DNA of 44,504 bases, taken from positions 1 through 44,504 of the forward strand of contig CAMYLV010000016.1 of assembly GCA_947259495.1 (NCBI GenBank). The letters are read 5' to 3'. This DNA comes from an uncultured Desulfobacterales bacterium. Lineage in GTDB: Bacteria; Desulfobacterota; Desulfobacteria; Desulfobacterales; JAHEIW01. The notes below the pieces were generated by a model. It worked only from the letters and a program-made list of their open reading frames with translations. It was not told the DNA's origin and ran no database searches. This document shows positions 1 through 44,504 of this stretch, one piece after another (within the stretch, counting starts at the first letter, position 1; every line of letters starts with the position of its first letter). A program made the position numbers and the translations under genes.

Positions 1-216
1 TTTGAAGGTCGCTGGGGTAAAGATGTGCTTTTGGAGGTGTTCTGGAAAATAATCGATCCGCAGAAACAAACGGCACTGCGAGTTCAAAAGTCGGTTATCA
101 AGGAGCCTTTAGCGGATGAGAACTATGAAGCCCTTATTGCCCTTAAAAGTCGGATGGTTGAAATATTAAGCAATCAAATAATTAATGAAATAAATAATTT
201 AAATATAAATAATTAA
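1..216 (+). CDS. PqiC-like ABC transport auxiliary lipoprotein, C-terminal part
   Basis: The reading frame is open from base 1 to a stop at 214-216, so this is the last ~71 residues of a gene that begins outside the window. The stretch with DVLLEVFWKIIDPQ, then SVIKEPLADENYEALI and a closing amphipathic helix resembles the C-terminus of PqiC/YmbA-type lipoproteins, periplasmic partners of MCE lipid transporters. That family call rests on pattern recognition of a short piece; the lipobox and N-terminus cannot be seen. It converges on the meaB gene and the two stop codons overlap by four bases, so there is no room for a dedicated terminator. Confidence 0.5.
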   Translation, partial: FEGRWGKDVLLEVFWKIIDPQKQTALRVQKSVIKEPLADENYEALIALKSRMVEILSNQIINEINNLNINN

Positions 217-1193
217 ATTTTAACTTTCATGTTTTTAACGAGGTTTTCAGCAGCCGTGACCGGATCGATTTTGCGGTCCTTTAAGTTCTTTAGCAGCGTT
301 TGATACGCAGTCGATTCGCGATTGCATTTGAAAATTTTGTCGGCCGCTAGATCCATGACAAGGCGCTGAAACAGGCGAATTGTCTGCTGATTGGTGTGTT
401 TTTGAAACAATCCCCGATCGAGCAGATGCTGGCGGTGATTCCAACAGGCATCGACCACCTTTGAAATGCCTTCGCCTTTGACGGCCACCGTTTTAAGGAC
501 CGGTGCAATCCAGCTGGCCTCCGGTCTTTTTCCCATTTCCAGCATGCCCTGCAGCCGGGCTACTTCGTCATCGGCACCCGGCCGGTCGCCCTTGTTGACG
601 ATATAAACATCGCCGATTTCCAGCAATCCGGCTTTCAAGGCCTGAATGTCATCCCCTGTCCCCGGCAAACTGACCACAATTGTGGTGTGCGCAAATTCGG
701 CAATTTCGACTTCATCCTGCCCGACACCGACGGTTTCAATCATCACAACGTCATATCCCATGGCATCCAGTACCAGCGCGACTTCGCGGGTCGTGGTGCT
801 CAATCCGCCCAGATGCCCGCGCGTGGCCATCGATCGAATGAACACCCCGGCGTCTTCGGTATGCTGTCGCATTCTCAGACGGTCTCCCAAAAATGCGCCA
901 CCTGTCAGCGAGCTCGAGGGGTCAACCGCCACCACGCCCACTTTCAAATCCCGCCGGCGACATTCAGTGATCATGTGACCCACCAGGCTTGATTTGCCGG
1001 AACCCGGCGGACCGGTGATTCCCAGAATAAATGCTCTTCCGGTGCGCGCGAATATGGCTTTGAGCCCCGCCATTCCGTCCGGGTCGCCTTCTTCAAGCAG
1101 CCGGATCAATCTGGCGCCGGCCAGCTGATCGCCCTTGAGGATTCTTTGAATATCCGTTTGCATCGTCTGTTCGAGCACCCGATTTTGCTTCAT
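213..1193 (-). CDS. meaB: MeaB/ArgK-type GTPase, mutase chaperone
   Basis: A 326-residue G3E P-loop GTPase. Visible motifs are the Walker A GITGPPGSGKSS near residue 58, the switch-region VDPSSSLTGGAFLGDRLRM, ETVGVGQDEVE and the NKGD guanine-specificity motif. In this family MeaB gates cofactor loading and protects B12-dependent methylmalonyl-CoA mutase, using GTP hydrolysis in the cytoplasm. The start codon overlaps the stop of the upstream aminotransferase gene as ATGA, so the two are probably translationally coupled. No mutase gene is adjacent. The IcmF gene at 24.2 kb carries its own fused GTPase, so this free-standing MeaB most likely serves a separate methylmalonyl-CoA mutase elsewhere in the genome (inference). 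Confidence 0.92.
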   Translation of the reverse strand: MKQNRVLEQTMQTDIQRILKGDQLAGARLIRLLEEGDPDGMAGLKAIFARTGRAFILGITGPPGSGKSSLVGHMITECRRRDLKVGVVAVDPSSSLTGGAFLGDRLRMRQHTEDAGVFIRSMATRGHLGGLSTTTREVALVLDAMGYDVVMIETVGVGQDEVEIAEFAHTTIVVSLPGTGDDIQALKAGLLEIGDVYIVNKGDRPGADDEVARLQGMLEMGKRPEASWIAPVLKTVAVKGEGISKVVDACWNHRQHLLDRGLFQKHTNQQTIRLFQRLVMDLAADKIFKCNRESTAYQTLLKNLKDRKIDPVTAAENLVKNMKVKI

Positions 1194-2107
1194 TTAACGA
1201 AATAGAGCCAATTCTCGAAGCGATCGTCATTGCCGCCGATGACGGCGTTTAGGAGCTCGGCGATTTGGCGCGTTACGGGTCCGGGCGCATCAGGCAGTTT
1301 GCGGTCATTGATCTGCTTGACCGGCAGAACCTTGAAAGGGGTGCTGGATAAAAAGATTTCTGCAGCACTATCCAGCAACTCAGGTTTTAACTGCTTTTCA
1401 ATGCACTCGATACCCGCTTCCCTGGCCGATTCGAGAATCGACATGCGGGTGATACTTTTTAGGACCGTTCCGGTCGAAGGTGTCAGCAGACAACCGTCTT
1501 TTACCAGAAATGCGGATTCGGTGCCCCCTTCAGCAATAAATCCTTGTGTATCCAGCATAATGACATTTTTAAAGCCGTTTTTTCGAGCTTCCAAACGGGC
1601 TACCATGCCGTTTAAATAGTTGGCGGCGGCTTTGGCTTCAATCGGAACGGTCCTGGGATCCAGCTTGCGCCAGTTGCTGACATAAACGGTTGTTCCCTCC
1701 TTGAAATAATCGCCAAGACCGCCCAGGTCCTGTTCAGGATCGAGCGCGAAAACAGAAACACTCAACGGACTCTCGGGCGGGATAATTTCAAATGAGACTT
1801 CGGGATAAAAGCATATTATTTTGATGAAACCCTGCCTGAGTCCGTTGCGCTTTATCGTGCCGGCAACGGCATCACATAACGCTTCTTTTGAATAAGGCAA
1901 CTCCATTTCCAGAAGCTCCGCGGACCGAAACAGGCGCTCGATGTGCGCTTGAAGTCGAAAGACAGCCGGCCCGCGCCCGGTGCCATGAAAACTGATGACC
2001 TCAAAAATGGCCGACCCCCGGCCGAAGCTGTGACTCATGATGTGCACGGTGGCATTTTCCCAGGGAATATAATCTCCGTTTAACCAAACCATACGATTGG
2101 CGCTCAT
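1190..2107 (-). CDS. Class IV PLP aminotransferase (IlvE/D-alanine aminotransferase-like)
   Basis: A 305-residue fold-type IV PLP enzyme. It has the typical N-terminal start (WLNGDYIPWENA), the FGRGSAIFEVI segment, the lysine of EAKAAANYLNG expected to bind PLP, and the conserved EGGTESAFLV and TPSTGTVLKSITR cofactor-contact segments. Members are branched-chain aminotransferases, D-amino-acid aminotransferases or 4-amino-4-deoxychorismate lyases. The length and the TESAFLV motif favour a branched-chain-type transaminase, but substrate cannot be read from sequence alone. A GAGGAG ribosome site precedes the ATG at 2107. The 3' end overlaps meaB by four bases, suggesting a two-gene transcript, perhaps tying branched-chain amino-acid use to a B12-mutase route. 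Confidence 0.82.
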   Translation of the reverse strand: MSANRMVWLNGDYIPWENATVHIMSHSFGRGSAIFEVISFHGTGRGPAVFRLQAHIERLFRSAELLEMELPYSKEALCDAVAGTIKRNGLRQGFIKIICFYPEVSFEIIPPESPLSVSVFALDPEQDLGGLGDYFKEGTTVYVSNWRKLDPRTVPIEAKAAANYLNGMVARLEARKNGFKNVIMLDTQGFIAEGGTESAFLVKDGCLLTPSTGTVLKSITRMSILESAREAGIECIEKQLKPELLDSAAEIFLSSTPFKVLPVKQINDRKLPDAPGPVTRQIAELLNAVIGGNDDRFENWLYFVK

Positions 2108-2211
2108 TTTTTCTCCTCGATTTAAGGTTCTGTATAAGACGGGAGTTAGGCCTTATCAAATAAAAACCGAGCAGACCCCTTTTCTAATCTGCCACGCGCC
2201 AGTATATAACT

Positions 2212-2865
2212 TCAGTCAACATTCCAAGTCCAGGGACTCAGCCCAAATCGCAGCCACTTGAAACGGTCTCTGGTCGTTTTAGATATGCTGTCGCCCACAC
2301 GGCACAGGAAAACATTTTCCGGCTTCAAACAGATGTTGGGTTCATTCGTCTGATACACCTGAAATCCGTAGCGTTCAAATAAGTGTACCAGCATCGCCCG
2401 GTATTCTTCGGCTGTTTTTTTGGTTCCCACCAGGTCCCACGTCCAGGAATATCCCACCATGTAGAAGATCTTATCTTCAATTTGCGGATAGTCAACCACC
2501 ATCTTGAGGATAAGCGATGCAATATTGTTTGTTCGCCAGTTTCGCGCAACCTCAATAACCTTAACTTCCATCATGACTCCCGCACCCAGTTCCAACCAGC
2601 GTTCACCGGCTTCGGGATAGGCCAGGACACCAAAACCGATGATCTTTTGCGTTTGCGCAAGCGCCAGCACCACGTTTGCATCGGGAAGCTCTGCATTCTC
2701 TTCCAGGCTTTCCCTTCGGGTATAAAGCGATTTGTAATCGCCGTGCGCCTTAAATTCAGAAGCAAAATCATATTGTCGGATTTCATCCGGTTTGCAAAAA
2801 GAACGAAAGCGCACATCGCCCTTGGCGGTCGACACAATATCCTCTTTTGACAGAGAAGCAGTCAT
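2212..2865 (-). CDS. GNAT-family N-acetyltransferase, AcuA-like
   Basis: About 217 residues. The central part (IIGFGVLAYP, then MMEVKVIEVARNWRTNNIASLIL) matches the acetyl-CoA-binding core of GNAT proteins, although the usual glycine-rich loop is replaced by RNWRTNN. The flanking SLYTRRESLEENAELPDANVV and YMVGYSWTWDLVG segments recall the acetoin-utilisation protein AcuA, which acetylates and inactivates acetyl-CoA synthetase. A role in acetylating acyl-CoA synthetases is therefore plausible but unproven. Two starts are possible, a GTG at 2871 or the ATG at 2865; the ATG was chosen because neither has a clear ribosome site. A 104-bp gap separates it from the aminotransferase gene. Confidence 0.6.
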   Translation of the reverse strand: MTASLSKEDIVSTAKGDVRFRSFCKPDEIRQYDFASEFKAHGDYKSLYTRRESLEENAELPDANVVLALAQTQKIIGFGVLAYPEAGERWLELGAGVMMEVKVIEVARNWRTNNIASLILKMVVDYPQIEDKIFYMVGYSWTWDLVGTKKTAEEYRAMLVHLFERYGFQVYQTNEPNICLKPENVFLCRVGDSISKTTRDRFKWLRFGLSPWTWNVD

Positions 2866-3064
2866 ATTCACAGATAGACAGGTCTGAAAATGGATACGAT
2901 ATCAAATCCAATATCAGTGGCTTCGCTTAACAGTCAAGGGAATTCCATTTGTAACCCAGGCAATACTGGAAGGGTGAAAAGCGGATAATGCTTTGGTTGG
3001 GATAAAAAAATGGCAGGCGAACACTGTCGCGTGTCCGTCCTGCCATTCATACAATCACAGATTT

Positions 3065-3096
3065 TACCTAGATTTTGCACGATGCAAATTCAGGTA
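3065..3096. repeat. Stem-loop made of two ACCTGAATTTTGCA-type ends, next to the oah stop
   Basis: The left arm (TACCTAGATTTTGCA) and right arm (TGCAAATTCAGGTA) pair around a three-base loop, four bases beyond the oah stop codon. The arms are copies of the 14-base motif that bounds the element at 39213-39527 and recurs at 27682 and 30168. It may act as an oah transcript end, but no long T run follows in the oah direction. Confidence 0.6.
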
Positions 3097-3099
3097 AAG

Positions 3100-4242
3100 T
3101 TACTTTTGCGGTTTACCCATAACCTCTGCGAACATATCCATATCCCAGTCTCTGCCTTCGGCAACGTTCTGGCGGAATTTAACAAAGTCAACCACATCCT
3201 GACCGGTGATTTTCTTGGTGTTAAAGGCCCCGAATCCCAGAAAGGCCTCACCGGACATGTTGGCGGCCAGCCAGTGACGATTGTGGTTCTTGCACATATC
3301 CCAGAAGTATTTCTTTTTCTGGCGGATGCCGTCAATGGACATGATCAGGCACCCGGGGAACAGGTTGGCAAACGTCCAGACGATCTTATTGACCTCTTTG
3401 TCCAGCAGTTCAAAATCGGCGTTGGCCTGATGCTGCTTAACCAGGGCCCGGGCTTCTTTAGCCGCCTCACCGGATTTATACTCGCCGTAAACGATCTCAC
3501 CGTCTTCGACATATTTATCGGTGATGATCATGGGGTTGCGCACCCATTCGCCATCCACTTTCAAAACCGGCACCACTTTGCTGATTAAATTTTTGGCTTT
3601 CATCTTGTAGGCGGACCACATCTCGCAGGAGACGCAGTTCCACATGGCATCTTCGTTGCTGAGCATCCAGGGCAGAAAATCCGATGAGCCCCCAACCGGT
3701 GCGGACCCGTGGCGCGGGCCGGCCTGGCCAAAGATCGCCAGATCGGATGAAACCGCAAGATCACAGGCCATGCCGATTTCCTGACCACCGGCCACCCGCA
3801 TGCCGTTAACCCGGCAAATGACCGGCTTTTTGCAGGCCAGGATCGCATCCACCATGTGGTTGAACAGCTCCATGTACTGGCCGTATTCATCACAGCGCCG
3901 GCTGTAATATTCGCTGTATTCTTTGGTATTCCCGCCGGTGCAGAACGCATACGGACCAGTACCGGTAAAAACCACCGCCACTGTACTTCTGTCCAAGGAT
4001 GCATTCTCAAAACCGGCAATCACACCCTTGACCATTTCGGTGGTATAGGAGTTGTACTGCCGGGGGTTGTTCAGGCGAATCCAGGCAACATACAACCCTG
4101 CCTGCACATTTCCTTTCGGGTCGGTTAGGGGTCTTTTCTCAAACACCACACAGGGAGCTTCCTCATCCTTTCCCCAGTGCACATCGGTGTGCAGCATGTG
4201 GTCTTTTAATTCATTATCACGGGGCATCCAGTCTAAAGCCAT
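3100..4242 (-). CDS. oah/bamA: 6-oxocyclohex-1-ene-1-carbonyl-CoA hydrolase
   Basis: A 380-residue crotonase-superfamily enzyme of the BamA/Oah type. It hydrates and hydrolytically opens the alicyclic ring of 6-oxocyclohex-1-ene-1-carbonyl-CoA to 3-hydroxypimelyl-CoA, the committed ring-cleavage step of anaerobic benzoyl-CoA degradation. Hallmarks are the N-terminal MPRDNELKDH segment, the oxyanion-hole region AFCTGGNTKEYSEYYSRR, GMRVAGGQEIGMACDLAVSSD, and the GPRHGSAPVGGSSDFLPW stretch that sets this group apart from ordinary enoyl-CoA hydratases. The length is normal for BamA. A strong AAAGGAGGT ribosome site precedes the ATG at 4242. It lies 290 bp downstream of had on the same strand and is probably co-transcribed from the had promoter near 5700. 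Confidence 0.96.
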   Translation of the reverse strand: MALDWMPRDNELKDHMLHTDVHWGKDEEAPCVVFEKRPLTDPKGNVQAGLYVAWIRLNNPRQYNSYTTEMVKGVIAGFENASLDRSTVAVVFTGTGPYAFCTGGNTKEYSEYYSRRCDEYGQYMELFNHMVDAILACKKPVICRVNGMRVAGGQEIGMACDLAVSSDLAIFGQAGPRHGSAPVGGSSDFLPWMLSNEDAMWNCVSCEMWSAYKMKAKNLISKVVPVLKVDGEWVRNPMIITDKYVEDGEIVYGEYKSGEAAKEARALVKQHQANADFELLDKEVNKIVWTFANLFPGCLIMSIDGIRQKKKYFWDMCKNHNRHWLAANMSGEAFLGFGAFNTKKITGQDVVDFVKFRQNVAEGRDWDMDMFAEVMGKPQK

Positions 4243-4322
4243 TGTCGTTACCTCCTTTAATATTTATGCATTTTTGTTAAAATACGTTATTTGCATCATT
4301 TAGCCTAATTTAGAAGACCTTC

Positions 4323-4462
4323 TTTAACCACGAAGAGCACGAAGTTCACAAAAAAGTTTTAAACCAATCCTAAAATGTTCTTCTTCGCGTTCCCCATCCC
4401 GCCATCGTCCGCCTGAGGAGGACTCAGGCGAGGCGGGCGGGTTCGTGTTCTTTTTGATATAG
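4323..4462. repeat. Intergenic inverted-repeat element (AACCACGAAG type) with an inner hairpin
   Basis: Between had and oah. The left side carries CCACGAAGAGCACGAAG and the right side pairs with it through TTCGTGTTCTTTTTG. Inside, GCCTGAG-GAGGA-CTCAGGC forms a 7-bp hairpin near 4420, followed by GGCGGGCGGG. Related AACCACGAAG repeats occur at 7975-8062 and 8652-8744. No coding potential is seen; it could modulate had-oah read-through. Confidence 0.5.
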
Positions 4463-4532
4463 GTAGTTATGGACTTGCTAAGTTTTACGCCTCAGATAAA
4501 TTCGGGTTAAAACTTTAGATACTTGTTCGAAT

Positions 4533-5639
4533 TTAGAAATCAGGTGTCAGCACAATCCGTTTATCGGGGGACTCTTTGTGTGCCTCATCAAAGGTTTCCA
4601 CAATTGTGCTCATCGGTCGTGTTTGCACAAAGGCATCGATGTCGATTTTGCCTTTAACGACCATATCCAGTACGATGGGATAGTATTCCGGCAGACATCC
4701 CCAGGTGCCGAGAATATCCGCATCAAAGGCCATCAATTTGCCGAACATGTATTCGGCCTTTGCAAGTCCGAACCCGACGACAATCAATTTGCCCACAAAA
4801 CTCAGCAGGCTCAGCGCAATTTCCTGACCGGCTTTGGCACCTGTGATTTCAAAGATCTTCCAGCCGAAGCTCGGCAGTCCATTTTCTTTGCAAATGGTTT
4901 TAAATTCCTGGGAAACCGCCCTCGCATCTTTGTCGGTTGAATTGATGACAAAATCGGTCCCGTATTTCAGGGCCCGCTCCAGTTTAGCGGGGTTGCGCGC
5001 AATACCCACAACCGTATTGGCACCCAGTGCTTTAGCCGTTTGCCCCATGTACTGTCCGACACCACCGGTAATACCAATCACCACTACATTATCGCCCGGC
5101 TGAAAATCGGCCCTTTTGGCGGCCTGGTATGGGGTAGTCGCTGCATCGGCAACCACCGCCAGATGCGCCAGCGGAATGTCACCCCTGTTCTTTACCGCAC
5201 ACAAATCTACACTGGGCACCGGGATATGACTTGAAAACCCGCCGTAAGGCCCGAGGCTGTTTCCCGGCATTTTCTGATTGAGACAGCGGTTGCCCCGGCC
5301 GGTTTTACAAAGGATACATTGGCGGCATGGCATCACGGCAGGGATTACGACTTCTTTGCCGACCCACTGCCCGTCCCCGGCAACCACCGTACCGGATATT
5401 TCATGTCCGAGTGTCAACGGCGGTTTTGAAACCGTGGGCACGCCGTCATAAAAATATCCCAGGTCGGTGTGACAGACGCCACAACCGGCAACCTCAACCA
5501 GTGCTTCACCGGGCTTCAGTTCCGGAACCGGTAGTTCGATCTTTTCAATTTTCCCCGGAGTCACCTCTTTGGTTTCCCTGTCAAAGGTAGTGGGCTGGAC
5601 CATCTGCCAGGTTTGTATTTTTTCAGGTACGCCTGCCAT
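4533..5639 (-). CDS. had/bamQ: 6-hydroxycyclohex-1-ene-1-carbonyl-CoA dehydrogenase
   Basis: A zinc-dependent medium-chain alcohol dehydrogenase that oxidises 6-hydroxycyclohex-1-ene-1-carbonyl-CoA to the 6-oxo compound with NAD+, supplying the substrate of the adjacent oah product. Evidence: GCGVCHTDLGYFYDG with the catalytic zinc ligands, LGHEISGTV, the structural-zinc cysteines in PCRQCILCKTGRGNRC, and the nucleotide-binding GITGGVGQYMGQTAKALG. I set the start at 5639 (MAGVPEK), giving 368 residues, because AAGGAGGA lies just upstream; an in-frame ATG 14 codons earlier (5681) lacks such a site and would itself contain that sequence. A sigma-70-like promoter with an overlapping palindrome lies at 5699-5727. 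The gene is divergent from the SDR gene. Confidence 0.95.
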   Translation of the reverse strand: MAGVPEKIQTWQMVQPTTFDRETKEVTPGKIEKIELPVPELKPGEALVEVAGCGVCHTDLGYFYDGVPTVSKPPLTLGHEISGTVVAGDGQWVGKEVVIPAVMPCRQCILCKTGRGNRCLNQKMPGNSLGPYGGFSSHIPVPSVDLCAVKNRGDIPLAHLAVVADAATTPYQAAKRADFQPGDNVVVIGITGGVGQYMGQTAKALGANTVVGIARNPAKLERALKYGTDFVINSTDKDARAVSQEFKTICKENGLPSFGWKIFEITGAKAGQEIALSLLSFVGKLIVVGFGLAKAEYMFGKLMAFDADILGTWGCLPEYYPIVLDMVVKGKIDIDAFVQTRPMSTIVETFDEAHKESPDKRIVLTPDF

Positions 5640-5698
5640 TTTATCCTCCTTTTTAAATTTTTTGCTTGCTTTTAATGCCAAAATTTGAAACTACGTTT

Positions 5699-5727
5699 TA
5701 GCTACAATGTAACTATATCCATGTCAA
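5699..5727 (-). promoter_or_regulatory. had-oah promoter with overlapping operator
   Basis: On the minus strand, TTGACA (5727-5722), 17 bases and TAGCTA (5704-5699) form a good sigma-70-type promoter for had. The -10 hexamer lies in a near-palindrome at 5700-5714, AGCTACAATGTAACT, one mismatch from the perfect 15-bp palindrome AGCTACAATGTAGCT. The same motif family occurs at 5756-5770 and twice at 12660-12685. A repressor bound here would block polymerase (inference). Confidence 0.65.
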
Positions 5728-5736
5728 GAATTTTTA

Positions 5737-5770
5737 TTGACTTAAATAAGGTCCAAGCTTTAATGTAGCT
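5737..5770 (+). promoter_or_regulatory. Promoter and operator for the SDR-thiolase-dch operon
   Basis: TTGACT (5737-5742), a 17-base spacer and TTAATG (5760-5765). The -10 lies inside AGCTTTAATGTAGCT (5756-5770), identical over all 15 bases to 12671-12685 in front of iorA, where the spacing to the -35 is also the same. The predicted leader is about 100 bases long. Confidence 0.6.
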
Positions 5771-5875
5771 TCGACATTTTATAAGACCATCAAATAAACC
5801 AATAGTTCCAATTACCTAAAATGACCGTTTCAAATTTTAGAAAGATGAAAACCCTTTATCTATGAGGAGGACCCT

Positions 5876-6625
5876 ATGCTACTGGAAGGCAAAAATGCGT
5901 TGGTGACCGGAGGTTCACAGGGAATAGGTGCGGCCGCCTCACTCGAACTGGCCAGCGAGGGAGCAAATGTTTGCCTGACATACCGCAAACACGAAGCCGA
6001 AGCCATCAAATATGCGGAAGAAATTCAGGCAATGGGCCGCAAGGCCCTCGCGGTGCAATGTGATATCGCTTCCTTTAGCGACGCTGAAAATGTGGTCAAA
6101 GCCGCCGTTGAAGCGTTCGGCAGTCTGCACATTTTGGTCAACAACGCCGGCATGAACTGGGACGGGGTGTCCTGGAAAATGACCGAAGAACAATGGGATC
6201 GGGTATTGGAGGTCAATCTGAAAGGCTATTTTAACTTCACCCGCCATGTGGCCCCGCTTTTTAAGGAGCAAAAATACGGCAAGATTATCAACGTGACCTC
6301 CATTAACGGGTTGCGGGGCAAATTCGGCCAGACCAATTATTCTGCATCCAAGGCCGGTATCATTGGATTCACCAAAGCACTTGCAAAGGAACTGGGTGCC
6401 TTTGACGTCACGGTTAACGCCGTGGCCCCCGGTCTGATCGAAACCGCGATGCTTAAGGAATCCGAAGCCAGAGATAAAATTATCGATATGGCCATGGCTG
6501 AAAGCGCCCTTAAACGGGTTGGACAGCCCGAAGACCTTGCCTATCTGGTGAGCTTTCTGGCATCTGACAAGGCTAAACACATCACCGGGGAAGTTATTAA
6601 AGTTGACGGCGGTCAATATATCTAG
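5876..6625 (+). CDS. Short-chain dehydrogenase/reductase, probable 3-hydroxyacyl-CoA dehydrogenase
   Basis: A 249-residue classical SDR: the cofactor loop TGGSQGIG near residue 12, NNAG near residue 88, the catalytic Ser (TSING, ~142) and the YSASK Tyr/Lys pair (~155-159), and a C-terminal ITGEVIKVDGG. The sequence looks FabG-like. Its position at the head of the ring-cleavage operon suggests it oxidises a hydroxyacyl-CoA intermediate: 3-hydroxypimelyl-CoA made by Oah, or 2-hydroxycyclohexanecarboxyl-CoA as for BadH/AliE. Which one cannot be decided here. A GGAGGA site lies just upstream of the ATG. The stop codon touches a 144-bp inverted-repeat element. Confidence 0.85.
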   Translation: MLLEGKNALVTGGSQGIGAAASLELASEGANVCLTYRKHEAEAIKYAEEIQAMGRKALAVQCDIASFSDAENVVKAAVEAFGSLHILVNNAGMNWDGVSWKMTEEQWDRVLEVNLKGYFNFTRHVAPLFKEQKYGKIINVTSINGLRGKFGQTNYSASKAGIIGFTKALAKELGAFDVTVNAVAPGLIETAMLKESEARDKIIDMAMAESALKRVGQPEDLAYLVSFLASDKAKHITGEVIKVDGGQYI

Positions 6626-6768
6626 TTTTCAATTCCTGAGTGGCCCTTTTTCCACTGGCCTTCGTTCTCCGCGGATTTTCCACCTGCAACGTTCTTCAAG
6701 TAGGCTTTGGCGGAAACCCTTGTGCGGCCTAACCCGATGAAAAAAATTCTCACTCAGGAATTGAAAAC
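6625..6768. repeat. 144-bp element with perfect 18-bp terminal inverted repeats
   Basis: GTTTTCAATTCCTGAGTG at 6625-6642 is exactly complementary to CACTCAGGAATTGAAAAC at 6751-6768. The ~108-bp interior has no open frame of note. The left arm starts on the last base of the SDR stop codon and the right arm ends about 30 bases before the thiolase start. The arrangement is MITE-like; no target duplication is obvious. In RNA it would form a long hairpin between SDR and thiolase. Confidence 0.75.
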
Positions 6769-6800
6769 AGTTTATTAAAAAAAAACGAAAGAGGTAGATT

Positions 6801-7967
6801 ATGGGAAAAGTAGCGATTGTCGGAGTCGGACAGAGTACATTTGTGAGAAGTTACCCGGGCTCTATCCGGGAGCTGGTATTTGAGGGATTCAAGGAGGCCA
6901 TGCAGGATGCGCAGATGAGCACCACGGATATCGATGCTTCGGTCATCTGCTCGGCACCCGAATACGACAAACAGCGGTCACCGGCCGGTGTTTTTGCGGA
7001 ATATTTAGGCTTGAACCCACAGCCGACTTTTTATGTCGAAACCCTGTGCTCGTCGAGCAGCACCGGACTAAAACTCGCCTATTCGCTGGTCAAAGCGGGA
7101 CTGCACGATGCGGTGGCGGTGATCGGATTTCAAAAAATGTCGGAAATCAGTTCTTCCGAATCCCAGGAGCGCATGGGCCGGGGAGCTGACATTCAGTGGG
7201 AAAGCCCCTTTGGCACGATGATGCCGGCTTACTATGCCATGTACGCCAAAGCCCATATGAAAAAATACGGCACCACCTTAGACGATCTGGCACTGATCCG
7301 GGTTAAGGCGGCAACTTACGGTCAATTAAATGATCGCGCTGTCTACCGCAAGCCGGTTGAGTTTGAGATGTTTTCAGATCCGGAAAACCGCATGGCCGGC
7401 CCGGTGGCCAGTCCGCTGCGCGTGGGAGATTGCTGTGCCAATGCCGATGGCAGCTCCTGCATTGTCGTTGCCAGTGAAGAAAAAGCCAAATCCTTTTCGA
7501 AAAAACCGGTCTGGATTTTGGGAGTAGGTGCAGCAACCACCAGTGTCAATTTGGCCGGCAGAGATTTGTTTACGGGATTAAGCGTTGCTGAAAAGGCAGC
7601 CCAGCAAGCCTATCAGATGGCCGGCGTGGGTCCCAAAGACATCGATGTTGCCGAAGTACATGATTGTTTTACGATCGCGGAAATGATGGCCTATGAAAAT
7701 CTAGGGTTTGCCAACCCGGGTGAAGGCAAGGAATTGATCAGAGCCAAAGAGACCTATAAGGAAGGCAGCATTCCGGTGAATGTCGATGGCGGTCTTTTAT
7801 CCAAAGGCCACCCCATTGGAGCTACCGGTGGATCCCAGATCCGCACCATCGTCTTGCAACTCAGAGACGAGGCCGGCAATATCCAGGTTAAGAATCCGGA
7901 AATCGGGCTGGTTCATAACATCGGCGGTGTGGGGCTGTATGGAAACGTGACTATTTTGGGCCGCTAG
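6801..7967 (+). CDS. SCP2/lipid-transfer-type thiolase (acyl-CoA acetyltransferase)
   Basis: A 388-residue thiolase of the non-decarboxylating SCP2-like branch. The nucleophilic Cys83 lies in ETLCSSSSTGLKLA; the catalytic histidines are in EVHDCFTIAEMMAYE and in GGLLSKGHPIGATGGSQI; a C-terminal HNIGGVGLYGNV closes the active site. In this operon the expected role is CoA-dependent cleavage of 3-oxopimelyl-CoA to glutaryl-CoA and acetyl-CoA, or a comparable 3-oxoacyl-CoA (inference). It is followed by an OB-fold/zinc-ribbon gene, the pairing known from BbsA/BbsB and steroid-degrading thiolases, where the small protein is an essential subunit. GAAAGAGGTAG precedes the ATG. Confidence 0.9.
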   Translation: MGKVAIVGVGQSTFVRSYPGSIRELVFEGFKEAMQDAQMSTTDIDASVICSAPEYDKQRSPAGVFAEYLGLNPQPTFYVETLCSSSSTGLKLAYSLVKAGLHDAVAVIGFQKMSEISSSESQERMGRGADIQWESPFGTMMPAYYAMYAKAHMKKYGTTLDDLALIRVKAATYGQLNDRAVYRKPVEFEMFSDPENRMAGPVASPLRVGDCCANADGSSCIVVASEEKAKSFSKKPVWILGVGAATTSVNLAGRDLFTGLSVAEKAAQQAYQMAGVGPKDIDVAEVHDCFTIAEMMAYENLGFANPGEGKELIRAKETYKEGSIPVNVDGGLLSKGHPIGATGGSQIRTIVLQLRDEAGNIQVKNPEIGLVHNIGGVGLYGNVTILGR

Positions 7968-7974
7968 TTAAGTT

Positions 7975-8062
7975 TTCTCACCACGAAAGCATGAAAGGAC
8001 GAAAACACGAAACAAATAATTAAATTTCGTGCTTTTATAATTTCGTGTTTTCGTGATTATTT
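7975..8062. repeat. Inverted-repeat element between thiolase and OB-fold genes
   Basis: ACGAAAACACGAAA on the left pairs with TTTCGTGTTTTCGT on the right, with a second pairing of CATGAAAG-like and CTTTTATAATTTCG segments. It is A+T-rich, non-coding and of the same CACGAA type as the elements at 4323 and 8652. As mRNA it would form a long stem between two genes whose products probably form a complex. Confidence 0.55.
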
Positions 8063-8098
8063 TTAATTTTCAGACGGTAACCGTCAATCGGAGAATAA

Positions 8099-8536
8099 AT
8101 GATGAGTCAAAAAAAAGATGTCGATGATCGATTCAAACAATTCGGTACGGTCAGCTTCACTTCGATTACCAAAACAAACGATTTTATCGATTACCTGAAA
8201 GACAACAAGGTCATGGGAACCCGATGCAAAGATTGCGGATTGTCTTTCTTCCCGCCACGGGCCGATTGCCATAAGTGTCTGGCCAGTAACATGGAGTGGT
8301 TTGAAGTCAGCGGCAAAGGCAAACTGGTAAGCTACAGCAAACTGCAATATGCACCCATTGGATTCGAAAAAGATGTTCCCTACTGCATCGCCCTTCTGGA
8401 TTACGGTGACTATAAAGTGTTTGGCAGAATTGCCAAAGACCTGACAGACGAAGATATCCAGGTGGGCATGGAGATGCAAACTGTCGTCAATGAACTGCCC
8501 AGTGGGCAGCTGAACTACGTATTCGTTAAAGCATAA
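8099..8536 (+). CDS. OB-fold/zinc-ribbon (DUF35) thiolase partner
   Basis: A 145-residue protein of the ChsH2/DUF35 type. A rubredoxin-like zinc ribbon is formed by four cysteines in GTRCKDCGLSF and RADCHKCLAS (residues ~41-60), followed by an OB-fold starting GKGKLVSYSKLQYAP. Such proteins bind tightly to SCP2-like thiolases or MaoC hydratases and shape the acyl-CoA tunnel; BbsA in toluene degraders is the closest functional analogue. Two adjacent ATG codons (8099 and 8102) are possible starts, and GGAG precedes them. It is separated from the thiolase gene by only a repeat element, so the two are almost certainly one functional unit. Confidence 0.88.
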   Translation: MMSQKKDVDDRFKQFGTVSFTSITKTNDFIDYLKDNKVMGTRCKDCGLSFFPPRADCHKCLASNMEWFEVSGKGKLVSYSKLQYAPIGFEKDVPYCIALLDYGDYKVFGRIAKDLTDEDIQVGMEMQTVVNELPSGQLNYVFVKA

Positions 8537-8651
8537 GTGGTGTTTCGTATTTTGTGTTTTGTGTTTAGTATGGGATTCAGAGAAGCGGTAATTTATTCGG
8601 CTGAATTTCAAACACCAATTACTTCATTTAAAAGGCTAAGACCATTAATGC

Positions 8652-8744
8652 TTTAAACCACGAAGATCACAAAGAACACTGGGAAAATCATTTAAAGAGA
8701 ACTAATAGGAGGTTTTGTGAACTTTGTGCCCTTTGTGGTTAAAA
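8652..8744. repeat. Inverted-repeat element upstream of dch
   Basis: TTTAAACCACGAAGATCACA on the left pairs imperfectly with ACTTTGTGCCCTTTGTGGTT on the right, giving arms of ~25 bases. This is the same AACCACGAAG-type family as 4323-4462 and 7975-8062. No gene is present between 8537 and 8771. Confidence 0.55.
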
Positions 8745-8771
8745 AATTAGCAGTGTAAAGGAACCAAAACC

Positions 8772-9542
8772 ATGAGCAAATATCAGCATCTGGAAGTGGA
8801 TAATACGGACGGGGTCGCGCGGATTACTTTCGATCGGCCCAAACACAATGTTTTAGACATTGAAATGATGAATGAACTAATCGCCGAACTGGGAGGCCTC
8901 GCGGCTGACGATGAACTTAAATGCCTGGTGATCAATGGCGCAGGAGCCAGTTTTTGCGCCGGTGTTGAAGTCGCCGATCACAAGCCGGAAAATGTCAACC
9001 GGATGATTCAGACCTTCAACCGCGTGTTAGAACTGATTGACCGGCTCGAGATCCCCGTCGTCGCTTCGGTGCAAGGTGCCTGTCTGGGCGGCGGCATGGA
9101 GGTTGCCATTGCCTGCGACATCATTGTGGCAGCCCAAAGTGCGCTGTTCGGCCAGCCTGAAATCAAGCTCGCATTTTTACCGCCTTACGCGGCCATACGG
9201 TTGCCTCACCTGGTGGGTCCCGCGAAGGCAATTGAAATCTGCACCACCGGCAAACGCTACAGCGCTGAAGAAGCCCGGCAGATGGGAATGGTTTGTTATG
9301 CTGTCACCGATGATCAGCTGGCCGATACCACCGATAGGCTCGTTAAGGAAATTCAATACAACAGCCCGCTCATTATACGATTGAATAAACAGGCGGTCAA
9401 AAAGCACCTGGGTTTACCGTTCCCGCAGGCCATCGAAAGCGTCAGCGATCTTTTTCTGAACACATTGATGAAAACCGAAGACGTGCTGGAAGGTATCAAA
9501 AGCTTCGAAGAAAAACGCAAACCGGTTTGGAAGAACAGGTAA
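8772..9542 (+). CDS. dch/bamR: Cyclohexa-1,5-diene-1-carbonyl-CoA hydratase
   Basis: A 256-residue crotonase-family hydratase that adds water to the dienoyl-CoA product of benzoyl-CoA reductase to give 6-hydroxycyclohex-1-ene-1-carbonyl-CoA, the substrate of Had. Features: the CoA-binding/oxyanion region GASFCAGVEVADH, the segment GACLGGGMEVAIACDIIVA, SALFGQPEIKLAFLPPYAA, and a C-terminus (EDVLEGIKSFEEKRKPVWKN) close to Thauera Dch, where the end reads VEGLKAFLEKRSANWENR from memory. Ordinary enoyl-CoA hydratases lack the LGGGMEVA...FLPP combination. With had and oah in the same locus all three enzymes from diene to ring opening are present. The gene begins shortly after a repeat element; no strong ribosome site was seen. 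Confidence 0.9.
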   Translation: MSKYQHLEVDNTDGVARITFDRPKHNVLDIEMMNELIAELGGLAADDELKCLVINGAGASFCAGVEVADHKPENVNRMIQTFNRVLELIDRLEIPVVASVQGACLGGGMEVAIACDIIVAAQSALFGQPEIKLAFLPPYAAIRLPHLVGPAKAIEICTTGKRYSAEEARQMGMVCYAVTDDQLADTTDRLVKEIQYNSPLIIRLNKQAVKKHLGLPFPQAIESVSDLFLNTLMKTEDVLEGIKSFEEKRKPVWKNR

Positions 9543-9688
9543 GATTGAAAACTGTAGATTGAAGATTGCATATTTAAGGATGGAATTCAAATTTACTAAA
9601 ATATCATATTTGCAACTGAATATTAGGTCTCACCCCTTTAAATTATTCAATATTCATTGTTCAATATACAATTCACGCGGGGGATTAT

Positions 9689-11728
9689 ATGTCACAGATA
9701 AAAAAAATTGCAGTTATCGGTGCGGGTAATATGGGCAGCGGTATCGCCCAAAAAATTGCCCAGGAAGGCATCAACGTCGTTATAGTGGATATGAAGGAAG
9801 AATTTGTCGAACGCGGCATTAATACCATCCGGCAAACACTGAAAGAAGCCGTTGAGCGCAAGATTCTTGGCCCGGAACAGGTTCACGATATCCTCTCACG
9901 CATCATCGGCACCTGCGATTTTGAAATAGTGGCCGACGCCGACCTGGTCATTGAAGCCGTATTTGAAGACAAGCAGGTTAAATTTGATCTTTTTGATAAA
10001 CTGGATCGGATCTGCTCGGAGAAGACCATTCTGGCAACCAACACTTCCAGTTTTTACGTTCACGAATTTGCTGAAAAAACCGCCCGCCCGGATCGCTTTG
10101 TGGGACTGCATTACTTCTATCACCCGGCTAAAAATCGTCTGCTGGAAGTCATTCCACACGAAAAAACCAGCGCCGAAACCCTGGAAAAATCACTTCTGGC
10201 AGCCAAGCTTCACGGTAAAACTGCCATCGTGGTCAAAGATGCGCCCGGCTTTGCCGTCAACCGCTTCTTTGTGCCGTTTTTAAACGAAGCCGCCCGTATG
10301 CTGGAAGAAGGCGTGGCCGATATTCCCACCATTGAAGAGGCCGCCAAACAGGCGTTTAAAATCGGCATGGGGCCTTTTGAGCTCATGAATGTTACCGGTA
10401 TCCCCATCGCTGTGCACGCCTCGACCACCCTGGGAAACGAACTGGGGTCATTTTATGCCACGGCCGAGATCATTAAAACCCAGAAAAATAAAAATGAAAA
10501 CTGGGATCTAAGCGGCGATGTGGACGAAGACAAACTCCAGGCTGTTAAGGATCGTTTTTACGGCGTGTGCCTCGGGGTGGCGGCGGCGCTGGTAGATGAA
10601 GGTGTTGCTTCCATCGAGGACACCGATCGGGGGGCAAAAATCGGTCTGCGCTGGCTGATGGGACCCTTTGAAATCATGAATAAGATCGGCATCGGAAAGA
10701 CCTACAAAGCCGTGGCGGCCATTACCCAAAAATACCCTGATTTTAAGATGCCGCAGGTTCTCGCTCAGCAATATGAGATCGGCAAACCGTTTGCGTTTAA
10801 TTTTGTGGATCTGGAAGTCAAAGATGCCGTCGCTTATATCACCATCAACCGCCCCGAAGTGATGAATGCCTTAAACGAAACGGTGGTGGCGCAACTGAGA
10901 CAGCAGTTTGAAGAAGCCGAAGCGAATTCTGATGTCAGGACCATTGTATTTCAGGGCGCCGGCAAGGCCTTTGTGGCCGGGGCGGATATTAGGTATTTTG
11001 TGGACAAGATTAAAGCGGATCAAATAGCTCAGATCGCTGATTTCACCCGCAAGGGTCACGAGCTGCTCATTGATATCGAAAATTCAGACAAACTGACAAT
11101 TGCCCTGCTCGACGGTCTGAGTTTAGGCGGCGGCAGTGAGCTCGCCCTGGCCTGTCAGGCCATTATCGCCACGCCTGCCGGGTCCATGGGGTTTCCGGAA
11201 ACCGGAATCGGCATCTTTCCAGGTCTGGGGGGTATGCTGCGCATGGCCCGTTTTACCGGACCGGAGCTTGCCAAATATTACGTCTTTACCGGCAGCCCCA
11301 TCCGTGCTGACGATGCCCATAAGCTTGGCATCGTTACGCGTCTGGTAGCGCCGGCTGAGGTGGCTTCCGCCATAACCGAATTGGGGTCGAAAGACAAATC
11401 AGACAAATACCGACAGCGTGAAATCCCTGAGCAATTTAAACCGCTGGCCCAATTGTGCAGCAGCGAAAATGCAGCCCGACTCTTGAACGGACAACGGCCC
11501 GAGGGCTTGCCGGGTGAAATGGCAGCCAAAACAGCCAAGATAATCGGCTACAAAGCACCGCTGGCGCTCAAAATCGCTAATGAAATTATCGATGAACAGG
11601 TCGGAAAATCAATTGACGCAGCGGTGGAAATAGAGCTGGCGCGCCTGAACGATATTTTCAGCACGGCCGATGCCCTGGAAGGGCTTTCAACTGTTGGTCG
11701 CAAGAAGCCTGAATATAAAGGAGCGTGA
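9689..11728 (+). CDS. Fused 3-hydroxyacyl-CoA dehydrogenase / enoyl-CoA hydratase
   Basis: A 679-residue bifunctional beta-oxidation protein with the dehydrogenase first and the hydratase last, the reverse of FadB. The N-terminal Rossmann motif IGAGNMGSGIAQ (~8-19) is followed by the NTSSF and GLHYFYHPA segments and two 3HCDH C-terminal repeats (GFAVNRFF...FKIGMGPFELMN and GVCLGVAAALVDEG...GLRWLMGPFEIMN). From ~residue 370 a crotonase domain begins (VAYITINRPEVMNALN), with FVAGADI, LGGGSELALAC and PETGIGIFPGLGG carrying the two expected glutamates. It should hydrate and oxidise a 2-enoyl-CoA to a 3-oxoacyl-CoA, here plausibly 2,3-dehydropimelyl-CoA to 3-oxopimelyl-CoA or crotonyl-CoA to acetoacetyl-CoA. 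It overlaps functionally with the SDR gene upstream. Confidence 0.93.
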   Translation: MSQIKKIAVIGAGNMGSGIAQKIAQEGINVVIVDMKEEFVERGINTIRQTLKEAVERKILGPEQVHDILSRIIGTCDFEIVADADLVIEAVFEDKQVKFDLFDKLDRICSEKTILATNTSSFYVHEFAEKTARPDRFVGLHYFYHPAKNRLLEVIPHEKTSAETLEKSLLAAKLHGKTAIVVKDAPGFAVNRFFVPFLNEAARMLEEGVADIPTIEEAAKQAFKIGMGPFELMNVTGIPIAVHASTTLGNELGSFYATAEIIKTQKNKNENWDLSGDVDEDKLQAVKDRFYGVCLGVAAALVDEGVASIEDTDRGAKIGLRWLMGPFEIMNKIGIGKTYKAVAAITQKYPDFKMPQVLAQQYEIGKPFAFNFVDLEVKDAVAYITINRPEVMNALNETVVAQLRQQFEEAEANSDVRTIVFQGAGKAFVAGADIRYFVDKIKADQIAQIADFTRKGHELLIDIENSDKLTIALLDGLSLGGGSELALACQAIIATPAGSMGFPETGIGIFPGLGGMLRMARFTGPELAKYYVFTGSPIRADDAHKLGIVTRLVAPAEVASAITELGSKDKSDKYRQREIPEQFKPLAQLCSSENAARLLNGQRPEGLPGEMAAKTAKIIGYKAPLALKIANEIIDEQVGKSIDAAVEIELARLNDIFSTADALEGLSTVGRKKPEYKGA

Positions 11729-11732
11729 TGGG

Positions 11733-11948
11733 GTGACGCGGGAAGAAGAACTGGCCCGTCAGGGGTGGGAGAGACAGGCCACCTACGATGAACCCCGCCT
11801 GTCGGAAATGGCCGACACGTACCGGGAAATCGGTCTGGAGGTTCATCTGGAAGCCTTTCATCCCGATGAAGAGCCCGGTTGCACCGGTTGCATGACCAAA
11901 ATGCCGGAAAAGTATAAAACCATCTATACCCGCAGTAAGCCCGGTTAG
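11733..11948 (+). CDS. Small conserved-looking CxxC protein, function unknown
   Basis: A 71-residue acidic protein beginning at a GTG (11733), nine bases after AAGGAG and four bases after the preceding stop. I do not recognise a family. A long charged helix-like N-terminal half (TREEELARQGWERQ, then EMADTYREIGLEVHLEAF) is followed by a single CTGC motif and KMPEKYKTIYTR. A lone CxxC could bind metal with a partner or act in redox. A longer in-frame start at 11670 would lie inside the upstream gene and is rejected. Tight spacing and its place as last gene before a strong terminator show it belongs to the ring-cleavage operon. Confidence 0.7.
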   Translation: MTREEELARQGWERQATYDEPRLSEMADTYREIGLEVHLEAFHPDEEPGCTGCMTKMPEKYKTIYTRSKPG

Positions 11949-11964
11949 TTAACCGGGCTTTTTT
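11937..11964 (+). terminator. Rho-independent terminator of the ring-cleavage operon
   Basis: AAGCCCGGTT (11937-11946), loop AGTT, AACCGGGCTT (11951-11960), then TTTT. It is a perfect 10-bp G+C-rich stem with a T run. The stop codon of the CxxC protein gene lies within the left arm and loop. Confidence 0.92.
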
Positions 11965-12143
11965 CTGGCTTCTGAGAAATTTTCACTGGCTCAGTAGGTT
12001 TGAGGTGGTTTGCATTCTCGAGGACGAGAGCGAGGACGAAATTTTTTTGTTCCCCAGCCCTCTAACCGCTGACACCCGAACATTGAAACCAGAAACCTAT
12101 TTGAGGCCAGATGCCTGTGACCGGTTCCCAAAACCGAAAATGT

Positions 12144-12485
12144 TTACCAATTCGGTGACGCTACAACAAGAATTACCAGGTCCTCATTTTCATTATTCAA
12201 CAGGCTGTGAGATGATCCGGTCGGGATCCAGGTGGCATCCCCCGGCCCGACCTGGTGTTTTTCGCCATCCACACCCATTTCACCGGAGCCCCGCAACACA
12301 AAATAGATTTCCTCCATGGGATCCACATGGGCTTCGATTTTCTTGCCCGGTTCCAACGTTGCAATCGCCAAAAAGCCGATTTCCTTTAAAATGCGGCGGT
12401 CCAGAATCATCTGCGCAATGGCACCCCCATGGGCCAGATATGTGGTCTCCATAACCGCTTTGTCGTTTAGATTTCGGACAATCAT
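12144..12485 (-). CDS. Single-domain cupin protein
   Basis: A 113-residue small cupin barrel. Motif 1 is degenerate, GKKIEAHVDPMEEIYFVLRG (~47-66, with H and two glutamates where metal ligands are expected); motif 2 is GPGDATWIPTGSSHSL. Such proteins bind metal and small ligands and may be isomerases, decarboxylases or sensors; nothing here singles one out. AAGGA precedes the ATG at 12485. It is transcribed toward the ring-cleavage operon terminator and away from iorA. Its position inside the aromatic locus hints at a ligand-binding or accessory role (inference). Confidence 0.8.
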   Translation of the reverse strand: MIVRNLNDKAVMETTYLAHGGAIAQMILDRRILKEIGFLAIATLEPGKKIEAHVDPMEEIYFVLRGSGEMGVDGEKHQVGPGDATWIPTGSSHSLLNNENEDLVILVVASPNW

Positions 12486-12651
12486 AAAATTTTCCTTTCT
12501 TAATGCTAAATAATCCTAACTGGTCGGTCATCCCGCAGGTGTGCGGGGCCTCTCAGCGGCAAAGGCAACAGCCAACAACCCCGCGTCCTCGGCGCCTCGA
12601 GCATAGCGGGGGTGAATGCACCAATCTGAATAAGGTTTTCAACATTTTAGC

Positions 12652-12685
12652 TTGACAGAATCTACAATGTAGCTTTAATGTAGCT
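12652..12685 (+). promoter_or_regulatory. iorA operon promoter with two overlapping operators
   Basis: TTGACA (12652-12657), 17 bases, TTAATG (12675-12680). ATCTACAATGTAGCT (12660-12674), one mismatch from the ideal palindrome, overlaps AGCTTTAATGTAGCT (12671-12685), so the half-site AATGTAGCT repeats every 11 bp, one helical turn. The leader to the iorA ATG is ~240 bases and holds the dispersed repeat at 12733. The rest of the 12486-12922 gap shows a G+C-rich stretch near 12540-12610 with no recognisable gene. Confidence 0.65.
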
Positions 12686-12732
12686 AATTACAAGATTCAA
12701 CAAGAAAATATAGTTGGCCCATTTATAGAGGT

Positions 12733-12827
12733 TGTCAAAAAAACGTTCCGTTGGTCAAACGTTTTTATCTACAACCACTTATACCCCAATTCCGTAATCT
12801 CGAATATTAATATGGAAAGCGGTACAA
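12733..12827. repeat. Dispersed ~95-bp intergenic repeat, copy 1
   Basis: Matches copy 2 at 23160-23250 closely. It starts with TGTCAAAAAAACGTTCC, then TCAAACGTTTTT, giving a stem AAAAACGTT/AACGTTTTT, then the best conserved block CAACCACTTATACCCCAATT and CGTAATC, ending at AAGCGGTA. It sits between a promoter and the iorA start. No open frame. Confidence 0.75.
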
Positions 12828-12922
12828 TTGACACGAATTTAAAAAATAGCTAAAAAAAAGCAGATAAATTAAATACGCCAATTAGGCCTTCAAATACAAA
12901 TAAATTGATAAAGGATGTTGCC

Positions 12923-14794
12923 ATGCACAAACTACTCACCAAAAATCCAGGTCAAAAAATGCTGCTGCTGGGCAATGAAGCCATTGCCAGGGGCGCAATC
13001 GAAGCGGGTGTTGCAGTTGCCAGTACCTACCCGGGCACACCCTCTTCCGAAATTTCTTTGAATTTTTTTCAGATGGCCCAGGAAAGCGATCTGTATTTTG
13101 AATACAGCACCAATGAAAAGGTAGCCATGGAAGTGGCGGCTGCAGCGGCCAATTCCGGCTTGCGCAGCATGTGTGTCATGAAGCATGTGGGCGTAAATGT
13201 CGCCGCAGACGCGCTGATGACACTGGCCTACGTGGGTGTCAAAGGCGGAATGGTCGTGCTTACTGCTGACGACCCCTATATGTTTTCCAGTCAAAATGAG
13301 CAGGACAACCGCTACTATGCCAAACTGTCGGGGCTACCGCTGGTGGAACCATCGAGCGTGGAAGAAGCCAAAGATCTGATTGCCTATGCTTTTGAGATCT
13401 CTGAAAAACTGCAGGAACCGGTCCTTTTTCGCACCACTACCCGCATCAACCACTCCTCCGCCATTGTCACCCTGGGCAAAATAAAGGTACCCCAGACCAA
13501 AGGCGATTTCGTTAAAGATCCTTTCAATCTGGTCACCGTGCCGGCTGTTTCCAGGAAATTGCATGTTAAACTCCTGGAAAACATAGAAAAGGCAAAAGAA
13601 TTCTCGGAAGCCTCGCAGTATAATTTCATCACCGGCAATGGGAAATGGGGTATCATTTGCAATGGGGTCAGCTACAATTACGCATCAGACGCCATTAAAG
13701 AATTAGATATCGCCGATAATATCAGGTTTCTGCGAATCGGATTTTCTTACCCCATGCCCGAAAAAATAATTAAGCCCTTTTTGAAGGCATGTGAAAAAGT
13801 GCTGATCATCGAAGAAGGCGAACCCTATATGGAAGAACAGGTCAAGGCCTTTGCCCAGGAAGAAGGCCTAATCCTGCCGATCCGCGGAAAAGCCAAGGAC
13901 CTGTTTAGCCGCCTTTACGAATACGACCCCGCACAGGTAAGAGAAAATATCGCCCGGTTTTTCGAAGTACCTTATACACCCGCCGTTAAACCGGATATTT
14001 CCGATGTCCCGGAATTGCCCCAGCGGCCGCCTACCCTGTGCGCCGGTTGTTCCCATCGCGCCACTTACTATGCCGTTAAAAAAGCGGCCGAAGGCCTCGG
14101 CACCATTTATCCCACTGACATCGGGTGTTATACCCTCGGTGTGCTGCCACCGCTTTCAACAGCGGATTTCCTCTTGTGTATGGGATCATCGGTCGGCACG
14201 GGTTGCGGTTTTTCAGCCTCTACCGATAAGAAAGTCATTTCCTTTATCGGCGATTCTACTTTTTTCCACTCCGGCATCCCCGGTCTGGTCAACGCCGTTT
14301 TTAACAATCATAATTTTACCCTGGTCATTCTGGACAACAGTACCACGGCGATGACCGGACATCAGCCCCATCCAGGCGTTGACATGCAAGATTTCAACCT
14401 GACAGGCTATGGCCGGGTATCGATTGAAAAAGTTGTCCGAGCCATCGGGGTACCCCACGTGGAGATCATCAAACCCTATCGGGTCAATAAGAGCATCGCG
14501 GCCCTCAAGGAGGCCATCGATTACGAGGGCGTATCGGTCATCATATCCAAAGAAGCCTGCACCCTGTATGCCCAGAGCCTGAAAAAAGCCAGAGGCAAGC
14601 CCTTTTACATTAACGAAAAATGCAAGGATCACCGCGAGTGCGTCAACGAACTGGCCTGCCCGGCGTTCTACATCGAAGGCGAAAGAGTCCACATCAACGC
14701 AGATCTGTGTTCAGGCTGCGCTGTTTGCGCCCAAATTTGCCCGGAAAAAGCAATCGTGCCGGTACGGTCGAAAGAAAAAATCAGATCTTCATAA
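12923..14794 (+). CDS. iorA: Indolepyruvate ferredoxin oxidoreductase, alpha subunit
   Basis: 623 residues: an N-terminal 2-oxoacid:ferredoxin oxidoreductase pyrimidine-binding domain (LLGNEAIARGAIEAGVAVASTYPGTP), a transketolase-like centre, a TPP-binding domain (GDSTFFHSGIPGLVNAVFNN, then DNSTTAMTGHQPHPG), and C-terminal ferredoxin-type clusters (CKDHREC...ACP and CSGCAVCAQICP). With IorB it oxidatively decarboxylates aryl-pyruvates to aryl-acetyl-CoA, reducing ferredoxin. The ATG at 12923 is seven bases after AAGGA; a TTG at 12905 overlaps that site and is less likely. Association with an aryl-CoA ligase and an ATP-driven reductase suggests either aromatic amino-acid breakdown or supply of low-potential electrons (inference). 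Confidence 0.93.
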   Translation: MHKLLTKNPGQKMLLLGNEAIARGAIEAGVAVASTYPGTPSSEISLNFFQMAQESDLYFEYSTNEKVAMEVAAAAANSGLRSMCVMKHVGVNVAADALMTLAYVGVKGGMVVLTADDPYMFSSQNEQDNRYYAKLSGLPLVEPSSVEEAKDLIAYAFEISEKLQEPVLFRTTTRINHSSAIVTLGKIKVPQTKGDFVKDPFNLVTVPAVSRKLHVKLLENIEKAKEFSEASQYNFITGNGKWGIICNGVSYNYASDAIKELDIADNIRFLRIGFSYPMPEKIIKPFLKACEKVLIIEEGEPYMEEQVKAFAQEEGLILPIRGKAKDLFSRLYEYDPAQVRENIARFFEVPYTPAVKPDISDVPELPQRPPTLCAGCSHRATYYAVKKAAEGLGTIYPTDIGCYTLGVLPPLSTADFLLCMGSSVGTGCGFSASTDKKVISFIGDSTFFHSGIPGLVNAVFNNHNFTLVILDNSTTAMTGHQPHPGVDMQDFNLTGYGRVSIEKVVRAIGVPHVEIIKPYRVNKSIAALKEAIDYEGVSVIISKEACTLYAQSLKKARGKPFYINEKCKDHRECVNELACPAFYIEGERVHINADLCSGCAVCAQICPEKAIVPVRSKEKIRSS

Positions 14795-14795
14795 T

Positions 14796-14902
14796 TATTG
14801 GAGTGATGGAGAAATAGAATATTGGAGTAATGCGTAAAAAATTGAACTGGTGTTCTTTTATTGGATCAGCAATCCAGTACTCCATTACTCCATGAGAGAC
14901 AT
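14796..14902. repeat. Degenerate TCCAATA/TATTGGA inverted repeat in the iorA-iorB gap
   Basis: ATTGGAGTGATGGAG and TATTGGAGTAATG on the left face CAGTACTCCATTACTCCAT on the right. The same word set (CCATCATTCCAATATTCCAG) occurs at 32888-32960. These ~8-base degenerate tandem words fold into a hairpin; the ~180-bp gap has no gene. Confidence 0.45.
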
Positions 14903-14972
14903 AATAAGCAAAAAATGATTCTGATAACCATCCATGTAAATAGGACCAAACTAAGCTTATAGGGATTTTTTT

Positions 14973-15569
14973 ATGGAAACAAAAAGACTGATCATCGTAG
15001 CTGTTGGCGGACAGGGAAACCTGCTGGCATCCAAAGTGCTCGGAGAAGCGGCGCTGCTGGCCGACATCCCCGTGCGCATGAGTGAAATCCACGGCATGGC
15101 TCAAAGGGGCGGTGTCGTTGAATCTGCAGTGGTTTTTGGCGATGCGGAAAGTACGATTATTTCAGATGGCGAAGCGGATGTGCTGTTGGGCTTTGAGCCC
15201 TCGGAAACGCTGCGCGCGCTAAACAAATGCAATGCCGAAACCGTGGTAATTACGAATACGGCCCCGCTGCCGCCGTTCACGGTGGCCATCGGCAAAGGCA
15301 CTTATCCGGATTTAAACGAGCTTCAGAAATTGATCCGCCAAAAAACCGCCCGAATGGTGGCTTTTGATGCCCAGGCCCTGGCAAAACAGGCCGGCAATTT
15401 CATGTCTTTGAATATGGTCTTGCTGGGCTCGTTGATTCAGACCGGAATTATGCCGGTGTCGGCCGAAAATGTTAAGAAGGCCATTCGGACATCCACTAAA
15501 AAGGCTTTTGTCGATATCAATATCAAGGCCTTTGAGCTCGGCTTTGAAGCCGCCGCCAAGGCGGCATGA
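14973..15569 (+). CDS. iorB: Indolepyruvate ferredoxin oxidoreductase, beta subunit
   Basis: A 198-residue gamma-type 2-oxoacid:ferredoxin oxidoreductase domain. It opens with the glycine-rich VAVGGQGNLLASKVLGEAA, then MSEIHGMAQRGGVVESAVVFG, which contacts TPP and the alpha subunit in this family, and GFEPSETLRALNKC. Length is normal for IorB. The 178-bp gap from iorA holds only a repeat, and both genes are on one strand, so they should form the heteromeric enzyme. Confidence 0.92.
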   Translation: METKRLIIVAVGGQGNLLASKVLGEAALLADIPVRMSEIHGMAQRGGVVESAVVFGDAESTIISDGEADVLLGFEPSETLRALNKCNAETVVITNTAPLPPFTVAIGKGTYPDLNELQKLIRQKTARMVAFDAQALAKQAGNFMSLNMVLLGSLIQTGIMPVSAENVKKAIRTSTKKAFVDINIKAFELGFEAAAKAA

Positions 15570-15716
15570 TTTAGCGGCGATAATGCTTCAGGCCCCATTT
15601 TGACAGTATAATAGGCAACGGGGTACAATCGGTTCTCAGTTGCCCGTCGGCCTTTCTAATAAAATTTCGGTTAGTGGTTATCACAGCAACGTCGTCACCT
15701 AAAAAGGAGGAAGATC

Positions 15717-17024
15717 ATGCCCTGGAACGATAAGTTTGAATGCATGCCGGTGGATGCGCTTAAAAAATTTCAGTTGGAGAAACTGAAAGAAACCGTCGCA
15801 TGGGTATCGGAGAAGGTGCCGTTCTATAAAAATAAGTTCAAGGAAATGGGTGTCGCGGCCAGCGATCTCAAAAACCTGGAAAATGTCGCTAAACTTCCGT
15901 TTACCGTCAAAACGGATCTCAGAGACAATTACCCCTTTGGCCTGTGCGCCGTGCCTTTGCAAGAAGTCGTCAGAGTGCATGCGTCTTCGGGCACAACCGG
16001 CAAACCCATCACCGGCCCTTACACCCAGGAGGATTTGGAGCAATGGATCGAATGCATGGCCCGTACCCTCCATGCTGCCGGTATCCGCAAAGAAGATATG
16101 GTCCAAAACGCATACGGTCACGGTCTTTTTACCGGTGGTCTCGGGTTCCATCAGGGAGCAACGGCCATCGGCTGCACGGTGGTGCCGACCGGCGCCGGAA
16201 TGACCGAACGTCAGATTACCATCATGCAGGACTTTAAATCTGATGTTCTGTTTGCGACACCGTCTTATGCCCTGACCATTGCCGAGCGCGCCAAAGAACT
16301 AAAGGTCGATATTCGCAAGCTTCCATTGCGGGTCGGGGTGTTCGGCGCCGAACCCTGGACAGAGGCCATGCGGCAGGAGATCGAAGAACGGATGGGGATC
16401 AAAGCCCAGGAAGCATATGGATTAACCGAGCTCTGCGGACCCGGTGTCGCATATGACGCCGCTGACCAAAACGGCCTGTACATCAATGAAGACCATTTTC
16501 TGGCTGAAATCGTGGACCCGCAGACCCTGGAGCCCCTGCCGGAAGGTGAAAAAGGCGAGCTCATTTTTACGTCTTTGCAGCGCCGCGCCATGCCCATGAT
16601 TCGTTATCGAACCAAAGACATTACACGCCTGTGGCGCGAGCCAGGCCACGAGGGACGAACCTTTATTCGAATGGATAAAATCTACGGCCGCTCTGACGAC
16701 ATGCTCATCATCAGCGGTGTGAACGTCTTTCCTTCTCAAATTGAAGCCCTCCTGCTGGAAATTGAAGAGGTCGAACCGCAATACCAGTTGATCGTGAGCA
16801 AAAAAGGGTATCTGGACCATCTCAGCGTTCGGGTGGAAGGCAAAAAAGAAATTTATGAGGCCGGTAAAGACCGAAGGCATGAAATCGAAGGCAAAATCGC
16901 AGGTCACATCAAAGGCATGATGGGAATTGGCGTTGATGTGGAGGTGGTCGATGCGAAAGCCATTGCCCGCAGCGAAGGCAAAGCCGTGCGTGTCATAGAT
17001 GAACGCCCCAAACAGGAAAGGTAG
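15717..17024 (+). CDS. paaK: Phenylacetate-CoA ligase family enzyme
   Basis: A 435-residue AMP-forming aryl-CoA ligase of the PaaK type: an N-terminal helical segment (LEKLKETVAWVSEKVPFYKNKF), the P-loop RVHASSGTTGKP (~85-97), VGVFGAEPWTEAMR, the A5-like motif EAYGLTELCGPG, YRTKDI, GRSDDMLIISGVNVFPSQIE and a short PaaK-type C-terminal domain. It should convert an aromatic acid such as phenylacetate to its CoA thioester with ATP. A near-ideal AAAAGGAGGAAG ribosome site precedes the ATG. Next to iorAB it could capture arylacetates or return hydrolysed acyl groups to the CoA form. The gap before it carries a weak hairpin around 15613-15655. Confidence 0.9.
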   Translation: MPWNDKFECMPVDALKKFQLEKLKETVAWVSEKVPFYKNKFKEMGVAASDLKNLENVAKLPFTVKTDLRDNYPFGLCAVPLQEVVRVHASSGTTGKPITGPYTQEDLEQWIECMARTLHAAGIRKEDMVQNAYGHGLFTGGLGFHQGATAIGCTVVPTGAGMTERQITIMQDFKSDVLFATPSYALTIAERAKELKVDIRKLPLRVGVFGAEPWTEAMRQEIEERMGIKAQEAYGLTELCGPGVAYDAADQNGLYINEDHFLAEIVDPQTLEPLPEGEKGELIFTSLQRRAMPMIRYRTKDITRLWREPGHEGRTFIRMDKIYGRSDDMLIISGVNVFPSQIEALLLEIEEVEPQYQLIVSKKGYLDHLSVRVEGKKEIYEAGKDRRHEIEGKIAGHIKGMMGIGVDVEVVDAKAIARSEGKAVRVIDERPKQER

Positions 17025-17106
17025 TCGCTGGATGGAAATACGAAATTCGAATATCAAATGACCGAATTTCGCTTCGTTAACAACAACAGTAATGGAGAGG
17101 TAGGAT

Positions 17107-18051
17107 ATGAGTGCTGCGTCCAATTTTAGTCCCCAATCGTTTGCGGTGGTCGGGGCCGGGCCGGTGGGGTGCATTGTTGCCTGTTTTCTGGCCAAGGGCG
17201 GTTATGAGGTCACCCTTTGTGATGTCATCCCGGACCTGCTGGCACCGGCGTTGGACCCTGGAATTATTCTTGAAGGCGCCGAAAACATCCAGCACAAGGT
17301 GACCCGAACCTGCACCCATGTCGATGAACTGGTTGATTACGACCCGGACGTGGTCTTCATCACCGTCAAAGCCAATGCGCTGCCGCTGATTGCTTCCGCC
17401 ATTGAAAGCTTTCACAAAGAGGGTCTGGCGATTGTCAGCTGGCAAAATGGAATTGATACGGAACTTGAACTGGCAAAAACACTGGGCAAGACGGATGTAA
17501 TGCGCGCTGTTGTCAATTACGGATGCGGTCTGGCGGGACCCGGGCATGTCAAATTGCCCTTTCACCACCCGCCGCATTACATTCAGGAACTGGATCCTCA
17601 ATCCCGCAATTCGGCGATTGGCATTGCCGATGCGCTGAGCAAATGCGGCCTGGAAACCGAGCACACCGACAACATTATTTCAATGGTTTGGCGCAAGAGT
17701 GTTATGAATGCCTGCATGAATCCGGTGTGTGCCGTTACCGGACTGACAATGTCGCACGCGATGAACGATCCGATCGTCTATCAGATTGTCGATGCACTGG
17801 TAAAAGAATGCATCCAGGTTGCCCGTGCCAATGAAATTGATCTGGGATGGGATTTTTATCCCCATGCAATGGCGTACATGCGCAATGCCGGTGACCACAA
17901 ACCGTCTATGTTGATGGATATTGAAGCCGGCCGGCGCACGGAAATTGATTTTATCAACGGTAAGTTTGTCGAATACGGCGCCCGCACAGCAACCCAGACG
18001 CCGTATAACAACACCCTCAGCGCGCTGGTAAAAGGGTTAGAGTCTAAATAG
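17107..18051 (+). CDS. Ketopantoate reductase (PanE/ApbA) family dehydrogenase
   Basis: 314 residues with the N-terminal nucleotide loop VVGAGPVGCIVACFLAKGG (~14-32), FITVKANALP, SWQNGIDTE, and a C-terminal helical domain with SMVWRKSVMNACMNPVCAVTG, the family's Lys/Asn catalytic region. PanE itself reduces 2-dehydropantoate; relatives reduce other 2-oxoacids to D-2-hydroxyacids, such as D-mandelate dehydrogenase. Location between an aryl-CoA ligase and a dehydratase/reductase activator makes a 2-oxoacid or 2-hydroxyacid role in this pathway more attractive than pantothenate synthesis (inference). GGAGAGG precedes the ATG. Confidence 0.82.
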   Translation: MSAASNFSPQSFAVVGAGPVGCIVACFLAKGGYEVTLCDVIPDLLAPALDPGIILEGAENIQHKVTRTCTHVDELVDYDPDVVFITVKANALPLIASAIESFHKEGLAIVSWQNGIDTELELAKTLGKTDVMRAVVNYGCGLAGPGHVKLPFHHPPHYIQELDPQSRNSAIGIADALSKCGLETEHTDNIISMVWRKSVMNACMNPVCAVTGLTMSHAMNDPIVYQIVDALVKECIQVARANEIDLGWDFYPHAMAYMRNAGDHKPSMLMDIEAGRRTEIDFINGKFVEYGARTATQTPYNNTLSALVKGLESK

Positions 18052-18052
18052 T

Positions 18053-18081
18053 AAAATGTTTCCAGCATTTTAGTATTTTTT
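18053..18081 (+). terminator. Possible weak terminator or attenuator
   Basis: AAAATG-TTTCCAG-CATTTT followed by AGTATTTTTT just after the PanE-family stop. The stem is short and A+T-rich, so termination would be partial; the activator gene starts ~40 bases on. Confidence 0.35.
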
Positions 18082-18122
18082 CTATTAATGTTAATTAACG
18101 AGATCGCAACTCGTTTTTCATC

Positions 18123-18905
18123 ATGAAATCAAAACCGTGCTATGCGGGTGTCGATGTGGGGGCATCGCGCACCAAAGTCGCCATCCTCGACACCAGTAAA
18201 AACCTGATCGGTCATGCGGTTAAGAAATCCGGCACCGACTTTACGGCCACCGCCGATGCCTGTCTTATATTGGCTTTAAAAATGGCCGGTAAGAAAAAGA
18301 GTGATATTAAAAATACCGTTTCAACCGGATACGGCCGCAAAAACGTATCGTTTGCCCGGGATACCAAAACAGAAATTGGCTGCCATGCCAAAGGTTGTTT
18401 TCTGTACTTTCCATTTGCAACCACCATTATTGATATCGGCGGGCAGGACAACAAGGTCATTAAACTCGATCGATCAGGCAAGCGCACCGGATTTAAGATG
18501 AATCGCAAATGCGCCGCCGGCACCGGAGCCTTTCTGGAGGAAATGGCCATGCGACTGGATGTCTCCCTGGAAGAGATGAACGGCCTCGCCAGTCAATCTA
18601 AAAATATGATCAAACTGGGCAGCTTCTGTACGGTTTTTTCGGCGACCGAGGTTCTGGAAAATATCCGCCAGGGTAAAAACCTGCCGGACATCGTTAAAGG
18701 TGTCTACTATTCGATGATTAAGCGCGTTCTGGAGATGGACGCCCTTACGGAAAAAGTCGTCATGACCGGCGGTGTGGTGGCACACAACGCTTTTATGGTC
18801 AAAATGACCGAAGAGATGATTGGCAGAAAAATCCTCGTTCCGGATTATCCGCAGCTCACCGGGGCCATCGGCGCAGCGTTGTACGCGATGCAGAATAAGC
18901 CTTAA
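18123..18905 (+). CDS. ATP-dependent activator of 2-hydroxyacyl-CoA dehydratase/benzoyl-CoA reductase type (BadG/HgdC family)
   Basis: A 260-residue ASKHA-fold ATPase. It has phosphate-loop motifs GVDVGASRTKVAI and TIIDIGGQDNK, STGYGR, and the two cluster cysteines Cys130 (NRKCAAGTGAFLEEMA) and Cys169 (GSFCTVFSATEV). Their spacing of 39 equals that of the HgdC activator cysteines, so a dimer-bridging [4Fe-4S] cluster is expected. These proteins use ATP to push an electron onto a partner double-cubane or [4Fe-4S] enzyme. The partner is probably the gene 210 bp downstream. A single activator and single partner resemble the YjiL/YjiM and DCCP-R/DCCP pairs more than four-subunit BcrABCD. Confidence 0.9.
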   Translation: MKSKPCYAGVDVGASRTKVAILDTSKNLIGHAVKKSGTDFTATADACLILALKMAGKKKSDIKNTVSTGYGRKNVSFARDTKTEIGCHAKGCFLYFPFATTIIDIGGQDNKVIKLDRSGKRTGFKMNRKCAAGTGAFLEEMAMRLDVSLEEMNGLASQSKNMIKLGSFCTVFSATEVLENIRQGKNLPDIVKGVYYSMIKRVLEMDALTEKVVMTGGVVAHNAFMVKMTEEMIGRKILVPDYPQLTGAIGAALYAMQNKP

Positions 18906-18917
18906 GGACTATGGATT

Positions 18918-19035
18918 CAGAGATCAGAGGTCAGAAGACAGATGGAAAAAATGGAAGCTGAAGCGGCCTATCTGTCCTCTGTTTTCTGTTCTCTGTCATC
19001 TGTTTACTGAAACCTGACACCTGAAACCCTGTAAT
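18918..19035. repeat. Degenerate CAGA/TCTG inverted repeat
   Basis: CAGAGGTCAGAAGACAGATGG on the left is mirrored by TATCTGTCCTCTGTTTTCTG and TCTCTGTCATCTG on the right, followed by CTGAAACCTGACACCTGAAACC-like words that recur near 12063-12095. Non-coding filler of simple-sequence type between activator and reductase genes. Confidence 0.4.
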
Positions 19036-19114
19036 AAAAGCCTGAGACCATGTTCCCTGGTCTTGACGTTTGAATTATCGGATATTGGAAAGTGCGTAAA
19101 TGTGGGGACATGTC

Positions 19115-20365
19115 ATGTCAGATGAAAAAAAACCTGTCAGAAAAAAATTAAAAGCTGCGTCTGAAGCCAGCCGCTTTATGGCAAATTATTATCACGAGCT
19201 GGATGCGGCTTCCCAAAAAGGTCAACCCAAGATTGCCTGGTGCACCAGTGTGGGCCCGGCGGAAATTCTCCGGGCTTTAGGGTTTCTGGTATACTTTCCG
19301 GAAACGCATGCCGCCATGCTAGGCGCCACGCGCATGTCCACCGAACTGATTCCGGAAGCCAATGCCCTGGGTTATTCACCGGACATCTGCTCTTATCTCA
19401 CCGCCGATATCGGCGCCTTTCTAAGAGGGGTGACGCCTCTCAGCCGGATTTACAAGGGAATTGAAGCTATTCCCAAACCCGATGTACTGGTCTTCAACAC
19501 GAATCAATGCCGCGACGTGCAGGATTGGTTTGCCTGGTACGGCAAAAAGTTCGATGCCCCCGTGCTGGGCATCTATACCCATCGAAATGTCGGCAAAATC
19601 ACCGAAGCTCATGTCGCTTCAATCGCCAAGCAGATGCAGGAACTCATCGAGCCGCTGGAGAAGGTCTCCGGCCGGTCATTTGACCTTGATCGGTTAAAGC
19701 GCGTTGTCGCGCTTTCCAGAGCGTGCTCTGAGCTGTGGCGCAACGTTCTTGAAACGGCAAGCGCCAAACCGTCTCCACTGACATTTTTTGACGGCACCAC
19801 CCTCATGGGCCCGGCGGTGGTGGGTCGCGGCACCCGGGAAGCGGTCGATGTCTATAAAATTTTGCTGGCCGAATTAAATGACCGCATCAAAGACAAGGAA
19901 GGTGCGATCGAAGATGAGCGCTTCCGGATCTACTGGGACGGCATGCCGGTTTGGGGCCGATTGCGAGCTCATTCGGATCTTTTCTCAGGATTGAAGGCCA
20001 GTGTGCTGGCTTCGACCTACTGCAACAGCTGGATCTTTTCAGCCCTGGATGAGAACGATCCGTTCAACAGCATGGCCAGAGCGTACACGGAACTTTTTAT
20101 CGTGCGTTCTGACGATGAAAAAGAAACTTACATCAAAAAGATGCTTGAATTGTTCAAGGTGGACGGCGTCATCTATCACGATGCCAAAACCTGTCCCAAT
20201 AATACCAACTGCCGTTACGGGATGCCGCAACGCCTCGAGCAGCAAACCGGTCTGCCCAGTTTAACAATTAATGCCGATCTCAATGACATGCGGATGATTT
20301 CAGATGAACAGACCCAAACAAATGTTGAGGCATTTATAGAACAGCTGGAAGAAAACCAAACCTGA
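19115..20365 (+). CDS. Lone HgdB/BcrB-family subunit, double-cubane-type reductase or dehydratase
   Basis: About 416 residues of the 2-hydroxyacyl-CoA dehydratase D-component / benzoyl-CoA reductase superfamily. Cysteines at 43 (IAWCTSVGPAEIL), 92 (SPDICSYLTADIGAFL) and 132 (NTNQCRDVQDWF) lie in the N-terminal lobe where cluster ligands are expected; TYCNSW (~302) and KTCPNNTNCRYG (~360) follow. The EILRALGFLVYFPE and PVLGIYTHRN segments are family-typical. Classical dehydratases and benzoyl-CoA reductases need two such subunits; only one is encoded here, so a homodimer like the double-cubane protein DCCP/YjiM is most likely. Substrate unknown. I prefer the ATG at 19115 (after GGGGA) over 19100. 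Confidence 0.82.
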   Translation: MSDEKKPVRKKLKAASEASRFMANYYHELDAASQKGQPKIAWCTSVGPAEILRALGFLVYFPETHAAMLGATRMSTELIPEANALGYSPDICSYLTADIGAFLRGVTPLSRIYKGIEAIPKPDVLVFNTNQCRDVQDWFAWYGKKFDAPVLGIYTHRNVGKITEAHVASIAKQMQELIEPLEKVSGRSFDLDRLKRVVALSRACSELWRNVLETASAKPSPLTFFDGTTLMGPAVVGRGTREAVDVYKILLAELNDRIKDKEGAIEDERFRIYWDGMPVWGRLRAHSDLFSGLKASVLASTYCNSWIFSALDENDPFNSMARAYTELFIVRSDDEKETYIKKMLELFKVDGVIYHDAKTCPNNTNCRYGMPQRLEQQTGLPSLTINADLNDMRMISDEQTQTNVEAFIEQLEENQT

Positions 20366-20442
20366 GTTGAGCGTTACAAATTTTATAAAAGGAAAATTTA
20401 TTAAAAGGGAATTCTTCCAATTTTATTTTTAAAATTTGTAAC
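20365..20442. repeat. Hairpin repeat after the double-cubane gene, copy 1
   Basis: GTTACAAATTTTA (20373-20385) is perfectly complementary to TAAAATTTGTAAC (20430-20442), with a ~44-bp A+T-rich interior. The first ~39 bases (GTTGAGCGTTACAAATTTT onward) recur at 20567-20605 with one mismatch. It may end the upstream transcript, though no clean T run follows. Confidence 0.65.
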
Positions 20443-20566
20443 CCTGCGGGATTGCCGATCTTACCGCATCTACTGTGTCAAATGCCGTTCCGCATAGAAA
20501 ACTATAGCGAAACGACATTTTTCGTGTAGCTACGGCAACCTCGACAATCGCTCAATTCAGGTCTTA

Positions 20567-20605
20567 AGTTGAGCGTTACAAATTTTGTAAAAGGAAAATT
20601 TATTA
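20567..20605. repeat. Direct copy 2 of the 39-bp left arm
   Basis: Matches 20365-20403 with one substitution (TTTTGTAAAA for TTTTATAAAA), in the same orientation, 202 bp apart. The inverted right arm is missing here. Nearby, CGCCTG-TTCGC-CGCAGGCG forms a small hairpin at ~20651. Nothing else recognisable lies in the 350-bp gap between 20366 and 20714. Confidence 0.65.
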
Positions 20606-20714
20606 CTATAGATGCGTAATCCATTTATCCTGGATAACACAGCCTTTGGGCGCCTGTTCGCCGCAGGCGGGTTAGATGCATTTTTAAGATAAGCTCTGAA
20701 GTGGAGGTATCAGT

Positions 20715-22268
20715 ATGGGTTATTGGATGAATTTAGGTCAGATCCAAAAGATAAATGCAAAGAAGTTCCCGGATACAGCGGCCTTGAAAGACGCGAATCG
20801 CGCGTTTACTTATCCGCAAATGAACAGCCGCATCAACAAACTGGCCAACAGCCTAACCTCCCTGGGCTTGCAGAAAGGCGATAAAGTTGCGGTGTTGCTT
20901 GAAAATTGCATCGAAATCTGTGAGCTGTTCATGGCAACAGCCAAAGTTGGGATCATTATCGTGCCCATCAACTTTCGCTTAGTGTCTGCCGAGGTGGAAT
21001 ATATTGTCAACAATTCAGACGCCAAGGCCATGGTCGTCCATGATCAATTTGCGGCCACGGTGGAACCCATCCGCTCAAATCTTAAAAACATTGTTGCTCA
21101 AAATTATATTATCGTCGGACGTCCTCAGGACGGATATCGACCCTATGAGGAATTCATCAACGCTTCAGCGGACACCGAGCCTGAAACTGAAGTTGCCCCC
21201 GGCGATACCTGGATTCTGATCTACACCTCCGGCACCACCGGAAAACCCAAGGGCGTCATTCGTTCCCACGAATCGCATATTGCCTATTACCTGCACAATG
21301 CCGTGGACTTCGGGTTTAATGAACACGATGTATGCTTAAATGTCATGCCTCTGTGCCATATCAACTCCATCTTTTTTACTTTCACGTTTCTGTATGTCGG
21401 CGGATCGGCCTATATCCACCCGGCCTTAAATTTTAAGCCCGAAGAAATTCTTAAAATCATCGAAAACGAAAAAATCACCTTTGTTTCCCTGATTCCAACC
21501 CATTATAACTTAATTCTCAATGCCCCCGAAGATGCCAAAAAGCGCGATGTCAGCTCAATTCGCAAGCTGCTGTGTTCTTCGGCACCCGGCCGCAAAAGCA
21601 TGAAACAGGCGGTTATTGAATTTTTTCCGGATGTTAAACTTTACGAAGCCTATGGTTCGACCGAGGCCGGCATGGTTACCATCCTGAAACCCGAATACCA
21701 GATGAGCAAACTGGGCTCAATCGGGTTTGAATGCATCGGTTCTGATTTTTTAAAAATCCTTGATTTGGACGGCAATGAAGTGCCTGCCGGAGAAATCGGT
21801 GAGTTATACTCACGCGGTCCCATGCTGTTTGATGAATACTACAAGCTACCCGAGCAAACCGGGGAATCGTTTAAAGACGGTTTTTTTTCAGCCGGTGATA
21901 TGGCCAGACAGGATGAAGATGGCTTCTATTATCTGGTGGATCGTAAAAAAAACATGATCATCACCGGCGGGGAAAATGTATACCCCAGCGAGGTGGAGGA
22001 AGTGGTCGGCAACATCGAGGGCGTTTTCGACTGTGCGGTCATCGGACTGCCCGATGAAAAATGGGGAGAAAAAGTTAGCGCGGTGATCATCCGAAAACCG
22101 GGTTTTGATAACAGCAAGTTAAATGAGCAGGATATCATTCAAACCTGCAAGGGCAAAATGGCGGGTTACAAGTGCCCCAAACAGGTGATCTTTATCGGTG
22201 AAAATGATATGCCCCGCACCGGCACCGGAAAAATCCTGCACCGCATCCTAAGAGAGCAGTTCGGCTAA
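20715..22268 (+). CDS. AMP-dependent acyl-CoA synthetase
   Basis: 517-residue class I adenylate-forming ligase with all core motifs: YTSGTTGKPKGVIRSH (~170-185, ATP loop), LYEAYGSTEAG, FFSAGDMARQDEDGFYYLVDR, KKNMIITGGENVYPSEVEEV and the C-terminal lysine motif PRTGTGKILHRILRE. It forms acyl-AMP then acyl-CoA. The carboxylate cannot be told from sequence; fatty, cyclohexane-carboxylic or branched acids are all possible. GGAGGT precedes the ATG at 20715. The stop is one base before the nitrilase-family start, so the two are co-translated. With IcmF nearby, activation of a branched short-chain acid is an appealing guess. Confidence 0.9.
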   Translation: MGYWMNLGQIQKINAKKFPDTAALKDANRAFTYPQMNSRINKLANSLTSLGLQKGDKVAVLLENCIEICELFMATAKVGIIIVPINFRLVSAEVEYIVNNSDAKAMVVHDQFAATVEPIRSNLKNIVAQNYIIVGRPQDGYRPYEEFINASADTEPETEVAPGDTWILIYTSGTTGKPKGVIRSHESHIAYYLHNAVDFGFNEHDVCLNVMPLCHINSIFFTFTFLYVGGSAYIHPALNFKPEEILKIIENEKITFVSLIPTHYNLILNAPEDAKKRDVSSIRKLLCSSAPGRKSMKQAVIEFFPDVKLYEAYGSTEAGMVTILKPEYQMSKLGSIGFECIGSDFLKILDLDGNEVPAGEIGELYSRGPMLFDEYYKLPEQTGESFKDGFFSAGDMARQDEDGFYYLVDRKKNMIITGGENVYPSEVEEVVGNIEGVFDCAVIGLPDEKWGEKVSAVIIRKPGFDNSKLNEQDIIQTCKGKMAGYKCPKQVIFIGENDMPRTGTGKILHRILREQFG

Positions 22269-22269
22269 T

Positions 22270-23040
22270 ATGAGAGTCACCAGTGTTCAGCTGGCGATGA
22301 CCGATCAGCTGAAAGAAATAAATGTAGAGCACGCGCTCGGGCTGATCGATCAGGCGCCGCCCAGTGATCTGTTTCTGCTGCCGGAAATCTGGCCCTGCGG
22401 GTTTTTCTCTTTTGATCGCTATAAACGCGACAGCGAAGCCATCGATGGTCCGATCGTCACGGCATTTAAAGCAGCGGCACGCAAACGGAAGTGCCATATT
22501 TTCATGGGCAGCATGGTGGAACGCGACGGCAGTCACCTTTACAACACCAGCATCTTATTAAATCCCACCGGCGAAATTGCGGCACACTACCGTAAAATCC
22601 ATTTGTTTGGCTACCAGTCCCAGGAAACCGCCATTCTTGAACCGGGCGAAGACGTCGTTGTCGCCGATACCCCCTGGGGTAAAAGCGGGCTTTCAACCTG
22701 CTATGACCTGCGTTTCCCCGAGCTTTATCGCCGCATGGTCGATGCGGGGGCGACATTTTTTTTAGTCGCTTCTGCCTGGCCGAAAGTTCGCCTGGATGCC
22801 TGGAGACTGTTTAACCGCTGCCGGGCTCACGAAAACCTCGCTTTTCTTATCTCGTGCAACTGCGCCGGTGCCAATCAGGGCAAAACATACGCCGGCCACA
22901 GCATGATCGTCGATCCCCTGGGCCAGGTGCTGGCTGAAGGCACCGCAGAAGAAGAATGGGTTAGCGCCGAAATTGACCCGGACCAGGTCGCTGCGGTTCG
23001 CCAGGATTTTCCGGCACTGGAAGACCGCAGACTGGTCTAA
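22270..23040 (+). CDS. Carbon-nitrogen hydrolase (nitrilase superfamily amidase)
   Basis: 256 residues with the Glu-Lys-Cys triad visible: Glu in LFLLPEIWPCG (~39), Lys in AHYRKIHLFGYQ (~113), Cys in GLSTCYDLRFPELYR (~143). The motif set is that of branch-10-like omega-amidases/predicted amidohydrolases rather than true nitrilases. It releases ammonia from an amide or carbamoyl group. The start lies one base after the ligase stop (TAATATG), which implies a coupled reaction: amide hydrolysis followed by CoA activation of the freed acid (inference). Confidence 0.88.
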   Translation: MRVTSVQLAMTDQLKEINVEHALGLIDQAPPSDLFLLPEIWPCGFFSFDRYKRDSEAIDGPIVTAFKAAARKRKCHIFMGSMVERDGSHLYNTSILLNPTGEIAAHYRKIHLFGYQSQETAILEPGEDVVVADTPWGKSGLSTCYDLRFPELYRRMVDAGATFFLVASAWPKVRLDAWRLFNRCRAHENLAFLISCNCAGANQGKTYAGHSMIVDPLGQVLAEGTAEEEWVSAEIDPDQVAAVRQDFPALEDRRLV

Positions 23041-23159
23041 TTTTTCGCGTAGAATTTATTTCCGACCGACCGTATTATCTATCGTTTTACCAACCGCAGC
23101 CTTGCTCTCTTTTTGAGCAATTTCAGGGCCGCTTCCACAGCGTCGAGTTTTATAGTGGA

Positions 23160-23250
23160 TGTCAAAAAACGTTCCGGTATTCAAACGTTTTTTTCAACCA
23201 CTTATACCCCAATTACGTAATCCGGAAGGTTATTATGATAAGCGGTATAA
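23160..23250. repeat. Dispersed ~95-bp intergenic repeat, copy 2
   Basis: Copy of 12733-12827: the AAAAAACGTT/AACGTTTTTT stem, then CAACCACTTATACCCCAATT, ACGTAATC, and AAGCGGTATAA. It lies 120 bp after the nitrilase-family stop and just ahead of a TetR-type palindrome. The remainder of the 23041-23523 gap shows only the operators and promoter listed separately. Confidence 0.75.
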
Positions 23251-23263
23251 AAAAAGCGCAACA

Positions 23264-23281
23264 TGATTGAGCGCTCGGTCA
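23264..23281. promoter_or_regulatory. TetR-type operator, distal copy
   Basis: TGATTGAGCGCTCGGTCA: an 8-bp GAGCGCTC core with TGA/TCA ends, nearly perfectly palindromic. It is repeated with one change at 23449-23466. Confidence 0.6.
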
Positions 23282-23416
23282 TTTCGGTGTTTTCGACCAC
23301 TCCTAACCCAATACAGGCGTTCCTCAAACCCGATGCGGGTGTTATGTACGAAATATACATAAAACCACATTATAACGAACAGTTAAATCAGAACTAATAT
23401 TCGAATTTTGAAAAAC

Positions 23417-23466
23417 TTGACAAGGAAAAACGAGACATGTTAGTTTATTGATTGAGCGCTCGTTCA
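23417..23466 (+). promoter_or_regulatory. TetR-icmF promoter with proximal operator
   Basis: TTGACA (23417-23422), 17 bases, TTAGTT (23440-23445; -10-like), immediately followed by TGATTGAGCGCTCGTTCA (23449-23466), which would cover the start point. This placement fits autorepression by the TetR protein encoded next and control of icmF by read-through. Confidence 0.6.
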
Positions 23467-23523
23467 GGAAAGTGGCAGCTGCCTTAAATTTTGTTGAATA
23501 TAAAATAATTTCATAAGGTTAAA

Positions 23524-24174
23524 ATGCACGATCTACCCAGAACAAAAGATATCCCCACCCAGGTCAAAGACCCTGATCTGGTTAACCGTCGGCGGCGTCA
23601 AATTGCCGATGCAGCAGTTCAGCTATTTATCGACAGGGGGTTCCATAAAACCACCACGCGCCAGATTGCCCGGGCAGCCGGATTCTCGATCGGATCATTG
23701 TACGAATATTTTGCCTCCAAGGAAGATATCCTGTACATGGTGTGCGAAGCCATTCACGCCGAGGTGGAACGCGGTGTGACGGCAGCCATGTCCCAGGCGA
23801 AAGGGGGCCGCGATGCACTGGTGAAAATCATCCACGAGTACTTTATCGTCTGCCACCAGATGAGCGATTTTATTCTTTTGATTTATCAGGAAACCCAATC
23901 GTTGCCCTCTCAATGGCAAAAACGGGTTCTGGATAATGAACTGCGAATCACAGGCCTTTTTGTCAAAGCGCTGGCCCGCATCGCCAAATCAGGCGATCTG
24001 ATCAATCTTAAAGAAAATAACCTGGAGCTGGCTGCTCATAATATTGTCGTATTAGGTCATATGTGGACCTTTCGGCGCTGGTATTTGGCTCACCATTACA
24101 GCATTGAAGATTATATCAAACTTCAGACTGGCATTATTCTGGGGATGTATGCCGCTGGTAAAAAACAAAATTAA
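23524..24174 (+). CDS. TetR-family transcriptional regulator
   Basis: 216 residues. The N-terminal helix-turn-helix is classical: IADAAVQLFIDRGFHKTTTRQIARAAGFSIGSLYEYFASKEDIL spans residues ~24-67 (shown here as the motif boundaries). The C-terminal ligand domain contains RRWYLAHHYSIEDYI, common in regulators of acyl-CoA metabolism. Two palindromes upstream are good candidate operators. It lies 74 bp ahead of icmF on the same strand; an acyl-CoA effector from the IcmF or ligase pathway is likely (inference). Confidence 0.9.
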   Translation: MHDLPRTKDIPTQVKDPDLVNRRRRQIADAAVQLFIDRGFHKTTTRQIARAAGFSIGSLYEYFASKEDILYMVCEAIHAEVERGVTAAMSQAKGGRDALVKIIHEYFIVCHQMSDFILLIYQETQSLPSQWQKRVLDNELRITGLFVKALARIAKSGDLINLKENNLELAAHNIVVLGHMWTFRRWYLAHHYSIEDYIKLQTGIILGMYAAGKKQN

Positions 24175-24248
24175 GCACCCTTCTGTTTGCAGCTCACGCT
24201 TGACCGCTCATGGCAACGAAGATTTTTAATCGGCATCAAGGAGGCAAA

Positions 24249-27200
24249 ATGACAGCTGAGGTCGAGGTCTACCAACCCGAAAATTACATACGAGTCGTCA
24301 CAGCAACCTCTCTTTTCGATGGCCATGATGCCGCTATTAATATCATGCGCAGAATCCTACAGGATACCGGCGCAGAGGTGATTCATTTAGGACATAATCG
24401 ATCGGTTCAGGAGATCGTGGATGCCGCCATCGAGGAAGATGCCCAGGGAATCGCGGTATCCAGCTACCAGGGCGGCCATATCGAATTTTTCAAGTATATG
24501 GTCGATCTTTTAAAGGAAAGGGGGGCGGCCCATATCAAAATTTTTGGCGGCGGCGGCGGTGTGATTGTGCCGGATGAAATCGCAGAACTCGAAACATACG
24601 GCGTGACCAAGATTTACTCACCGGAAGACGGCGCCAAATTGGGACTGCAGGGTATGATCAACCATATGGTCGCAGCCATCGATTTTTCCACGGTTAAAAA
24701 TAGTCGCTTTGCATTTGATGACCTGTCTCCGGATAATAAATTGTTGGTTGCCAACCTGATATCTGCCGCAGAATACGCTAAGGCCAAGGAAAACGGTGAC
24801 CTGGCAGCCTTAAGAGCTGAGCTGGCCAAAAAAATCGGGAGCCGCAAAACGCCCGTAATCGGCATAACCGGAACCGGCGGTGCCGGCAAATCATCATTGA
24901 CCGACGAGCTGATCTTGCGGATGCTGCATGATAACACAGATATTCATATTGCTATCATCAGCTGCGACCCGTCGCGACGCAAGACCGGCGGTGCGTTGCT
25001 GGGGGATCGAATTCGCATGAATGCCATCGGCAGCCCCCGCATATACCTGCGTTCACTGGCAACCCGCAAATCACAGACAGAGATTCCCGCGATATTGGGA
25101 GAAGCAATTGATGCTGTAAAAGCTGCCGGCTATGATTTGATTATCGCCGAAACTGCCGGAATCGGACAGGGCGACTCCAGTATTATCGACATGGTGGATC
25201 TGTCCATATATGTGATGACCAGTGAATTCGGCGCCGCCTCCCAGCTTGAAAAAATTGATATGCTGGATTTTGCCGATCTGGTGGTGGTCAATAAATTCGA
25301 AAAACGGGGCGGCGAGGACGCAGTGCGCGATGTTCGCAAACAAGTCCAGCGCAACCGCAAAGCCTTCGATCAATCTCCGGACGAAATGCCGGTATTTGGA
25401 ACCATCGCATCCAAATTCAACGATGATGGCGTAACGGCGCTTTATCATGCCATCATGGATTCGGTCACCGAAAAAACCGGTGTTCAGTTTAAGTCCGCTC
25501 TGCCCAGACCCAACACCCGGACATCGACATCCAAAACCATCATCATTCCGCCGGAACGCACCCGCTATTTAAGTGAGGTCGCCGATCAGCTCAGAGCATA
25601 CCACCGCGAAACCGGGGTTCAGGCAGAAGCCATCAGAAAAGTCTGGCACCTTAAGGAAACCGCCGACACACTGAGCAGTGAGGATCTGAAAGGCGATACG
25701 GGCCAGCTAATAAACGCCCTTAAAGAACAAATTAAAGCCGCTGAAGCGACCCTCAACCCGGAAACGGTTCAAACGTTTGAGGAATGGGAAAACATCCAGG
25801 AGATCTATGGTAAAGATGATCTGGTCTATCAGGTCCGTGATCGTGAAATCAGGGTGCCACTTTTTTCCGAGTCCTTAGCGCATACCCGCATACCCAAAAT
25901 TGAACTGCCAAAATTCAAGGATCCGGGGGAAATTTATCGCTGGTTGCGGGAAGAAAATGTTTCCGGAAGATTTCCTTACACGGCCGGGGTGTTCCCTTTA
26001 AAACGCGTTGACGAGGACCCGACCCGCATGTTTGCCGGCGAAGGTGACCCGGCCCGCACCAATCAACGCTTCAAGATGCTTTCGGCCAATTATGACGCCA
26101 AGCGACTGTCAACTGCCTTTGATTCGGTCACCCTGTACGGCTGCGATCCGGATATCCGCCCGGACATATACGGGAAAGTCGGCACCTCGGGGGTGAGCAT
26201 TTGCACCCTTGATGATGTCAAAACGCTCTATGACGGTTTTGATCTTTGCGCGCCCAATACATCAGTTTCGATGACCATCAACGGTCCGGCGCCCATTATC
26301 CTGGCCATGTTTCTGAACACGGCCATCGATCAGCAGATCGATAAATATAGGGCTGAAAACGGCAAACCGCCTTCTAAAGCGCAATACCAGAAAATACGCG
26401 ACAGTGTGCTGTCCAATGTGCGCGGCACGGTTCAGGCCGACATTCTTAAAGAAGACCAGGGACAAAATACCTGTATTTTTTCAATCGACTTTGCTTTGAA
26501 AATGATGGGAGACATTCAGCAATACTTTATTGATAATCACATTCGCAACTTTTATTCCGTATCGATCTCCGGATATCATATCGCCGAGGCCGGCGCCAAT
26601 CCCATCACACAACTGGCCCTGACTCTGGCAAATGGGTTCACCTACGTGGAGTACTACCTTTCAAGGGGAATGCCCATCGACAGTTTTGCGCCCAATCTCT
26701 CCTTTTTCTTCTCCAACGGATTGGATCCGGAATATAATGTGATTGGACGGGTGGCCCGACGAATCTGGGCGGTTGCCATGCGTGATAAATACGGCGGTTC
26801 CGAACGCTCGCAGATGTTGAAATATCATATTCAAACCTCCGGTCGTTCCCTGCACAGTCAGGACATTCAGTTCAATGATATCCGCACCACCCTGCAGGCC
26901 TTATGTGCGATCTACGACAACTGTAATAGCCTGCATACCAATGCCTTTGATGAGGCTATCACCACCCCCAGCGCAGAGTCGGTCAGACGCGCGCTGGCCA
27001 TCCAATTGATCATCAACCGCGAATGGGGGTTGACCAAGAATGAAAATATGAACCAGGGCAGTTTTATCTTCGAAGAACTGACGCGCCTGGTAGAAGAGGC
27101 GGTTTTGCTGGAATTTGACCGCATCACCGAACGCGGCGGCGTTTTAGGGGCCATGGAAACCGGCTATCAACGCAGCAAAATTCAGGAAGAGTCTATTTAT

Positions 27201-27527
27201 TACGAAACCCTCAAGCACACCGGAGAGATGCCCATTATTGGCGTCAACACCTTTCGCGATCCGCATGCCGACGGGGAGCAACTCAGCGAAGCGGTCGAAC
27301 TGGCGCGGGCCACGGAAGCAGAAAAGCAATCGCAGCTCAAGCGTCTGGCTGACTTTAAAGAACGCAACGCAAAGGCGGCACCGGCCGTCCTGGAGAGCCT
27401 GCAAAAAGTTGTTTTGTCCGGCGACAACATTTTCGCTGAACTGATGGATGTCGTGCGCTCCTGCAGTCTCGGGCAAATCACCCGGGCGCTCTATGAAGTC
27501 GGCGGACAATACCGGCGCAATATGTAA
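24249..27527 (+). CDS. icmF: Fused isobutyryl-CoA mutase
   Basis: A 1092-residue three-part enzyme: an N-terminal B12-binding domain with the cobalt-ligand histidine in [11 protein letters not shown] (~16-27) and [12 protein letters not shown]; a MeaB-like GTPase ([48 protein letters not shown]); and a C-terminal TIM-barrel mutase domain ([39 protein letters not shown]). It interconverts isobutyryl-CoA and butyryl-CoA, and some relatives act on isovaleryl/pivalyl-CoA. By my hand alignment Phe582 takes the place of Tyr89 of methylmalonyl-CoA mutase, arguing against a methylmalonyl substrate. AAGGAGG precedes the ATG at 24249; an upstream ATG at 24210 is less likely. Confidence 0.96.
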
Positions 27528-27681
27528 ATTCATGCGGGGCGTATTAAAGAAAAATCATAGGGTGTCTATAGTTTTTGCGTCTTGGCGTGAGGCTTTGCAT
27601 AATAAGGATCGTACCAATTCGGTAAATGACGGATTCTTCTCCTGTCTTTTTATCTGGCTGGCTGCTCCCCGCAAAATCACC

Positions 27682-27701
27682 ACCTGAATTTTGCATGAAA
27701 A
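27682..27701. repeat. ACCTGAATTTTGCA motif, solo copy
   Basis: ACCTGAATTTTGCATGAAAA, the exact reverse complement of the right end of the 39213-39527 element over its 14-base core. It lies just beyond the stop of the HAD phosphatase gene. Confidence 0.6.
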
Positions 27702-27714
27702 ATACAGGCTATAG

Positions 27715-28401
27715 CTAAATGGCAAGAACTTCGGTTAAATTGGCGATACTGTCGATGATGGCATCCGGCCGCTCTTTTTTTAATGACTCGTAATCGTCAA
27801 ACCCGGTCAATACCCCAACCGTCCGCATTCCTGCTGCTTTGCCGGATTGCATGTCAGTGGTGGTATCACCTACGTAAACACAATTTGCAGGTTTAAGCTC
27901 AAGTTGTTGGGCACACGCAAGAAGCGGATCCGGCGCCGGTTTTCTTTGTTTGATGTCATCGGATGTGATGATGACCTCGAAGAGTTTGTCAACGCCCGCA
28001 TTTTTAAGAGGCAACATTTTTGTCTCTAAATAATGCTTTTGAGTCGAGGTGACCAGACCCATTTTTAACCCGTTTGCAGACATCATCTTGAGAATACCGT
28101 CCGCACCCTGAATAATATCCAGATCATCAGCAAACATCTGCGGTGCAATCTCATTGATGATGGCCCAGGCCTCATCGATAATATTTTCTTTGCGGTTCAG
28201 GACTTCTTGTGGCAAAACAAGTTGCCATTTAAAATCTTCGCTTTCCGCTGCCCTTAAAATTTTACTGCGCGAAACCGGCGGAAGATCGAGTCGTTCCAGA
28301 GCGTTTTCCACGATTCTAAAATATATGTCGATCGAATCAATCAGCGTTCCGTCTAGATCAAATATCGCCGCTGCCACTTTTACCTTCTGCTGTTGAGACA
28401 T
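27715..28401 (-). CDS. HAD-superfamily phosphatase, phosphoglycolate-phosphatase-like
   Basis: 228 residues with motif I AAIFDLDGTLIDS (~12-24), a helical cap, the threonine motif LVTSTQK, the KPAPDPLL lysine and the GDTTTDMQSGKAAG acidic motif. It should dephosphorylate a small phosphorylated metabolite. Its ATG follows the DUF120 gene stop by three bases, with GAGGAG as ribosome site inside that gene's end, so the pair is one operon. If the partner makes FMN, a flavin- or nucleotide-related substrate is conceivable. Confidence 0.88.
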   Translation of the reverse strand: MSQQQKVKVAAAIFDLDGTLIDSIDIYFRIVENALERLDLPPVSRSKILRAAESEDFKWQLVLPQEVLNRKENIIDEAWAIINEIAPQMFADDLDIIQGADGILKMMSANGLKMGLVTSTQKHYLETKMLPLKNAGVDKLFEVIITSDDIKQRKPAPDPLLACAQQLELKPANCVYVGDTTTDMQSGKAAGMRTVGVLTGFDDYESLKKERPDAIIDSIANLTEVLAI

Positions 28402-28404
28402 AAA

Positions 28405-28806
28405 TCACTCCTCTGATAGAAACACGGAAACCGTTTCACCATCTTTAGCATTAAGAGAGGCTTTGATGTTCAACGGGCCGATGATCTCGATAATATTCTT
28501 GGCATGAATTCTGACTTCTTCTTCAGGAATGATAATGGCGCCCTTGATTTCTCCCAGCGTCACCGGAAAGGCTTTTGCATTACAGAACTTTGGATCGGGT
28601 GAAATCAATTCGATCCCTTTTTTTTGATCCAATGATGCTATAAGGGGCAGATCGTCCGGCGCTATTTCCAGGTTAAGCGTACCGGGATAGGGCTTAAAGC
28701 CTAATTTCTCTTTACACTGCTGCTGCACCCAGTCGATTTGGGTAAAATAGGCGCCCTCCCCTGCACCGCTGACAATTTTACCTTTTAAGACCTGGGATTG
28801 CTTCAT
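28405..28806 (-). CDS. DUF120 protein, CTP-dependent riboflavin-kinase-like
   Basis: About 133 residues. The signature GKIVSGAGEGAYFTQ and LGFKPYPGTLNLEI matches the archaeal RibK/DUF120 fold, which phosphorylates riboflavin using CTP. ISPDPKFCNAKAFPV and HAKNIIEIIGP complete the barrel. In archaea this replaces bacterial RibF, so presence in a bacterial locus is unusual though such homologues occur in Desulfobacterota. The ATG at 28806 is preferred; a GTG three codons earlier is also open. No clear ribosome site. Confidence 0.75.
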   Translation of the reverse strand: MKQSQVLKGKIVSGAGEGAYFTQIDWVQQQCKEKLGFKPYPGTLNLEIAPDDLPLIASLDQKKGIELISPDPKFCNAKAFPVTLGEIKGAIIIPEEEVRIHAKNIIEIIGPLNIKASLNAKDGETVSVFLSEE

Positions 28807-28851
28807 GAGGTACACTATATTGGTATGATGTCTCTAATCAACAAAGAAATA

Positions 28852-28945
28852 GGACACGGATTAACGCAGATTTTCTCAGATTAAAATATAATTTTAAGTG
28901 AAGGCCGTTTAGAGATCTCTGTATTATCTGTTTTTATCCGTGTCC
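28852..28945. repeat. Inverted repeat overlapping a gene end
   Basis: GGACACGGAT (28852-28861) pairs with ATCCGTGTCC (28936-28945), and the inner ACGCAGAT pairs loosely with ATCTGTTTT. The right arm codes for the last residues and part of the stop codon of the hypothetical gene at 28934. Confidence 0.55.
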
Positions 28946-29266
28946 CATAAACCATTTTTCTTTTTGAAAATCATCCGGGTCCTCGGGCAATTGGCCCGTA
29001 ACGATTATCTGTAACTTGCCGACAGCCGGATGGCCCTCACCGAATTCAGCCATAAGTGATTTGATCGCCCTGCCCAGGGTCTGATTGCAGGCAGATTGAC
29101 ATTCGCCGATAACGTCCGCCGGCAAATGATGATAGGCTTCAATCAAATTATCCACCCAATTTTTCAATGTTTTTGTATCGATCTCAGCTTTTGACCGGCG
29201 ATAAACATATCCTTCAAAGGCACCGGCGGAAGCGGCAAATTCATAGATCTGTTGATATGTATGCAT
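28934..29266 (-). CDS. Hypothetical protein
   Basis: 110 residues, no family recognised. It looks all-helical and slightly acidic (YQQIYEFAASAGAFEGYVY, then TLKNWVDNLIEAYHHLP, IGECQSACNQTLGRAIKSL) with a short beta-like tail (KLQIIVTGQLPEDPDD). The ATG at 29266 is seven bases after GGAG, better than an in-frame start nine codons upstream. The final residues fall in the arm of an inverted repeat, suggesting the repeat inserted at the gene's end and supplied a new stop. It sits between the DUF120 and methyltransferase genes on the same strand. Confidence 0.6.
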   Translation of the reverse strand: MHTYQQIYEFAASAGAFEGYVYRRSKAEIDTKTLKNWVDNLIEAYHHLPADVIGECQSACNQTLGRAIKSLMAEFGEGHPAVGKLQIIVTGQLPEDPDDFQKEKWFMGHG

Positions 29267-29366
29267 AAATGGCTCCGTTAAAAACAGGCGCAAGGCATAT
29301 GATATTGGGAATGATTCTGAAAAAATTAGTATTTTGCCTCAGCCCTTGAGAATTGAAGCATATGCC

Positions 29367-30032
29367 TTAAGCCCTTTTTAGCTTAATTCTTATTTCGTTG
29401 TCGCGCGCGTCAATCCTGTAATCTTTAAAATCGGTTTTTTCGATAAGCGCAATGGCTTCTTCCCGCGTATAGGTTTTAATCGGTTTATGCAAGCCCGACA
29501 GTTGGAAAAGCCTCAGGAAAAATTTTTCCCGCAGATTAAGTGATGCTTTCCATTTTTTACGGTCCACCGCAGCGCTCACCCGGGCCGGATCGAAAATCCA
29601 GGCTTCACCACCGGCTTTCAGGACGCGGTACATCTCCTGTATGACCTTCACCGGATCCTTGATCGCGTGCAACATGCCGGTACTGATCACCATGTCAAAG
29701 GCGGAATCATCGAATTCTATCCGGCCGGCATTGCCGAGCTGAAACGTCAGCCGATCAGACAGACCCGCTCTGGCTGCATTTGAGCGCGCCATATCAAGTA
29801 ACTTGCGGCTTAAATCGACACCAATAATACGAACGTTTGAAGATCTTTTGGCGATCTCAATCGGCAGATAGCCCGGACCCGTACCGATATCCAGAATGGT
29901 ATCGCCCTGCAAATGGGCGACTATTTCCTCAGCCACATGACTGTAATAGCTATCGATTACCATACGGGTGCCTTTTTCATAGGCTGTGGCCAGAACACCC
30001 GGTATGCGCTCGATTTTAATCCATTGTCTCAT
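29367..30032 (-). CDS. Class I SAM-dependent methyltransferase
   Basis: 221 residues with motif I ILDIGTGPGYLPIEIAK (~45-61), the ribose-binding GVDLSRKLLDMAR, motif II-like FDMVISTGMLHAI and the post-motif YRVLKAGGEAWIFDP. It belongs to the UbiE/Methyltransf_11 group and probably methylates a small molecule. Substrate unknown. A TTG at 30038 is in frame; the ATG at 30032 was chosen. No ribosome site is obvious. Confidence 0.85.
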   Translation of the reverse strand: MRQWIKIERIPGVLATAYEKGTRMVIDSYYSHVAEEIVAHLQGDTILDIGTGPGYLPIEIAKRSSNVRIIGVDLSRKLLDMARSNAARAGLSDRLTFQLGNAGRIEFDDSAFDMVISTGMLHAIKDPVKVIQEMYRVLKAGGEAWIFDPARVSAAVDRKKWKASLNLREKFFLRLFQLSGLHKPIKTYTREEAIALIEKTDFKDYRIDARDNEIRIKLKRA

Positions 30033-30165
30033 TGGCAAAATTAAGAAATTTTAATAGGGGCATGATTTAAATTTGTTGGTAGTCTGTGATTGCCTAAAAT
30101 TAAATCAGCGATAAGATATTAAGTCAAACAATTTGCAGTTTACAGTTTCGGCTATATTATGTAAG

Positions 30166-30190
30166 TGAATCTTGCATGAAAATTAAGTGA
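30166..30190. repeat. TGAATCTTGCATGAAAATTAA motif, solo copy
   Basis: GTGAATCTTGCATGAAAATT matches the left end of the 39213 element (CCTGAATCTTGCATGAAAAT). It lies ~30 bases before the flavin-reductase-like gene start. Confidence 0.55.
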
Positions 30191-30219
30191 CAACAGCAAA
30201 AAGAGGGAGGAATGATCGC

Positions 30220-30699
30220 ATGAGTAATGAAAACAATGTATTCTACTGGTTGCCGTGTTCGGTGGTTTTCGTCAGTACCGCCCATGAAGACAAAAAAGAT
30301 ATCATGACCGCTACGGCCATGTTTGTATCGGAAAAGGAGCCGCTGCTGGTCATCAGCGTGGCAAAAGACCATCTGACCGAAAAGCTCATTGCGCAATCCC
30401 GCAAATTTACAGTGGTGATTGCCGGGGCTGACCATGAAAAATTGGCCATGCAGGTGGGCAGTGCTAAAGGCGAAGATAGCGATAAGTTTGAGCGCTTTGC
30501 CATTAAGGCAGCTCCCGGCACCGGCAGTGCGGCCCTGATCCCAGAGGGTGCGGCGGCCTGGATGGAATGTGAAGTTGAAAGTAGCAAGGAAATTCAGGGA
30601 TACCAGCTTTTTATGGGACGCGTTGTCAATCAGGACGATTGCGGCAAACCGCCACTTGTCTGGCATAAAGATAAGTTCTTCAATCTGAATAAAGTTTAG
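30220..30699 (+). CDS. Flavin-reductase-like FMN-binding protein
   Basis: 159 residues of the split-barrel FMN-binding fold: FYWLPCSVVFVSTAHEDKKDIMTATAMF at the N-terminus is the typical flavin-contacting strand pair of flavin reductase/HpaC-like proteins, followed by EPLLVISVAKDHLTEKLI. It may reduce flavin or serve as an electron-transfer flavoprotein. The ATG at 30220 lies nine bases after GGGAGG; the frame opens earlier at 30187 without support. Followed by UPF0261 and DUF89 genes on the same strand. Confidence 0.75.
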   Translation: MSNENNVFYWLPCSVVFVSTAHEDKKDIMTATAMFVSEKEPLLVISVAKDHLTEKLIAQSRKFTVVIAGADHEKLAMQVGSAKGEDSDKFERFAIKAAPGTGSAALIPEGAAAWMECEVESSKEIQGYQLFMGRVVNQDDCGKPPLVWHKDKFFNLNKV

Positions 30700-30706
30700 A
30701 CGACTA

Positions 30707-30753
30707 GTTATTCGTTAATCAGAGAATTACGATTTTTTCAAATAACGAATAAC
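30707..30753. repeat. Short intergenic hairpin
   Basis: GTTATTCGTT (30707-30716) pairs perfectly with AACGAATAAC (30744-30753) around 27 bases. Between the flavin-reductase-like and UPF0261 genes; might be a weak terminator or processing site. Confidence 0.5.
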
Positions 30754-30773
30754 CTTATCCTTAAAGGAATAAA

Positions 30774-31985
30774 ATGGAGAAAAAACTTGTCGTTGCGGTG
30801 GTGGGTACTTTTGATTCCAAGGCTGAAGAGCATATTTTTTTGAAAGATCGTATTGAACAACTTGGCCTGGATGTTTTAACCATGAATGTCGGCACCGCAG
30901 GCCCATCCCCGACAGCGGTTGATCTGGACTTATTCAAAAACGTTATTGAACACAACCCGCAGGTACAAGATAGCAGAGATAAGGCGATTGCGGTTATGAT
31001 CGATGCGGCGAGAGCCCGGATCAAGAAACTCTATGCAGACAAAAAAATTGCAGGAATGATCTCTGCCGGAGGCGGTACCGGCACCCATATCGGTACAAGC
31101 ATCATGCATGAACTCCCGCTGGGAGTTCCCAAGGTAATGGTTTCCACAGTGGCATCGCGCAACATGGCCAAAACGGTCGGCACCAAGGACATCACCATGA
31201 TCCACAGTGTTGCCGACCTGCTGGGTGTCAACAGTATTTCAGGGCGCATCCTGGACGTTGCCGCATCCGGCATTTGTGGCATGGTCCAGGCCCGCTGGAA
31301 ACCGCAATTTGAGAAAAAACGAATTGCCCTGCCCTTCTTTGGATTTATCACCGCGGGTGCCGAAGCCACCCGGCACGAGCTGGAAAATTTGGGATATGAG
31401 GTGGTGCCGTTCCATGCCAACGGCACCGGCGGTATGGCCATGGAAGAATTGGCGGCCAAGGGTTATTTTGACGGTATTCTGGATCTGGCCACCCATGAAC
31501 TGGCCGATCATTTGCTGGATGGCTATTGCGGCGATATCGGACCGCAACGATTCGAACCGGTCCCCGGGCAATCAATCCCCCGTCTGATTGTTCCCGGAGG
31601 ATTGGATTGTGCGGTTTTAGAATTTACACGCAACAATATTCCGGAAAAATATCAAGATCGCCAGATCTTTTTTTATGATTTCCGCTCTGCCATTCGACTT
31701 AATAAAGACGAGACACGGACGCTGGCCGATCAACTAACGGAAAAATTAAACAAAGATGCGCTCAATGTAAAAATATTAATACCCTTGCAGGGATGGTCCG
31801 AAGCGGATCGTGACGGCGGCCCTTTGTATGACCCGCCCATGAACCGGTTTTTCACGCAACGCTTGCGGGAAAAACTCGACTCTCAAATTGACATTCAGGA
31901 AACGGATCACCACATTAACGACACGGCATTTGCTGCAATTGCTGCCCAAATAATGGATCAGATGGTACAGGAGCAGTCAAAATAA
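30774..31985 (+). CDS. Tm-1-like / UPF0261 family protein
   Basis: A 403-residue member of the family that includes the plant Tm-1 resistance N-domain. Evidence: VAVVGTFDSKAEEHIFLKD at the N-terminus (ATP-binding in Tm-1), ISAGGGTGTHIGTSIMHELPLGVPKVMVST, GFITAGAEATRHELENLGYEVVPFHANGTGGMAMEEL and PGGLDCAVLEF. The cellular role in bacteria is unclear. The stop overlaps the ATG of the DUF89 gene by one base (TAATG), a sign of coupled translation. Confidence 0.88.
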   Translation: MEKKLVVAVVGTFDSKAEEHIFLKDRIEQLGLDVLTMNVGTAGPSPTAVDLDLFKNVIEHNPQVQDSRDKAIAVMIDAARARIKKLYADKKIAGMISAGGGTGTHIGTSIMHELPLGVPKVMVSTVASRNMAKTVGTKDITMIHSVADLLGVNSISGRILDVAASGICGMVQARWKPQFEKKRIALPFFGFITAGAEATRHELENLGYEVVPFHANGTGGMAMEELAAKGYFDGILDLATHELADHLLDGYCGDIGPQRFEPVPGQSIPRLIVPGGLDCAVLEFTRNNIPEKYQDRQIFFYDFRSAIRLNKDETRTLADQLTEKLNKDALNVKILIPLQGWSEADRDGGPLYDPPMNRFFTQRLREKLDSQIDIQETDHHINDTAFAAIAAQIMDQMVQEQSK

Positions 31986-32866
31986 TGTTTATCAAGCCCG
32001 ATTGCATTCCTTGCATATTAAAAATGACTATTTCGTCCCTGAGAAAACTATCCCTGGATGAAAAGTCTGTTAAAGCGCTATATGCTGACATTTTGCAGAT
32101 CCCGGCGTTGAGCGGTCTTGTATGGGATATCACCAGCCCGGAAATTATCGAAGATGTATGGAAAAAAATTATTGCAACGGTCAACTCCCGCGATCCGTTT
32201 TATGAGGTGAAATCAAGTCAGAATGAACAAATAATGTCGCTTTACCCGTTTTTGGAAAAAATGGTTAAAGATGCAGCCGATCCGTTAAAGCTTGCCGTTA
32301 AGCTTTCCATCTTGGGAAATTCTATGGATTTTATGGTAGCCGATTCCTCAATTGCAATTGAGAAATCAATAACTACCAAGGCAAAATTGCCGCTTTCAGA
32401 TAAAAATTATTCTATGTTCAGACAGCAATTAGAGGCCGCCCGGCATCTTTTAATTTTCGGCGACAATGCCGGCGAAATTGTATTCGACCGCTTGTTGATT
32501 GAAACCATAAAAATGCTTTATCAACCGGAAATATCCTTTGTGGTTAGAAGTGTGCCGACCCTCAATGACGCAACCATAAGGGAGGCCAAAGCAGTTGGAA
32601 TCGACCAAATGGCTACCGTTATTGAAAACGGCATTGATGGGCCTCTGCCAGGCACTGTCCTGAGCAGATGTTCAAGCACAGTCAACGATCTGGTTAATCG
32701 GTCCGATCTGATCATTTCAAAAGGGGGTGGCAATTTTGACACCCTTGATGAAGAAAGAAAACACCTGAACAAAAAAATTTCTTTTATGTTGCTTTCGAAA
32801 TGCGAACCCCATTTTGATAATTTTAACGTGAAATTGTATCATCCTATTTTAGCCAACACCTACTAA
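31985..32866 (+). CDS. DUF89/ARMT1-like damage-control phosphatase
   Basis: 293 residues. The N-terminal CIPCILK pair, the metal-binding LIFGDNAGEIVFDRLLIE (~156-173), PTLNDATIREA and ISKGGGNFDTLDE are signatures of DUF89 proteins. They are metal-dependent phosphatases that remove harmful phosphorylated side products such as sugar phosphates or 4'-phosphopantetheine. Translational coupling to the UPF0261 gene suggests the two act on a common metabolite or complex. Nothing follows for 318 bp. Confidence 0.85.
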   Translation: MFIKPDCIPCILKMTISSLRKLSLDEKSVKALYADILQIPALSGLVWDITSPEIIEDVWKKIIATVNSRDPFYEVKSSQNEQIMSLYPFLEKMVKDAADPLKLAVKLSILGNSMDFMVADSSIAIEKSITTKAKLPLSDKNYSMFRQQLEAARHLLIFGDNAGEIVFDRLLIETIKMLYQPEISFVVRSVPTLNDATIREAKAVGIDQMATVIENGIDGPLPGTVLSRCSSTVNDLVNRSDLIISKGGGNFDTLDEERKHLNKKISFMLLSKCEPHFDNFNVKLYHPILANTY

Positions 32867-32887
32867 ATCTTTACTGCCCCGTCTAAT

Positions 32888-32960
32888 TCCGCCACACCAT
32901 TAATCCATCACTCCAGGGCCCCATCGTTCCATCATTCCAATATTCCAGTACTCCAAGGCA
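32888..32960. repeat. Degenerate CCATCATTCCA tandem words
   Basis: Words such as CCATCACTCCAG, CCATCGTTCCATCATTCCA and ATATTCCAGTACTCCA repeat imperfectly; they are the reverse-orientation counterpart of 14796-14902. Non-coding. Confidence 0.4.
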
Positions 32961-32967
32961 TCAATGC

Positions 32968-33033
32968 ATAAGAAATTCTTATATATTAGCTAAATTCATA
33001 TGAGTTGACTAAAACCGGCAATCTATTCATAAA
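32968..33033 (+). promoter_or_regulatory. Palindrome and promoter for the molybdopterin enzyme gene
   Basis: ATAAGAAATTCTTAT (32968-32982) is a perfect 15-bp palindrome resembling a LysR box. TTGACT (33005-33010), 17 bases and CATAAA (33028-33033) follow; the ppsA promoter has the same -35/-10 layout and the same CATAAA. The 32867-33184 gap otherwise holds only repeats and a ~150-base leader. Confidence 0.45.
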
Positions 33034-33184
33034 ATTATGCATCGATTCACCCCACCCTTCCGTTTGGCTTTAAGTGATAATCTTCCCTCCCCTGGCGGGA
33101 CAGATTGAGAGAGGAGGACAACATAAGACTTACCTTTTTACAGGTTCTAAAGCCGAAACTAAATAACACCGGAGGATTGAAACA

Positions 33185-35398
33185 ATGCCCAAAGAAATCA
33201 AACATTCCATCTGTTTTCGATGTAAACCGCGCTGCCGCCTGGAGCTCGAGGTGGAAGACAACCAGATTCTCAAAGTCAGCACCTCATCTATCAAAAAATG
33301 CCCGCGCAAATGGGCTTCGGATCTGGAGCGTTTTTATCATCCCGACCGTCTGAATTACCCGCTCAAAAGAGTGGGTGAAAAAGGCGAAAACAAATGGCAG
33401 CAGATCACCTGGGATGAGGCCCTGGATGAGATCGCCGCCAAATTAACATCCCTTAAGGATCAATATGGCGCCGAGACCCTGGGGGTTACGGCCGGCACCA
33501 GCCGCAGTTATGAAGAACTCAACTCGCGCTTTCTGAACCTTTTCGGCAGTCCCAATCAGTGCGGCCAGGCCCAGATTTGCCATGGCAATTCAGCAGTGGT
33601 CGCCACCACTCTTTTTGGCTGGTGGCCGTATTGGATGCACATCGAAAAACTGCAAAGTACCCGTTGTGTGATGCTCATCGGCCGCAATCCACCACATTCT
33701 CACCAAACCATCTGGGAAGGTATTGAAGGGGCTCAGAAAAACGGTGCCAAACTGATTGTTATCGATCCCCGCCGCTCGGAATCGGCTGAAGCGGCGGATC
33801 TGTGGCTCCAGCTGCGACCGGGTACTGACTGTGCTCTGCTGCTAGGCATGATCAATGTCATCATCGAAGAAGACCTTTATGATAAAGAGTTTGTCACCCA
33901 ATGGTGCCATGGCTTTGACGAACTGGCACAACGGGCAAAAGAATATCCATTGGATAGAGTCGCCGAAATCACCTGGGTGCCGGCCGACCAGATCCAGGCA
34001 GCTGCGCGCATGTTTGCCACTGAAAAACCCTCCTGTGCCATGGAGGGCATGGGGGTGGCGCATCAACCCAATTCTTACGGCGCCATCGCCGCACGTCATA
34101 TTATTTCAGCTATCGTCGGCAATGTGGATGTAAAAGGCGGAGAGGAGCTGTTAGGACCCGCACCGTTTATCACCGAACATGAGATTGAAATGCCTGAAGC
34201 CCTGCCGGTCGAACAGCGCGAAAAAATTCTGGGTAAACAGTTTAAACTCTATTCCTGGCCCGGTTACGAGATGGTCCAGAGCAATGTCGAACGCGTCTGG
34301 GGCAAACGCTGCGACATGTTCGGTTATACCTGTATGGCCCCGGCCCCTTCACTATATAAAGCGATCGCCTACAGCGATCCCTATCCGGTGCGGGCATTGA
34401 TCACCCTGTCATCCAACCCGATGGTGACCATACCCAACACCAAACTGGTCCACAAGTCCCTCAAAAGTTTGGATCTGTATGTGGTGGTGGACTATTTTAT
34501 GACACCCAGTGCCCAGCTGGCTGATTACGTATTGCCGAGTGCCATGTGGCAGGAGCGCAATTTTTTATGGAATTTTCACAACACGACACCGGTAATTGTG
34601 GTCGGCGAAGCAGCCGTGCCGCCTTCGATTGAAGGTAAGTGTGACCGGCGCGATGACTATGATTTCTGGCGTGGCCTGGGTATTCGACTGGGGCAAGAAG
34701 AACACTGGCCATGGGAGAATGTAGAAGCCTATTATGATTATCGACTGGAACCCATGGGATTGACGTTCAGACAGATGGTCGAAAAGGGCCGCTGGGAGCC
34801 TGAAAAGTGGGAATACAAAAAATATGAAAAAATGGGTGGGTTTGGTACCCCTACCGGCAAGATCGAGCTTGCCTCTACGGTAATGGAAAAACTCGGTTAC
34901 GATCCCCTGCCCTATTATCAGGAGCCACCGGAAAGCCCGATCGGCACGCCCCAACTGGCTGAAAAGTACCCGCTGATATTAATCACCGGTGGTCGCTTTC
35001 ATCCCTTCTTTCACTCCGAGCATCGCCAGATCGATAAACTGCGCAAACGATACCCCTGGGCGAATATGCAGATTCACCCGGACACCGCAAAGGATCTGGG
35101 GATTGCTGAGGGGGATTGGGTCTGGATCGAAACCCAGCATGGCCGGGTTATGCAAAAAGTTCTAATCTTCGAGGATATCGATCCCAAAGTGGTGCACGCC
35201 CAGCATGGTTGGTGGTATCCGGAGATGCCGGGTGAAGAGCCCTGGCTGCACGGTGTTTGGGTTTCTAATATCAATGTCTGCACTTCCAGTGATGAAGCGG
35301 AATGCGATGAGGCGCTGGGGTCCTGGCCGCTGCGAACATTTCAATGCAAAGTCTATAAGGTTAAACGTTACGGCGAAGAACACCCGGTGGCGGGATAA
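33185..35398 (+). CDS. Molybdopterin (W/Mo) oxidoreductase, acetylene-hydratase-like, substrate unknown
   Basis: A 737-residue DMSO-reductase-family enzyme with no Tat signal, so cytoplasmic. Cys10, Cys13, Cys17 and Cys39 should hold an N-terminal [4Fe-4S] cluster. Cys132 (QICHGNSAVV) is the expected metal ligand. Downstream, VIDPRRSESAEAADLWLQLRPGTDCALLLGMINVI and the late PLILITGGR and dinucleotide-binding motifs are standard. Length and overall pattern are closest to acetylene hydratase, but the catalytic Asp after its second cluster cysteine is Lys14 here, so acetylene hydration is doubtful. No small iron-sulfur subunit gene is adjacent, unlike pyrogallol transhydroxylase. GGAGG precedes the ATG. 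An aromatic or hydroxylation/dehydroxylation substrate is a guess from context. Confidence 0.85.
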   Translation: MPKEIKHSICFRCKPRCRLELEVEDNQILKVSTSSIKKCPRKWASDLERFYHPDRLNYPLKRVGEKGENKWQQITWDEALDEIAAKLTSLKDQYGAETLGVTAGTSRSYEELNSRFLNLFGSPNQCGQAQICHGNSAVVATTLFGWWPYWMHIEKLQSTRCVMLIGRNPPHSHQTIWEGIEGAQKNGAKLIVIDPRRSESAEAADLWLQLRPGTDCALLLGMINVIIEEDLYDKEFVTQWCHGFDELAQRAKEYPLDRVAEITWVPADQIQAAARMFATEKPSCAMEGMGVAHQPNSYGAIAARHIISAIVGNVDVKGGEELLGPAPFITEHEIEMPEALPVEQREKILGKQFKLYSWPGYEMVQSNVERVWGKRCDMFGYTCMAPAPSLYKAIAYSDPYPVRALITLSSNPMVTIPNTKLVHKSLKSLDLYVVVDYFMTPSAQLADYVLPSAMWQERNFLWNFHNTTPVIVVGEAAVPPSIEGKCDRRDDYDFWRGLGIRLGQEEHWPWENVEAYYDYRLEPMGLTFRQMVEKGRWEPEKWEYKKYEKMGGFGTPTGKIELASTVMEKLGYDPLPYYQEPPESPIGTPQLAEKYPLILITGGRFHPFFHSEHRQIDKLRKRYPWANMQIHPDTAKDLGIAEGDWVWIETQHGRVMQKVLIFEDIDPKVVHAQHGWWYPEMPGEEPWLHGVWVSNINVCTSSDEAECDEALGSWPLRTFQCKVYKVKRYGEEHPVAG

Positions 35399-35427
35399 TG
35401 GTTTATGTAGTGAAACCTAAGTTGAGC

Positions 35428-35472
35428 GAAGCCTCTCTCCTTGCCTCAATAACGGCAAGGAAGAGAGGCTTC
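35428..35472 (+). terminator. Strong stem-loop after the molybdopterin enzyme gene
   Basis: GAAGCCTCTCTCCTTGCC pairs with GGCAAGGAAGAGAGGCTTC (one bulged base) around an eight-base loop. No T run follows, so it may be a 3'-end protecting stem or bidirectional block between this gene and the convergent lysR gene. Confidence 0.6.
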
Positions 35473-35617
35473 TCAAATTAAACGTAAGTTGAATTCTTAA
35501 AAATTTCTTCTCCATCCTATGCCTCCTTTGGCCAGTAAAACTTCAGTAACCGGGTAGCTGGTGGGTTAAGCAAAAGTTTTGATGGCGGTAAAAGAAACAT
35601 CGCCTACAGATAGATTA

Positions 35618-36565
35618 TTATCTTTCCTCGGCAAGCATTTTTGCCATTAAGGCCCCCATGCCCTGGAAACGCATTTTCTTTGTCCCTAAATTTTCCAGGC
35701 TATTGAGAAAAGCCTGGGCGGGGGGTGAAAGCGGTTGATTCTTCAAGTAAGCAATACTGACGTCCAGAAAAATTGAATCTTTTTTTAAGGGGACGGTGAC
35801 CAATTTTTTTTCCTGAAGTTCGACAGCCACCGCCTCTTTCACCAGAAACGAGACCCCCTCTCCATGTTGCACCAGTAATTTGATGATCTCAGCATCCCCG
35901 GTTTCCATCAAAATATTGGGACTGCATTCATTTTCTGCGAATAATTCATCTACCAGTTTGCGGGTCCCTGAACCCGGGTCTTTCATGATAATAGGCTCTT
36001 GGGCGAATTGCTCAAAGCCGATACGGCCTCTATTTGTCAAACGATGGTTGGGCGGTAAAATAAGCACTAGTTCTTCCCGGCTGAAAGGTACGAAAGCGAT
36101 ATTCGGATGCTCATCTGCCTTGGCAATAATCACCACTTCGTTTTTCAATTCGATCAGGCTGTGGATCATTTCCCGGGAGCTACCTTCATCCAGATGGATT
36201 TTGATATGAGGAAAAGCATCACGAAATCCGGTCAGTAAAAACGGCATAAAGTAACGGGCGTAGGTTCTGGCCGAGCCCAATCTTAAACTACCTTTTTTTA
36301 ATTCTTTCATTTGTGCAACTGCATCTTCAATTTTTTGTTCATATTCGAAGATCTTTTTGGAAAAACTGAAGAGCGTTTCACCTTCATCGGTAAGAATAAG
36401 GTTGCGGCCTTTTCTTTTGAAAAGTTTGAGTCCGCAGCTCTCTTCAAACAGCTTCACCTGGGCCGTAACCGCCGGCTGGCTGACAAACAGCTGCCTGGCC
36501 GCAAGGCTGACATTCTGACATTGGGCAACCTGATAGAATGCTCTGAGCTGGTTTAAATTGATCAC
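35618..36565 (-). CDS. LysR-type regulator 1
   Basis: 315 residues. The N-terminal winged helix (LRAFYQVAQCQNVSLAARQL, then FVSQPAVTAQVKLFEE) is typical; a periplasmic-binding-like effector domain follows (SLRLGSARTYARYFMPFLL...DPGSGTRKLVDELF). It is a close paralogue of the regulator at 39529, matching it along its full length including the unusual ILMET and VKEAVAVELQEKK segments. It lies 30 bp downstream of the aldo/keto reductase gene, with which it is probably co-transcribed, and converges on the molybdopterin enzyme gene, a likely target. Confidence 0.92.
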   Translation of the reverse strand: MINLNQLRAFYQVAQCQNVSLAARQLFVSQPAVTAQVKLFEESCGLKLFKRKGRNLILTDEGETLFSFSKKIFEYEQKIEDAVAQMKELKKGSLRLGSARTYARYFMPFLLTGFRDAFPHIKIHLDEGSSREMIHSLIELKNEVVIIAKADEHPNIAFVPFSREELVLILPPNHRLTNRGRIGFEQFAQEPIIMKDPGSGTRKLVDELFAENECSPNILMETGDAEIIKLLVQHGEGVSFLVKEAVAVELQEKKLVTVPLKKDSIFLDVSIAYLKNQPLSPPAQAFLNSLENLGTKKMRFQGMGALMAKMLAEER

Positions 36566-36595
36566 CGTTTGATCCCGGTATTAAATTAATTGTGA

Positions 36596-37840
36596 TTAAC
36601 TTAAATTTTCATATGCTTTTTTCAAAACTTTGCCAATCTGGATACTTTGGGGGCAATATTTTTCAGCTTCAGAATAGTCGGCCTTAAGAATATTTGACTT
36701 AATACCTGCTGGCAATTCGTTGAACAATCTGAGCGCTGTATTTCGATCGCCATAGCTGTGATGATACATGGCATAGCGTAAAATATCACTGATCGGAACA
36801 TCAAGATCGATGGCTGATTCGCAAATACGCGCACAACCGGCACAGTAGCCGGGCGCCGTGTGTTGCGCATATTGTTGCAGGCGTTGCCGATCCCTCCCGG
36901 ACAGTTCTTTCTTATTCAAAGCCGCGTCAACATTGGCCTGCAGGATGGTCATATTGGATATTGCCGAACAGATGCTGGCAATGTTTGGATTTTCCCACAC
37001 CACTTTAAGTTTTGCCTGCTCGGCGGTATACCCTTTCTTTAAAAAATTTTCGGTCATTTCCAAGGCATCATCGGTTTCAGATCCGATGGATGCATAAAAA
37101 TTTGCCGAGAAAGCTGCCTGTGTTTTCATCGCGGTCAATCCGATGCCCGCCTCAGCACAGGCATCAACCGCTCTTTTCATCTTGCTTTGCACCATTAGCC
37201 GATAATTATAGCTCATCATGATGCCATCGATCCAACCCAGCTTGGCAGCGGCAAGCATGCTGTTTTCCATATTTTTATGCGCGCTAAATCCAAAAAAACG
37301 TATGCTTCCTTTCGCCTTGGCTTTTGCAGCCCAGGCTTTGACTGCATCCGTCAATTCCTTTTTTACATTACTGACATAATGAATGAAATACATATCGATG
37401 TAGGATGTATTCATTCTTTGAAGCGAGGTATTCAAATTCCCGGTTAATTTTTGTGGATCTGAAGTTGCTGCTTTCGTTACCAGAAAAATTTTTTTGCGGT
37501 CGTTTGGAAACTTGGCGAAGTATTTACCGATCGCCTTTTCGTTTTTTCCCCATCCATATGAATTGGCCGTATCCCAATAGGTTACGCCCATTTTAAAGGC
37601 CTGCCGGAATACGAGCTGGTCAGAAGGCTTTAAAACACCACCCAATGAAAGGATAGAGACATTGGCGCCGGTTTTTCCGAACGGTCGTGTCGGCACAATC
37701 ATTTGCTCGGACGCCTTGGACGTCGAGCTGCCATGTGCCCGTGTTAGCGCGCTTAAGGGAATCAACGCCGACCCTACTCCGGCTGCACCTGCGCGCTTGA
37801 TAAAATCTCGCCTTGAAAAAGTCGTTTTTTTGTCAGACAT
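36596..37840 (-). CDS. Tat-exported aldo/keto reductase with C-terminal iron-sulfur motif
   Basis: 414 residues. The start SRRDFIKRAGAAGVGSAL is a twin-arginine signal followed by an alanine-rich stretch, so export is predicted. The AKR barrel shows the tetrad Asp/Tyr in YWDTANSYGWGKNE, Lys in FLVTKAAT and His in MYFIHYV. A C-terminal YCAGCARICESA plus a later YCPQSIQIGK supply four cysteines for a probable [4Fe-4S] cluster, as in several ferredoxin-like AKRs of Desulfobacterota. Reaction unknown; a reductase using electrons from the cluster rather than NAD(P)H is possible. Ribosome site GGAG upstream of the ATG. Confidence 0.85.
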   Translation of the reverse strand: MSDKKTTFSRRDFIKRAGAAGVGSALIPLSALTRAHGSSTSKASEQMIVPTRPFGKTGANVSILSLGGVLKPSDQLVFRQAFKMGVTYWDTANSYGWGKNEKAIGKYFAKFPNDRKKIFLVTKAATSDPQKLTGNLNTSLQRMNTSYIDMYFIHYVSNVKKELTDAVKAWAAKAKAKGSIRFFGFSAHKNMENSMLAAAKLGWIDGIMMSYNYRLMVQSKMKRAVDACAEAGIGLTAMKTQAAFSANFYASIGSETDDALEMTENFLKKGYTAEQAKLKVVWENPNIASICSAISNMTILQANVDAALNKKELSGRDRQRLQQYAQHTAPGYCAGCARICESAIDLDVPISDILRYAMYHHSYGDRNTALRLFNELPAGIKSNILKADYSEAEKYCPQSIQIGKVLKKAYENLS

Positions 37841-38054
37841 GTTCGAAATCTCCTTTTGCTATAAGATACCTAAAATGCATTTAACATTTAATGGTATTAC
37901 TGTAAAACTATTCAAATCACTAAATCTATATGGGTTGAGCCCGCTGCCTGCCGAAGGTTCTCGTGAAACGGAGTTAGCCCGTTTGCCGGTTAAAAACATA
38001 GAAAAGGATGTGATGCACATCAGTCGACTTTTTGGGTGCTTTGAATCTTCGGTT

Positions 38055-38627
38055 TCAAACATGGACCTTCAAAAAATCCGTTCCCTGCCCTCGATGCAGG
38101 CATAAAAAGAAAAACGCCTGCAGCACCATTCCGTGATCAATTTCTTTGCTTTCAATCTTTGCTCGAATTTCTTTGAGTGGTACGGTTAAAATTTCAATGT
38201 CTTCACCTGCATCCAGATTTTGCTGCTGAGTTTTGACGGCATCTTCAGCCAGGTAAAAAAAACAGCGATTGCTGAGGATTGCCGGCTGGGGGAAGCATTC
38301 TCCGATCAGCCGGATATTCGACCCTTTAAATCCGGTTTCTTCCAGCAGTTCCCGTTGAGCGGACAATTGCGGGGAGGTGTCATCCGGATCCACCAGGCCG
38401 CCGGGCAGCTCCAAACACACCTGCTCGGAGCCGTGCCGGTATTGTCGCACCATCACAACTTCCTGCTGCGGTGTCAGCGCCAGAATCAACACCCAGTCAG
38501 GAAACTGGATAGCATGCACATCTCTGATTTGACCCGTGCGCGGTGAGCGAACCTGTTTTTTATACAGCGCAAAAATCCTAAAATCTGCAACTCGCTCGCG
38601 ATTTAAAATCGTCCAGTCTCGAATCAT
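38055..38627 (-). CDS. Nudix hydrolase, ADP-ribose-pyrophosphatase-like
   Basis: 190 residues with the Nudix box GGLVDPDDTSPQLSAQRELLEETG (residues ~90-113; positions given, read as G..REL.EETG). The helix has one extra residue and Asp in place of the usual first Glu, while the metal-binding EE pair is kept. The preceding RQYRHGSEQVCLELPGG is typical of ADP-sugar pyrophosphatases. It hydrolyses a nucleoside diphosphate linked to a sugar or similar. The ATG at 38627 overlaps the HD gene stop by one base (TGATG); a GTG one codon earlier is also possible. Confidence 0.88.
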   Translation of the reverse strand: MIRDWTILNRERVADFRIFALYKKQVRSPRTGQIRDVHAIQFPDWVLILALTPQQEVVMVRQYRHGSEQVCLELPGGLVDPDDTSPQLSAQRELLEETGFKGSNIRLIGECFPQPAILSNRCFFYLAEDAVKTQQQNLDAGEDIEILTVPLKEIRAKIESKEIDHGMVLQAFFFLCLHRGQGTDFLKVHV

Positions 38628-39202
38628 CACCCAACTTCCTTTTCTCGTTTTTTAAGTTCATCTTTTGCGATGCGGTAAGCGGTCTGCGTAAAAAACCAGT
38701 GGTTTATGTATTTTCGCAGGCGGTTTAATCCTTCAGCGGCTGTCTCTTCAAACCGCCGGTTGTCAATCTCAAATCCTTTTTGAGTGTAGCGGGATAGTTT
38801 ATCAGCATCTTTAACGATCTGATCATTGAGGGAAATGGCCTTTTTTCTGGAATCATGACCGTCGATTATTTTAAGTATCTCAGAGATTTCCTCTTTATCA
38901 TATTGGACATTTGACAGAATAGCGCCAGCAATCTTTACGCCTTCTTCCTCGTGCGTCCGGTTTAGCTCAGGAGAAGTTGCCTTGGGTCCGAAAGCTTTCA
39001 GATGAAGGGCCTCCGGCACTTTTTTCCAGCCCACATCATGTAAAATGATTGCCGGAATCACAATACTCTCCTGGCCGCCCTCCGCCTTTAGCAACTTGTG
39101 CGCAAACTGCAGGGATATGTCGACATGAACGTCATTGCGTCGCGTGTTAAGATACGGTCGGGTCAGCTGGTAGATTTGCTCAAAGACAGGTCTATCAGTC
39201 AT
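38627..39202 (-). CDS. HD-domain phosphohydrolase
   Basis: 191 residues. The HD motif is spread over HVDISLQFAHKLL, ILHDVGW (His-Asp pair ~58-59), RTHEEEGVKIAG and KDADKLSRYT, the expected H...HD...D metal ligands. Members are metal-dependent phosphatases or phosphodiesterases of nucleotides. AGGTG lies eight bases before the ATG at 39202; a GTG at 39214 is weaker. It is co-transcribed and probably co-translated with the Nudix gene, a pairing that suggests nucleotide housekeeping. Confidence 0.85.
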   Translation of the reverse strand: MTDRPVFEQIYQLTRPYLNTRRNDVHVDISLQFAHKLLKAEGGQESIVIPAIILHDVGWKKVPEALHLKAFGPKATSPELNRTHEEEGVKIAGAILSNVQYDKEEISEILKIIDGHDSRKKAISLNDQIVKDADKLSRYTQKGFEIDNRRFEETAAEGLNRLRKYINHWFFTQTAYRIAKDELKKREKEVG

Positions 39203-39212
39203 AGAAATTATC

Positions 39213-39527
39213 ACCTGAATCTTGCATGAAAATTAATGAGCAGTTTTAATCATATTTAATAGTAGCAGCTTAAGCAAGTCAGCGAAATCGACCAAAATAC
39301 CGATCAGGAAAATATAGATGAAAATCCTTTTATCTCATTAATTTTCACCCTTCGGGCGAGCCGGATGTTTGCATCGGTCCGCCGCAGGCGGATTATTAAG
39401 GACGAGACATAGTTCACTATAGCCTCACCCTTAAGTGTCCCGTTCCGTTGGATGACGCATCTGAATTTTCAATACTAAGGTGCGTCTCCTTGCAGATGAA
39501 AGCCTCCGACTCGTGCAAAATTCAGGT
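39213..39527. repeat. ~315-bp element with ACCTGAATTTTGCA terminal inverted repeats
   Basis: ACCTGAATCTTGCA (39213-39226) and TGCAAAATTCAGGT (39514-39527) are inverted copies with one mismatch. Inside, GAAAATTAATGAG (39229-39241) faces CTCATTAATTTTC (39337-39349). A CCGCCGCAGGCGG hairpin lies near 39380. It fills the gap between the HD gene start and the second lysR stop, which it almost touches. No coding frame, so MITE-like at most. Confidence 0.6.
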
Positions 39528-39528
39528 A

Positions 39529-40503
39529 TCACATTCCGTTAATTTTTCTTTGCTCCTCTTTACGCTGGGACAGTATTCTGGCCATCAAAAGGCCGATGCC
39601 CATGGGATGCAGGCCCTCTGATTTCAATCCGATCAAGGTATCGACAAAAGCTCTGGCGGGAGGCGAAAGTATCTGCTCCTTTAGGTAAGCAATACTGACA
39701 TCCAGATACACCCGGGGGCCTTTAAGAGGAACGGTCGTCATTTTTTTTTCTTTCAGCTCTGCGGCCACGGCTTCTTTGACAACAAACGAAACTCCTTCGC
39801 CGCGCTGCACCAGTTGTTTGATAAATTCGGTATTACTGGTTTCCATCAGAATATCAGGTGTGCATCCCACGGTTTCAAATAATTCTTCCACCAGTTTGCG
39901 GGTTCCGGAGCCTTTTTCTTTCATGATAAACGGGACTGTCGCCAGATCCGCAAAGGAAATCGCTTTCTTTTTTGCCAGGGGATGGGTCCGAGCGACGATC
40001 ACCGCCATTTCCTCCTGGCTAAACGGAAAAAACTGAACCTCCGGGTTATTTTCAGCTTTTGCGATGACCGCCACCTCGATTTTAAAATCCAGCAAGCTGT
40101 GGATCATATCCAGTGAACTGCCCTCGTTCAGTTGAATTTTAATTTGAGGATAGTTCTGATGAAAGGTGGTGATCATCAGGGGCATAAAATAGCGCGCATA
40201 GGCCTTGGTAGTTCCCAGACTGAGAATGCCCCTTTTAAGTTCACGCATGTCATCGATGACGGCTTCAATTTCTTTTTCAAATTTAAAAACCTTGGCCGCA
40301 TATTGATATAGCGACCGGCCTTCATCGGTCAGATAAATCTTGCGGCCCTTCTTTTTGAATAACTTCAAGTTGCAAAATTCTTCAAATGACTTGATCTGGG
40401 CCGTGACCGCCGGCTGGGTAATAAACAGCTCGGCGGCTGCGGCTGTAAAATTCAGGTTCTTGGCCGCGTAATAGAAGACTCTGAACTGGTTAAAATTCAA
40501 CAT
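39529..40503 (-). CDS. LysR-type regulator 2, adjacent to phenylphosphate synthase
   Basis: 324 residues. The N-terminal helix-turn-helix (FRVFYYAAKNLNFTAAAAEL, FITQPAVTAQIKSFEE) and effector domain (LGTTKAYARYFMPLMITTF, KGSGTRKLVEELFETVG) are clear. It is a near relative of the regulator at 35618. Divergent orientation and a 391-bp shared intergenic with ppsA make it the probable activator of the phenylphosphate synthase operon. The effector is likely phenol or a downstream aromatic (inference). Confidence 0.92.
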   Translation of the reverse strand: MLNFNQFRVFYYAAKNLNFTAAAAELFITQPAVTAQIKSFEEFCNLKLFKKKGRKIYLTDEGRSLYQYAAKVFKFEKEIEAVIDDMRELKRGILSLGTTKAYARYFMPLMITTFHQNYPQIKIQLNEGSSLDMIHSLLDFKIEVAVIAKAENNPEVQFFPFSQEEMAVIVARTHPLAKKKAISFADLATVPFIMKEKGSGTRKLVEELFETVGCTPDILMETSNTEFIKQLVQRGEGVSFVVKEAVAAELKEKKMTTVPLKGPRVYLDVSIAYLKEQILSPPARAFVDTLIGLKSEGLHPMGIGLLMARILSQRKEEQRKINGM

Positions 40504-40678
40504 GGTTTAAATATTGGGCATTCGGTAGCGGGTATTGGGTATTCTTGATTAAAAAGACTTTATATAAATACATATCAGTTATTAACATTAAATAATCTCG
40601 TGTGTCGCATGAATGTTTATTATTGATTTGGGCCACGCTAATTTTTTTTTATGGAAGGACTTTATCCATAAATAGAAC

Positions 40679-40733
40679 TTATGCATAGCATAAATTAAAT
40701 TGGTTTGACAGATTTTTTTTATTGCTTCATAAA
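40679..40733 (+). promoter_or_regulatory. LysR box and ppsA promoter
   Basis: TTATGCATAGCATAA (40679-40693) is a perfect 15-bp palindrome of the T-N11-A type. TTGACA (40705-40710), 17 bases and CATAAA (40728-40733) follow, giving an activator site upstream of the -35. No gene is seen in the rest of 40504-40894; the leader to ppsA is ~155 bases. Confidence 0.55.
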
Positions 40734-40894
40734 AAATGAATCTTATTTAATTTCAGGTTTTTGTTCTCATACCCAACTGGTTTTGCAATTCATTAGATTT
40801 CCGGTTCCTCCAACCGAAAGCCTTTATTGTTTTTATGAAGCAATGCGTAAGCTCACCAATTAGCGTTTAACCCCACCATGAAAGGAGGAAGAAA

Positions 40895-42751
40895 ATGGCC
40901 GAACAACCTGGAAGATTCCCGGACCCCCATGAGTTTGAGGTTCCTTCTGAACTTGAAGGCTGGGAAGAAATGTATCCGACACACCACCTTTTTTCCGAAG
41001 ACAGAGCAGAATGGGAAAAAGCCCAATTCTGGTATCAGGACAAAATTCACGCTCCGGAACCGATGCCGCCACTGGATTTAATTTTTCAGGAAGCCTGGCA
41101 GATTTCACTGTCTCAATACACCACCCGGGTATTTTGCATCCCACCCGCCCAGGGGATCGCCCAGCGAATGATGGGCTGTTACATGTACATCTGCGCCATC
41201 GCACCGCCGCCGGAGGAGATCATCGGCGAGAAAGCCGGGCATTTTGAAAAGCGCGTATTTTATGTGTTTGAACATTATGATGAGCTCTGGGACAAATGGC
41301 TGACCAAGTTTAAAGCGCTCGGCGAAGAAATGGCCGCGGTGAAAGTCCCTGCCGAGTTGCCGAAATTTGTTCCCGATGATGAGGTTCTGCCGGCACCCAC
41401 CGGCGTGTACGACAGTTATTATTTGCTTGAATCGTTTGACAAGCTGGTCAACCAAATGTTCAAGGGCTGGCAGTACCATTTTGAAATGCTGAACCTGACC
41501 TATCTGGCTTATCTCATGTTTGCGGATGTTTCCCGCAAACTTTTCCCCGGCATCAGTGAAAGCGCCATCGGCAAGATGGTCGCCGGCGCCTATGTCTCCA
41601 TGTTCAGGCCCGAGGAAGAACTTTGCCGCCTCTCCAAACTGGCGGCTTCCGCCAAGGAAGTCTCAGCCATTCTGAAAAGTGATAAATCGGTAGACGATAA
41701 AGTCGCTGAACTTCAAAACACAGACGCTGGAAAGAATTGGCTTGCAGAGTATGAAAAAGCCAAAGATCCCTGGTTTTATGTATCCTGCGGCAGCGGCTGG
41801 TTTCATTATGAGGGCAGCTGGCTGACCGATCAGAGCATTCCTTACAGCTACATTAAAGGCTATGTCGAACGGCTGGAAAATGGTGAGACCATTGAGCGCT
41901 CGCTGGATGTGATCGAAAAGCAACGAGATGAAGTCGTTGCCGAATATCGAAAACTCATCAAAACCGACGAAGATCGAAAAGCCTTTGATGATGCTTACAA
42001 CACCGTCAGAACCATTTACACATACGCCGAGGATCACCTCTTCTGGGTTGAGCACTGGTTCCACACCATCTGGTTTGACAAGATTAGAGAATTTGGAACA
42101 CTTCTCGTTAACAATGGGATGTTAAACGAAGTCGATGACATCTTCATGTTCAACCGCTATGAAATTCCGCAGCTGCTGACCGAAGTGTCGACCGGCTGGG
42201 CACTGGGTGTGGATATCCCCATGCGCGGAAACTTCTATAAATCCAAAGCCGCAAAGCGCAAAAAAATCCTTGAAGCCGCCGGCAACTGGAACCCGACCCC
42301 GGCTCTGGGCGTCCCGCCTGAAGAAGTGGCCGAGCCCTTTACGATCATGCTGTGGGGTATCACCACGGATAAAGTCAAGGAATGGCTCAAGGGTGTTGAT
42401 GCAACCGCAACCGAGGATGTTTCTGAAATCAAAGGTTTCGCCTCTTCGGCCGGTATCGCCGAGGGTCCGGCGCGTGTGCTCAAGCGGCTCAAAGACATTG
42501 TGGCTTTGCAGCCCGGTGAGATCCTGGTTTGCCCGTCGACCAATCCATCCTGGGCGCCGGTCTTTACCAAAATCAAAGCTACAGTTACCGACATCGGTGG
42601 TCTGACCAGCCATGCCGCCATCGTCTGCCGGGAATACGGCGTTCCATCGGTGACTGGCACCGGCGTATCCACTCAGGTGATCAAGACCGGCGATATCATT
42701 AAAGTGGATGGTGACAGCGGGGTAGTCGAAATCGTCAAAAGAGCAGGTTAA
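40895..42751 (+). CDS. ppsA: Phenylphosphate synthase, alpha (phosphohistidine) subunit
   Basis: 618 residues. The N-terminal ~500 residues are particular to phenylphosphate-synthase-like proteins; the C-terminal domain is the phosphohistidine swivel of PEP synthase, with His573 in TDIGGLTSHAAIVCREYGVPSVTGTG. In Thauera the analogous subunit is phosphorylated by the ATP-binding subunit and passes the phosphoryl group to phenol. AAAGGAGGAAG precedes the ATG. The swivel is encoded apart from the ATP-grasp part, as expected of PpsA/PpsB. A related substrate such as aniline (phosphoramidate), cresol or naphthol cannot be excluded. Regulated in all likelihood by the divergent LysR. Confidence 0.85.
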   Translation: MAEQPGRFPDPHEFEVPSELEGWEEMYPTHHLFSEDRAEWEKAQFWYQDKIHAPEPMPPLDLIFQEAWQISLSQYTTRVFCIPPAQGIAQRMMGCYMYICAIAPPPEEIIGEKAGHFEKRVFYVFEHYDELWDKWLTKFKALGEEMAAVKVPAELPKFVPDDEVLPAPTGVYDSYYLLESFDKLVNQMFKGWQYHFEMLNLTYLAYLMFADVSRKLFPGISESAIGKMVAGAYVSMFRPEEELCRLSKLAASAKEVSAILKSDKSVDDKVAELQNTDAGKNWLAEYEKAKDPWFYVSCGSGWFHYEGSWLTDQSIPYSYIKGYVERLENGETIERSLDVIEKQRDEVVAEYRKLIKTDEDRKAFDDAYNTVRTIYTYAEDHLFWVEHWFHTIWFDKIREFGTLLVNNGMLNEVDDIFMFNRYEIPQLLTEVSTGWALGVDIPMRGNFYKSKAAKRKKILEAAGNWNPTPALGVPPEEVAEPFTIMLWGITTDKVKEWLKGVDATATEDVSEIKGFASSAGIAEGPARVLKRLKDIVALQPGEILVCPSTNPSWAPVFTKIKATVTDIGGLTSHAAIVCREYGVPSVTGTGVSTQVIKTGDIIKVDGDSGVVEIVKRAG

Positions 42752-42831
42752 TCAAGCAGCGAAAGTCAACTGAACTGCAACACTTTTACAGTAGTTTAAA
42801 AGCTTTCGGCTTCTACCAACGAACCTTCGTT

Positions 42832-42865
42832 CTGAAACCCCTTCCCTTCAGGGAGGGGGTTTCAG
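42832..42865. other. Strong stem-loop between ppsA and ppsB
   Basis: CTGAAACCCCTTCCC (42832-42846), loop TTCA, GGGAGGGGGTTTCAG (42851-42865). The 15-bp stem has a single T opposite G, which pairs as G-U in RNA. No T run follows, so it looks like an mRNA processing or stability element setting ppsA:ppsB ratios rather than a terminator. Confidence 0.65.
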
Positions 42866-42891
42866 ACGGATGGACGTCGAAGGAATACAAA

Positions 42892-43959
42892 ATGGATTAT
42901 ATCCTGGATTTTGAAAGACTGGATAAAAATTCACTTCCCATCGTCGGCGGTAAAAATGCTAGCCTGGGTGAGATGATCAAGGCCGACATTCGGGTCCCGC
43001 CCGGATTTGCGGTGACCACCGATAGTTATTTATTGTTCATTACCGATGCCGGCATAAAAGACAAAATTATTGAGATTGTATCAAATTTAGACCCCGATGA
43101 TGTGGCGGCCCTCAACAAGGCCAGTGCCGAGGTGCAGGAACTGATCAAACAAAGGACGATACCCGAACCGGTGACCAAGGCCATTGCGGACGGTTATTTG
43201 CAGCTGTGCAGCAAATGCGCTGTAGAGGCCATTCCGGTGGCAGTTCGTTCAAGTGCGACCGCTGAAGATTTACCCACTGCCAGCTTTGCCGGTCAGCAGG
43301 ATACCTATCTCTGGATTCAGGGCGCAGATCAGGTGATTACCCATGTTCAAGGTTGCTGGGCCAGTTTGTACACCCCGCGCGCCATCGCCTACCGGATCAA
43401 AAACAACTTTCCCCATGAAAAAGTGCTCATCAGTGTGGGCGTACAGAAAATGGTCAACGCCAGAGCAGCCGGCGTGATGTTCACGATTAACCCGACGGAT
43501 GGCGATATATCCAAGGTGGTCATCGAGGGCAGCTGGGGGCTGGGGGAAACCGTTGTTTCCGGCTCGGTCAACCCGGATAAATTCGTCGTCGATAAAGTCA
43601 TGCTGGAAATCAATGAGAGAACCATATCCACCAAACACATCGAATGTGTCTATGATTTGGAAAAAGGTGAAGTAGTCGACGCCGATGTGGATCAAGATAT
43701 GCAGTGCACCTGCTGTCTGGCGGATGATGAAATCAAAGCGCTGGTCAGAGCCGCCAAAAATATCGAAAATCATTATGGACGGCCAATGGACATCGAATGG
43801 GCTATAGATAAAGACATATCTTTTCCGGATAACATGTTTATCGTTCAGGCGCGTCCAGAAACGGTGTGGAGCCAGCGCAAGACAGAATCGGTCATCGGCG
43901 GCAAGACCGGTCGCCAGTTATTAATGGATCAGGCCATGAAACGCATAAAAATTCCTTAG
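42892..43959 (+). CDS. ppsB: Phenylphosphate synthase, beta (ATP-grasp) subunit
   Basis: 355 residues equal to the N-terminal PEP/pyruvate-dikinase ATP-binding domain on its own: VGGKNASLGEMI at the N-terminus, PVAVRSSATAEDLPTASFAG (~108-127), QKMVNARAAGVMFTINPTDG and SWGLGETVVSGSVNPDKF. It binds ATP and phosphorylates the histidine of PpsA. The short C-terminus ends after RPETVWS, where a PEP synthase would continue into the swivel domain, confirming a natural split rather than truncation. GAAGGA lies upstream of the ATG. Co-directional with ppsA and the UbiD gene. Confidence 0.85.
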   Translation: MDYILDFERLDKNSLPIVGGKNASLGEMIKADIRVPPGFAVTTDSYLLFITDAGIKDKIIEIVSNLDPDDVAALNKASAEVQELIKQRTIPEPVTKAIADGYLQLCSKCAVEAIPVAVRSSATAEDLPTASFAGQQDTYLWIQGADQVITHVQGCWASLYTPRAIAYRIKNNFPHEKVLISVGVQKMVNARAAGVMFTINPTDGDISKVVIEGSWGLGETVVSGSVNPDKFVVDKVMLEINERTISTKHIECVYDLEKGEVVDADVDQDMQCTCCLADDEIKALVRAAKNIENHYGRPMDIEWAIDKDISFPDNMFIVQARPETVWSQRKTESVIGGKTGRQLLMDQAMKRIKIP

Positions 43960-44170
43960 GAAGTAAATTCTTAACCCAAAACATCTGCCGTCTATAAATA
44001 TTAACACAGCGTCATTAATCGGATTGGATGAAAAGATAATCAAATCGCCTAAACATCTCGGCTGTGCATGACTGTAAAAACACTTCAGAGATTAAAATAT
44101 AAAAAGATTAATCATTAGCTAACAATTTCTCTATTAATTTATTAAACTTTAGAAAAGGAGGAAATGTTTT

Positions 44171-44504
44171 ATGAAAGACATGAGGGATTTTGTTGCCAGA
44201 GGCGAAGAGACGGGGCTGTGCAAACGGATCAGCGCCGAAGTCGATTGGAACCTTGAGCTGTCGCACATTGCCAAGCTTAATGAAGAGCAAAGCGGACCGG
44301 CGCTTCTTTTTGAAAACGTAAAAGATTATGACACGCCGGTCATTACCAGCGTTTGCACCACCACTCAGCGGCTGGCTTTGATTATGGGTCTGCCGCTTGA
44401 ATCTACGCTGGTGCAACTTTATGAAGAGTGGGCCAAGCTGGGTGAAAATCTGATACCGCCTACAGAAGTAGAAGCTTCAAGTGCACCCTGTAAAGAAAAT
44501 ATTT
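44171..44504 (+). CDS. UbiD-family (de)carboxylase, N-terminal part; candidate phenylphosphate carboxylase subunit
   Basis: Open to the end of the window, 111 residues visible. MRDFVARGEETGLCKRI, then GPALLFENVKDYDTPVI and the TTTQRLALIMGLP segment are the N-terminal signature of prenyl-FMN-dependent UbiD enzymes, including PpcA/PpcB of phenylphosphate carboxylase and hydroxybenzoate decarboxylases. AAGGAGG sits nine bases before the ATG at 44171. After ppsAB it should carboxylate phenylphosphate to 4-hydroxybenzoate. The prenyl-FMN-binding and catalytic Glu regions lie beyond the window. Confidence 0.85.
   Translation, partial: MKDMRDFVARGEETGLCKRISAEVDWNLELSHIAKLNEEQSGPALLFENVKDYDTPVITSVCTTTQRLALIMGLPLESTLVQLYEEWAKLGENLIPPTEVEASSAPCKENI

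Follow-up and report, generated by a model that had tools for sequence, protein, structure and literature searches.

A lone PF06050 gene and its neighbourhood

The window analysed here is a stretch of 44,504 nucleotides from an uncultured Desulfobacterales bacterium (assembly GCA_947259495.1, contig CAMYLV010000016.1). The gene under study lies at 19115 to 20365 among the following features, and an IcmF-type mutase gene follows downstream in the window.

3100..4242, reverse strand: BamA, 6-oxocyclohex-1-ene-1-carbonyl-CoA hydrolase (TIGR03200, 552 bits; cut-off 464.45)
4533..5681, reverse strand: 6-hydroxycyclohex-1-ene-1-carbonyl-CoA dehydrogenase of the central benzoyl-CoA pathway (TIGR03201, 481 bits; cut-off 338.65)
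5876..6625, forward strand: short-chain dehydrogenase, possibly a 3-hydroxyacyl-CoA dehydrogenase (profile search)
6801..7967, forward strand: thiolase, proposed aroylacetyl-CoA thiolase (NF004720, 402 bits, under the cut-off of 420)
8099..8536, forward strand: small OB-fold/zinc-ribbon thiolase partner (recognised by eye; no NCBIfam match at 1e-30)
8772..9542, forward strand: enoyl-CoA hydratase (TIGR03189, 146 bits, under the cut-off of 292.5)
9689..11728, forward strand: fused 3-hydroxyacyl-CoA dehydrogenase/enoyl-CoA hydratase, proposed beta-oxidation step (PF02737, PF00378)
12905..14794, forward strand: indolepyruvate:ferredoxin oxidoreductase alpha, IorA (TIGR03336, 790 bits; cut-off 650.9)
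14973..15569, forward strand: indolepyruvate:ferredoxin oxidoreductase beta (TIGR03334, 209 bits; cut-off 205.8)
15717..17024, forward strand: phenylacetate-CoA ligase type, PaaK-like (TIGR02155, 556 bits, under the cut-off of 646)
17107..18051, forward strand: ApbA/PanE-type reductase, proposed 2-oxoacid (arylpyruvate) reductase (TIGR00745, 195 bits; cut-off 141.35)
18123..18905, forward strand: ATP-dependent activator of the BadF/HgdC type with cysteines 130 and 169 (PF01869, 168.6 bits; TIGR00241, 217.8 bits)
19115..20365, forward strand: lone PF06050 protein of the substrate-binding (HadB/BcrB/BzdO) type (domain match, tree, predicted fold)
20715..22268, forward strand: AMP-forming acyl-CoA ligase, the proposed source of the aryllactyl-CoA (PF00501, 289 bits)
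22270..23040, forward strand: nitrilase-family amidase directly 3' of the ligase, of uncertain membership in the module (PF00795, 176 bits)

The longest frame of the PF06050 ORF encodes 421 aa (19100 to 20365, forward strand) and contains an ATG in frame at 19115. This codon corresponds to M6, which is near-invariant across 54 aligned members of the family, so the start is probably at 19115. Residues are numbered here from the frame start at 19100, and the Cys43, Cys92, Cys132 and approximately 360 of an earlier note on this DNA become C48, C97, C137 and C365. The protein matched the PF06050 model with 222.8 bits (cut-off 28.4), placing it in the benzoyl-CoA reductase/2-hydroxyacyl-CoA dehydratase superfamily. 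It was the only PF06050 match over the cut-off (n = 1) in its own genome, which is 97% complete; a profile search found no second gene over the cut-off there, and the other match (21.9 bits) falls in an ORF that by eye resembles a universal stress protein.

The earlier note had described a single HgdB/BcrB-like subunit beside one activator and had suggested that linkage to an aromatic regulon would be a clue to substrate, and both points are borne out. The ORF is real, and BamA, the 6-hydroxycyclohexene-carbonyl-CoA dehydrogenase, IorAB and the PaaK-like ligase all lie in the window. The activator exceeds the cut-offs of both models and carries the two bridging cysteines that had been named, C130 and C169, whose spacing we take to be that of HgdC. 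Its best PDB matches include the activator structures 4eht (2-hydroxyisocaproyl-CoA dehydratase) and 1hux (2-hydroxyglutaryl-CoA dehydratase).

We quote neighbourhood counts for the 36 family loci with at least 8 kb on either side (L069 and L070 being the same contig in two bins), because in the full set of 101 loci the window is counted twice, some genomes recur and two distant homologues are included; many loci come from metagenome-assembled genomes. A BadF-type activator gene was present in 33 of the 36, an ApbA/PanE-type reductase in 25, a ligase with more than 30% identity to that at 20715..22268 also in 25, and an ADP-forming acyl-CoA synthetase in 19. IorA occurred in 17 (about half of the loci are without it), its beta partner in 16 and the PaaK-like ligase in 11. 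The enoyl-CoA hydratase was found in 9/36, the fused dehydrogenase/hydratase in 6/36, the window's thiolase family in 4/36 and another thiolase family in 9/36, while BamA lay within the flanks of only one. In the 101-locus set, the OB-fold/zinc-ribbon and thiolase clusters each comprised 7 loci, and every neighbour family present in at least 17 loci matched a known enzyme family. The nitrilase-family amidase was found at one further locus, L066. A promoter and terminator scan gave no excess over shuffled sequences.

Family placement and active-site residues

The lone PF06050 proteins fell into a single clade (support 100) in the HadB/MbdO/BzdO part of a tree built by a quick method with no bootstrap, and in that same tree the DCCP-like rows sat with the relay subunits across a split of support 100. 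The sister of the clade (support 84) is a pair of sequences that each have a relay-type neighbour beside them, and MbdO, from 3-methylbenzoyl-CoA reductase, is among the neighbours in the tree (support 93). Two rows were trimmed, L150_1007 to its C-terminal 420 residues and L138_1 to its C-terminal 400, and one DCCP-like row scored 472 bits on the double-cubane model. Among the listed chains of HadB, BzdO, MbdO, DCCP and HadC, the predicted fold was nearest to HadB (Z 50, rmsd 1.7 over 393 residues), with Z 47 for BzdO and Z 33 for DCCP. The closest NCBIfam model was likewise 2-hydroxyisocaproyl-CoA dehydratase alpha (HadB, NF052455), with 227.6 bits against a curated cut-off of 750; the BcrB (TIGR02260), BzdO (TIGR03191) and double-cubane (NF040772) models gave 157.6, 84.4 and 69.5 bits against cut-offs of 486.55, 448.6 and 350 (curated). 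On tree, NCBIfam scores and predicted fold, the protein belongs among the substrate-binding subunits of the HadB/BcrB/BzdO type.

The same three lines of evidence led us to reject the double-cubane identity and with it the kinship to DCCP and YjiM that the earlier note had favoured; its single subunit, own activator and aromatic link stand. The note had named as the contrary outcome a position inside BcrB or HgdA with a partner gene elsewhere in the genome. The tree does put the protein in its HadB/BcrB-type half, but the genome holds no second PF06050 gene over the cut-off.

The same six cysteines are kept in all 96 aligned rows of more than 55% identity, a set in which the window is counted twice (L001, L003) and some genomes are reached twice (e.g. 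L004/L023, L006/L029, L069/L070); such constancy points to more than chance. C97, C137 and C365 align with the cluster cysteines C95, C128 and C380 of BzdO in 96/96 rows, as in substrate-binding subunits, and the surrounding loops are changed (NTNQCRD, STYCNSW, KTCPNN). C209 and C308 are extra invariant cysteines. Outside the family, C209 is matched in 1 of 41 other substrate-type rows (L129) and C308 in none (one row has a gap), and the C308 column is a presumed double-cubane ligand column, with Cys in 11/11 DCCP-like and 20/34 relay-type rows. C48 is one alignment column off another presumed ligand, and its column holds Cys in 5/41 substrate-type rows, including MbdO and the sister pair. Four duplicate rows were dropped from these column counts (L160 and L161 are copies of L022 and L021). 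Mapping onto the DCCP [8Fe-9S] site, as the earlier note proposed, succeeded only in part: of the six Cys columns common to DCCP-like and relay rows, presumably the ligands, four match, the fifth is one column off and the sixth is empty. The DCCP-like C344 column (alignment A2) is empty in the family.

The active-site Glu and Tyr of BzdO are kept as E68 (Glu65 in BzdO) and Y99, and the Glu column is a gap in relay and DCCP-like rows. The column of the catalytic BzdO His131 holds V in 21/22 and I in 1/22 family members. This column is not secure, since HadB has V there in our alignment and Ala as published, and His131 does not define the MBR type, since MbdO has F.

Absence of a relay partner and genomic context

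The PF06050 searches covered 37 of 80 named loci and 16 of the 19 related genomes with a member; G040 and G044 (repeats of G003 and G005) and below-cut-off matches in related genomes were dropped. HadBC, FldBC and HgdAB have a relay-type second subunit encoded alongside. Among the matches listed, no other PF06050 match lay within 2.5 kb of any of the 59 members (51 genomes), and 109 of 136 other PF06050 matches had such a neighbour. Also among the matches listed, 42 of the 51 genomes hold other PF06050 genes and nine have the member as their sole PF06050 gene over the cut-off, including G000, G001, G033 and G037 (completeness 93-97%). Upstream of an Ignavibacterium member (L064), at a distance of 3.4 kb, lies a C-terminal fragment of a PF06050 protein. 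In the window's own genome, activator domains occur in two large ORFs, of 1467 and 1038 aa, and a search for a BzdQ-type activator pair, which would have hinted at another PF06050 enzyme, found none over the cut-off. The absence of the relay subunit across the family is unusual, and the protein presumably works as a homodimer with its own activator.

The lone gene occurs in many anaerobic aromatic-degrading bacteria and archaea. Among related genomes, BamA was present in 18/19 that carry the gene and in 2/21 that do not, a contrast for which the Fisher test ignores phylogeny; the 19 include fragments (G008, G016) and a 53% homologue (G004). Of 35 further member genomes searched out of 37, which were chosen for holding the gene, with no control set, 32 had BamA and G048, G051 and G055 did not. 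Co-occurrence with IorA at the genome level was dropped as evidence because IorA is present in 39/40 relatives and is thus uninformative. The start of bamB at a contig end of the window's genome is 71% identical over 120 aa to bamB of Desulfococcus multivorans, whose product scores 1250 bits to the solved BamB. An AOR-type gene (C16, 75 kb) was rejected as BamB, as aldehyde oxidoreductases head its matches to solved structures and BamB ranks sixth.

D. multivorans carries a 66% identical member in a region linked to the use of phenylacetate and phenylpyruvate as growth substrates (around Dmul_C24840-24870; locus tags mapped by gene order). There the gene, two ligases, the activator, ApbA, an ACT protein and IorAB adjoin thiolase, hydratase/dehydrogenase and TRAP genes; its IorA is only 40% identical to that of the window, and no PaaK-like gene lies beside it. 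The passages of PMC5109826 on this region describe two adjacent clusters whose proteins were formed specifically on phenylacetate and phenylpyruvate, and report growth on phenyllactate. Its authors called the step to benzoyl-CoA unclear. In their assignments, phenylglyoxylate is formed by the hydratase and thiolase, and phenyllactate is oxidised by the products of the phenyllactate genes; the dehydratase gene is not named as detected in these passages.

A proposed aryllactyl-CoA dehydratase and its alternatives

We propose that the protein is a catalytic subunit of the superfamily that does without a relay subunit, acting as a one-gene aryllactyl-CoA dehydratase on the way to cinnamoyl-CoA and benzoyl-CoA, a reading to which we give a probability of about 0.5. 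Phenylpyruvate would be reduced to phenyllactate by the ApbA-type reductase, whose PDB matches are 2-dehydropantoate reductases and whose substrate would here be an arylpyruvate. The ligase would then form phenyllactyl-CoA, and the lone PF06050 protein with its activator would dehydrate it to cinnamoyl-CoA in an ATP-started radical reaction. Hydratase and dehydrogenase would carry cinnamoyl-CoA through 3-hydroxy and 3-oxo intermediates, and thiolase would release benzoyl-CoA and acetyl-CoA. In this way the enzyme probably channels remains of phenylalanine into aromatic-ring breakdown. Phenylacetate might enter through its own CoA ligase followed by the indolepyruvate oxidoreductase in reverse.

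Some observations count against the dehydratase. About three quarters of the 36 long-flank loci are without hydratase or thiolases, and D. multivorans has a separate, specifically identified beta-oxidation set for cinnamate. To our knowledge, the known 2-hydroxyacyl-CoA dehydratases require two different subunits, which leaves electron transfer inside a homodimer without explanation.

The known two-subunit members of the superfamily divide substrate binding and electron relay over two proteins. More tentatively, the same subunit may here bind substrate and take the activated electron through a rewired cluster, in which C209, C308 and possibly C48 act as new ligands or donate hydrogen, and such a one-gene radical dehydratase might catalyse the key step of a route from phenylalanine, phenylpyruvate and phenylacetate to benzoyl-CoA. 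The route through phenyllactyl-CoA and cinnamoyl-CoA could be common to sulfate reducers, Geobacter, Anaerolineae and Thermoplasmata, with the indolepyruvate oxidoreductase acting as a carboxylase for phenylacetate entry. The enzyme would be a candidate for the open step from phenylacetate or phenylpyruvate to benzoyl-CoA in strict anaerobes without PadB and PadEFGHI. A conserved one-gene form, if true, would show which parts of the machinery are needed and offer a simpler enzyme for study. Such a route would be relevant to carbon turnover in sediments, phenylalanine being a common aromatic in nature.

An unlikely alternative, though the strongest, is that the protein is an ATP-driven aryl-CoA reductase, either a benzoyl-CoA reductase pared down to one gene or an enzyme that reductively dehydroxylates a hydroxybenzoyl-CoA, which would supply the benzoyl-CoA pathway. 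MbdO among its tree neighbours and the strong BamA co-occurrence speak for this, as does growth of D. multivorans on 2-hydroxybenzoate, by a route that those passages of PMC5109826 do not describe. However, all three genomes examined (the window's own, D. multivorans and one Thermoplasmatales, in which a BzdO-clade gene is paired with a relay gene, L141) have another benzoyl-CoA reductase. The low BcrB and BzdO scores and the V in the His131 column also disagree with a reductase, and the ApbA and Ior neighbours are a pointer to 2-oxoacids.

We consider it somewhat less probable still that the enzyme dehydrates the 2-hydroxyacyl-CoA of a non-aromatic or different amino-acid-derived acid, such as a branched-chain or indole acid. 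The nearest NCBIfam model and the downstream IcmF-type mutase fit such a substrate, as do indolepyruvate oxidoreductases, which are broad, but it is at odds with the benzoyl-CoA genes and with the D. multivorans region linked to phenylpyruvate and phenylacetate. It is improbable that the enzyme has two subunits after all, with an unrecognised protein or a relay subunit borrowed in trans as partner. Other PF06050 genes in most member genomes would supply one, as might the two activator fusions, since large fusions of this kind can carry a distant dehydratase-like domain; against this stand the nine genomes with a sole PF06050 gene and the known identities of the common neighbour families. Least probable is a homodimeric DCCP-like enzyme with one [8Fe-9S] cluster per subunit and a small or unknown substrate, for although the single gene with its own activator, C308 and the near-match of C48 would suit it, the tree side, model score, fold, empty C344 column, retained E68 and Y99, and Cys at the C48 column in other substrate-type rows all speak against it.

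The proposed dehydratase resembles HadBC with its activator and FldABC of Clostridium sporogenes, a phenyllactyl-CoA dehydratase that we take as the working analogue, in activator type, the three cluster cysteines and the likely chemistry, and HadB also in fold. It differs in the missing HadC/FldC-type subunit, the extra C209 and C308, the changed cluster loops and the adjoining beta-oxidation and benzoyl-CoA genes. BzdNO and MbdNO share the superfamily, and the BzdO-like aqua-[4Fe-4S] ligands and Glu65 position are kept here, but there is no BzdN/MbdN partner, one adjoining activator gene replaces two, V occupies the His131 column and scores fall far under the family cut-offs. DCCP and YjiM likewise pair a single PF06050 gene with an activator, and in one of the presumed double-cubane ligand columns the lone protein has a cysteine as they do; they lie in the opposite half of the tree, and their presumed ligand set is incomplete here.

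The chemical sequence has already been hypothesised for benzene, in the culture BzS1 (PMC13416013, 2026), as 2-oxo-3-phenylpropanoate to 2-hydroxy-3-phenylpropanoyl-CoA, cinnamoyl-CoA and benzoyl-CoA. That passage, which also serves as a basis for the FldABC analogue, needs a phenyllactyl-CoA dehydratase and assigns no gene to it; a singular gene there is 30% identical to FldB, and its protein was not detected. The BzS1 route was devised for benzene activation, and the passage makes no link to the lone-PF06050 family, a missing partner or the use of phenylalanine or phenylacetate; the enzyme family and such a use would be new, if true. Although the published D. multivorans scheme (PMC5109826) runs via phenylglyoxylate, leaves its last step open and, in the passages on these clusters, does not propose phenyllactyl-CoA dehydration, the clusters have gene content in common with the window, including a member of the lone-PF06050 family.

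A lone family gene and its activator

The gene occupies a frame encoding 421 residues (19100..20365), and the methionine of its in-frame ATG at 19115 is nearly invariant among 54 aligned family members. Its product scores 222.8 bits against PF06050.

18123..18905: activator gene, directly upstream of the putative dehydratase gene; PF01869 168.6 bits, TIGR00241 217.8 bits; C130 and C169 in the product
19115-20365 (+): putative dehydratase gene

The closest solved relatives of the activator are MbdQ and the activators of 2-hydroxyisocaproyl-CoA dehydratase and 2-hydroxyglutaryl-CoA dehydratase. In the organism's own genome (69 contigs totalling 4.44 Mb; completeness 97%), a single PF06050 match exceeds the cut-off; the only further match reaches 21.9 bits and maps to another ORF. 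The earlier note had described a single gene of this type beside one activator with cysteines at 130 and 169, and both descriptions hold. The same genome carries two large activator fusions. By eye, a sequence of roughly 40 bases occurs twice in the gap between the dehydratase and ligase genes (20366-20714); in many relatives an ADP-forming acyl-CoA synthetase gene occupies this position.

To count partners, we took the PF06050 matches from 37 genomes reached through named loci (among the matches listed) and from 16 of the 19 gene-bearing related genomes; removal of two genomes reached twice left 51. Among the matches listed in these genomes, none of 59 family members had a second PF06050 match within 2.5 kb, and 109 of 136 non-family matches were paired within that distance (106 of 123 where longer than 850 bp). 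Of the 17 lone non-family matches above 850 bp, seven were placed in the tree described below, all of them in its DCCP-like clade. Nine of the 51 genomes had no other PF06050 gene over the cut-off among the matches listed: G000 (the organism's own), G001, G033 and G037, which are 93-97% complete, and G048, G056, G057, G060 and G069, which are without a completeness value. In an Ignavibacterium locus (L064), a fragment of a PF06050 C-terminus (6363-6749) sits among additional BadF genes, 3.4 kb upstream of the family member, and is possibly the remnant of a lost partner.

In this superfamily the activator spends ATP to deliver a single electron; dehydratases reuse that electron for many turnovers, and class I benzoyl-CoA reductases spend ATP on each electron (PMC11971306). 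A dehydratase thus needs reduction only occasionally, which would make loss of a separate relay subunit easier to credit in a dehydratase than in a reductase.

Relationship to known types and cluster cysteines

All NCBIfam scores of the window protein were far under their cut-offs (HadB 227.6, BcrB 157.6, BzdO 84.4 and double-cubane protein 69.5 bits). A structure predicted from a 54-sequence alignment (mean pLDDT 90.3) was closest to HadB (Z 50, rmsd 1.7 over 393 residues), followed by BzdO (Z 47), MbdO (43), DCCP (33) and HadC (32), and Foldseek gave the identical order of types. The tree input comprised 87 proteins from relatives' PF06050 loci and two further loci (L021/L022), together with 22 members of the family and partial sequences of HadB, MbdO and BzdO. 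In this tree, built by a quick method without bootstrap, a split with support of 100 separated relay-type and DCCP-like rows from substrate-binding-type rows, and the family formed one clade (support 100) within the substrate-binding half. Its sister group (support 84) is two sequences, from loci L135 and L156, although, given the quick method and the meeting of some long branches, the exact sister is unsure. Each has a relay-type neighbour; that of L156 extends past the end of the sequence examined and is 54% identical to the L135 relay protein. A relay-type row lay within 1 kb of 35 of the 41 other substrate-type rows, the remaining six being three solved proteins, L156 and two side-by-side rows in locus L142. 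The kinship with DCCP suggested in the earlier note is contradicted by model score, fold and tree position alike. We file the protein as a variant within the superfamily, distinct from HadB, BcrB, BzdO and DCCP. A search of titles and abstracts, mainly of open-access literature, retrieved none on a one-gene relative of these heterodimeric enzymes.

Among 96 rows of more than 55% identity, with some genomes repeated, C97, C137, C209, C308 and C365 (numbered from 19100) are conserved in all and C48 in 95; a 53% relative (L019) retains all six. C97, C137 and C365 align with C95, C128 and C380 of BzdO, the ligands of its catalytic aqua-[4Fe-4S] cluster, and E68 and Y99 align with its Glu65 and Tyr97. 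BzdO His131 aligns with V140; HadB also has valine in this alignment, but the published residue is alanine, so the column is insecure. In the 41 other substrate-type rows, cysteine occurs at the C308 column in none (one gap), at C209 in one and at C48 in five. Cysteine fills the C308 column in all 11 DCCP-like rows and in 20 of the 34 relay-type rows. The relay subunit BzdN is described as holding its [8Fe-9S] cluster by six cysteines, and conservation suggests that the cysteine columns shared by DCCP-like and relay-type rows are cluster ligands. Because C48 lies one column off another such column and the last shared column is empty here, a full double cubane is not predicted. A rewired cluster site is possible.

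Genomic neighbourhood and ring reduction

Besides the dehydratase and activator genes, the window encodes the following.

BamA (552 bits)
6-hydroxycyclohexene-carbonyl-CoA dehydrogenase (481 bits)
Thiolase and small partner
Enoyl-CoA hydratase and fused hydratase/dehydrogenase
IorA (790 bits) and IorB
PaaK-like ligase, ApbA-type reductase and acyl-CoA ligase

These genes would supply an enzyme for each step from arylpyruvate through phenyllactyl-CoA and cinnamoyl-CoA to benzoyl-CoA. PanE-type enzymes can serve as D-2-hydroxyacid dehydrogenases, and reductive carboxylation of phenylacetate is possible in anaerobes. Neighbours were counted (identity above 30% across half the length) at 36 family loci with at least 8 kb on each side: activator 33, ligase 25, ApbA 25, ADP-forming acyl-CoA synthetase 19, IorA 17, IorB 16, PaaK 11, hydratase 9, one thiolase 9, another thiolase 4, ring dehydrogenase type 7, fused enzyme 6 and BamA 1. 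The family loci, mostly in metagenome-assembled genomes, span Desulfobacterota, Anaerolineae, Thermoplasmata, Ignavibacterium, Aminicenantes, Zixibacteria and others. Elsewhere in the window, a 1105-residue fusion of B12-binding, MeaB and methylmalonyl-CoA-mutase domains with the IcmF layout (24210-27527) adjoins a TetR-type regulator. A pair of PEP-synthase-like genes (40895-43959) resembles phenylphosphate synthase subunits by eye, and the host may use phenol.

Among 40 related genomes, 18 of the 19 carrying the gene also had BamA (E <=1e-60), vs 2 of the 21 lacking the gene (Fisher 5.8e-8, not corrected for kinship). BamA also occurred in 32 of 35 further member genomes (over the cut-off in 31), from phyla without a control set, and was not found in the other three (G048, G051 and G055). 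At the edge of contig 11 of the own genome (G000:C11:1-360) lies the start of a bamB gene, 71% identical over 120 residues to a Desulfococcus multivorans ORF that matches the solved BamB with 1250 bits. The class II reductase cluster probably extends into the sequence missing beyond the contig end, and ring reduction need not depend on the PF06050 protein of the window. Locus L110 (G000:C2:300000-318000) encodes a bzd-type activator pair at 8937-13439 (BzdQ model 403 bits, cut-off 380.2), accompanied by an 837-residue NAD(P)H-oxidoreductase-like protein; close copies of the BzdQ-like protein occur in genomes G002-G005 and G012. Despite this pair, a PF06050 profile search found no BzdNO genes in the own genome. 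Locus L167, 30 kb past the window, holds an AOR-type tungsten enzyme with a ferredoxin-like protein (9004-11500; closest solved matches aldehyde oxidoreductases) and a second, similar ferredoxin-like ORF (16321-16875).

Comparison with Desulfococcus multivorans and published routes

The D. multivorans family member is 66% identical to the window protein. The region around it (~2.776-2.797 Mb) reads hydratase/dehydrogenase, thiolase, CheY-like protein, two kinases, TRAP transporter, two ligases, family member, activator, ApbA, ACT protein, IorB and IorA, where the thiolase, regulators, transporter and ACT protein were named by eye. This cluster contains the fused hydratase/dehydrogenase twice, as near-identical 680-residue copies separated by 4 kb (2770112 and 2776549; loci L172 and L171, 2.770-2.778 Mb). 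Matched by gene order, Dmul_C24850-70 overlap either the family member or genes next to it. These genes were assigned to the conversion of phenyllactate to phenylpyruvate, in a section that contains no statement of the dehydratase being detected, and a distinct gene set for cinnamate is described in the same paper (PMC5109826). For activated benzene, a 2026 study sets out a possible route from phenylpyruvate through 2-hydroxy-3-phenylpropanoyl-CoA and cinnamoyl-CoA to benzoyl-CoA, in which no gene is assigned to the dehydratase; it also mentions a singular gene with 30% identity to FldB, the product of which went undetected (PMC13416013). This FldB-like gene may be another member of the family.
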